From: Acetobacteraceae bacterium
Lineage (GTDB): Bacteria; Pseudomonadota; Alphaproteobacteria; Acetobacterales; Acetobacteraceae
Assembly (NCBI GenBank): GCA_947475245.1
Contig: CANJLW010000039.1
Span: 1-34,678 of the forward strand
Reading direction: 5' to 3'
DNA: 34,678 nucleotides
Shown here in pieces: positions 1 through 34,678 of the stretch. The notes beneath the pieces are model-generated. The model was not told where the DNA came from. It was given only the letters and a program-made list of their open reading frames with translations, and did no database searches. The first letter of the stretch is position 1, and each line of letters opens with the position of its first letter. The position numbers and the translations under genes are program-made.

Positions 1-549
1 CTGCTCGACAATCTGGGCGCAAATCGCTCGTTGGCAGCTCATCGCATCCGCCGTTACGATGCAGCCCCGTAGCGACAGCATCGCCAGCAATTTTGGCACT
101 GCCGTGATCTCATTGGATTTTACGTCGGTGGCGATCTGGCCCAGCAACAACCGCTGGTCGGCGGCCCAGGCATGCACCATGTGCAGCGGCGATTGCCCTG
201 ACGCACGATCGAACGACCCTCGCAAGGTCTTGCCATCGACAGCAATCACGCCTTGCAAGCCCTGAGCAAAACGCTCCATGAAGCGCATGAAGCAGGCCTG
301 AAACGGCTTGGGATCGAGCCGACGGAACACTCGGCTGAACGTGTCGTGGCTGGGAATGCCGTGCTTCAGGCTCAGAAACTGACTCAAAAAGGGGCGTTTG
401 GCACGGCCGAACTCCTCCATGTAGGAGCAGTCCTCGCCGCCGCAGAGCATGGTGCAAAGGGCGATCAGCAAAACCTCATGCAGATTGTGACGAATGTTCT
501 CCTGCCGGAGATCGCAAACCTCGGAAAAACAGGCGACGAACTCTTCCAT
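1..549 (-). CDS. ISAs1-family transposase, N-terminal 183 residues (cut by window edge)
   Basis: Reading the minus strand from the ATG at 549 gives an uninterrupted frame to base 1, beginning MEEFVACFSEVCDLRQENIR. This is the DDE_Tnp_1-associated N-terminal domain of ISAs1/H-repeat transposases. Further in, the signature VDGKTLRGSFDRA carries the first catalytic Asp of the DDE nuclease, and VTADAMSCQ near the edge matches the second conserved block. The family is usually about 370 residues, so roughly half the protein is visible. No frameshift or stop is seen, so the element could be intact. The product would cut and paste the insertion sequence. The C-terminal half and the distal inverted repeat lie outside the window. 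Confidence 0.9.
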   Translation of the reverse strand, partial: MEEFVACFSEVCDLRQENIRHNLHEVLLIALCTMLCGGEDCSYMEEFGRAKRPFLSQFLSLKHGIPSHDTFSRVFRRLDPKPFQACFMRFMERFAQGLQGVIAVDGKTLRGSFDRASGQSPLHMVHAWAADQRLLLGQIATDVKSNEITAVPKLLAMLSLRGCIVTADAMSCQRAICAQIVEQ

Positions 550-615
550 TGAGGCGCACCTTGGTCGAATCCCGACGTTGGAATCCAATCAGGCACCGCG
601 CCGCAAGACTAAAGT

Positions 616-645
616 GGCGGAAATCCGCCATATGCGAATCCCCTG
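616..645 (-). mobile_element. Putative terminal end of the ISAs1-type element
   Basis: Read on the minus strand, the sequence from 645 begins CAGGGGATTCGCATATGGCG and contains the short palindrome GGCGGAAATCCGCC (616-629). ISAs1-family elements commonly begin with CAGGG-type ends, so 645 is a reasonable outer boundary, 96 bases upstream of the transposase start. The partner end and the target duplication cannot be seen. The boundary is inferred. Confidence 0.4.
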
Positions 646-658
646 AGGGCCTCTCCGT

Positions 659-1753
659 TCAGCGTGACGGAAGCCGCCTGCGTACCCACTCCGCCGCAGG
701 ACGTTCGACGACCCGCTGAAGCATCGCGGCAACCGCTATCGGCACCGCGATGGCCAGCGGGATCCAAAATGCCGTAAAATGGGCCTCATCCCCCCGTACG
801 GCCAGCGCCAAACCCAATCCAATCATCTTTTGTACAGGCTCATTGACCAAATAGAGGCTGTAGGAGATGGTTCCCAACCACTGGATCGGTCCCCAGCACA
901 GCAGCGATCGGACCGGCTCCAGGCTACGACGCGACTCGATTGCCAGACAAAACGTCCAGACAATCGGGGGCAGGAATTTGCCCGCGCTACTGGTAGCGAA
1001 GTCGCTTTTGATCGCAACCAACAGCATCACCGCGCCGAAAACGAGGCCGAAAAATCTTGCGGCCGCCGCGCCTGTGTTCAACAGCACCCAACTGGCCGCA
1101 CCCAGCGCAAAATAGTGCGCCTTGTTTGCCAAAAATGCTCGGCTTAACCGAAGCGGCTCGGGTGCCGCAAATTCCCAAATTACACCGAAAATCGCTATTA
1201 TAATAAGCGCCCTGGCTATTGCTCGGACATCGACGCCAGTTCGCGCGACCAACAGCGCCACCAGGTAAAACTGCCATTCAGTCGATAGGCTCCATGCAGC
1301 ACCCAGAAAGCTGACCCAGGCGTCCGGCAAGACTCCATCCGGAATCATGCCATGCAGCATCGTCAGGTGGAGGACGATCTCTGCCGTTCCATGCGCGGGC
1401 CATCCTTCCGACCAGATCGCCCGCCCCGGATTGTCCTGAGCGATCCATTGCATCCAGCGCAATCCCGTTGGAAGCAATTGGATAAAGACAGCGCACAGGA
1501 ATACCGGAATATAGGCTGGCATCGTCCGCCCCGCGCGCGCCATGACGAAGGCCACCGGCTGCCCAGCGAAGCGGTGGAGCGATTGAGCGATTACAAAGCC
1601 ACTTAGAATAAAGAACATATCCACGGCCGCGCCGCCGTGCGACACCAGCCGCGCGATCCAGTCAGGCAGGCCCGCGAATGGGGCCATATGGCCGACCATC
1701 ACATAGACGGCCAACACCCCCCTTAAGCCATCGAACCCGGCCACTCTCTGCAT
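659..1753 (-). CDS. Acyltransferase 3 family membrane protein (OafA/YrhL type)
   Basis: This 364-residue, strongly hydrophobic protein starts FDGLRGVLAVYVMVGHM, the N-terminal block of acyltransferase-3 proteins with the DGLRG motif and a following His thought to be catalytic. It then has VDMFFILSGFVIAQSL, another family hallmark, and about ten predicted membrane segments. Such proteins move an acyl group, often acetyl, from the cytoplasm onto cell-surface sugars (O-antigen, exopolysaccharide, peptidoglycan) or lipids. The substrate cannot be told. The gene stands alone, divergent from rimP, with its stop only about 14 bases from the putative IS end, so the IS appears to have inserted just beyond the stop. 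The C terminus (VERPAAEWVRRRLPSR) looks natural. The ATG at 1753 has only a weak ribosome-binding site. Confidence 0.88.
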   Translation of the reverse strand: MQRVAGFDGLRGVLAVYVMVGHMAPFAGLPDWIARLVSHGGAAVDMFFILSGFVIAQSLHRFAGQPVAFVMARAGRTMPAYIPVFLCAVFIQLLPTGLRWMQWIAQDNPGRAIWSEGWPAHGTAEIVLHLTMLHGMIPDGVLPDAWVSFLGAAWSLSTEWQFYLVALLVARTGVDVRAIARALIIIAIFGVIWEFAAPEPLRLSRAFLANKAHYFALGAASWVLLNTGAAAARFFGLVFGAVMLLVAIKSDFATSSAGKFLPPIVWTFCLAIESRRSLEPVRSLLCWGPIQWLGTISYSLYLVNEPVQKMIGLGLALAVRGDEAHFTAFWIPLAIAVPIAVAAMLQRVVERPAAEWVRRRLPSR

Positions 1754-1897
1754 GCCGAGGTTTATCGACCCAAAAGGTTAAGAAGTTGGAAACGCCGAAA
1801 AATGGCCGCGGCGGGGGACCGTCAACACCTCCCTTGCCACGCGACCGTTGTGTGACTATGTTGGGTCATCATCTCATTCTCCGACACGATAACGGGG

Positions 1898-1928
1898 GGT
1901 GGCCTTAGCGGGCCGCCTTTTTTGTTTT
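1898..1928 (+). terminator. Terminator-like hairpin and U-tract immediately before rimP (possible attenuator)
   Basis: GGTGGCC (1898-1904) pairs with GGCCGCC (1911-1917), with one G-U pair and a six-base loop, followed by TTTTTTGTTTT (1918-1928). This is a textbook intrinsic terminator shape on the plus strand. No plus-strand gene lies upstream, only a 144-base region after the divergent acyltransferase gene, so it would act on the leader of the rimP-nusA-infB transcript. The U-tract runs into the TTG proposed as the rimP start at 1927. Confidence 0.7.
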
Positions 1929-2448
1929 GGACGTAAACGAACCCACCGCAACGACCCTGGAGGCCAGGTTGGCCGCCATCATCGCACCGTCGATCGCATC
2001 GATGGGCTTCGAACTCGTACGAGTTCAAGTCCTCGGCCGCGATCATCCCACGGTGCAGATCATGGCGGACCGCGCCGACGGTACTCAGATCACGATCGAG
2101 GATTGCGAGGCTTTGAGCCACCATTTGGGTGCTGTGCTGGACGTGGAAGACCCGATGCCGAAGGCATGGATGCTGGAGGTCAGTTCCGCCGGCATCGACC
2201 GACCGTTAACCCGCGTAAAGGACTGGAACCGGTTTTCCGGTCATGCCGCCAGGGCCGAAACGCTTTTTCCGGTCGACGGTCGTAAGCGCTTCTCCGGCAT
2301 CGTTCTGGGTGCCGACGAAACAACCGCCCGTATGCGCCTTGATGATGGGGCGGAGGTGGTATTCGACTGGACCAACATAAAGCGGGCCAAATTGGTCCTG
2401 ACCGACGCGTTGATTGCCGCCACGGCGGCGCCACCTAAGACGAACTGA
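1927..2448 (+). CDS. rimP: Ribosome maturation factor RimP
   Basis: The 173-residue protein carries the RimP N-terminal block [20 protein letters not shown], then [19 protein letters not shown] and [18 protein letters not shown], a conserved family motif, followed by a small SH3-like C-terminal domain. RimP helps mature the 30S ribosomal subunit. It is the first gene of rimP-nusA-ylxR-infB-rbfA, with 26 bases to nusA. The start is uncertain: TTG at 1927 is the only usual start codon in frame after the stop at 1906, but it sits in a U-tract without a Shine-Dalgarno sequence. The similarity to other RimP proteins begins about ten residues downstream, so the true start must be near here. Confidence 0.93.
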
Positions 2449-2474
2449 CCCGGTACCGAGCACAGAGGCCGAAC

Positions 2475-4019
2475 ATGGATACCGCTATCGCACGTCCCGA
2501 ACTGCTTCTGGTCGCCGACGCCGTCGCGCGCGAGAAATCGATCGAGCGCGAGGAAGTGCTTGAGGCGATGGAGCAGGCCATTCAAAAGGCCGGTCGCGCC
2601 AAGTACGGGCACGAAAAAGATATCCGCGCGACAATCGACCGCAAGACCGGTGACGTGCGGCTGTCCCGTTGGACGGAAATCGTCGAAGCCGTCGAAAACG
2701 AAGAAACACAGATGTCGAGCAACGATGCTCGCAAGCTGTTTCCCGATAAATCGATCGGCGATTTCGTCGTGGATCCGCTACCGCCGATTGATTTCGGTCG
2801 TATCGCAGCGCAGACCGCGAAGCAGGTGATCGTTCAGCGCGTTCGTGAATATGAACGCAAGCGCCAGTACGACGAGTTCAAGGACCGAGTCGGCGAAATC
2901 ATCAACGGTGTCGTCAAACGGACCGAGTACGGCAACCTTATGGTCGAACTCGGCAAAGCTGAGGCGCTGTTGCGTCGTGACGAATTGATCGCGCGCGAAA
3001 GCTTCCGCAACGGCGACCGCGTCCGCGCCTACATCTACGACGTGCGCGAAGAGCCTCGCGGCCCGCAGATTTTCCTGTCGCGCACTCACCCGGGGTTTCT
3101 GGCGAAGCTTTTCGCGCAGGAAGTGCCCGAGATTTACGACGGCATTATCGAAATCAAAGCCGTGTCTCGCGATCCCGGCTCTCGAGCAAAAATGGCGGTT
3201 ATCAGCCGCGATTCGTCGATCGATCCGGTCGGTGCCTGTGTTGGTATGCGCGGTTCGCGCGTCCAGGCGGTCGTTCAGGAGTTGCAGGGCGAGAAAATCG
3301 ACATCATCCCCTGGAGCGCTCAGGCCGCGACCTTTGTGGTCAACGCCTTGGCCCCCGCGGAAGTGACCAAGGTCGTGCTGGACGAGGAAGCCGGCCGAGT
3401 CGAGGTTGTCGTCCCCGATGAGCAACTCAGCCTGGCGATCGGCCGACGCGGACAGAACGTGCGGCTTGCCTCGCAATTGACACGGTGGGACATCGATATC
3501 CTGACCGAGGCCGAGGAAAGCGAACGCCGGCAGGAAGAATTTCGCCGCCGGTCCGGCCTCTTTGTCGAAGCGCTCGATGTCGACGATGTCATCGCCGGTC
3601 TGTTGGTGACGGAAGGGTTCAATACGGTCGAGGAACTCGCCTTTACACCGCCTGAGGAAGTCGCCGCGATCGAAGGCTTCGACGACTCGGTGGCGGACGA
3701 ATTGATCCGGCGGGCCGAGACCTTCCTCGCACAGCGTGACAACGCACTGACCGACAAGCGTATAGAGTTAGGTGTATCCGACGATATCGCGGCCATGGAC
3801 GTGTTTACGCCGGTGATGCTGGTCGCGTTGGGCGAAAAGCAGATTTGTTCCCTCGACGATCTGGGCGATCTGGCGTCCGACGAGCTGATCGAAATCGTTG
3901 GCGCGGACAATATGGACGAGGAAACCGCCAACAGCGTCATCATGGCAGCGCGTTCGCACTGGTTCGAAGATGACGGCGAACCCGCCGCGGCATCGGAGGA
4001 GACCGGTCACGACGACTGA
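2475..4019 (+). CDS. nusA: Transcription termination/antitermination factor NusA
   Basis: This 514-residue protein has the full NusA layout: an RNA-polymerase-binding N-terminal domain (about 1-130), an S1 domain (about 139-203), KH1 with GACVGMRGSR (253-262), KH2 with GRRGQNVRLA (323-332), then two helix-hairpin-helix acidic repeats (about 365-420 and 440-500) as in proteobacterial NusA. It binds RNA polymerase and nascent RNA and modulates pausing, intrinsic termination and antitermination. GAGG lies shortly before the ATG. Its 3' end probably overlaps ylxR. Because NusA acts at hairpins like the one at 1898-1928, autoregulation of the operon is plausible but only inferred. Confidence 0.97.
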   Translation: MDTAIARPELLLVADAVAREKSIEREEVLEAMEQAIQKAGRAKYGHEKDIRATIDRKTGDVRLSRWTEIVEAVENEETQMSSNDARKLFPDKSIGDFVVDPLPPIDFGRIAAQTAKQVIVQRVREYERKRQYDEFKDRVGEIINGVVKRTEYGNLMVELGKAEALLRRDELIARESFRNGDRVRAYIYDVREEPRGPQIFLSRTHPGFLAKLFAQEVPEIYDGIIEIKAVSRDPGSRAKMAVISRDSSIDPVGACVGMRGSRVQAVVQELQGEKIDIIPWSAQAATFVVNALAPAEVTKVVLDEEAGRVEVVVPDEQLSLAIGRRGQNVRLASQLTRWDIDILTEAEESERRQEEFRRRSGLFVEALDVDDVIAGLLVTEGFNTVEELAFTPPEEVAAIEGFDDSVADELIRRAETFLAQRDNALTDKRIELGVSDDIAAMDVFTPVMLVALGEKQICSLDDLGDLASDELIEIVGADNMDEETANSVIMAARSHWFEDDGEPAAASEETGHDD

Positions 4020-4710
4020 ACCGGACTTTCTGGACGACGACGACGAACAAGAGCCTGAAACCGGTCCTCTTCGGCGTTGCGTCGTGACCAGAGCACGCTT
4101 GCCGAAAGAGTGCATGTTTCGCTTCGTGGTCGGGCCAGATAGAACCTTGGTCCCCGACCTCACTGCAAAGCTGCCTGGACGGGGAATATGGTTGAGCGCA
4201 TCGGGGGATGTGTTAGAAACACGGAACGCAAAGGCCGATAAGCAACGCAATCTTTCGCGCGCCTTCGCAAGGGCCGCTCGCGGTCCGGTTTCAGTGCCCT
4301 CCGATCTTTCCGAAGTGCTCGAAGCGGCGTTGCTCCGACGGATTGGCGAAATACTCGGCTTGGCTCGGCGCGCGGGTCAGGCAGTATCGGGTTATGAGAA
4401 AGCGCGCGAATGGATGCGGGCGGGTCAGTCTCGATTGATCTTGCAGGCATCTGACGGTAGCGAAGCGGAACGGCAAAGGTTCCTGTCAGGCCACGGATCG
4501 TCCGTGACCGTGATGGCTCCTCTGCCGGGAGAAGTGATGGGTAGGATATTCGGGCGGGATTTGGCGGTGCACGTGGCGGTAAAACCCGGCCGGCTCGCAG
4601 ATTTTCTTGCCATAGAATCAGGGCGTTTGGCTGGATTGCGGTGCCAGACGCAGGAGACGAGTGGGCAGGATTCTGCCAATTCGAACGTAGAAGCGGGTGC
4701 CAACGGGTAG
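3970..4710 (+). CDS. ylxR: YlxR (DUF448) domain fused to an L7Ae-like RNA-binding domain
   Basis: The N-terminal part has the YlxR motif GPLRRCVVTRARLPKE, then MFRFVVGPDR and LPGRGIWLSA, typical of DUF448 nucleic-acid-binding proteins coded between nusA and infB. From about residue 120 the segment GEILGLARRAGQAVSGYEKA resembles the L7Ae/L30e-type domain that follows YlxR in many alphaproteobacteria. The role is probably RNA or nucleoid binding linked to transcription and translation; it is poorly characterised. The start is uncertain. ATG at 3970 overlaps nusA by 50 bases and has a weak ribosome-binding site. A strong GGAGGA (3995-4000) lies just before the conserved part but has no ATG, GTG or TTG in frame after it. 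Only 3 bases separate the stop from infB. Confidence 0.85.
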   Translation: MTANPPRHRRRPVTTTEPDFLDDDDEQEPETGPLRRCVVTRARLPKECMFRFVVGPDRTLVPDLTAKLPGRGIWLSASGDVLETRNAKADKQRNLSRAFARAARGPVSVPSDLSEVLEAALLRRIGEILGLARRAGQAVSGYEKAREWMRAGQSRLILQASDGSEAERQRFLSGHGSSVTVMAPLPGEVMGRIFGRDLAVHVAVKPGRLADFLAIESGRLAGLRCQTQETSGQDSANSNVEAGANG

Positions 4711-4713
4711 AGC

Positions 4714-7437
4714 ATGAGCGAAGGCAACGATCAGGACGCCGGCAAGGGCCGACTCTCATTGCGCCCCGCGGGGCGTCTGGAACTGGGTAGAACTGTTGAC
4801 GCGGGTTCCGTGCGACAGAGCTTTAGCCATGGACGATCAAAAGTAGTGCAGGTGGAGGTGCGTAAAAAGCGCGCGGGTACTCCGCTGCCACCTTCCGCCG
4901 CCGCCGGTGTGCCGCCTCCCCCTCCCGGGAACGCCGCACCTGTCGCTCGCGCACCTGCGCCGACCGGACGCCCCGCGCCGGGCGTAGGACGCGCGTTGAC
5001 CGCGACGGAACTCGCGGCACGCCAACGCGCGCTTGTCGAGCAGCAGCGCGAAGCCGCTCGGCGAGAGGCGGAGCGCCGTGAGCAGGAGAAGATCCTTATT
5101 CTCTCGGCCGCGGAAGAAGCGCGCCGTCGAGAGGAAGAGGCCCGCAAGGCGGCCGAGGAAGAAGCGCGTCGTCAGGCGGAAGAAGAAGCTCGCCTGAAGA
5201 TAGAGGCTGAAGAGCGTCGTGCCGCGGAAGCGGCAGCCGCCGCCCAGGCCGTGCTGAATGCCCCGGCCGAACCGGAAGAGCCTGACGAAAAGCCGCCTTC
5301 TGTCCAGGTTGAACCGTCCGCGGCAGCGCAACCCGCTGCCCGAGCACCCCAAGCCCCTGCCGCGCCGGCAACGCCCGCGGCAAAAACACCTCCGAGTTCG
5401 GCAGCAACCGAAACGCTGCGGCTGCGCGGTGGACGTGCGGAAGAAGAGGACGAAACCCGGCAGGTTCGCCGCCCTGGTGTCGGCGTTCCGCCGCGCAAGC
5501 CTGTCGTCGTCGCTCCGAAAAAGGGCACCGACGATCGCCGGCGCGCCGGTCGCATCGACGTGCAGGCCGCGATCGAAGGAGAAGACGAACGCGTTCGGTC
5601 GCTGGCTTCGGTACGTCGTCAGCGTGACCGTGAACGTCGTCAGCAGGAGTTGGAGCGTCTTCGTTCCGATCAGGTCAAGGTCGTGCGCGACGTCATCCTG
5701 CCCGAGCAAATTACCGTTCAGGAACTCGCGAACCGTATGGCCGCGCGCGTTCCCGACGTCGTCAAGACGCTCATGAAGCTCGGCGTGATGGCGACAATCA
5801 CGCAATCGCTCGATGCCGACACAGCGGAACTTGTTGTCGAGGAATTCGGTCACCGCGCCCGTCGGGTGTCGGAAGCCGATGTCGAAATCGGTCTCGAAGG
5901 AACTGCCGATACCGACAGCGAACTCATCACTCGTCCGCCGGTCGTCACCATCATGGGCCACGTCGACCACGGCAAAACCAGCCTGCTGGACGCCCTGCGG
6001 GCAACCGATGTCGCCGCGGGCGAAGCCGGCGGGATAACCCAGCATATCGGTGCCTATCAGGTTGAAATGCCGAGCGGCCAACGGATCACGTTTGTTGATA
6101 CGCCAGGCCACGAAGCGTTTACCGCCATGCGTGCCCGCGGCGCGTCGGTCACGGATATTGTTGTCCTGGTGGTTGCGGCCGACGACGGCGTTATGCCTCA
6201 AACGATCGAAGCTATCCGTCATGCCAAGGCCGCGAATGTTCCGCTGATCGTCGCGATCAACAAGATGGACAAACCCGACGCCAACCCAACGCGGGTGCGG
6301 CAGGAATTGCTCAGCTACGAAATCGTCGTCGAGGATATGGGCGGCGAAACGCAGGACGTCGAAGTCTCCGCGCTTAAAAAGACCGGCCTCGACAAACTCG
6401 AAGAAGCAATCATGCTTCAGTCGGAAATCCTCGATCTCCGCGCCAACCCTGAGCGGACGGCCGAAGGTTCAGTCATCGAAAGCCGACTGGATCGTGGTCG
6501 GGGACCGGTCGGAACGGTTCTCGTTCAGAGGGGCACATTGCGCCAGGGCGACATCGTGGTTGCCGGCGCCGAGTGGGGTCGCGTTCGTGCGATGCTCGAC
6601 GACAAGGGACGGCAACTTTCTGAAGCGGGTCCGTCCACGCCTGTCGAAATTCTTGGCCTCAGTGGGGCACCTTCCGCCGGCGACCCGTTCGTGGTCGTCG
6701 AAAACGAAGGCCGAGCACGCGAGATCACGGAATTCCGGGTACGGCGCCAACGCGACAAGGCGGCAGGTGTTGCCGCCGGCGCACGCGGCACGCTCGATCA
6801 GATGCTGGCACGCATTCAGGCTGGCGAACAAAAGGAAGTCGCCACACTGATCAAGGCCGACGTCCAGGGAAGCGCGGAAGCAATCCAGGCAACTGTGCTG
6901 AAACTGGCGCACGAAGAGGTCAAAGTCCGGATCCTGCTGTCCTCCGTCGGACAGATCACGGAAAGTGACGTCCAACTCGCCAAGGCATCCCACGCGGTTA
7001 TCATCGCATTCAATGTTCGCGCGACCTCTCAGGCACGCGAGCTTGCTCAACGCGAAAGCGTCGATATCCGCTACTACTCGATCATCTACGAAGTCGCCGA
7101 CGACATCGAAAAGCTGGTCAAGGGCAAGGTCGCGCCCAAGGCCCGCGAGAAATTCCTGGGCTACGCCGAAGTGCGCAAGGTGTTCAACATCACCAAGACC
7201 GGCAAAGTCGCCGGTTGCATGATCACCGAAGGACTTGTGAAGCGGGGTTCCGGCGTGCGCGTGCTCCGCGACAACGTCGTCATCCACAACGGGGAACTGT
7301 CTCAACTCAAGCGCTTCAAGGACGACGTCCGTGAAGTCGCGCGCGGGTATGAGTGCGGCTTGTCGTTCGCCCACTTCCAGGATCTGCAAGAGGGTGACGT
7401 TATCGAGTGCTTCGAGACAGAGATGGTCCCAGGTTGA
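4714..7437 (+). CDS. infB: Translation initiation factor IF-2
   Basis: This 907-residue GTPase delivers formyl-Met-tRNA to the 30S subunit and promotes subunit joining. A long Ala/Pro/Glu/Arg-rich, partly coiled-coil N-terminal region (about 1-325) precedes the IF2_N domain (about 328-385). The G domain follows with G1 GHVDHGKT (415-422), G3 DTPGH (462-466) and G4 NKMD (516-519), then domains II, III and IV, ending in the initiator-tRNA-binding part ([29 protein letters not shown]). The length is normal for an alphaproteobacterial IF-2. It starts 3 bases after ylxR, and its stop overlaps the rbfA start, so the genes are probably translated in a coupled way. Confidence 0.98.
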
Positions 7438-7823
7438 AGAAACCCGTCTCTGGCCCGACCCAACGGCAATTGCGCGTGGCGGAAGAAATCCGCCACGTGC
7501 TCGCCGGGATATTTGCCCGCCATGAGTTCCGCGATCCCGAGCTTGCAAAGGCCGAGATTACGGTCACCGAAGTGCGTATCAGCCCCGACCTCAGGAATGC
7601 GACCGTTTTCGTCGCGCGCCTCGGTCGGTCTGACGTCGCGCTGCTTATCCCCGCGATGACCCGTGCAGCAGCCTATCTACGGGGACAGGTTGCCCACGCG
7701 CTTAAACTGCGCCGCGTACCGGAGCTTTCCTTCCAGCCCGATAACGCGTTGGAATACGCGATGAAAATCGACCGCTTGATGCATCAGCCGGAAATAGCGC
7801 GCGATCTCGGGAAGCCCACCTAA
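7434..7823 (+). CDS. rbfA: 30S ribosome-binding factor RbfA
   Basis: The protein (about 129 residues) contains [40 protein letters not shown] and [20 protein letters not shown], the conserved blocks of the KH-like RbfA fold. It binds 30S near the 5' end of 16S rRNA and aids late maturation and cold adaptation. TTG at 7434 is preferred because it overlaps the infB stop (TTGA) and gives the usual N terminus [19 protein letters not shown] at 7407 would overlap infB more deeply. In many relatives truB and rpsO follow; here the next gene is convergent, so this operon ends with rbfA. The stop shares bases with the stop of the opposite gene. Confidence 0.95.
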
Positions 7824-8869
7824 GATCGCGTGCCGTTTCCCTGGCCGCCCGGCGTCACCGGCATTGCCAATACAACTTTCCCCATGCTGCGCCGCTGCAT
7901 CACAGCAGCGAATGCCTCCCTATAGTCCGTCAATGGAAATCGGTGCGAGGTTTCCGGCTTAAGCAAACCGCCTTCATACCAGGCGAACATTTGCCGCATG
8001 GCGGTTCGGACCCGAGGCTCATGCTTTCGGCGTTCATCCGTCCGCCCCCAGCCGATGAAATTCCCATAATTGAACCCGAACACCGCCACATCTTTCACCA
8101 ACAGGTGATTCGCGGGGATCTGCTGTACGCGCCCACCCGCGAAACCGATGACCAATATCCGTCCGCTATTGGCAACACAGCGCAGCGACAGGTCGAATGC
8201 GTCACCTCCGATCGGGTCGAAAACGACATCTACCCCGCCGGGCGCCAGCGCTCGAATCTGCTCCAAAGCAGTTTCCGACGGATACAGAACACCCTCGTCC
8301 GCCCCGTGCCGACGCGCGAAGGCCAATCGCTCGTCGGACGACGCCGTTGCGATCACCCTTCCCCCAATTGCCTTAACCAGTTCGACCGCGGCCAATCCCA
8401 CCGCTCCGGCCGAACCATGTACCAGCACGGTTTCTCCCGGCTGAACGGCCGCGCGCCAGAACAACGCCGCGTAAGACGTCGCGTAGGAAAGTGGAAACTG
8501 GGGCGCGATATCGAACGGCAGCGCATCGGGAATCCGATAGACGGTCGCGGCATCGATCACGGCCTGCTCGGCGTGCCCTCCCCAATCCAATCCCGCGCAA
8601 ACCCGATCGCCGACCTTGAAGTCCGGAACATCCGCCCCGACCTCCACGATCACCCCCGCGACTTCCGAACCCGGCGTGAACGGGCGCGGCGGCTTTCGCT
8701 GGTATTTCCCCTCGGTGACCAAACTGGTCGCGAACGACATGCCGGCGTAGTGCACGGCGATCCGAACTTGCCCCGCCCCCGCTGTCGGAACCGCCACGTC
8801 CTCGATTTCGAGTGCCGGATAAGGCTTCCACTCGTGGCAGCGCACCGCGCGCATGGTCGAACCCGTCAT
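7820..8869 (-). CDS. Zinc-independent MDR-family NADPH:quinone oxidoreductase
   Basis: The 349-residue protein has the GroES-like fold of medium-chain dehydrogenase/reductases (about 1-130: [34 protein letters not shown]) and a Rossmann domain with [20 protein letters not shown] for NADPH binding. The catalytic and structural zinc cysteines of alcohol dehydrogenases are absent, which points to the quinone oxidoreductase branch; these reduce quinones or enoyl-type substrates. The exact substrate is unknown. The start overlaps the stop of the PrpF-type gene (ATGA, 8866-8869), so the two are co-transcribed and probably serve one pathway. An internal ATG at 8854 is an alternative start. The stop overlaps the rbfA stop on the opposite strand. 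Confidence 0.87.
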
Positions 8870-10017
8870 GGCGCGTCATCCAAATAGACCGTTCCGTCGA
8901 GGATACGGCGGGCGGTGCGGCCCAGGGTTGCCCGTCGCACCCCGGGGTTCCGTCCCGAGGAAGACAGTTCGACCTCGGCCTGTGTGTCGATCACGCCGGC
9001 AGGGTGCCCAATGCGGATCTCCTGAGTATCCCGAGCGGCGATACGCAAGGCCTGATGCACGATCGTTCCTGGAATCCGCGCCGCGACACCGGTGCATGCG
9101 GTTGAAGTTCCAGCATAGGTCTTATGCGTGATCTGCATAAACAGCAGACGGGAAACAACATCCACCGCATCAGCAGCGACCGGCACCCCGTCCAGATGCC
9201 CGATGTAATCCGCCGGGGACGAGATGATCCCCAAAATTGGGGTCGCGGGTGATTCCGCCCGAGCGGCGGCAACCGATGTAACCATCCCCATACGCAGCGC
9301 ACCCGCCGCCCTGATCCGCTCCAGGCGGTCCAACAACGCCTGATCGGCATCGATCGAAGCCGGCGTTTCTGTTCCGGTCAGCCCAACATCGCTTGCCCGA
9401 ATGAACACGTGCGCATTGCCGATATCCACCAGCGAAGCCTCGATTGGACCAACGCCGGGCACGTCCAGCATATCCGTAACATTGCCCGTCGGCAGCAGCG
9501 CGCCCGTCGCACCACCGGCGGTGTCCGCGAAGTCCAGCAGAATTCGGGCGCCTGTTCCCGGGACTCCGGGAATCCGATAGTCGCCCGCGCGAACGGGTCG
9601 CCCATCGCGAACCGGCACCTCAATCGTCAGAATCCGCTTCAGGTTGGTCGTATAGGCGCGGACGCGCGTCATCGGTTCGACGGCCTCCACCAATCCCATT
9701 TCAATCGCATATTGCCCGACGGCGGACGAGATATTGCCGCACAGGCTCTTGTAATCCACATGTGGTCGATCGATTTCAACCTGGCCGAACGTGTAGGTGA
9801 CATCGGTGTTCGCGACACGTGGCGCGCCAATGATCGCGAGCTTGCTTGTCAGCGGGTCGGCTCCTCCCAGACCGTCGATCTGACGCTTATCCGGGGAGCC
9901 GAAAACGCGCAGGATGATCGCGTCGCGCTCCTCGCCGGGCGGCGGAAGGTCCTCTTCTCGCAGGAACACCGCCTTGCTGGTGCCTCCGCGCATGATCGTG
10001 CAGCGCAACCCTTCCAT
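8866..10017 (-). CDS. PrpF-family isomerase (4-oxalomesaconate tautomerase-like)
   Basis: This 383-residue protein starts MEGLRCTIMRGGTSKAVFLR, the N terminus of PrpF proteins, and has DGLGGADPLTSKLAI, HVDYKSLCGNISSAVGQYA and TYAGTSTACTGVAARIPGT, typical of this diaminopimelate-epimerase-like fold. Known members isomerise double bonds of tricarboxylates, such as aconitate isomerisation with AcnD in the methylcitrate cycle or 4-oxalomesaconate tautomerisation in gallate breakdown. No acnD, prpC or gallate genes are nearby, so the substrate is open. The ATG at 10017 is chosen because AAGGGG lies just upstream; an earlier ATG at 10056 would overlap the preceding gene by 29 bases. It is followed by the MDR oxidoreductase with an ATGA overlap. 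Confidence 0.88.
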   Translation of the reverse strand: MEGLRCTIMRGGTSKAVFLREEDLPPPGEERDAIILRVFGSPDKRQIDGLGGADPLTSKLAIIGAPRVANTDVTYTFGQVEIDRPHVDYKSLCGNISSAVGQYAIEMGLVEAVEPMTRVRAYTTNLKRILTIEVPVRDGRPVRAGDYRIPGVPGTGARILLDFADTAGGATGALLPTGNVTDMLDVPGVGPIEASLVDIGNAHVFIRASDVGLTGTETPASIDADQALLDRLERIRAAGALRMGMVTSVAAARAESPATPILGIISSPADYIGHLDGVPVAADAVDVVSRLLFMQITHKTYAGTSTACTGVAARIPGTIVHQALRIAARDTQEIRIGHPAGVIDTQAEVELSSSGRNPGVRRATLGRTARRILDGTVYLDDAP

Positions 10018-10027
10018 CCGAAACCCC

Positions 10028-11014
10028 TTATTGATGTGCCCCCGGCGCTTTCGCATCCTTCAGGCGGCGCAACTCCACGAGTTGCCAGATCAGCAGAATT
10101 GGGACACCCACGGCGATGTCGCGTCCCCTCCGAACCAGTGACACAGCGATGGATACGTCCGGGGGAATGCCGAACAGAGCACCCAACCCGGCGTAGCCGG
10201 CCTCTTGAACACCGGCGTTAATCGGCACCATGAATGCCAGGGCGGCGGCGGCGCTCAGCAGTGCCTCGATCGCGATGGCATCGTCGAAATCCAAACGAAC
10301 CCCCAGGGCGCGATACGTCAGCCAACCCGCGAAGGCCGTGCAGAACCAACCAATCAAATGCAACGTCAGGCCTAGCAGCAACCGGCCGGTATGTCCGTAG
10401 ATCAAGCGCAATTCTGCCTGCAAGACCTCCACACGCTCTCGTGCATCCTCAAACCACTGTCCCGCGATACGACGCCCAAGCGTCGAGAATATTGGGGCCG
10501 CGCCTTTCTGTAACCAGAAGAACCCAAAGCACCCCAACACGGCCAAGCCCAGTCCGATTTCCACCGGCACCGCCAAGGCGGAGTCCGGCGCGCGAGCCAG
10601 CAAGACGCCCAGCCCGATGCCCGCGAACACAATCTGCGCCAAAAACTCCGCCGTGACGTCGACGACGATGGAGGCCGTGGCAGTGTGCCATTTAACCCCA
10701 TGCAACGTGAGAACGCGTGTCCCGAACACGAACCCGCCGACCTGCGAAAACGGCAGACAATTGCCGGACGCATCCCGCACCATTCGCCCCCAGATCGGCA
10801 CCCAGGGACGATGGGACTCGCGGGCCGGCATGATCACACCCCACGCGAGACCCAGAACGACGAACATCACAATCTGCCAACCGACGATCAGCGCGAAATC
10901 CAGCCATCCGATTCGTCCCAACGCGGCAACGATATTATCGAGGCCGAACCACGCCACGAGCGCCAATGCGATCACGAGTCCGGCGAAGGCAAGAATATAG
11001 GACAGGCGCTTCAT
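10028..11014 (-). CDS. hpnL: HpnL-like hopanoid-associated membrane protein (LPG synthase TM-region family)
   Basis: The 328-residue protein has about eight membrane segments and the pattern of the UPF0104/lysylphosphatidylglycerol-synthase transmembrane family: an N-terminal helix, FSQVGGFVFGTRVLTLHGV, then FMVPINAGVQEAGYAGLGALF with the conserved PxxxGxxE-type motif. HpnL members are linked to hopanoid clusters and are proposed to act in moving or finishing hopanoids in the envelope. It sits divergent to hpnA across a 208-base intergenic region, which supports the assignment. The PrpF-type gene begins 10 bases after its stop and could be co-transcribed, though no functional link is evident. 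Confidence 0.82.
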   Translation of the reverse strand: MKRLSYILAFAGLVIALALVAWFGLDNIVAALGRIGWLDFALIVGWQIVMFVVLGLAWGVIMPARESHRPWVPIWGRMVRDASGNCLPFSQVGGFVFGTRVLTLHGVKWHTATASIVVDVTAEFLAQIVFAGIGLGVLLARAPDSALAVPVEIGLGLAVLGCFGFFWLQKGAAPIFSTLGRRIAGQWFEDARERVEVLQAELRLIYGHTGRLLLGLTLHLIGWFCTAFAGWLTYRALGVRLDFDDAIAIEALLSAAAALAFMVPINAGVQEAGYAGLGALFGIPPDVSIAVSLVRRGRDIAVGVPILLIWQLVELRRLKDAKAPGAHQ

Positions 11015-11222
11015 TTTTGGGTCGACCGCCCTGACTGCCGATAGTTCGATGATAGGGATGCGGTTCTGCCTCGGTCGGCCGTTCCCGGCAAGCCAATGTC
11101 TTCGATGGCCGGTTCCTTCGCCTTACGCGACGCGTCAGACGACCGCCGCCGGAATTGCAATGCGGCCTGTTCCCTGCACAACAAACATCGCCTATGGATG
11201 GCCGGATGTCCGAGGGAAGCCC

Positions 11223-12215
11223 ATGACGACTCTGGTTACAGGCGCCACTGGTTTCGTTGGTTCGGCTGTAGCGCGGGTGTTGCTCGCACGCGGCCACGAT
11301 CTGCGCCTGCTCGTGCGCAAGAACAGCGATCGCCGCAATATCGCGGAACTGGACGCCGAAACCGTTATCGGCGATCTGACCGACCCTGATTCGCTGGACC
11401 GCGCGGCCTCCGGCTGTCGATTCGTGGTCCATGTTGCCGCCGATTACCGCTTCTGGGTGCCCAATCCCGCGGACATGCTCAATGCGAACGTCGAGGGCAC
11501 CCTGGCGATCCTCCGTTCCGCGACCAAGGCCGGCGCCGAACGCATCGTGTACTGCAGTTCCGTCGCCGCCCTGGGCCAGATCGGTGACGGCACACCCGCG
11601 ACCGAAGACACACCGGCTGTCGAAGCTGACTTTGTCGGCATCTACAAACGCTCCAAATTCCTTGCGGAAAGGGCGGTGCTGGAAGCGGCGCGTAAGGATT
11701 CGATCCCGCTGGTCATCGTCAATCCCGCCGCGCCGGTGGGACCGCGGGACATCAAGCCCACGCCGACCGGCAAGATGATCCTCGACGCCGCCGCGGGGCG
11801 CGTGCCGGCCTATATCGATACGGGGCTTAATCTGGTCCATGTCGACGACGTCGCGGAAGGACACGCCTTGGCGTTGGAGCGCGGACGAATCGGCGAACGC
11901 TATATTCTGGGCGGCGAGAACATGCCGCTGAAGGATATCCTGACCCTGGTCGCCTCTGTCGCGGGGCAACGACCGCCGTCAATCCGACTGCCCGAAGCCA
12001 TTATTTGGCCGATCGCCTTCGCGATGGAACATTTTGCGCGCGTGACCGGCATCCCCCCGCTTATGACCCGCGACCACCTGAAAATGGCGCGAAAGAAGAT
12101 GTACTACTCGTCGCGGAAAGCCATCGAGGAACTTGGCTTTCAACCACGCCCCGTGCGTGGCGCGGTTGAAGACGCTGTCGCCTGGTTCCGCGCAAACGGC
12201 ATGCTCCGCCCATGA
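11223..12215 (+). CDS. hpnA: Hopanoid-associated sugar epimerase/dehydrogenase HpnA
   Basis: This 330-residue extended short-chain dehydrogenase has the NAD(P)-binding motif TGATGFVGSAVARVL at its N terminus, the active-site Tyr and Lys in IYKRSKFLAE, and VNPAAPVGPRDIKPTPTG and GERYILGGENM, all typical of HpnA. It is thought to modify the sugar or ribose-derived side chain of extended hopanoids. The ATG at 11223 is preceded by GAGGGAAG, a good ribosome-binding site, and starts the Rossmann fold; longer in-frame versions upstream have no homology. Its stop overlaps the hpnB start (ATGA), the first of several couplings in this operon. Confidence 0.94.
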   Translation: MTTLVTGATGFVGSAVARVLLARGHDLRLLVRKNSDRRNIAELDAETVIGDLTDPDSLDRAASGCRFVVHVAADYRFWVPNPADMLNANVEGTLAILRSATKAGAERIVYCSSVAALGQIGDGTPATEDTPAVEADFVGIYKRSKFLAERAVLEAARKDSIPLVIVNPAAPVGPRDIKPTPTGKMILDAAAGRVPAYIDTGLNLVHVDDVAEGHALALERGRIGERYILGGENMPLKDILTLVASVAGQRPPSIRLPEAIIWPIAFAMEHFARVTGIPPLMTRDHLKMARKKMYYSSRKAIEELGFQPRPVRGAVEDAVAWFRANGMLRP

Positions 12216-13327
12216 CGACGCTGACGTGGATCGCTCTGTTCGTCTGGCTTTACCTTATCTTCGGCCATGGCCGCTTTTGGCAGTCCGGCCCCGTGCTGCC
12301 GGCACGGAAGCCCAGCGGTTATTTGCCGGTTACGGTCGTCGTACCCGCCCGCGACGAAGCTCCTGTGATCGAAGCCAGCCTGCGTTCGCTTCTGGCGCAA
12401 ACCTACCCCGGTCCGCTCAACATCATTCTCGTCGACGACGGCAGCACCGATGGAACCGGTGACATCGTTCGGCGGATCACCGATCCACGTTTGCGGGTCA
12501 TCACCGGTACGTCACGACCGGCGGGATGGAGCGGCAAGCTCTGGGCCGTCTCCCAGGGGATCGAAGCCGCCGGCGACGCGAAGCTTATTCTGCTGACCGA
12601 CGCCGACATCCTGCACGCCCCCGACCATTTGCTGGCGTTGACCGCCAGGATCGAACGCGGCGACCTCGACATGGTCTCGGAAATGGTCGAACTCGCCTGC
12701 GAAAGCCCCGCCGAGAAGGCGCTTGTGCCGGCTTTCGTGTTCTTTTTCCAATTGTTGTACCCCTTCGCCTGGGTCAACGATCCGCAACGCGCCATCGCCG
12801 CCGCGGCCGGCGGAACTATCCTGATCCGACGACGCGCCTTGGATCGCATCGGCGGAATAAGCGCCATCAGAGGTGCGTTGATCGACGATGTGGCATTGGC
12901 GACGGCGGTAAAAGCAGGAGGAAAAATCTGGATCGGCCACGCCGCGTTGGCACGGTCAGTCCGCCCGTACCCGACCGCCGGTGACATCTGGCGCATGATC
13001 GCTCGGACCGCCTATGTCCAACTTCGCTTCTCACCGACACTCTTGCTTTTGACGACAGTCGGCATGGCTTTGGTATGGCTTCTGCCGCCGCTCGCCGCGC
13101 TCTTCGGCGGCGGCACGATGCGTATGCTCGGGATCGTCACCTGGATCATGATGACCGCTTCCTATCTTCCGACCTTGCAGCGGTTTCGGCGATCCTGGTT
13201 TTGGGCGCTGGGATTGCCATTGATCGCACTGTTCTATATGGCCGCAACCATAGGATCAGCCGTCAACCATTACCGAGGCCGAGGTGTCGCCTGGAAAAGT
13301 CGAACCTATTTGAGTGCTGATGTATGA
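12212..13327 (+). CDS. hpnB: Hopanoid-associated glycosyltransferase HpnB
   Basis: The 371-residue family 2 glycosyltransferase has an N-terminal membrane helix, then VVVPARDEAPVIEASLRSLL and ILVDDGSTDGTGD for the nucleotide-sugar site, TDADI as the DxD-type metal site, and three or four C-terminal membrane helices. HpnB is found in hopanoid operons and is proposed to glycosylate hopanoid precursors; a direct activity is not firmly established. It overlaps hpnA and hpnC by 4 bases at each end (ATGA), so translation is coupled. Confidence 0.94.
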   Translation: MTTLTWIALFVWLYLIFGHGRFWQSGPVLPARKPSGYLPVTVVVPARDEAPVIEASLRSLLAQTYPGPLNIILVDDGSTDGTGDIVRRITDPRLRVITGTSRPAGWSGKLWAVSQGIEAAGDAKLILLTDADILHAPDHLLALTARIERGDLDMVSEMVELACESPAEKALVPAFVFFFQLLYPFAWVNDPQRAIAAAAGGTILIRRRALDRIGGISAIRGALIDDVALATAVKAGGKIWIGHAALARSVRPYPTAGDIWRMIARTAYVQLRFSPTLLLLTTVGMALVWLLPPLAALFGGGTMRMLGIVTWIMMTASYLPTLQRFRRSWFWALGLPLIALFYMAATIGSAVNHYRGRGVAWKSRTYLSADV

Positions 13328-14178
13328 ACGAGCACATTGATCCACATCAGTCCGACAACGTCGAGGTCTGGTCCGGCAAGGATCGCGGCGATGAAAACTT
13401 TCCGGTCGGCTCCATTGTCATCCGCAAGGCGCTACGGCCGCACATCCACGCCTACTACGCCTTTGCCCGTAACGCGGACGATATCGCCGATTCCACCACC
13501 CTGTCCCCGCAGGATAAGGTGGCGCGCCTTGATGTCATGGAGGACGTTCTCCTTGGCCGCCGCACCAGTGGTTCGCCATCCGCGAGCGCGCTCCGCGAAA
13601 GCCTGCGGACCACCAAGGTATCGACCGTCCACGCCACGGACCTGCTGATCGCCTTTCGTCGTGACGCGACCAAGAAGCGCTATGCGACGATCGATGAGCT
13701 CTACAACTACTGCCGCTATTCCGCCGTCCCGGTGGGCCGCTACGTGATCGACCTGCATGGTGAAAGCCATGAGTGTTATTCCCCGTCGGACGCACTCTGT
13801 ATCTCGCTGCAAGTGCTGAACCACCTGCAGGACTGCAAAAAGGACCTTGAAACCCTCGACCGCTGCTATATTCCGCAGTCGCTGCTGGAACACTTCGGTG
13901 CCTCTGTCGCCGATGTGCGACGCGAAAGGGAAACGCCGCAGCTGCGCCGGGTATTCGTCACCCTGCTGGATCGCGTCGATCGGTTAAACCAGGCCGCCAT
14001 GGAACTCCCGGAGATCGCGAAGGACCGCCGGTTGCGCGTCGAAACCGCATTGATCTGCGGTTTGTCCCGCCGCCTCGCCCGCCGACTGGCTGAGAACGAC
14101 CCGCTGGAGAACCGCGTGAAACTCACCCGATCGGATGCGATCCTGAGCACGCTGCGTGCCCTGATGTTTCTGACCTGA
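13324..14178 (+). CDS. hpnC: Hydroxysqualene synthase HpnC
   Basis: This 284-residue squalene/phytoene-synthase-fold protein has NFPVGSIVIRKALRPHIHA at the substrate entry, the first Asp-rich motif YAFARNADDIADS, and SLQVLNHLQDCKKDLETLDR in place of the second. The LNHLQDCKKD form is characteristic of HpnC rather than HpnD. HpnC converts presqualene diphosphate (from HpnD) into hydroxysqualene, which HpnE then reduces to squalene. The start overlaps the hpnB stop (ATGA) and the stop overlaps the hpnD start (TGATG). Confidence 0.95.
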   Translation: MNEHIDPHQSDNVEVWSGKDRGDENFPVGSIVIRKALRPHIHAYYAFARNADDIADSTTLSPQDKVARLDVMEDVLLGRRTSGSPSASALRESLRTTKVSTVHATDLLIAFRRDATKKRYATIDELYNYCRYSAVPVGRYVIDLHGESHECYSPSDALCISLQVLNHLQDCKKDLETLDRCYIPQSLLEHFGASVADVRRERETPQLRRVFVTLLDRVDRLNQAAMELPEIAKDRRLRVETALICGLSRRLARRLAENDPLENRVKLTRSDAILSTLRALMFLT

Positions 14179-15041
14179 TGCGCATCGCGCGACCGCCTCT
14201 CGGCGCCGATCAATCCGACCTCGACGCGGTCGAGGAAATCGTGCGCGCCGCCGGCACATCGTTCTATCAGGGGATGCGTGTTCTGCCGCCGGATCGGCGT
14301 CACGCGATGTATGCGATCTACGCATTCTGTCGCATCGTCGACGATATCGCGGACGAGGAAGGGACGCTCCCGGAAAAGCGGCGCCAGCTTGAAGTGTGGC
14401 GACAGTACATCGCCGGTCTCTATCGTGGGGAGGCCGAAGGCCCCGTCACGCGGGTCCTGGTCATCGCCGCGAAGCAATTCGCCTTGCGATTGGAAGACTT
14501 TATCGCAGTCATCGACGGCATGCAGATGGACGCGGAAACGGTCATCGTCGCGCCTGATTTCGCCACCCTGGACCTGTATTGCGATCGTGTCGCCGCCGCC
14601 GTCGGACGCTTATCCGTCCGGGCCTTTGGCGACTCCTCGCCGGCCGCCGACCGCGTCGCGCACGCTCTCGGGCGAGCCTTACAGTTGACCAATATTCTGC
14701 GCGACCTGAAAGAAGACGCGGATCGGGGCCGATTGTACCTGCCGCGCGAGTATCTCGATGATGCGGCGGTGCCGCATGACCCAGCGGCCGCACTTGCCCA
14801 TCCTGCCCTACCCCGGGTGTGCGCGCGACTGGCCAGGGTCGCGCAGGATCACTTCCGGACCGCCGCCGCCGAGATGAACCACTGCGATCCCCGTGCCATG
14901 CGACCCGCTCGGCTGATGGGCGCGACCTACGGTGCGATCCTGACCAGACTGGAACAAAGCGGCTGGAAGGACCCGGCGGAACGCATCAGCCTGCCGAAAT
15001 GGCAAAAGCTTTGGTTGGCATTTCGCTACGGTCTGTTCTGA
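14178..15041 (+). CDS. hpnD: Presqualene diphosphate synthase HpnD
   Basis: The 287-residue protein has the two Asp-rich motifs of head-to-head prenyl synthases, YAFCRIVDDIADEEG and LQLTNILRDLKEDADRGRLY, and SFYQGMRVLPPDRRHAMYAI at the N terminus. HpnD joins two farnesyl diphosphates to presqualene diphosphate, the first step of the HpnDCE route to squalene. It begins inside the hpnC stop codon. The usual next genes, hpnE (squalene-forming flavoprotein) and shc (squalene-hopene cyclase), are not in this window, so the pathway must be completed elsewhere. Confidence 0.95.
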   Translation: MRIARPPLGADQSDLDAVEEIVRAAGTSFYQGMRVLPPDRRHAMYAIYAFCRIVDDIADEEGTLPEKRRQLEVWRQYIAGLYRGEAEGPVTRVLVIAAKQFALRLEDFIAVIDGMQMDAETVIVAPDFATLDLYCDRVAAAVGRLSVRAFGDSSPAADRVAHALGRALQLTNILRDLKEDADRGRLYLPREYLDDAAVPHDPAAALAHPALPRVCARLARVAQDHFRTAAAEMNHCDPRAMRPARLMGATYGAILTRLEQSGWKDPAERISLPKWQKLWLAFRYGLF

Positions 15042-15155
15042 CCCGTTCGATAGCCCCCAGTTCCATGCACGCCTGACCCGCCCGCCGGGGGAACCACGGA
15101 TTCGGGAATTCACTTGCGCGACGCTTTTGCCGCATCGCATAATGACTCCAGCATC

Positions 15156-15191
15156 ATATCGTTAATTCTTTGCCTCAATTATTAACGATAT
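15156..15191. promoter_or_regulatory. AT-rich perfect inverted repeat upstream of the small Lys-rich gene
   Basis: ATATCGTTAAT (15156-15166) is repeated inverted as ATTAACGATAT (15181-15191), 11 bp with a 14-base spacer, in an AT-rich island of otherwise GC-rich DNA. It lies 114 bases after hpnD and 46 bases before the GTG of the next gene. The shape suggests a binding site for a dimeric regulator or a promoter region; as a terminator for hpnABCD it would lack a following U-run. No matching regulator is coded here. Confidence 0.5.
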
Positions 15192-15237
15192 CGGCAACGC
15201 CCTACGAACCGTAACGCCTAATGCCGGAGCACCGAAC

Positions 15238-15429
15238 GTGTCAAAATCGATTAAGCGCCTGATCGCTGCCATCGTCTTCGCTCTTCCGATTGCCGCACTG
15301 GTATCGGCCCCCGCCATGGCGGCCAAGCCGCGCAAGGCGAAGACCAGCATGGTGTCAAAGCCCTCCAAAAGCTCACATGCGTCCAAGGGCGTTCACAAGA
15401 CGCACAGCAAGGCCAAAAAGGCCGCCTGA
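15238..15429 (+). CDS. Small exported Lys/Ser-rich basic protein, unknown function
   Basis: A 63-residue product begins with a clear signal peptide: basic MSKSIKRL, a hydrophobic core (about 9-24) and APAMA-A as a signal-peptidase site near residue 29. The mature part is about 35 residues, nearly all Lys, Ser, Thr, His and Ala (KPRKAKTSMVSK, KTHSKAKKAA), very basic and probably unstructured. The GTG start has GGAG about 9 bases upstream. Similar short Lys-rich periplasmic proteins occur widely in alphaproteobacteria without known function; binding to acidic surface polymers or nucleic acids is only a guess. The gene stands alone between hpnD and the convergent hyfI-like gene. Confidence 0.65.
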   Translation: MSKSIKRLIAAIVFALPIAALVSAPAMAAKPRKAKTSMVSKPSKSSHASKGVHKTHSKAKKAA

Positions 15430-15448
15430 CGGTCGCCTGCACTGAACA

Positions 15449-15476
15449 CCGCGACAGGGCCTAGCCACTGTCGCGG
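15449..15476. terminator. Hairpin between convergent genes, probable bidirectional terminator
   Basis: CCGCGACAG (15449-15457) and CTGTCGCGG (15468-15476) form a perfect 9-bp stem with a 10-base loop. It sits in the 74-base gap between the small basic-protein gene (plus) and the hyfI-like gene (minus), where a terminator is expected on both strands. Neither side has a strong T-run, so the efficiency is uncertain. Confidence 0.6.
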
Positions 15477-15503
15477 CCAGATTACGGATCGTCGGCACTG
15501 CGA

Positions 15504-16010
15504 TCATCGGCTGTTCGCTTCCAAAAGCGCCCGTAAGCCGGACAAGATGCGACCTGGATTGGGCGGACACCCACTGATCGTCAGATCGATGGGCACGCTG
15601 GCCCCTGCACCGTCCAAGACAGCGTAACTTCCCTTGAACACGCCTCCGTCGATGGCACAATCGCCGACTGCAACGACCCATTTCGGGTCCGGCGTTGCGT
15701 CCCAGGCCTGTTCCAAAGCCTCTCGCAAATTCCGCGTCAGGGGGCCTGTGACCAGCAGCACATCCGCCTGCATGGGTGCCTCGACAAAGCGTATTCCAAA
15801 CCGTTGCAGGTCGTAGGCGACCCCGGTCAGGGCCTGAAGCTCCAGCTCACACCCACTGCAACTGCCGGCGTTGACGTGCCGGATTGACAGGCTGCGCCCA
15901 AGACGAACCTGAGAAGCCGCGTCGAGCCGAGCGGCCAATGATGCGACTGTTGCGGGATCGACGGATGCCCGCGCGGTCAGCCGTTCCGCCAAGCGCCGAA
16001 CGATCGCCAT
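15504..16010 (-). CDS. hyfI: HyfI/NuoB-like [4Fe-4S] subunit of a hydrogenase-4-related complex
   Basis: This 168-residue protein matches the small subunit of group 4 hydrogenases and complex I NuoB. All four cluster ligands are present: C51 and C54 in GSCSGCELEL, C118 in VGDCAIDGG and C148 in SGCPPNP, which would hold the N2-type cluster next to the large subunit. It is the last gene of the six-gene operon, 13 bases after hyfG, with a strong GGGAGG before its ATG. With ferredoxin-like subunits absent from the operon, this is the only iron-sulfur site seen in the complex. Confidence 0.9.
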   Translation of the reverse strand: MAIVRRLAERLTARASVDPATVASLAARLDAASQVRLGRSLSIRHVNAGSCSGCELELQALTGVAYDLQRFGIRFVEAPMQADVLLVTGPLTRNLREALEQAWDATPDPKWVVAVGDCAIDGGVFKGSYAVLDGAGASVPIDLTISGCPPNPGRILSGLRALLEANSR

Positions 16011-16023
16011 CTTGCCTCCCTAT

Positions 16024-17517
16024 TCAAAGGTCCATTCCGGAGGCCGATAGGCCCAACGAATGCCTGATCAACGGCGCATCGTCGATCGAAGCCCCGACCA
16101 GCGTCGTTTCGGCCAGCTTCCATAGTGCCCAACCCGGATCGCGCGGGAACACGCCGACGATCTGGCCGTGGTCCAGGCGCAGCCAGCACCAAACATCGCC
16201 CCTGGCGGATTCGGCGTTCCCTACCCCCTCTCCACTGTCCATGGGCATTGCGGCGGCGAACGGTCCGTCCGGCAAAGCCTCGATCAAGGCCGCCAGCATC
16301 CGCGCGCTTTCCGCGATCTCGGTCCGGCGCAGGCGACAACGCGCCAAGGCATCCCCTGTCGTGGCCAAGGGAACCTCGCCGAGAATGCCGCGATACATCG
16401 ACGACAGTCGCCGAACATCGAACGGCACCCCTGCCGAACGGCCAACGATCCCGCCGACCGCCAAACGAGCAGCCAGTGTAGGATCGACTACGCCGACACC
16501 GCTCAAACGCGCCGCAAAGGCCGAGTGCGAATGACCTTGCCCCAGGTTCGGCAACGCGGCATCGATGATATCGAGCATCTCCCGCAACACTTCCGGTGCC
16601 TCAGCCGCGATATCGATGGCAACACCGCCCGGAACCACGCAATCCATCATAAGCCGGTGACCGAACGCGCGCTCGCTTGTTGTCGCCAGAACTTCCCGCA
16701 AGCGAGCACAACGCCGCTCGATTGCCGACACGCCCACCAAACCGGCTGTCGTGCCAAGAGCGAGCAAGTGCCCCGCGATGCGTTCGATCTCCGCCATGAT
16801 CACGCGCAATATCCGCGCGCGCGGCGGGACCTCGACGCGCAGTGCGGCTTCGGCTGCCTCGGCGAAGGCAATCGAATGCGCGACCGTCGCATCGCCCACC
16901 AGTCGGGACGCAAACCGCGCCGCCGTTCGGGGGGATTTTCCGAGCATCAGCGACTGGGTGCCCTTGTGGGTGTAGCCGAGACGACATTCGGCCTGAACAA
17001 TGCGGTCGGCGCGCAGCGTCAAGCGCAGGTGATCGGCGTCCTCGATCAGTTCCCTGACCGGCCCGACGGGCAGTTGAAACTCCCCGTACCCAACGTCCAG
17101 CCGAAATTCCGGCGGTTCGGCCTTCGCGACCGCCATCCCCGGACGATCCGCCAAGGGGTGGGACATAGGCCAGTGTCCGTGGTCGAGCCAGGGCCGGTCG
17201 TCGCCACCGCCGAGGGCACGATGCCCCCAGAGGTCAGCGACCATGCGTTCGAACAGGATCGCTCCGGGCCAGGCCGCCGACACCGACGGATAGCCGCCGC
17301 TCTCGACAGGGCACGACACCACCGCGGCCGCCTCCTCGACTTCGTCGAGCAACAGCGCGTGCACCTGATCGGCCTCCGCCCAAAGGGCGAGCAGGCGAAC
17401 GGCCTTCCCCGCCAGGGTTTCAGCCATGGCCGACCATTCCGTCTGCGTCAGAAGATGATGCAGCCACGGGTCACATCGTTCGGCTTGCGTGGATTGGAAT
17501 GTATCGAACGCGCTCAT
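16024..17517 (-). CDS. hyfG: HyfG-like large subunit (NuoC-NuoD fusion) without Ni-binding cysteines
   Basis: The 497-residue protein joins a NuoC-like domain (about 30-130, with YPSVSAAWPGAILFERMVAD) to a NuoD/hydrogenase-large-like domain (about 135-497). In active group 4 hydrogenases the first Ni ligands lie in a CGxC motif; here that place reads V-G-D-A (207-210) within SRLVGDATVAHS. At the C terminus the DPCxxC motif is replaced by IDDAPLIRHSLGL. Without these four cysteines it cannot hold a NiFe site, so this is a non-hydrogenase relative, in the class called energy-converting hydrogenase-related (Ehr). The likely catalytic partner is a quinone or another redox protein, not H2. ATG at 17517 overlaps the hyfF-like stop (ATGA). 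Confidence 0.9.
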   Translation of the reverse strand: MSAFDTFQSTQAERCDPWLHHLLTQTEWSAMAETLAGKAVRLLALWAEADQVHALLLDEVEEAAAVVSCPVESGGYPSVSAAWPGAILFERMVADLWGHRALGGGDDRPWLDHGHWPMSHPLADRPGMAVAKAEPPEFRLDVGYGEFQLPVGPVRELIEDADHLRLTLRADRIVQAECRLGYTHKGTQSLMLGKSPRTAARFASRLVGDATVAHSIAFAEAAEAALRVEVPPRARILRVIMAEIERIAGHLLALGTTAGLVGVSAIERRCARLREVLATTSERAFGHRLMMDCVVPGGVAIDIAAEAPEVLREMLDIIDAALPNLGQGHSHSAFAARLSGVGVVDPTLAARLAVGGIVGRSAGVPFDVRRLSSMYRGILGEVPLATTGDALARCRLRRTEIAESARMLAALIEALPDGPFAAAMPMDSGEGVGNAESARGDVWCWLRLDHGQIVGVFPRDPGWALWKLAETTLVGASIDDAPLIRHSLGLSASGMDL

Positions 17518-18629
17518 CGAGCGTTCACCAAACCGGCCATCAGAAGATCGCTCACCAAATCGGGCAGGCACCAACCCAGCAGCGTCGTCAGGGCCAGAGG
17601 CAGCAAGCCCAGACTCAGATTCGGCGGCGGCCGGACCTGCAGCTGTCGCACAAGAAGCACAGCCTGCGTGGCCAATGCCAACGCCAGCAGTACGGACAGA
17701 AACGGGGCGCGCTCAAACCCGTAGTTCAGCACCAGAACCAGGCTCGGGAAAGCCGCGAACGGCGGGATCGCCATGGCGCTCAGCCGACCCAGTCGCCGCA
17801 CTCCGGCGTCGGTGCCGGCGATTGCGGCGGACGCGGCCGACAGCGTGACGAGGGTCAGATGAAAGATGCCGGCAAAGATCGCCGGAGCCGATCCAAGACC
17901 GAACGCAAACAGTACCACGCCACATTGCGTGAGCACCGGCAGCGCGATTCCCGCGCTCTCGGCGGGTCGCGTGGCGAACCAGGCAGCGCAGAGCGCGACG
18001 ATGACGACCCCGGCATAAAGCAGTGGTTCCAGCGCTGCGCCATTGGCCCAATGCAGGCGCAACACCAGCAGCAGAACCGGCGCGGCCAGCACCGGCACAA
18101 GACTGACCACCGCGGCGAAGCCAAGGACGACACACCCCATGGCAAGCAACGGCATGCCGAACCCGCCGATCGTCATGGACAAACCAAACAGGGCGATCCC
18201 CAGACCGGCCCCGACCGTCGGCAGCCGATCGCGCCGCCGCGACAGAAGGGGGTACTCCCGCGCCAGGCAGGCCACGGCAATCGCCAGCCATCCGATCGAC
18301 GCGTCCGTGATCAGACAGGCCCAAATGCCGCCCATCAAGACGATCTCATCGGCGATCCGACGAGCCGTCGGCCGACCGCTCCGTCCCAGTCCACGCACAT
18401 GATCAACGATCGAGACCAGAGCGATCAGGCAGGCGAACCAGACGGTCAACGTATCGGTACGCACAACGACCGAAGGCGTTCCGTCACCCCACGGAAGCCA
18501 AAGGAGCGCGGCCATTGTCGCTGTCGCCGCAGCCAGATCAATCCATGGCGCAAACCACCTGCCACGCGCAGCAACCAGGCTCGCCACGGTCAGAAGCGGC
18601 AGGCAGCCGAGGAAGACAAGGATCGTCAT
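17514..18629 (-). CDS. hyfF: HyfF-like short antiporter-type membrane subunit
   Basis: The 371-residue, very hydrophobic protein has about twelve predicted membrane helices and sits in the hyfF position. It is much shorter than HyfF (about 525 residues) and diverged. The helix VVLFAFGLGSAPAIFAGIFHLT matches the antiporter-like TM7 region; the His is kept (H257), but the Lys eight residues later is Ala (A265). The TM5 Glu region reads ASIGWLAIAVA, with no Glu. This argues against a normal proton channel. ATG at 18629 overlaps the hyfE-like stop; a start at 18641 is also possible. Assignment rests mostly on position and the weak helix match. Confidence 0.72.
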   Translation of the reverse strand: MTILVFLGCLPLLTVASLVAARGRWFAPWIDLAAATATMAALLWLPWGDGTPSVVVRTDTLTVWFACLIALVSIVDHVRGLGRSGRPTARRIADEIVLMGGIWACLITDASIGWLAIAVACLAREYPLLSRRRDRLPTVGAGLGIALFGLSMTIGGFGMPLLAMGCVVLGFAAVVSLVPVLAAPVLLLVLRLHWANGAALEPLLYAGVVIVALCAAWFATRPAESAGIALPVLTQCGVVLFAFGLGSAPAIFAGIFHLTLVTLSAASAAIAGTDAGVRRLGRLSAMAIPPFAAFPSLVLVLNYGFERAPFLSVLLALALATQAVLLVRQLQVRPPPNLSLGLLPLALTTLLGWCLPDLVSDLLMAGLVNAR

Positions 18630-19111
18630 GACGCCCGCCACAGGCGGCGAAGCGACGGCTCACAGGCCAGCACGGCATAGCATAACAGGATCGGGCCCAC
18701 TGCGATCGGGGCCAACAGGATCGCGCTGCCTTGGATCGACACGATCCCGGCGACGACAGAAGCAGCGTTCCCGCGTTCGGTAATGCGCACAAGACCGAGA
18801 AGCAACATCGACAAGGCCGCCCAAACCGAACCAAACAGAACGGCAATCAAGACCAGACCCGCGCCCAGGCCGACAAGCCATGGATGGTCGGTCTGGTCGT
18901 CCCGCGCTCCATACCGGTAGACAAACCAGGGTCCGACGATCGCACCGGTCACGGCATGGGCGCAGGCGATCCATGCATGACCGTTCAACACTACGACGGT
19001 CGCCACCGTCAGCGACTGCATCGTCAATAGTGGGGCAACGACCCCGACGCGTCGCGTCCACAACGGCACGATGCCGAGGATGACCGCCACGGCGGACAGC
19101 GTGCCGGTCAT
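18626..19111 (-). CDS. hyfE: HyfE-like small membrane subunit (NuoK-related)
   Basis: The 161-residue protein has about five to six membrane helices (starting MTGTLSAVAVILGIVPLWTR) and fits HyfE, the NuoK-containing small membrane subunit of hydrogenase-4 and related complexes. The family's two buried Glu residues are not obvious. ATG at 19111 overlaps the hyfC-like stop (ATGA); a longer frame upstream lies inside hyfC and is not real. Similarity is modest, and gene order hyfB-C-E-F-G-I supports the call. Confidence 0.75.
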   Translation of the reverse strand: MTGTLSAVAVILGIVPLWTRRVGVVAPLLTMQSLTVATVVVLNGHAWIACAHAVTGAIVGPWFVYRYGARDDQTDHPWLVGLGAGLVLIAVLFGSVWAALSMLLLGLVRITERGNAASVVAGIVSIQGSAILLAPIAVGPILLCYAVLACEPSLRRLWRAS

Positions 19112-20025
19112 GTCGCCCCCCCGGACAAAAGCGTGAGCGCCATCGACAGTACCGCGCCCAGACCCGCGACACCGAGGATCTGCGCAAGCTGCCGGCGCCG
19201 CGCTTTGCCAATGTATCCGGCCACGAGCGACAGTACGGCGACACAGGCGGCACTCCGGACCAGCCAGCCGATGGCGGCCAGGCCCTGGGCGATCGGATCG
19301 GCATGCGTGTCCGATACCGTCCACGGCAGGCAAAGCCCGCCCAACAGGTTGACCCATCCCACAAGGCGCAGTTCGGTATCGATCCGAACAAGGACCCAGT
19401 CACGGCCGGCGAACGCCGCTTCCAGACGATCATCCGCGCCAAACAGGTCGACGCAGGCAACGACCGCGAGCGCGGCCAGCACGAATGGGATTGCCTCCGA
19501 AGGGCCGACGCCGCTGTCCCGCAGCAGGCCGATCATCCGATCCAGATTGGTCGTTCCCGTCACCATCGCAAGGGCGATCACGACCAGCATGCCGACCGCT
19601 CCGGTCATGGTGGCCAAGGTCATGGCGCGATGTGCCCCGTCCGCGCCCGACGCCGAACCGGTGTCGACCACGCCCAGGATGAGCGCGATCCGCCCGAAGG
19701 CCAGCAAGCCGAGGATCAGGATGCCGTCGGCAATCGGGGCGGACAGCAGTTCCAGCGCGTAGCCGGGGATCAGGACCACCGCGGTCGCGGAACAGGCAAC
19801 GGCAACGATCGGGGCCAGTCGGAACAGCGGTGACTCGTTCTCCACCGGCAGGCGTCGCTTGCGCATGGCCTTCATGATATCGCGCCACGGCTGAACGAAG
19901 GGGGCCGGAGTTCGTTCGGCCATCACCGCCGCCAACCAGGCGCGCTCGCAGGCGAACAGCCACACCGCCAAGCCGATCATGCCGATATGCAGAAACTGAC
20001 CGAAAAGGGCGAGCAGCGTTGCCAT
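19108..20025 (-). CDS. hyfC: HyfC/NuoH-like membrane subunit
   Basis: This 305-residue protein has about eight membrane helices and the first-loop motif PFVQPWRDIMKAMRKRRL followed by SPLFRLAPIV, which matches the quinone- or hydrogenase-docking loop of NuoH/HyfC proteins (usual pattern QPYRDLxKLLRK). A second conserved loop, EAAFAGRDWVLVRIDTELRL, corresponds to the amphipathic NuoH helix region with acidic residues. It would anchor the HyfG/HyfI arm to the membrane. It begins one base after the hyfB-like gene and overlaps hyfE by 4 bases. Confidence 0.87.
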   Translation of the reverse strand: MATLLALFGQFLHIGMIGLAVWLFACERAWLAAVMAERTPAPFVQPWRDIMKAMRKRRLPVENESPLFRLAPIVAVACSATAVVLIPGYALELLSAPIADGILILGLLAFGRIALILGVVDTGSASGADGAHRAMTLATMTGAVGMLVVIALAMVTGTTNLDRMIGLLRDSGVGPSEAIPFVLAALAVVACVDLFGADDRLEAAFAGRDWVLVRIDTELRLVGWVNLLGGLCLPWTVSDTHADPIAQGLAAIGWLVRSAACVAVLSLVAGYIGKARRRQLAQILGVAGLGAVLSMALTLLSGGAT

Positions 20026-20026
20026 C

Positions 20027-21790
20027 TCAGCCGAACAATCCCGCTATTCCCAACAGCGCGACCATGGCACCCAGGAGCAGCCATCGGCGGAACGGTATCG
20101 ACGCGCTGAACCATGTTCGCCAGCTCACGACGGGCAGGGTCGGGACAAATCCCAGCCCGCCGGTTTGCGTGACCGGGTCGCCGAAGGGCAACCAAGCCGG
20201 CGGCGGCGAAAACCCGCCGGACCAAACCGTGGTCGGCGGTCCCGTTTCCTCGCCGCGTCGTGACACGCGCAGGATCGGTATGGCGAGGCCAAGCACCAAC
20301 AACAGCGCGATCGACGTGGCGAACCCCATGGGATCGTCGATCCTGACGGCTGGGGACGCTGTGCCGCTTGCGGCGGTCGCCGCCGATCCGAACCAGGTCA
20401 TCGCATTGGGAAACAGCCCCAGCAATGTCGCACACAGCGCCAAGCCGGCAAGGGCGGGCCATTCGCCACGGGCAATATCCTCCGCCGCCGAACCACGCGG
20501 CGTGCGTGGGCGTCCCAGGAGCGCGGTCGCGCACAGGCGAACCGCGCCGCCCAGCGCCAAAGCGGCGGAGACGGCAAGCGCAACCGATGCCACAAGCAGC
20601 AGCCCGTCCGGCCACGCCGCCCCGGTTCGCGGCGCGACCACGATCGCCTGAACCAGCGCCCAGGCTCCGAAGAACCCGATGGTAGGCGGGATCGCGACCA
20701 GGCCGAGAAGGCCGATCGCCAGGGTGGCGGACATGACGGGGGTCTGGTTCAGCAGCCCGCCCATGCGATCGATGCGACGACTGCCCGCGCTGTCGATCGC
20801 GGCGCGCGCGCCCAAAACCGCCAGGGTGCCGCAAATCGATTGGCCCGCCAGCAGGGCCAGCAGCGCGGCGCGGAAGCCGATCGCGACGGACGGCATGTCG
20901 GCACTATCGGCGATCCCCCCCATCCCCAGGGCAATCAAACACATCCCAGACGGACGCGCGACGGCGAGGGCAACGGCCTCATCAAGCGCCATTGCCTGCT
21001 CGCTCGTCAGCGCGCACCAGACGCAGGCAACCGACCCGATCAAGACCAGCGCGCCACCCCAAATCGAGGCGTCGGCCGGGAAACCGGCTTCCGGCGCCAA
21101 CCGCACCACCATGTAAACGCCGACCACGGGCAGGAGCGCGGCCAGGATCGCGGCGGCGGAGCGCGGCAACTCGGGTCGGCCAAACGCAGGCCACCAGGGC
21201 AACGGCACAAGCCGCAAGCAGAGTCCTCCGCCGATCCAGGCCAGGATCAACCGAACGACGGAGGACCAGGCCGATGCCGACGGCAACTCCCCCAGCCGCC
21301 AGGCGACCATCAGCGACAGTCCGGCAACGATCACAAACACCGGTTGCGGTCCGGCTACCTCCGCCGACCGCCACAGCGCGATCCCAACGACGCAGAAGCC
21401 CAGCGCCAACGTCAGGCCGTCGCCAGCGAGCACCGCCCAGGACAAGCCCGCGAGCAGCATCGACGGCAGGGCCGGCAGTTCGGCGCGCGCCGCGGCCTGG
21501 GTCAACAGCGCGGTCCCCGGCAGCAACAGAAGCGTCAGGCAATAGCCCGACAGAGCATCGAGCCTGAGCAACAGCGCCGAACCGGGCGGCCCGATCGGTA
21601 CGGCCAGCGTCGTCGCGGGCAACGCGATCGCTACGGCCAGCATTGCCAGGACCATCCCGCCCCCGGCGATACACGCCGTCGCACAGGCAAGGGCGCGTCG
21701 TGGGATGGCGGTCGCGAACACGTCGACGATGCCCAGCAGAAGCAGGGCCGCAATGCAGGCCGCCAGCAGGATCGGAATGAGATCGCTCAC
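20027..21790 (-). CDS. hyfB: HyfB-like antiporter-type membrane subunit
   Basis: The 587-residue protein, with about 14-16 helices, is the first gene of the operon. The segment from 309, including GSRRIDRMGGLLNQTPVMSA and AIPPTIGFFGAW, aligns without gaps to the NuoL/HyfB core. At the positions of the usual buried His, Asn-His and Lys it has A312, A315-G316 and C320, and the TM5 Glu position is C133. The family's proton-channel residues thus appear lost, as in the HyfF-like subunit. The C terminus carries a hydrophilic stretch (WSGGFSPPPAWLPFGDPVTQ) like that of HyfB. The start is a GTG with a weak ribosome-binding site. Confidence 0.83.
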   Translation of the reverse strand: MSDLIPILLAACIAALLLLGIVDVFATAIPRRALACATACIAGGGMVLAMLAVAIALPATTLAVPIGPPGSALLLRLDALSGYCLTLLLLPGTALLTQAAARAELPALPSMLLAGLSWAVLAGDGLTLALGFCVVGIALWRSAEVAGPQPVFVIVAGLSLMVAWRLGELPSASAWSSVVRLILAWIGGGLCLRLVPLPWWPAFGRPELPRSAAAILAALLPVVGVYMVVRLAPEAGFPADASIWGGALVLIGSVACVWCALTSEQAMALDEAVALAVARPSGMCLIALGMGGIADSADMPSVAIGFRAALLALLAGQSICGTLAVLGARAAIDSAGSRRIDRMGGLLNQTPVMSATLAIGLLGLVAIPPTIGFFGAWALVQAIVVAPRTGAAWPDGLLLVASVALAVSAALALGGAVRLCATALLGRPRTPRGSAAEDIARGEWPALAGLALCATLLGLFPNAMTWFGSAATAASGTASPAVRIDDPMGFATSIALLLVLGLAIPILRVSRRGEETGPPTTVWSGGFSPPPAWLPFGDPVTQTGGLGFVPTLPVVSWRTWFSASIPFRRWLLLGAMVALLGIAGLFG

Positions 21791-21842
21791 ACCGGGACGC
21801 TAGCAGAGCTTCAGGCGAGTCGCGCCCGACGTCGAGAGAAAT

Positions 21843-21869
21843 GTTGCGGCTTCCGCCAATTGCCGCAAC
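21843..21869. terminator. Hairpin between the aldo/keto reductase and hyf operons
   Basis: GTTGCGGC (21843-21850) and GCCGCAAC (21862-21869) make a perfect 8-bp stem. On the minus strand it follows the aldo/keto reductase and is trailed by ATTTCTCTC, so it may help end that transcript before the hyf operon, or sit in the hyf leader. Confidence 0.45.
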
Positions 21870-21877
21870 GACCGGCC

Positions 21878-21897
21878 TTCAGGGGCGGTGCCCTGAA
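21878..21897. terminator. Hairpin directly after the aldo/keto reductase stop
   Basis: TTCAGGG (21878-21884) and CCCTGAA (21891-21897) form a perfect 7-bp stem with a six-base loop, touching the stop codon at 21898. With the neighbouring stem at 21843-21869 it makes a tandem hairpin suited to transcription termination, though without a U-run. Confidence 0.45.
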
Positions 21898-22737
21898 TCA
21901 GAGCATGTCCAGCCCTTGCTTGCGGGTCGGCGGCCGGTGCGCGCGGTCGATCTCGGCCAGGTCCTCTTCGGACAGGACAAGCGCCGCCGCGGCGGCGTTA
22001 TCCCGCACATGGGCGGCGGTCGTTGCCTTGGGGATCGAGATCACGTTACCCGAGCGCATGCCCCAGGCAATCGCGACTTGCGCCGGACCAACCCCCAACC
22101 GACGCGCGACAGTTTGCAACGCCGGGGAGCGCAACAGGCGCGACGGGCTGTGCGCCAACGGCGAATAGGCCATGATCGGGATGCGTTGTTCCGCGCACCA
22201 GGGCATCAGATCGAACTCAATCCCCCGACTGTCGGGATGGTACAGCACCTGATCGGCCGCGCAGCCCTGCCCATTCGGCACGCCGACCAGTTCCTTCATA
22301 TCGGCGGTATCCAGATTGGATACGCCCCAATGACGGATCTTCCCCGCCGCCTTCAGCGCCTCGAACGCCGCGACGGTCTCGCTCAGCGTGTAGCCACCCC
22401 GCCAATGCAGCAAGTACAGGTCGATCCGATCGGTCTTCAGACGGCGCAGGCTGCGCTCGCAGGCGGCAAGCGTCCCCTTGGCGGAGGCATTGTGCGGATA
22501 GACCTTGCTGACGATGAACAACCGATCGCGCAGACCGGCGGCGGCCTTGGCGACGATTTCCTCCGCCCCGCCGTCGCCGTACATCTCCGCCGTGTCGATC
22601 AGCGTCATGCCGAGGTCGATGCCCAGGCGCAGCGCCGCGACCTCGTCTCCGGCGGCGGCGGCCCGCTCCCCCATGTTCCAGGTGCCCTGCCCCAGGGCGG
22701 GAACGGTTTCGCCGTCCGGCAGCGCGACCTGACGCAT
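21898..22737 (-). CDS. Aldo/keto reductase
   Basis: The 279-residue protein has the AKR TIM-barrel and its catalytic tetrad: Asp and Tyr in IDTAEMYGDGGAEE, Lys in FIVSKVYPHNA and His in LYLLHWRGG. Near the C terminus VISIPKATTAAHVRDN is the NADPH-binding motif. It reduces aldehydes or ketones with NADPH; the substrate is not known. The best start is ATG at 22737, one base inside the dipeptidase stop (TGATG); the longer upstream frame is antisense to nothing and lies inside the dipeptidase. Translational coupling suggests shared use with the dipeptidase. Two hairpins follow the stop. Confidence 0.92.
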   Translation of the reverse strand: MRQVALPDGETVPALGQGTWNMGERAAAAGDEVAALRLGIDLGMTLIDTAEMYGDGGAEEIVAKAAAGLRDRLFIVSKVYPHNASAKGTLAACERSLRRLKTDRIDLYLLHWRGGYTLSETVAAFEALKAAGKIRHWGVSNLDTADMKELVGVPNGQGCAADQVLYHPDSRGIEFDLMPWCAEQRIPIMAYSPLAHSPSRLLRSPALQTVARRLGVGPAQVAIAWGMRSGNVISIPKATTAAHVRDNAAAAALVLSEEDLAEIDRAHRPPTRKQGLDML

Positions 22738-23780
22738 CAGGCCGCCATTTGCTCGACGACGCGCATCACCCGCAGGAAATTGCCGCCCCAGAGTAGCTGA
22801 ATGGCGGCGCGGTCGTATCCTCGGCGCACCAGTTCGGCGGTGACGTTCGCGCTTTCGCCGGCGTTGTGCCAGCCGGTGAAGCCGCCGCCACCGTCGAAAT
22901 CCGACGAGATGCCGACATGCTCGATGCCGATCCGTTTGACCGCGTAATCCACGTGATCGGCGAAATCCGCGACCGTAACCTCCGCCGGCTTGGCGCCGGG
23001 CTTCAGGAAGGATGCGACCGCGGTAATCTGGATCACGCCCTTGACCTTGCGGATCACGTCGAGTTGCCAATCCATCATGTTGCGGGGGTGATCGCACAGC
23101 GCGCTGATGCAGGAATGGGTGGACACGATCGGCGTGCTCGATGCCTCCGACGCTTGCAGCATCGTGTCGCGGGAAACATGCGCCACGTCGACCAGCATGC
23201 CGACGCGGTTGAGTTCCTTGACCGCCGCGACACCCAGAGCCGACAGCCCGCCATGCTCGGTATCGCGATCCCCGAGGTCGCGGCGGGGATTGCAGGAGTC
23301 CGCGAGGGCGTTGTGGCCATTATGGGTCAGCGTCAGATAACGCGCGCCCAGGGCGCGGAAGCGCGCGATTCGTGACAGATCGGCACCGACCGCGAAGCCG
23401 TTCTCGACACAGGGGACGATGGCCAGCACGCCGTCGGCCTTCGCCGCCTCGATCTCATCCGCGGTTTGGGTGACGCGCGCGGTGATCCCGGCCTCGGTCC
23501 GCCCCATCGCGTTGATGTGTTCGAGCATGGCGACGGCGCGCGCGAAGGCACCATCTTCGGTCGCCGGGGTGCGGGCGGTCTGCGGGACATAGGCGACGAA
23601 GCAACCAGCCGACAGCCCGCCCCGAACCATTTTGGGCAGATCGACCCGCCTGGTTCCATCCTGGAACGCGTCGGGGCCGGTTGGCCAGGGGATGTCGATA
23701 TGGGTGTCGAGGGTCACCAGCGCCCGATGCAGGGCCAGGGTGTCCGGGGAAAGGGAGTCCGGGGATGTCGCGTCATTCAT
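22737..23780 (-). CDS. Membrane dipeptidase family (peptidase M19)
   Basis: This 347-residue metallohydrolase has the M19 pattern: first zinc ligands in DTHIDIPWP, a bridging Glu in PCVENGFAVG, His in VDVAHVSRDT and STHSCISALCDHPRN, and Asp in ISSDFDGGGG. Bacterial members cut dipeptides, including some with D-residues, or related amide bonds. The ATG at 23780 is chosen because homology starts soon after; a GTG at 23807 is an alternative. There is no signal peptide, so it is probably cytoplasmic. It is 94 bases downstream of the BKACE gene and overlaps the aldo/keto reductase. Confidence 0.92.
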   Translation of the reverse strand: MNDATSPDSLSPDTLALHRALVTLDTHIDIPWPTGPDAFQDGTRRVDLPKMVRGGLSAGCFVAYVPQTARTPATEDGAFARAVAMLEHINAMGRTEAGITARVTQTADEIEAAKADGVLAIVPCVENGFAVGADLSRIARFRALGARYLTLTHNGHNALADSCNPRRDLGDRDTEHGGLSALGVAAVKELNRVGMLVDVAHVSRDTMLQASEASSTPIVSTHSCISALCDHPRNMMDWQLDVIRKVKGVIQITAVASFLKPGAKPAEVTVADFADHVDYAVKRIGIEHVGISSDFDGGGGFTGWHNAGESANVTAELVRRGYDRAAIQLLWGGNFLRVMRVVEQMAA

Positions 23781-23812
23781 AGGCGCAGGCTTACAGAATT
23801 TCGGCACCGAAG

Positions 23813-23839
23813 GAAGAGGCGGTCTCGCGCCGTCTCTTC
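23813..23839. other. Intercistronic hairpin between BKACE and dipeptidase genes
   Basis: GAAGAGGCGG (23813-23822) pairs with CCGTCTCTTC (23830-23839) apart from one wobble position. There is no U-run after it on the minus strand, so it may be an mRNA stabiliser or weak terminator within the gene run. Confidence 0.35.
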
Positions 23840-23874
23840 CCCGTCCTCTTCCCCTGGCTCGTGCCTCGGTCCGA

Positions 23875-24801
23875 TCAGAAACCGACGCGATCGCCGCCCT
23901 TCAGTTGCAGGATTTCGCGCGCCTCTTGCGGGGTGGCGATCTCCAGGCTGAGTTCCTCCAGGATACGGCGGATCTTGGCGACCTGTTCGGCGTTCGACTT
24001 CGCCAGTTGGCCCTTGCCGATATACAGGCTGTCTTCCAGCCCGACCCGGACGTTGCCGCCGTTGATGCCGGCCATGGTGGTAAACGCCATCTGATTGCGA
24101 CCGGCCGCGAGCACCGACCAGACATATTGATCGCCGAACAACCGATCGGCGGTTTCCTTGGCGAACATCAGGTTACGCGGCTCCGCGCCGATACCGCCGA
24201 GGATGCCGAAGATCGACTGCACGAACAGCGGCGGCTCCACGATCTTGCGATCCAGGCAATAGGCCAGGTTGTAGAGATGGCCGATGTCGTAGCACTCGAA
24301 TTCGAACCTTGTGCCGTGGCCCTTGCCGAGACGCTCCACAATTCCTTCTATGTCTTTGAAAGTATTCCGAAAAATGAAGTTATCCGTGTTTTCGAGGTAG
24401 GGTTTTTCCCAGGCATGCTTCCAGGTCTTCACCCGCGCGGCGGCGGGCGAGATGTTGAAGTTCATGCTACCCATGTTCAGGCTGCACATCTCGGGCTTCG
24501 CCAGCATCGGCGCTTCCAGGCGCTGTTCCAGCGTCATGTTCAGCCCGCCGCCGGTGGTGATGTTCACCACCGCGTCGGTGTTCTGCTTGATACGCGGCAG
24601 GAACTGCATGAACACCTTGGGATCGGGCGTCGGGCTGCCGTCGATCGGATCGCGCGCATGCAAATGGATGATGGCCGCCCCGGCTTCCGCCGCGTCGATC
24701 GACTCCTTGGCGATCTCTTCCGGGGTGATGGGCAGGTAGTCCGACATGCTGGGCGTATGAATGCCGCCCGTGATGGCACAACTGATGATGACTTTTGCCA
24801 C
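23875..24801 (-). CDS. BKACE family beta-keto acid cleavage enzyme (DUF849)
   Basis: The 308-residue TIM-barrel protein has IIHLHARDPIDGSPTPD with zinc ligands H46 and H48, VNITTGGGLNMTLEQRL for the substrate carboxylate, and VRVGLEDSLYIGKGQLAKSN, where E256 probably supplies a further zinc ligand. BKACE enzymes join a beta-keto acid with acetyl-CoA to give acetoacetate and a new CoA ester; the founding member is 3-keto-5-aminohexanoate cleavage enzyme of lysine fermentation. No other lysine-fermentation genes are nearby, so the substrate is open. The start is a GTG with AAAGGAA upstream. It lies 39 bases after hldE on the same strand. Confidence 0.92.
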   Translation of the reverse strand: MAKVIISCAITGGIHTPSMSDYLPITPEEIAKESIDAAEAGAAIIHLHARDPIDGSPTPDPKVFMQFLPRIKQNTDAVVNITTGGGLNMTLEQRLEAPMLAKPEMCSLNMGSMNFNISPAAARVKTWKHAWEKPYLENTDNFIFRNTFKDIEGIVERLGKGHGTRFEFECYDIGHLYNLAYCLDRKIVEPPLFVQSIFGILGGIGAEPRNLMFAKETADRLFGDQYVWSVLAAGRNQMAFTTMAGINGGNVRVGLEDSLYIGKGQLAKSNAEQVAKIRRILEELSLEIATPQEAREILQLKGGDRVGF

Positions 24802-24840
24802 TGGCCGTTTCCTTTGAGGCTGATACGGTTGCGTCTAGCG

Positions 24841-26325
24841 TCAGGCGCGGATGCGCGCCAGGGTCGCCTGGGTCGAATGACCGGGCAGCAAATCGGTCAG
24901 GGCAACCGTCCCGCCCCATCCGCGCACCAGATCGCCGCCCACGATATCTTCCAGCATATGGTTCGCGCCCTTGATCAGCAGATCGGGCCGCAATGCCTGG
25001 ATCAACGATTCCGGCGTATCCTCGTCGAAGATGCAGACCAGATCGACGCTGGCCAGGCTCGCCAGGATCGCGGCCCGCGCGGCGTCCGGCTGCACCGGTC
25101 GCGGCGGTTGCATGACCCGCGCGGCGCTGTCGTCGCTGTTGATGGCGACGACGAGACGGTCGCAGCCGGCGCGGGCGGCTTCCAGCATATGCACATGGCC
25201 GGGATGCAGCAGGTCGAAGCAGCCATTGGTGAAGCCGATGCGCCAACCGCGATGGCGCCAGCGTTCCACCAGCGCGACCGCGTCTTCGCGGGAAACAATT
25301 TTTCGCTGGGCGCTGCGCTGCGGCGACAGTGCGGCGAGCAATTCGGCCTCGCTGACCACCGCCGAACCGACCTTGCCGACGGCGACGCCCGCCGCGAGAT
25401 TGGCGATGCGCACGGCCATGGCGAGCGGCAACTGGGCGGCGACGGATGCGGCCAGCACGGCCAGCGCGGTGTCGCCGGCGCCGGAGGTGTCGTAGACTTC
25501 CCCCGCTTCGGCCGGGAAATGCTGTGCCCCGTCTTCGTCCACCAACGTCATGCCGTCATTGCCGCGCGTGACCACGACGGCGCCGAAGCCGAAGGTGTCG
25601 CGCAGGGCGGCGGCGGCGGTGACGATCTCGGCTTCCGTCCCGACAGGCAGGCGCGTGGCGGCGGAGAGTTCCGGGCGGTTCGGCATCACGATGTCGGCAC
25701 CCGCATAGCGGCTGAAATCGGTGCCGCGGGGATCGACGATCAGCTTGCGGCCCATGGCGCGCGACGCCGCCACCAATTGCGCCGGGATGGTCCCGCTGAG
25801 CACGCCTTTGCCGTAGTCGGACAGCACGGTGACGCTGGTCGCCGCCATCGCGTCGCCGGCGATGCGCACCAGGCGTTCGGCGAGCTTCGGGTGGATGGGG
25901 TCGGTCTGTTCCCGATCGGTGCGCAGCAATTGCTGCCCCGAGGCAAAAAATCGGCTTTTGACGGTCGTCGTGCGACGCCCCTGCACCAGCAGCCAGGGCT
26001 CGACGTTCATCTGCCCGCCGATCAGGCCGGTCAGGTCGGAACCGGCAGTGTCGTCGCCGACCACGGAGATGAACGCCACCGCCGCGCCCAGCGATGTCAG
26101 ATTCCGCACGACATTGCCCGCGCCGCCGGGATAAGCGACCTCCCGTTCCGCCATCAGGACGGGAACCGGAGCCTCCTGACTGATGCGGGAAACAGTGCCG
26201 TAGGTAAACTGATCCAGCATCACATCGCCGATGACCATGACACTGGTATGCGCCAGTAATCGGATCGCGGCCGCCAAATCGGGGTTTGGTTCGTCCGGAC
26301 GACGGTTCGACGGAAGTTCGTTCAT
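24841..26325 (-). CDS. hldE: Bifunctional heptose kinase/adenylyltransferase HldE
   Basis: This 494-residue protein combines a PfkB-type kinase (about 20-330: PGGAGNVVRNLTSLGA and the catalytic YDTSGAGDTALAV) with a nucleotidyltransferase domain (about 350-494: FTNGCFDLLHPGHVHMLEA, with the HxGH site at 374-377). It phosphorylates heptose-7-phosphate and then makes ADP-heptose for lipopolysaccharide core. The ATG at 26325 gives a normal length; an upstream GTG/ATG extension has no homology. The ribosome-binding site is weak. No other heptose genes are near, so hldE is separated from the usual LPS cluster. Confidence 0.95.
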   Translation of the reverse strand: MNELPSNRRPDEPNPDLAAAIRLLAHTSVMVIGDVMLDQFTYGTVSRISQEAPVPVLMAEREVAYPGGAGNVVRNLTSLGAAVAFISVVGDDTAGSDLTGLIGGQMNVEPWLLVQGRRTTTVKSRFFASGQQLLRTDREQTDPIHPKLAERLVRIAGDAMAATSVTVLSDYGKGVLSGTIPAQLVAASRAMGRKLIVDPRGTDFSRYAGADIVMPNRPELSAATRLPVGTEAEIVTAAAALRDTFGFGAVVVTRGNDGMTLVDEDGAQHFPAEAGEVYDTSGAGDTALAVLAASVAAQLPLAMAVRIANLAAGVAVGKVGSAVVSEAELLAALSPQRSAQRKIVSREDAVALVERWRHRGWRIGFTNGCFDLLHPGHVHMLEAARAGCDRLVVAINSDDSAARVMQPPRPVQPDAARAAILASLASVDLVCIFDEDTPESLIQALRPDLLIKGANHMLEDIVGGDLVRGWGGTVALTDLLPGHSTQATLARIRA

Positions 26326-26345
26326 CGGGGATGCCGTAACTGGCC

Positions 26346-26359
26346 GCAACCGCGGTTGC
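26346..26359. promoter_or_regulatory. Perfect 14-bp palindrome upstream of hldE
   Basis: GCAACCGCGGTTGC is a perfect palindrome centred about 28 bases upstream of the hldE ATG. The surrounding gap also holds CATGGGAT (26370-26377) inverted as ATCCCATG (26416-26423). It could be an operator or part of the leader; GC-rich DNA makes chance palindromes more likely. Confidence 0.3.
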
Positions 26360-26491
26360 AAGCGCTGTTCATGGGATTGCCGCGAAACCGACACGGTAGT
26401 GCCCAACGGGTTCCGATCCCATGGGGCGCGACCGCGCCGACAGACTTCATCCTAGAACGCGTTTTTTTGCCTGTCGCTCGCAATACCGGCC

Positions 26492-26504
26492 TTCGTGACA
26501 CGAA
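26492..26504. promoter_or_regulatory. Short palindrome downstream of the phosphoesterase
   Basis: TTCGTG-A-CACGAA is a 13-base palindrome just after the phosphoesterase stop, between an AT-rich patch and a run of T (26462-26468). It may be part of a terminator or the promoter region serving hldE; nothing further can be said. Confidence 0.25.
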
Positions 26505-26511
26505 ATCGTAC

Positions 26512-27225
26512 TTAAATTTGTAAAAATCCGAGTTGGTCGGACTCCAGCACCGCGCAGGTCAGCGCGCCGCCCAGAACCGCCCCGGTGTCGATCCCGATCC
26601 GGTTGGATCGGACCGTCGGTTCATGTTTGGGCGTATGCCCGTGAACCACCACCGCCCCGTGATCGAGCTTTGACGACAGAAACGGCTCGCGGATCCACAA
26701 CATGTCCTGCCGCGTCTGCGTTTCAAGGGCCACGCCCGGACGAATTCCGGCATGGACGAAGAAATACGGCCCGACGCGGTGACTGATCGCCAGATCGCGC
26801 AGGAACACCAGATGCGCGATCGGCACGCGACGCCCCCATTCCTCCGGCTTCATCGTGCGCGGCACGCCCCAGCTCATGAGCGAGTCCGCGCCGCCGTTGG
26901 TCAGCCAATGATCGGCCGAGGCCTTGTCGCCCGAAGCCACCGCCGTCAGCATCATGTGCTCGTGATTGCCCATCAGGTTCACGACCGTCGCACCCGGCAC
27001 CGGCGGCCCGGCGAGCAGCCATTCCACCACCTCGGCGCTTTCCGGCCCGCGATCCACGTAATCGCCGAGATGGACCAGCACCACGTCGTCGATCGGGCGA
27101 TCCGCCAAATCCGCCGCGATCGCCTCGTGCATCGCCACCAGCCGTTCGAGACAGCCGTGGATGTCGCCGATCGCATAGATGCGCTGGCCGAGGGGTAAGG
27201 TCGCGGGGGCGGGAATCAGGTCCAT
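26512..27225 (-). CDS. Calcineurin-like metallophosphoesterase (PPP Ser/Thr phosphatase-like)
   Basis: The 237-residue protein carries the PPP metal-site motifs in order: GDIHGCLERL, LGDYVDRGPESAE and LMGNHEHMML, then FVHAGIRPG and VVHGHTPKHEP. This is the bacterial PrpA/PrpE-ApaH type, which uses two metals to remove phosphate from proteins or to split dinucleotide tetraphosphates. Size and motifs fit a protein or small-molecule phosphatase; the substrate is not known. It is cytoplasmic, with no signal peptide. It is divergent from the ABC exporter operon across an 83-base gap that holds an inverted repeat. Confidence 0.9.
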   Translation of the reverse strand: MDLIPAPATLPLGQRIYAIGDIHGCLERLVAMHEAIAADLADRPIDDVVLVHLGDYVDRGPESAEVVEWLLAGPPVPGATVVNLMGNHEHMMLTAVASGDKASADHWLTNGGADSLMSWGVPRTMKPEEWGRRVPIAHLVFLRDLAISHRVGPYFFVHAGIRPGVALETQTRQDMLWIREPFLSSKLDHGAVVVHGHTPKHEPTVRSNRIGIDTGAVLGGALTCAVLESDQLGFLQI

Positions 27226-27257
27226 GGTGACCAGTACGTTAAACGGGCCGTCACTTT

Positions 27258-27279
27258 ACGCCAAACATACACTTGGCGT
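27258..27279. promoter_or_regulatory. Inverted repeat in the divergent phosphoesterase/ABC intergenic region
   Basis: ACGCCAA (27258-27264) and TTGGCGT (27273-27279) are perfect arms around an 8-base spacer, midway between the two divergent starts. The position and symmetry suit an operator controlling one or both promoters; no cognate regulator is identifiable here. Confidence 0.45.
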
Positions 27280-27308
27280 CAGTCCCGCGTCGGCCTAATG
27301 CCAAATTC

Positions 27309-28049
27309 ATGGAAGCCATCCGCGTCGCCCAACTGACCAAACGATATGGCGACGTGCTGGCCGTCGACGCCATCGATTTCACCGCGCCCGTCGGCGCCAC
27401 CATCGGTCTCCTCGGCGGCAACGGCGCGGGGAAAACCACGACCATCGCCATGCTGCTGGGATTGCTGGTCCCGACCAGCGGTTCGATCGTCGTTCTCGGC
27501 CACGACATGGCGCGCGATCGCTTCGCGGCGCTGGCGCGGATGAACTTCTCCTCCCCCTACGTCTCGCTGCCCAGCCGGCTGACGGTGGCGCAGAACCTGC
27601 GGGTCTACGGACACCTGTATGGAGTCGCGGGGATCGACGCGCGGATCGACGAACTGGCCGCGGAACTCGATCTGGTCGATTTCCTGCACCGACCGGCCGG
27701 GCAGCTTTCGGCGGGGCAGAAGACCCGCGTCGCGCTGGCCAAGGCACTGATCAACCGCCCGGAACTGCTGCTGCTCGACGAACCGACGGCCAGCCTGGAC
27801 CCCGATACCGGCGACATGGTGCGCGGCTGGCTGGAACGCTATCGCGCCGCGAGCGGCTGCACCATCGTGCTGGCGAGCCACAACATGGCGGAAGTCGAGC
27901 GCCTGTGCACCGACGTGCTGATGCTGAAAAAGGGCCGCATCGTCGATCGCGGCAGCCCGAACGATCTGCTGACCCGATACGGCCGCGACGACATGGAAGA
28001 GGTCTTCCTGGACATCGCGCGCGACCGACGCCGGGAGCCGACGCCATGA
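27309..28049 (+). CDS. ABC exporter ATP-binding subunit (ABC-2 type)
   Basis: This 246-residue ATPase has Walker A GGNGAGKTT, the signature LSAGQKTRVALAKAL, Walker B LLLLDEPTASLD and the H-loop LASHNMAEVERL. It resembles the DrrA/NatA/CcmA group that powers ABC-2 exporters of lipids, polysaccharides or drugs. The ATG at 27309 precedes the first beta strand; a TTG at 27273 lies inside the inverted repeat and is unlikely. The stop overlaps the permease start (ATGA), so the pair forms one transporter. Confidence 0.93.
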   Translation: MEAIRVAQLTKRYGDVLAVDAIDFTAPVGATIGLLGGNGAGKTTTIAMLLGLLVPTSGSIVVLGHDMARDRFAALARMNFSSPYVSLPSRLTVAQNLRVYGHLYGVAGIDARIDELAAELDLVDFLHRPAGQLSAGQKTRVALAKALINRPELLLLDEPTASLDPDTGDMVRGWLERYRAASGCTIVLASHNMAEVERLCTDVLMLKKGRIVDRGSPNDLLTRYGRDDMEEVFLDIARDRRREPTP

Positions 28050-28846
28050 GAGGATCGTTCCGCCGCGTCTGGGGCCTGATGTACCGGCACCTCGCGCTCT
28101 ACAAAGGCTCGTGGCCGCGCCTGCTCGAACTCGCCTATTGGCCGATCCTCAATATGTGCATCTGGGGCTTTACCGCCACGTTCCTGACGGCGCGCCTGGG
28201 CGATACCGCCGCCGTCGCGGGCGGGGCGCTGCTGGGCGGCATGCTGCTGTGGGAAGTGACGCTGCGCAGCCAGATGGGGATGTCGATCAGCTTCCTGGAG
28301 GAGCTGTGGTCGCGCAACCTGGGCCACATCTTCGTCAGCCCGCTGCGCCCGACGGAGCTGGTCGCGGCGCTGATCGGCATGTCGGTCATCCGCATGCTGA
28401 TCGGTCTGGTGCCGGCGATCCTGCTGGCCTGGTACTTCTATGCCTATAACCTGTTCGCGCTGGGGCCGATCCTGATCCTGTTCTTCGCCAACCTGATGAT
28501 CATGGGTTGGTGGGTCGCCCTCGGCGTCGTCTCGCTGATCCTGCGCCACGGCTCGGGGGCGGAACCGCTCGCCTGGGGCGTGCTGTTCGGGCTGGCGCCG
28601 TTCTCCGCCGTGTTCTACCCCGTCAGCGTCCTGCCGACGGTGCTGCAACCCATCGCCCTGGCGCTGCCGGCGGCGCATGTGTTCGAAGGCATGCGCGGCA
28701 TTCTGCTGGACGGGGTGATCCACTGGGATCACCTCCTCGCCGCCATCGGATTGAACGCGTTCTGGATGGCCGCCGCCATCCTGCTGTTCGCCCGACAGTT
28801 CCACCAGGCCCGCATCCGCGGCGCCCTTTTGAGTATCGGTGAATGA
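28046..28846 (+). CDS. ABC-2 type exporter permease
   Basis: The 266-residue protein has six predicted membrane helices (around WPILNMCIWGFTATFL, LIGLVPAILLAWYFYAYNLF, LILFFANLMIMGWWVALGVV and others) and matches ABC-2 permeases, which dimerise with the ATPase to export a substrate. FEELWSRN/LGHIFVSPLRP-type loops are seen in polysaccharide and drug exporters. The exported substance is unknown. It overlaps both neighbours by 4 bases (ATGA), tying the histidine phosphatase gene to the exporter. Confidence 0.9.
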   Translation: MRGSFRRVWGLMYRHLALYKGSWPRLLELAYWPILNMCIWGFTATFLTARLGDTAAVAGGALLGGMLLWEVTLRSQMGMSISFLEELWSRNLGHIFVSPLRPTELVAALIGMSVIRMLIGLVPAILLAWYFYAYNLFALGPILILFFANLMIMGWWVALGVVSLILRHGSGAEPLAWGVLFGLAPFSAVFYPVSVLPTVLQPIALALPAAHVFEGMRGILLDGVIHWDHLLAAIGLNAFWMAAAILLFARQFHQARIRGALLSIGE

Positions 28847-29463
28847 GCGAAACGCGATTCTGGCTGATCCGCCACGCCCTGGTCGAGGAAAACGCCCGCG
28901 CCATGTTGTACGGCGTGATGGATGTGGCGCTGTGCGAGACCACCTTGCTGGAACAGGCGCCGATGTACCAGGCCCTGGCGCGTCGCCTGCCGCGACAGGC
29001 CGCGTGGAAGGTCACGCCGCTGTCGCGCACCCGGCGCACGGCGCAGGCGATCTTTGCCGCGGGCTACCCCGCCGCCGACCTCGCGGTGGAACCGGATCTG
29101 ATCGAACAATCCCTGGGCGACTGGCAGGGCCTGCCGCACGACGAACTGCCGCCGAAGCTGGCGATGCCCAAGCATCCGTTCTGGCCGCTGGCCGGCGACG
29201 AGAAGCCGCCCGGCGGGGAAAGCATGGTCGAAGTCATCGACCGCGCCGGACGCACGCTCGAACGTCTGGCCGATGCGCATCCCGGCCAGGATGTGGTGAT
29301 CGTCAGCCACGGCGGCACCATCCGCGCCACCATCGCCCACGCGCTGGGCGTCAGCGCCGACAACTCCCTGCATCTGTCGATCCAGAACCTGTCGCTGACC
29401 CGGCTGGATCGGAACCCGGACGGCTGGCGCGTCGTCTGCGTCAACGAACTGCCGGGATACTGA
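28843..29463 (+). CDS. Histidine phosphatase (phosphoglycerate mutase-like)
   Basis: The 206-residue protein has the phospho-His site WLIRHALVEEN (H11; the family motif is RHG, here RHA) and the second His in VIVSHGGTIRATIAHALGVS, with LSRTRRTAQAIF supplying the phosphate-binding Arg. Family members range from alpha-ribazole phosphatases to sugar or phosphoprotein phosphatases. No cobalamin genes are near. Its overlap with the exporter permease suggests it acts on the exported molecule or its precursor, but this is only inferred from position. Confidence 0.9.
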   Translation: MSETRFWLIRHALVEENARAMLYGVMDVALCETTLLEQAPMYQALARRLPRQAAWKVTPLSRTRRTAQAIFAAGYPAADLAVEPDLIEQSLGDWQGLPHDELPPKLAMPKHPFWPLAGDEKPPGGESMVEVIDRAGRTLERLADAHPGQDVVIVSHGGTIRATIAHALGVSADNSLHLSIQNLSLTRLDRNPDGWRVVCVNELPGY

Positions 29464-29525
29464 CGGTAATCCGTTCACCGCAAAACGGCCCCAATCCTGT
29501 CGCTTCCTGTGCCCCGAATCGAAGC

Positions 29526-29549
29526 ATTCGCGCTATTCAAATCGCGAAT
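29526..29549. promoter_or_regulatory. Inverted repeat upstream of the SYLF lipoprotein gene
   Basis: ATTCGCG (29526-29532) and CGCGAAT (29543-29549) flank a 10-base spacer in the 107-base gap before the SYLF gene, ending about 21 bases before its ATG. It could be an operator or a leader hairpin that would lie close to the ribosome-binding site. Confidence 0.35.
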
Positions 29550-29570
29550 CGACACGAGGGAGGTTCGTCC

Positions 29571-30470
29571 ATGATACGCACCCTGCTGCTGGCGGCGCTT
29601 GCCATCCTGCCGATCCTGCCCGGCGGCTGCGCCCGCGCGCCCGGCGATGAACAATCGCTGGTGGACCGCGCCACGCTGTCGATCCAGGAGATGATGAACC
29701 AGAACTCCTCGACCGAGCCGCAATCGATGCTGCGCAAGGCCAAGGCGGTGATGATCTGCCCGCGTGTCTTCAAGGCCGGCTTCTTCGTCGGCGGCGAAGG
29801 CGGCGGCTGCGTGCTGCTGGCCCGCGCCGGCAACGGCACCTGGTCGTATCCGGCCTTCTACGGTCTGGGGTCGGGCAGCTTCGGCCTGCAAATCGGCGTC
29901 GAGGACAGCCAGCTTCTGCTGATGATCATGACCGAAAAGGGTCTCGGCGCGCTGATGGACAGCCAGGTCAAGCTCGGCGCCAACGCATCGATCGCGATCG
30001 CGTCAGTCGGGGCCAGCGTGCAGGGCGCGACGACGACCGCCGTCGGCGCCGATATCGTCGCCTTCGCCCTGTCGCGCGGCCTGTTCGGCGGCATCGCGCT
30101 GGAAGGCAGCGTCATGTCCAGCCGCACCGAGTGGAACGAAGCCTACTACCGCCAACCCTACGGCGCTCGGCAGATCGTCCTGCAGATGCAGGGGGTCAAC
30201 GGCGGTGCCGATCCGCTGCGCGGCGTGCTGACGCGCTACGGCGCCGCCCTGGGTCCGGTGTCCACCGGTCAGCCCAGCGTGCCGCCGCCGACGTCGGGCT
30301 ATGCCCCGGCCTATCCGTCGCAACCCCTGCAGGGCGCGCCGACCGTGCCGTCGACGGCGACGCAGCCGGGCTATCTGCCCGCCGTGCCCCCCGCCTATCA
30401 GCCGGCCGCCTCCGCCGTGTCCGGCGCGCGCGGGCCGATCCAGCAGCAGCAACTCGCGCCGCCGCGCTAG
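29571..30470 (+). CDS. SYLF-domain (Ysc84-type) lipid-binding putative lipoprotein
   Basis: This 299-residue protein begins with a signal peptide ending ILPGGC (C20), likely lipidated although the residue at -3 is Pro rather than Leu. The SYLF domain spans about 30-220: SMLRKAKAVMICPRVFKAGF, GSGSFGLQIGVEDSQLLLMI and ADIVAFALSRGLFGGIALEG, the family's core motifs for phosphoinositide or lipid binding. A Pro/Gln/Ala-rich tail (about 225-299) is low-complexity and probably unstructured. GAGGGAGG lies 7 bases before the ATG. The protein likely sits in the periplasm at a membrane; its job is unknown. Confidence 0.88.
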   Translation: MIRTLLLAALAILPILPGGCARAPGDEQSLVDRATLSIQEMMNQNSSTEPQSMLRKAKAVMICPRVFKAGFFVGGEGGGCVLLARAGNGTWSYPAFYGLGSGSFGLQIGVEDSQLLLMIMTEKGLGALMDSQVKLGANASIAIASVGASVQGATTTAVGADIVAFALSRGLFGGIALEGSVMSSRTEWNEAYYRQPYGARQIVLQMQGVNGGADPLRGVLTRYGAALGPVSTGQPSVPPPTSGYAPAYPSQPLQGAPTVPSTATQPGYLPAVPPAYQPAASAVSGARGPIQQQQLAPPR

Positions 30471-30548
30471 GACAGTCTAACGCCTTGTTCAGCCGCGTGA
30501 ATCGGCCACTCTAGCCAGCGGTCGAACGCTTCTGTAGGGTCCGGGCGC

Positions 30549-31028
30549 ATGGTCAGACCCTTGCCTTTCTGGGAGACGAAGAGCCTCGACGAGATGTCGG
30601 ACAAAGAGTGGGAATCACTCTGCGACGGCTGCGGACGATGCTGTCTCCACAAGCTGCGCGACGACGATACCGACGCGCTGATGTTCACCAATGTCGCCTG
30701 CCGCCTGCTCAACCTCGAAAGCTGCCAGTGCGCGGACTACGCGCATCGCCAGCGCTGGGTGCCGGATTGCGTGCGCCTGACCCCCAAGGCGGTGCGGGAA
30801 ATCGATTGGCTGCCGCCATCCTGCGCCTATCGCCGCGTGCAGGAGGGCAAGGGGCTTGCCTGGTGGCATCCGCTGGTGTCCGGCGATCCCCAGACCGTGC
30901 ATGACGCCGGCATTTCGGTGCGCGGGCGCGCGGTCAGCGAACGATCGGCCGGGCCGTTCGAACACCACATCGTCGATTGGCCGGGCCGCCAGCCGCGCGC
31001 CCGCCGTAAACCCAAGGAGACCCAGTGA
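30549..31028 (+). CDS. ycgN: YcgN-type UPF0260 Cys-cluster protein
   Basis: The 159-residue protein follows E. coli YcgN closely: [52 protein letters not shown] and [10 protein letters not shown]. The CxxCxxCC cluster with further conserved cysteines is thought to bind zinc or iron (the CxxCxxCC domain family). Function is unknown. Its stop overlaps the start of the DapA-like gene, so both are probably co-transcribed; no clear link in function is known. Confidence 0.93.
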
Positions 31029-31948
31029 TGCTGAAGGATGCCCTGTTCGGTGGCGTGAACGCCGCCGTGCTGACCGCGATGAACGCCGATCTGTCGATCG
31101 ACCTGCCCCGCATGGCCGCGCACAGCCGCTGGCTGCTGGCCAACGGATGCAACGGACTCGGCGTTCTCGGCACGACCGGAGAGGCCAACAGCCTGGGCAT
31201 CTCCGAACGGATGGACGTGCTGGAAGGTCTGGTCGCGGCGGATATCCCGGCGTCGAAGATGATGCCGGGCACCGGCACCCCGGCGCTGACCGATACCGTT
31301 CTGCTGACCCGCCACGCCGAACGGATCGGCTGCCGCGGGGCGCTGCTGCTGCCGCCGTTCTACTACAAGAACCCGTCCGACGACGGGCTGCTGGCCTATT
31401 TCAACGAGGTCATTCAGCGCGTCGGCGGCGACATCAAGCTGTACCTCTACAACTTCCCGCAGCAATCCGCCGTCCCCTTCAGCGTCGACTTCATCGCTCG
31501 GCTGCTGAAAGCCAACCCCGGCAAGGTCAAGGGCATCAAGGACAGCAGCGGCAGCTACGAGAACGGCCTGTCCTATGTCGAAGCCTTCGCCAAGGACGGG
31601 TTCGAGGTCTATGCCGGCGACGATACGCTGCTGAAGCCGCTGCTGGAAAAGGGCAGCGCCGGCTGCATTACCGCCGCGTCGAACGTCAATTGCGCGATCG
31701 GCGCGCGCGTCTATGCCGGCTGGAACACGCCCGACGGCGCCGCGGCGCACGACATCCTGTCGGCCACACGCAAGGCCGTGATCTCCGTCCCGTTGATCTC
31801 CGGGCTAAAGGCCCTGGTCGCGCGCAACACCGGCAATCCGGCATGGCGCAACATCCGCCCGCCGCACATGCAACTGACTCCCGCGCAGGAGGCGTCGCTG
31901 TTCGCCGCCTTCGACGCGAGCGGGGTCGTGCTGCCGAAAGCCGCCTAA
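31028..31948 (+). CDS. DapA/NAL superfamily class I aldolase (dihydrodipicolinate synthase family)
   Basis: The 306-residue TIM-barrel protein has the superfamily site GTTGEANS (T49, T50), LYLYNFPQQ with Y141 and the Schiff-base K171 in VKGIKDSSGSYENG. These bind and activate pyruvate or a similar keto acid. True DapA is usually distinct from such paralogues, so the substrate (dihydrodipicolinate, a sugar acid, or hydroxyproline-type compound) cannot be named. ATG at 31028 is preferred over GTG at 31025 because AAGGAG is 8 bases upstream. The stop shares bases with the stop of the convergent solute-binding-protein gene. Confidence 0.9.
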   Translation: MLKDALFGGVNAAVLTAMNADLSIDLPRMAAHSRWLLANGCNGLGVLGTTGEANSLGISERMDVLEGLVAADIPASKMMPGTGTPALTDTVLLTRHAERIGCRGALLLPPFYYKNPSDDGLLAYFNEVIQRVGGDIKLYLYNFPQQSAVPFSVDFIARLLKANPGKVKGIKDSSGSYENGLSYVEAFAKDGFEVYAGDDTLLKPLLEKGSAGCITAASNVNCAIGARVYAGWNTPDGAAAHDILSATRKAVISVPLISGLKALVARNTGNPAWRNIRPPHMQLTPAQEASLFAAFDASGVVLPKAA

Positions 31949-32859
31949 CCCAGCTTCCCGCCGCGCATCGCCCGCGCGAACAGCGTCGTATTGTGACGCA
32001 GCATCGCGAGGTAGGACGCGGCGGGGCCGTTCGGCGGGGACAAGGCGTCTGAATAGACCGTGCCGCCGACGACCGCGCCGGTTTCGCGCGCCAACATCTT
32101 CGCCATGCGCCCGTCGGTCATGTTCTCGATGAACACGGCGCCGATGTTCTCTTTCCTGATCTGCGCGATCAGGCCGGCGACGGCGCGCGCCGAGGGTTCG
32201 GCGTCGGTGTTGATGCCCTGCGCCGCCAGGAACTCGATGCCGTACCGGTCGCCGTAATAGCCGAAGGCATCGTGCGTGGTGATGACCCGCCGCCGTTCGG
32301 GCGGAATGCCCGCGAACTGCTGTTCGATCCAACTGTCGGCTTGCGCGATCGCCAGGGCATAGCGATCCGCCGCGTCGGTCAGCGCGTGCATGTGATCCGG
32401 CGCGGCGGCGATCAGACCGGCCTGGATGTTGCGCGCATAGACAACGCCGTTGCGCGGGTCCTGCCAGGCGTGCGGATCGACCGAGACGATGCCGCCGCCC
32501 TGGCGCATGGTGCGCGGCTTGATCCCCTTGGTCGCGACCACCCGCGCGCCGGCGAAGCGAGTAGCCCCGGTCAGGCGATCCATCCAGCCTTCAAAGCCCA
32601 ACCCGTTTTCCACCAGCACCGCCGCCCCCGTCACGCCGCGCATGTCGGACGGTCTCGGCTGATAGGTGTGGGCGTCGCCGTCGTCGGGAACCAGCGATTG
32701 CACCGACACCATCCCTCCGCCGATCCGTCGAACCATGTCGCCCAGCAGCGAGAAACTGGTCACGACCTTGACGGTCTGCGCCGCGTGGACGGTGCCGCCG
32801 GCGATCAGCGATCCCAGCCCCAACCCCAATCGGGCGACGAATAAGCGGCGATGCATCAT
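31945..32859 (-). CDS. znuA: Zinc-type ABC transporter solute-binding protein (ZnuA-like)
   Basis: The 304-residue protein starts with a signal peptide bearing a twin-Arg motif (RRLFVA) and a cleavage site near AHA-AQ. It is a cluster A-I metal-binding protein. Ligand positions are H64 in DAHTYQPRPSD, H130 in DPHAWQDPRN, H196 in TTHDAFGYYG and D271 in VYSDALSPP. A His, not Glu, at the third site fits zinc over manganese; the long His-rich loop of E. coli ZnuA is absent. It would bind zinc in the periplasm for an ABC importer, but no znuB or znuC is adjacent, so it is an orphan. A Zur box lies 14 bases upstream of the ATG. Confidence 0.88.
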   Translation of the reverse strand: MMHRRLFVARLGLGLGSLIAGGTVHAAQTVKVVTSFSLLGDMVRRIGGGMVSVQSLVPDDGDAHTYQPRPSDMRGVTGAAVLVENGLGFEGWMDRLTGATRFAGARVVATKGIKPRTMRQGGGIVSVDPHAWQDPRNGVVYARNIQAGLIAAAPDHMHALTDAADRYALAIAQADSWIEQQFAGIPPERRRVITTHDAFGYYGDRYGIEFLAAQGINTDAEPSARAVAGLIAQIRKENIGAVFIENMTDGRMAKMLARETGAVVGGTVYSDALSPPNGPAASYLAMLRHNTTLFARAMRGGKLG

Positions 32860-32872
32860 CGTATTCCAGACA

Positions 32873-32887
32873 TGTTATAATATAACA
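32873..32887. promoter_or_regulatory. Zur box between znuA-like and ygjP-like genes
   Basis: TGTTATAATATAACA is a perfect 15-base palindrome around its centre base and matches the core of the proteobacterial Zur operator, known as GAAATGTTATANTATAACATTTC. It also contains TATAAT on the plus strand (32876-32881), so it could overlap a -10 element. It lies 14 bases from the znuA-like ATG and 71 bases from the ygjP-like ATG. Zinc-bound Zur would repress here when zinc is plentiful. Confidence 0.75.
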
Positions 32888-32957
32888 AATAAGCCTCGGA
32901 TCGCCGAGCACGCAAGAGGTCGTTGACGAATCGGCGGCACGCACGGCTTGTAACATC

Positions 32958-33659
32958 ATGGATGCTTGGCCGCCTGAAACGCTGGCGCTCCCCTTCGGTT
33001 CCGCTCGTGTCGAGTGGCGCCGAAGCAGCCGAGCGCGCCGGGTAAGTCTGCGCATTGATCCAAGCGGAGGGGCCGTGATCGTCACCTTGCCGAACCGCGC
33101 CACCCGTTCCGCCGGGATGGCGCTTCTGATGAGCCATGTGGACTGGGTGGCCGACCGCCTGGCGGCGCTGCCGCCGTCGGTGACGTTCGAGGATGGCTCC
33201 ATCGTGCCGATCTGCGGCGTGCCGCACAAAATTCGCCATGTGCCGGGCCAGCGCGGCGGGGCCTGGCTGCTGGACGGGGAATTGCAGGTGACCGGCGCGC
33301 CGGAGTTCATCCGGCGTCGGGTGTTGGATTTCCTGAAAGCGGAGGCGCGTCGGCGCATCGGCGCCCTTGTCGCCGCCAAAACCGCGCTTGCCGGTCTGTC
33401 CGCTCGGCGGATTTCGATGAAGGACACAACGAGCCGTTGGGGCAGTTGTTCGCCGGACAAGTCGCTGGCGTTCAGTTGGCGGCTGGTGATGGCGCCGGAC
33501 TTCATCCAGGACTACGTCGCGGCGCACGAGGTCGCGCATTTGCGGCATATGAACCACGGGCCGCTGTTTTGGCGGCTGGTGGACGAGTTGACCCCGCACA
33601 CCCGCACGGCGATCCCCTGGCTGCGGACCGAGGGTGCTCGGCTGCTGCGGATCGGGTAG
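32958..33659 (+). CDS. YgjP-type zinc metallopeptidase-like protein (DUF45, SprT-like)
   Basis: The 233-residue protein has the YgjP layout: SSRARRVSLRIDPSGGAVIV near the N terminus, TTSRWGSCSPDKSLAFSWRL in the middle, and the zinc site VAAHEVAHLRHMNHGPLFW, whose HExxH Glu and following His are the expected ligands. Related proteins are metallopeptidases or SprT-like DNA-protein crosslink enzymes; the substrate of YgjP is unknown. It is divergent from the znuA-like gene across the Zur box, so zinc-dependent control is plausible. The stop at 33659 is followed by the repeat region. Confidence 0.9.
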   Translation: MDAWPPETLALPFGSARVEWRRSSRARRVSLRIDPSGGAVIVTLPNRATRSAGMALLMSHVDWVADRLAALPPSVTFEDGSIVPICGVPHKIRHVPGQRGGAWLLDGELQVTGAPEFIRRRVLDFLKAEARRRIGALVAAKTALAGLSARRISMKDTTSRWGSCSPDKSLAFSWRLVMAPDFIQDYVAAHEVAHLRHMNHGPLFWRLVDELTPHTRTAIPWLRTEGARLLRIG

Positions 33660-33751
33660 CGTTCTCTGGGCGCATGGGGTCTTTCCACCGCGAAACCGTG
33701 TTGGGTTTCGGCGGCAGTTCTTCACGGCGCATAGGGTGTTGCCGGCGCTGA

Positions 33752-33822
33752 AGGCGAGGCCGCTTCGCAGCGCGATGTTCCTGGACTTCCCGACGTGCGG
33801 GCGGCGAACGATCGCTCGGGCG
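33752..33822. repeat. Degenerate partial copy preceding the tandem array
   Basis: From about 33752 the sequence follows the 3' part of the repeat unit in diverged form (GAGGC...TCGCAGCG...GTGCGGGCGGC...GGGCG just before TCGATCC), so it is probably the decayed tail of another unit. The stretch 33660-33751 between the ygjP-like stop and this shows nothing else recognisable. Confidence 0.5.
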
Positions 33823-34678
33823 TCGATCCACATGCTTCGTGAAACTCCGTGCCAACTCCGTGTAACTCCCAGCATCCCAAAGCGCCTGCGCTCGGCACCG
33901 GGCGTTGGTGCGTTGCCGGGTTGCATAGCCTTTTGGTTCACGCGGCTCCGGCGGGGGCGGGTTGGGCGACATTCGGTCCGTGGGAATTGCGCGGAGCCTC
34001 CCAGGCAAACGGAGGCATGCTCACGTCGCATGAGGTTTTGTTCGCGGATTTCGCGGCGCGCGGGCGGCTGGGCGATTGCCCATGCGTCGATCCAAAGGCT
34101 CCGTGAAACTCCGCGCCAACTTCGTGTAACTCCCAGCATCCCAAAGCGCCTGCGCTCGGCACCGGGCGTTGGGCCGTGGTCAGGGTGCGCGGGCTTTTGG
34201 TTCGCGCGGCTCCGACGGGGGCGGATTAGGCGACATTCTGCGCGTGGGAGTTGCACGGAGCCTCCCAGGCAAACGGAGGCATGCTCACGTCGCATGAGGT
34301 GTTGCTCGCGGATTTCGCGTAGCGCGGGCGGCTGGCCGATTGCCGAGGCGTCGATCCAAAGGCTCCGTGAAACTCCGTGCCAACTCCGTGGAACTCCCAG
34401 CATTCCAAAACGCCTGCGCTCGGCACCGGGCGTTGGGGCGTTGCGGGGTTGCATGGGCTTCCGGTTCACGCGGTTCCGGCAGGGGCGCGACCGGCGACAT
34501 TCTTTGCGTGGGAGTTTCACGGTGTTTGCGCGGAGGTTCGCGGAGCCCCCCGGGCAGACGGAGGCGTGCTCACGTCGCATGAGGTGTTGCTCGCGGATTT
34601 CGCGTAGCGCAGGCGGCTGGCCGATTGCCGAGGCGTCGATCCAAAGGCTCCGTGAAACTCCGTGCCAACTCCGTGGAA
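33823..34678. repeat. Tandem array of about 264-bp repeats (3 full units and a partial one)
   Basis: Units begin at TCGATCCA and start at 33823, 34087, 34351 and 34636 (the last cut by the window edge). Units 1 and 2 are 264 bases; unit 3 is 285 because of a 21-base insertion near 34523-34543. All lengths are multiples of 3. Best conserved are AACTCCCAGCATCCCAAAGC with GCCTGCGCTCGGCACCGGGC after it, and GCATGCTCACGTCGCATGAG near the end; the middle varies more. Each unit opens with three diverged copies of an 11-base motif (CGTGNNAACTC). One minus-strand frame has no stop across the whole array. The array continues past the right edge. Confidence 0.9.
33823..34678 (-). other. Stop-free minus-strand frame over the repeat array, coding status unclear
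   Basis: Read on the minus strand, the array yields an open frame of 88-residue repeats (95 in the unit with the insertion), each with MRREHASVCLGGS, TPGAERRRFGMLGV and SRSLWIDA. It enters from beyond the right edge and, without a stop, runs on past the array through the antisense of the ygjP-like gene. The repeat peptide is Arg-rich and matches no domain I recognise. GC-rich DNA favours long open frames, so this may be only structural DNA; it is listed because length changes keep the frame. Confidence 0.25.

Follow-up and report, generated by a model that had tools for sequence, protein, structure and literature searches.

A Cys-less hyfBCEFGI complex of an Acetobacteraceae bacterium whose membrane subunits lack proton-channel and coupling residues

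Introduction

What remains of a redox-driven machine of the complex I superfamily when its canonical proton path is taken away? How redox chemistry is tied to proton pumping is a long-standing question for this superfamily, and a locus in a 34,678-nucleotide stretch of Acetobacteraceae DNA (the window) bears on it, as evolution seemingly removed the canonical proton path and one lineage kept the rest. If true, this would be a natural uncoupled relative of complex I that tests whether such machines work without pumping. Redox chemistry and pumping would be separable if electron transfer persists; if it does not, the complex would show other uses of the Fe-S/hydrogenase fold.

Ehr complexes are described in the accessible part of PMC6349859 as relatives of group 4 hydrogenases without Ni ligands, whose antiporter-like subunits are suspected to move charge. 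A hyfBCEFGI operon is also reported from Nitrospira, without mention of a Cys-less state in the accessible text (PMC5596200). The Cys-less six-gene hyfBCEFGI Ehr complex is thus a known kind; what appears to be new here is the loss of channel and coupling residues in the membrane subunits, of which no earlier report was found in the literature searched, subscription papers being mostly outside its reach.

Results and Discussion

The operon and its kinship

The features of the locus are as follows.

20027..21790, minus strand: hyfB-like, GTG start, 587 aa, antiporter-like subunit, 0/9 channel residues kept, no Lys and no His
19108..20025, minus strand: hyfC-like, 305 aa, homologous to ND1/NuoH, TMH5-6 coupling loop missing
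19405..19450 (approximate), minus strand: site of the missing loop within hyfC, 15 aligned residues here
18626..19111, minus strand: hyfE-like, 161 aa, no Lys
17514..18629, minus strand: hyfF-like, 371 aa, no Lys, 0/8 channel residues kept, predicted antiporter-like fold
16024..17517, minus strand: hyfG-like, 497 aa, large subunit lacking the Ni-binding cysteines, predicted hydrogenase/NuoD fold
16888..16899, minus strand: former first Ni motif, V207-G-D-A210 in HyfG
16054..16083, minus strand: former C-terminal Ni motif, DDAPLIRHSL, residues 479-488 of HyfG
15504..16010, minus strand: hyfI-like, 168 aa, [4Fe-4S] subunit with C51, C54, C118 and C148
11049..15041, plus strand: hopanoid genes hpnA-B-C-D, names taken from gene order and Pfam hits, convergent with hyfI

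An earlier note on this DNA had placed six genes in the order hyfB-C-E-F-G-I at 15504-21790, and all six reading frames are indeed open, running on the minus strand from 21790 to 15504. Its statement that nearly all of them overlap by ATGA holds for three of the five junctions (4-bp overlaps at C-E, E-F and F-G), but B-C and G-I are separated by 1 bp and 13 bp, respectively. The absence of hyfA, hyfD and hyfH likewise stands but is not peculiar, Rhizobium johnstonii pRL11 having an identical set of six genes, also Cys-less. Profile searches, which had been proposed as a check, agree with the assignment of HyfI (Oxidored_q6), HyfG (Complex1_49kDa, NiFeSe_Hases), HyfC (NADHdh) and HyfB (Proton_antipo_M), and no Pfam family lay above the cut-off for HyfF and HyfE. 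This failure later proved to be a clue to the stripped membrane subunits.

Small Fe-S, ND1-like and antiporter-like subunits are all present in the operon, and judged from its sequence the window complex descends from an Ehr-type, hydrogenase-related complex. The six-gene Ehr type of R. johnstonii pRL11 and Roseomonas-like genera agrees with it in gene set and order and shares the Cys-less HyfG, the four-Cys HyfI and the lack of HyfA, HyfD and HyfH.

The lost Ni ligands

In an alignment with E. coli HyfG/HycE all four Ni-ligand positions of window HyfG carry residues other than Cys, as the earlier note had read from the two former motifs. The pair of Ni-Fe-binding CxxC motifs of group 4 [NiFe] hydrogenases is therefore missing, which fits that note's description of an Ehr-type relative without Ni ligands (so characterized in the accessible text of PMC6349859), and the C-terminal extension of HyfG/HycE has no counterpart. 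A sequencing error, named beforehand as a possible refutation, does not account for the loss, since cysteines at the scored positions are equally absent from each of the other 22 clade rows and of the 79 rows from outside the clade. In the HyfG tree, also suggested as a check, the window sequence belongs to a clade of Cys-less proteins that is separate from E. coli HyfG/HycE, on a long branch (0.78 versus a median of 0.27), and its predicted structure matches HycE (7z0s_E, TM 0.90). HypD was found in 10 of the 59 genomes searched and had no match in the window genome; as this genome is 99% complete, a NiFe site in the window complex is unlikely, in keeping with the earlier claim that no such centre forms. 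Formate hydrogenlyase (FHL) and hydrogenase-4 of E. coli (Hyc, Hyf) have homologous subunits, and the window complex differs from them by the lack of Ni ligands, of a hypD match in the genome, of the HyfA/H ferredoxin subunits and of a formate dehydrogenase among the neighbour ORFs scanned.

Membrane subunits stripped of channel residues

Has the membrane arm been kept intact? A feature overlooked by the earlier note is that all four membrane subunits of the window's clade have lost residues for proton translocation: HyfB and HyfF their Glu/Lys/His sets, HyfE its Lys and Glu, and HyfC its ND1-type coupling loop. In the following, disarmed refers to this clade and armed to Cys-less relatives outside it, most of which have full residue sets where these could be scored; the 79 armed rows were chosen by exclusion, omitting the clade, eight duplicate contigs, the loci L137 and L146 and reference rows, and L063/L064 and G033 also lie outside them. 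The residue columns come from the alignment and presumably belong to TM5, TM7, TM8, TM11 and TM12, and K/R as well as D/E were counted as equal. Scored in this way, disarmed HyfF keeps 0-2 of 8 channel residues (23/23 rows), HyfB 0-1 of 9 (21/21 scorable rows) and HyfC 1-2 of 6 (21/21 scorable rows), whereas the full set is found in armed HyfF in 71 of the 76 scorable rows, in HyfB in 59 of 63, eleven rows being unscored since their best match was the F gene, and in HyfC in 66 of 67; other rows are unscored where the contig ends. The Lys and Glu of HyfE are present in 63/63 armed rows without a gap there and in none of the 10 disarmed sequences that the alignment recovered out of 23; in the window the Lys is replaced by Gly and the Glu of the ENG motif by Gln. 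The HyfC TMH5-6 loop comprises 29 aligned residues in all 67 armed rows scored and 15 in the window, and HyfF has shrunk to 371 aa from a mean of about 470 in armed relatives. An alignment-free count agrees, as window HyfB, HyfF and HyfE contain no Lys, compared to 14, 11 and 12 in NuoL, NuoM and NuoN of the same genome. Thus, none of the Glu/Lys/His residues typical of NuoL/M/N and MrpA/D was found in window HyfB (0/9) or HyfF (0/8), and the antiporter-like subunits of the window, judged by sequence, appear unable to move charge, an ability suspected for Ehr though outside its sequence definition. Two further loci, L168 and L169, keep pump residues and coupling loop, and L063/L064, scored afterwards, have HyfF 8/8, a nearly full HyfB set and the four HyfI cysteines. 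HyfB tail length and loop-1 Cys were tried as markers and discarded, as they did not separate armed and disarmed groups cleanly.

Could ions still be pumped through channels rebuilt from other residues? The length of HyfB is kept, and the HyfF model (pLDDT 82.5) is antiporter-like and resembles NuoM/NuoN, with TM to query of 0.64-0.79 among the 50 matches listed, so the fold outlived the channel residues. Moreover, E. coli FHL can do without some antiporter-like residues, H2 production being not significantly lower with HycC E135A, H222A, K239A or K336A according to the accessible part of PMC9474812. However, the same part reports that loop Glu residues of HycD matter, and the corresponding HyfC loop is deleted in the clade. 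Furthermore, four of four membrane subunits are affected, window HyfB has neither Lys nor His across its 587 residues, and a survey of HyfB, HyfC and HyfF for new invariant residues detected no charged residue, Tyr or Cys in disarmed HyfC or HyfF and just Asp3 and Arg279 in HyfB. Rebuilt channels are therefore very improbable.

Quinone and a partner outside the operon

The earlier note proposed that a partner outside the operon supplies electrons, which are then passed to quinone or a similar acceptor. For a proton-coupled quinone reductase of this kind speak the homology to NuoB/NuoD/NuoH/NuoL-type subunits and the fact that a full pump is retained in armed relatives whose gene set is the same. 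Complex I (NuoB/D/H/L/M/N) is indeed homologous in core architecture, and NuoD, like HyfG, has no Ni cysteines; the window complex differs from it in lacking the quinone Tyr, an NADH module in the operon and the proton-channel residues, and HyfI has a CxxC motif in place of the tandem Cys. In the alignment HyfG has no Tyr where NuoD has its 'RLDY' motif, and the beta1-beta2 His is replaced (by Arg in the window); we take these positions to correspond to the Tyr and His that line the quinone site in the 49-kDa subunit. The His loss is unspecific, since L063/L064, a third Cys-less type, lack it as well and yet keep the HyfF set. Also deleted is the TMH5-6 loop of HyfC, which in relatives belongs to the cavity system. 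Neither did clustering of neighbouring genes at 109 loci, with the 40 largest clusters viewed, reveal a conserved partner gene beside the operon, although a small one could escape because the ORF set included antisense frames; the clusters, named by eye from sequence starts, contained hpn genes besides assorted others common to few loci. The proposed transfer to quinone thus finds little backing, and a quinone reductase fed in this way is very improbable.

Selection on the disarmed complex

Disarmed copies occur in 26 of the 33 genomes examined of the genus and form one clade (99/95). A second, armed-type copy accompanies the disarmed one in 19/33 genomes, its armed state being read directly where the locus was fetched, and L137 and L146 are intermediates between the two types. 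Through these copies and intermediates the steps of the loss are traceable in living sequences.

Are these genes decaying? A functionless relic could be suspected from the fast divergence of the membrane subunits, the long HyfG branch of the window, the seven genus genomes without the operon and a sister-genus copy (G033) that decayed further, with HyfI unlinked on another contig and its first cysteine lost. Against slow decay, HyfG matches in the genus genomes contain no stops, and B, C, F, G and I are open in disarmed loci wherever the contig reaches them. In five disarmed pairs, all from outside the window, dN/dS lies between 0.07 and 0.43 for these five genes (HyfE was outside the set; L049-L088 gave no values, L090-L101 values for two genes, and L045 belongs to two pairs), which indicates that the genes are under purifying selection in related species. 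In addition, HyfI is 71% identical at deep divergence. A relic is hence very improbable.

HyfI is the best-conserved subunit of the operon. Its cluster cysteines C51, C54, C118 and C148, which the earlier note had listed as retained, are all present, as they are in 22/22 clade rows and, with three more genomes, in 25/25 disarmed loci with HyfI on the contig, together with invariant residues specific to the clade, H45, D104 and R160 among them; the G033 copy indicates, however, that the cluster is not sacrosanct. The positions invariant in armed relatives are kept by disarmed ones to 83% in HyfI, 59% in HyfG, 36% in HyfB, 32% in HyfC and 13% in HyfF. At matched HyfG divergence, disarmed versus armed identity is 0.71 versus 0.67 for HyfI, 0.36 versus 0.53 for HyfF and 0.42 versus 0.58 for HyfC, with armed rows picked by HyfF pattern; HyfI has thus stayed as conserved as its armed counterparts, unlike HyfF and HyfC. 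The HyfB values (0.42 versus 0.44, no difference) are unusable because some of the armed rows were F genes picked in error.

A proposed membrane-anchored single-cluster module

How could the complex act without its channels? We put at roughly 0.55 the probability that selection turned a redox-driven pump into a non-pumping, membrane-anchored single-cluster module, channel and coupling residues being lost in one lineage and the Fe-S head being conserved with invariant residues of its own. The ancestor would have been an Ehr-type redox-driven proton pump in the membrane, from which pumping was presumably lost, so that the membrane subunits may now merely anchor and shape the HyfI-HyfG head. This head could pass electrons from a soluble donor via its single [4Fe-4S] cluster to a small or hydrophobic acceptor held at the old NiFe site, and no energy would be conserved. 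With neither the quinone-site Tyr nor the cavity loop present, the acceptor side is obscure. Mutations in Nqo13/ND4 of Paracoccus complex I impair catalysis and leave coupling fully intact, as far as the accessible text of PMC9802314 goes, and one would therefore not expect the old reaction simply to continue uncoupled. Several observations weigh against the non-pumping module: no conserved neighbour and no second cluster for electron entry were found, the His loss is unspecific, G033 has lost a cluster Cys and the HyfG branch of the window is long.

Alternatively, the HyfI-HyfG head may be a sensory or regulatory module without turnover, in which the cluster detects oxygen, NO or the redox state at the membrane, the membrane subunits just holding the head in place. 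The single cluster, the missing electron entry subunit, the invariant residues of HyfI and the lost quinone determinants would suit such a role. Nevertheless, the conserved neighbours (40 largest clusters, 109 loci) included no conspicuous gene for regulation or signalling, two large antiporter-like subunits are costly to keep, and 59% of the armed-invariant positions persist in HyfG, which leaves a sensor a possible but rather unlikely reading.

The electron-transferring module has a partial precedent in the sulfane sulfur reductase MBS of Pyrococcus furiosus, which also lost its NiFe site and in which the proximal cluster, held by three Cys ligands, itself catalyses since that loss, as stated in the accessible part of PMC7684303. 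By likeness, the HyfI cluster, lying next to a vacant cavity, could react with a substrate. Unlike the window complex, MBS keeps an antiporter module and an electron entry subunit, and window HyfI has four cluster cysteines instead of three, the G033 copy being the one without the first Cys.

The adjacent hopanoid genes

The window and 16 of the 25 other disarmed loci have hpnD and hyfI arranged tail to tail, and several of the nine loci without an hpnD match are on contigs that end near hyfI. This convergent layout makes shared synteny likelier than a functional hopanoid link, and hpnA-B-C-D are probably not part of the system. As hpnE often stands next to hpnABCD, the operon was considered as an HpnE replacement; this was ruled out, a full HpnE being encoded elsewhere in the window genome (G000:C5).

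The operon and its large subunit

The window belongs to a genome of 5.23 Mb that is 99% complete (G000), and carries the following features:

21790 to 15504, minus strand: Hyf-like operon hyfB-C-E-F-G-I (G000:C39)
11049-15041: hpnABCD, tail to tail with hyfI across an intergenic region of 462 bp (15042-15503)
24841-26406, minus strand: fused PfkB-type kinase and cytidylyltransferase domains, which we take to be HldE-like
28839-30470: 543-aa ORF whose Ysc84 domain is confined to the C-terminal part

The operon had been described as joined nearly throughout by ATGA overlaps, which holds, as 4-bp overlaps, for three of its five junctions and not for the other two. Pfam families matched HyfI (168 aa), HyfG (497 aa), HyfC (305 aa) and HyfB (587 aa), and none came above cut-off for HyfF (371 aa) or HyfE (161 aa). 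The predicted HyfF structure (pLDDT 82.5, pTM 0.82) matches NuoM/NuoN-type complex I chains at 11-17% identity, with a TM to query of 0.64-0.79 among the 50 matches listed, and in this model the antiporter-type fold is still present despite loss of the channel residues.

As the earlier note had stated, HyfG lacks the Ni ligands: by alignment none of the four ligand positions is a cysteine, the first motif reading V207-G-D-A210 and the C-terminal one DDAPLIRHSL. The predicted HyfG structure (pLDDT 85, pTM 0.89) reaches a TM of 0.90 against E. coli HycE (7z0s_E), with pLDDT below 50 at residues 153-160, the site of the beta1-beta2 loop by alignment, and at 494-497. HypD, which is required for assembling the NiFe site, had no match in the window's genome and was found in 10 of the 59 genomes searched.

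Relatives of the complex

HyfG-like genes were searched for in 59 related genomes, including 33 of the window's genus (its own among them), and two main kinds occur in this genus. The first, that of the window (about 44-56% identity to it, partial matches counted), is present in 26 of the 33; the second (38-41% identity) stands beside the first in 19 of these 26 and is the sole kind in 7 genomes. Only the first kind was found in 7 genus genomes including the window's, some of them incomplete. All 26 first-kind loci were fetched and scored; the second kind was scored where fetched, the remainder being assigned by identity. Two genomes (loci L063 and L064) have a third Cys-less type, 28-31% identical, followed by HyfI and a HyfB-like gene. 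Named genome contigs were also scanned, and of 578 confirmed stretches the best 80 were kept. The armed set, Cys-less relatives most of which retain proton-channel residues and the HyfC coupling loop, therefore samples near relatives; judged by their titles, many are Acetobacteraceae and Rhodospirillales and some Methylocapsa and Rhodoblastus. The sole row of the Ni-ligand alignment outside E. coli with both CxxC motifs is L072 9832-10911, and since its genome (G055) also has HypD, this protein is probably a real group 4 hydrogenase.

Loss of the proton path

Alignments were referenced to E. coli Hyf and the Nuo subunits of the window's own genome and then extended to named loci, with K and R counted as equal, and likewise D and E. 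Relatives outside the window's clade carry E-K-K-H-K-H-K-E in HyfF, E-K-H-K-K-H-H-K-E in HyfB, a 29-residue TMH5-6 loop with acids in HyfC, the beta1-beta2 His in HyfG and four Cys in HyfI.

Residues retained in armed rows (79-row sample of near relatives) and in the window's disarmed clade
HyfF: armed, 8/8 in 71/76 scorable rows; disarmed, 0-2 of 8 (23 rows)
HyfB: armed, 9/9 in 59/63 scorable rows; disarmed, 0-1 of 9 (21 scorable rows)
HyfC: armed, 6/6 in 66/67 scorable rows; disarmed, 1-2 of 6 (21 rows)
HyfE Lys and ENG-motif Glu: armed, 63/63 ungapped rows (4 more gapped); disarmed, 0/10, with Glu to Gln in 10/10 (13 other disarmed HyfE not recovered)
HyfG beta1-beta2 His: armed, 77/79; disarmed, 0/23
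HyfI CCCC: armed, 71/72; disarmed, 22/22 (one further row without HyfI on its contig)

The window's HyfI keeps its four cluster cysteines, in agreement with the earlier note. Three further genus genomes (L076, L080, L081) agree with the disarmed pattern for the parts on their contigs. Independently of alignment, the window's HyfB has no Lys and no His, and HyfF and HyfE have no Lys; NuoL, NuoM and NuoN of the same genome have 14, 11 and 12 Lys. Mean Lys counts are 0.7 in the disarmed clade versus 6.7 in armed rows for HyfF and 2.7 versus 6.0 for HyfB, in frames that may include untranslated starts, and the window is an extreme case within its clade. Judged by sequence, the canonical proton path is missing from every membrane subunit, with the Ni ligands gone and the cluster ligands kept.

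The same residues and loops figure in the discussion of proton transfer by E. coli formate hydrogenlyase (FHL) in PMC9474812, where H2 production fell by 98-99% in acidic HycD mutants and was not lost in several HycC mutants. In L063 and L064 the HyfF set is kept, HyfB and HyfC are mostly kept and the beta1-beta2 His is absent; this His and the pump set are thus lost separately, which complicates the picture.

Phylogeny and selection

The 23 disarmed HyfG rows group as a single clade inside the armed ones, both in a quick tree (76 rows, SH-aLRT 98) and in a careful one (62 rows, 99/95). Just outside it in both trees stand L137 and L146 (Rhodovarius lipocyclicus), with 94/99 and 94/97 in the careful tree, each partly disarmed: L137 is without Lys in HyfB and HyfF but retains the HyfC loop, and L146 lacks this loop along with most of the HyfB residues but retains 4 of 8 in HyfF. 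This suggests stepwise, partly parallel residue loss, albeit L146 sits on a long branch. A very long row from G033, a sister-genus genome, lies near them in the quick tree. G033 is further eroded: HyfB, HyfC and HyfG are disarmed, HyfF was not found in this genome, and hyfI, on a separate contig (L166 9008-9493, G033:C6), has lost the first cluster Cys with three left.

Across five disarmed pairs, none of the five genes tested reached a dN/dS of 0.45 (HyfI 0.07-0.22, HyfG 0.16-0.27, HyfC 0.21-0.26, HyfF 0.25-0.34, HyfB 0.27-0.43); armed pairs gave 0.05-0.21 for F and 0.12-0.22 for B. These pairs exclude the window, whose nearest relative is 54% identical at best and whose HyfG branch is long (0.78 vs a median of 0.27, careful tree). 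Of the positions with 95% or more identity among armed rows, the disarmed clade retains 83% (HyfI), 59% (HyfG), 36% (HyfB), 32% (HyfC) and 13% (HyfF), and the window alone 86, 72, 42, 38 and 28%, respectively. The disarmed genes are thus under selection, concentrated on the Fe-S head. HyfG H450 and HyfI H45, D104 and R160, (near-)invariant in the disarmed clade and found in only 1-18% of armed rows, are candidates for a new function of this head. In L039, HyfG has about 40 residues missing near the window's 345-385 region by alignment.

Possible function and neighbourhood

Most likely, the operon encodes an electron-transfer module that is anchored in the membrane and no longer pumps; its HyfI cluster would face the former NiFe cavity, like the proximal cluster of the sulfane sulfur reductase MBS (PMC7684303). 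The main rival is a sensor role for the complex. Mutations in complex I Nqo13/ND4 compromise catalysis without uncoupling (PMC9802314); the disarmed lineage has therefore either escaped coupling or abandoned the old reaction. By descent and its Cys-less large subunit, a feature covered by the description of energy-converting hydrogenase-related (Ehr) complexes in PMC6349859, the complex belongs with Ehr, whereas the energy-converting part of that name has no sequence support here. A literature search found no report of a naturally disarmed member.

The earlier note had electrons arriving from a partner outside the operon; neighbour clustering singled out no such partner as conserved beside the operon, for the armed and the disarmed kind alike. 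The armed operon on Rhizobium johnstonii pRL11 has the same six genes, the armed plasmid operon of Azospirillum thermophilum is listed with five of them, HyfE being the one absent from the list, and no formate dehydrogenase was seen within 9 kb of either. No Rfam family reached its gathering score in the window. hpnABCD also lies tail to tail with hyfI in 16 of the 25 other disarmed loci, with matched 3' ends 345-1527 bp apart, and an HpnE gene is present elsewhere in the window's genome. hyfB is preceded on its own strand, across a 107-bp gap, by aldo/keto reductase and M19 dipeptidase genes (21898-23807), which were also matched in L037, L041 and the armed L090.
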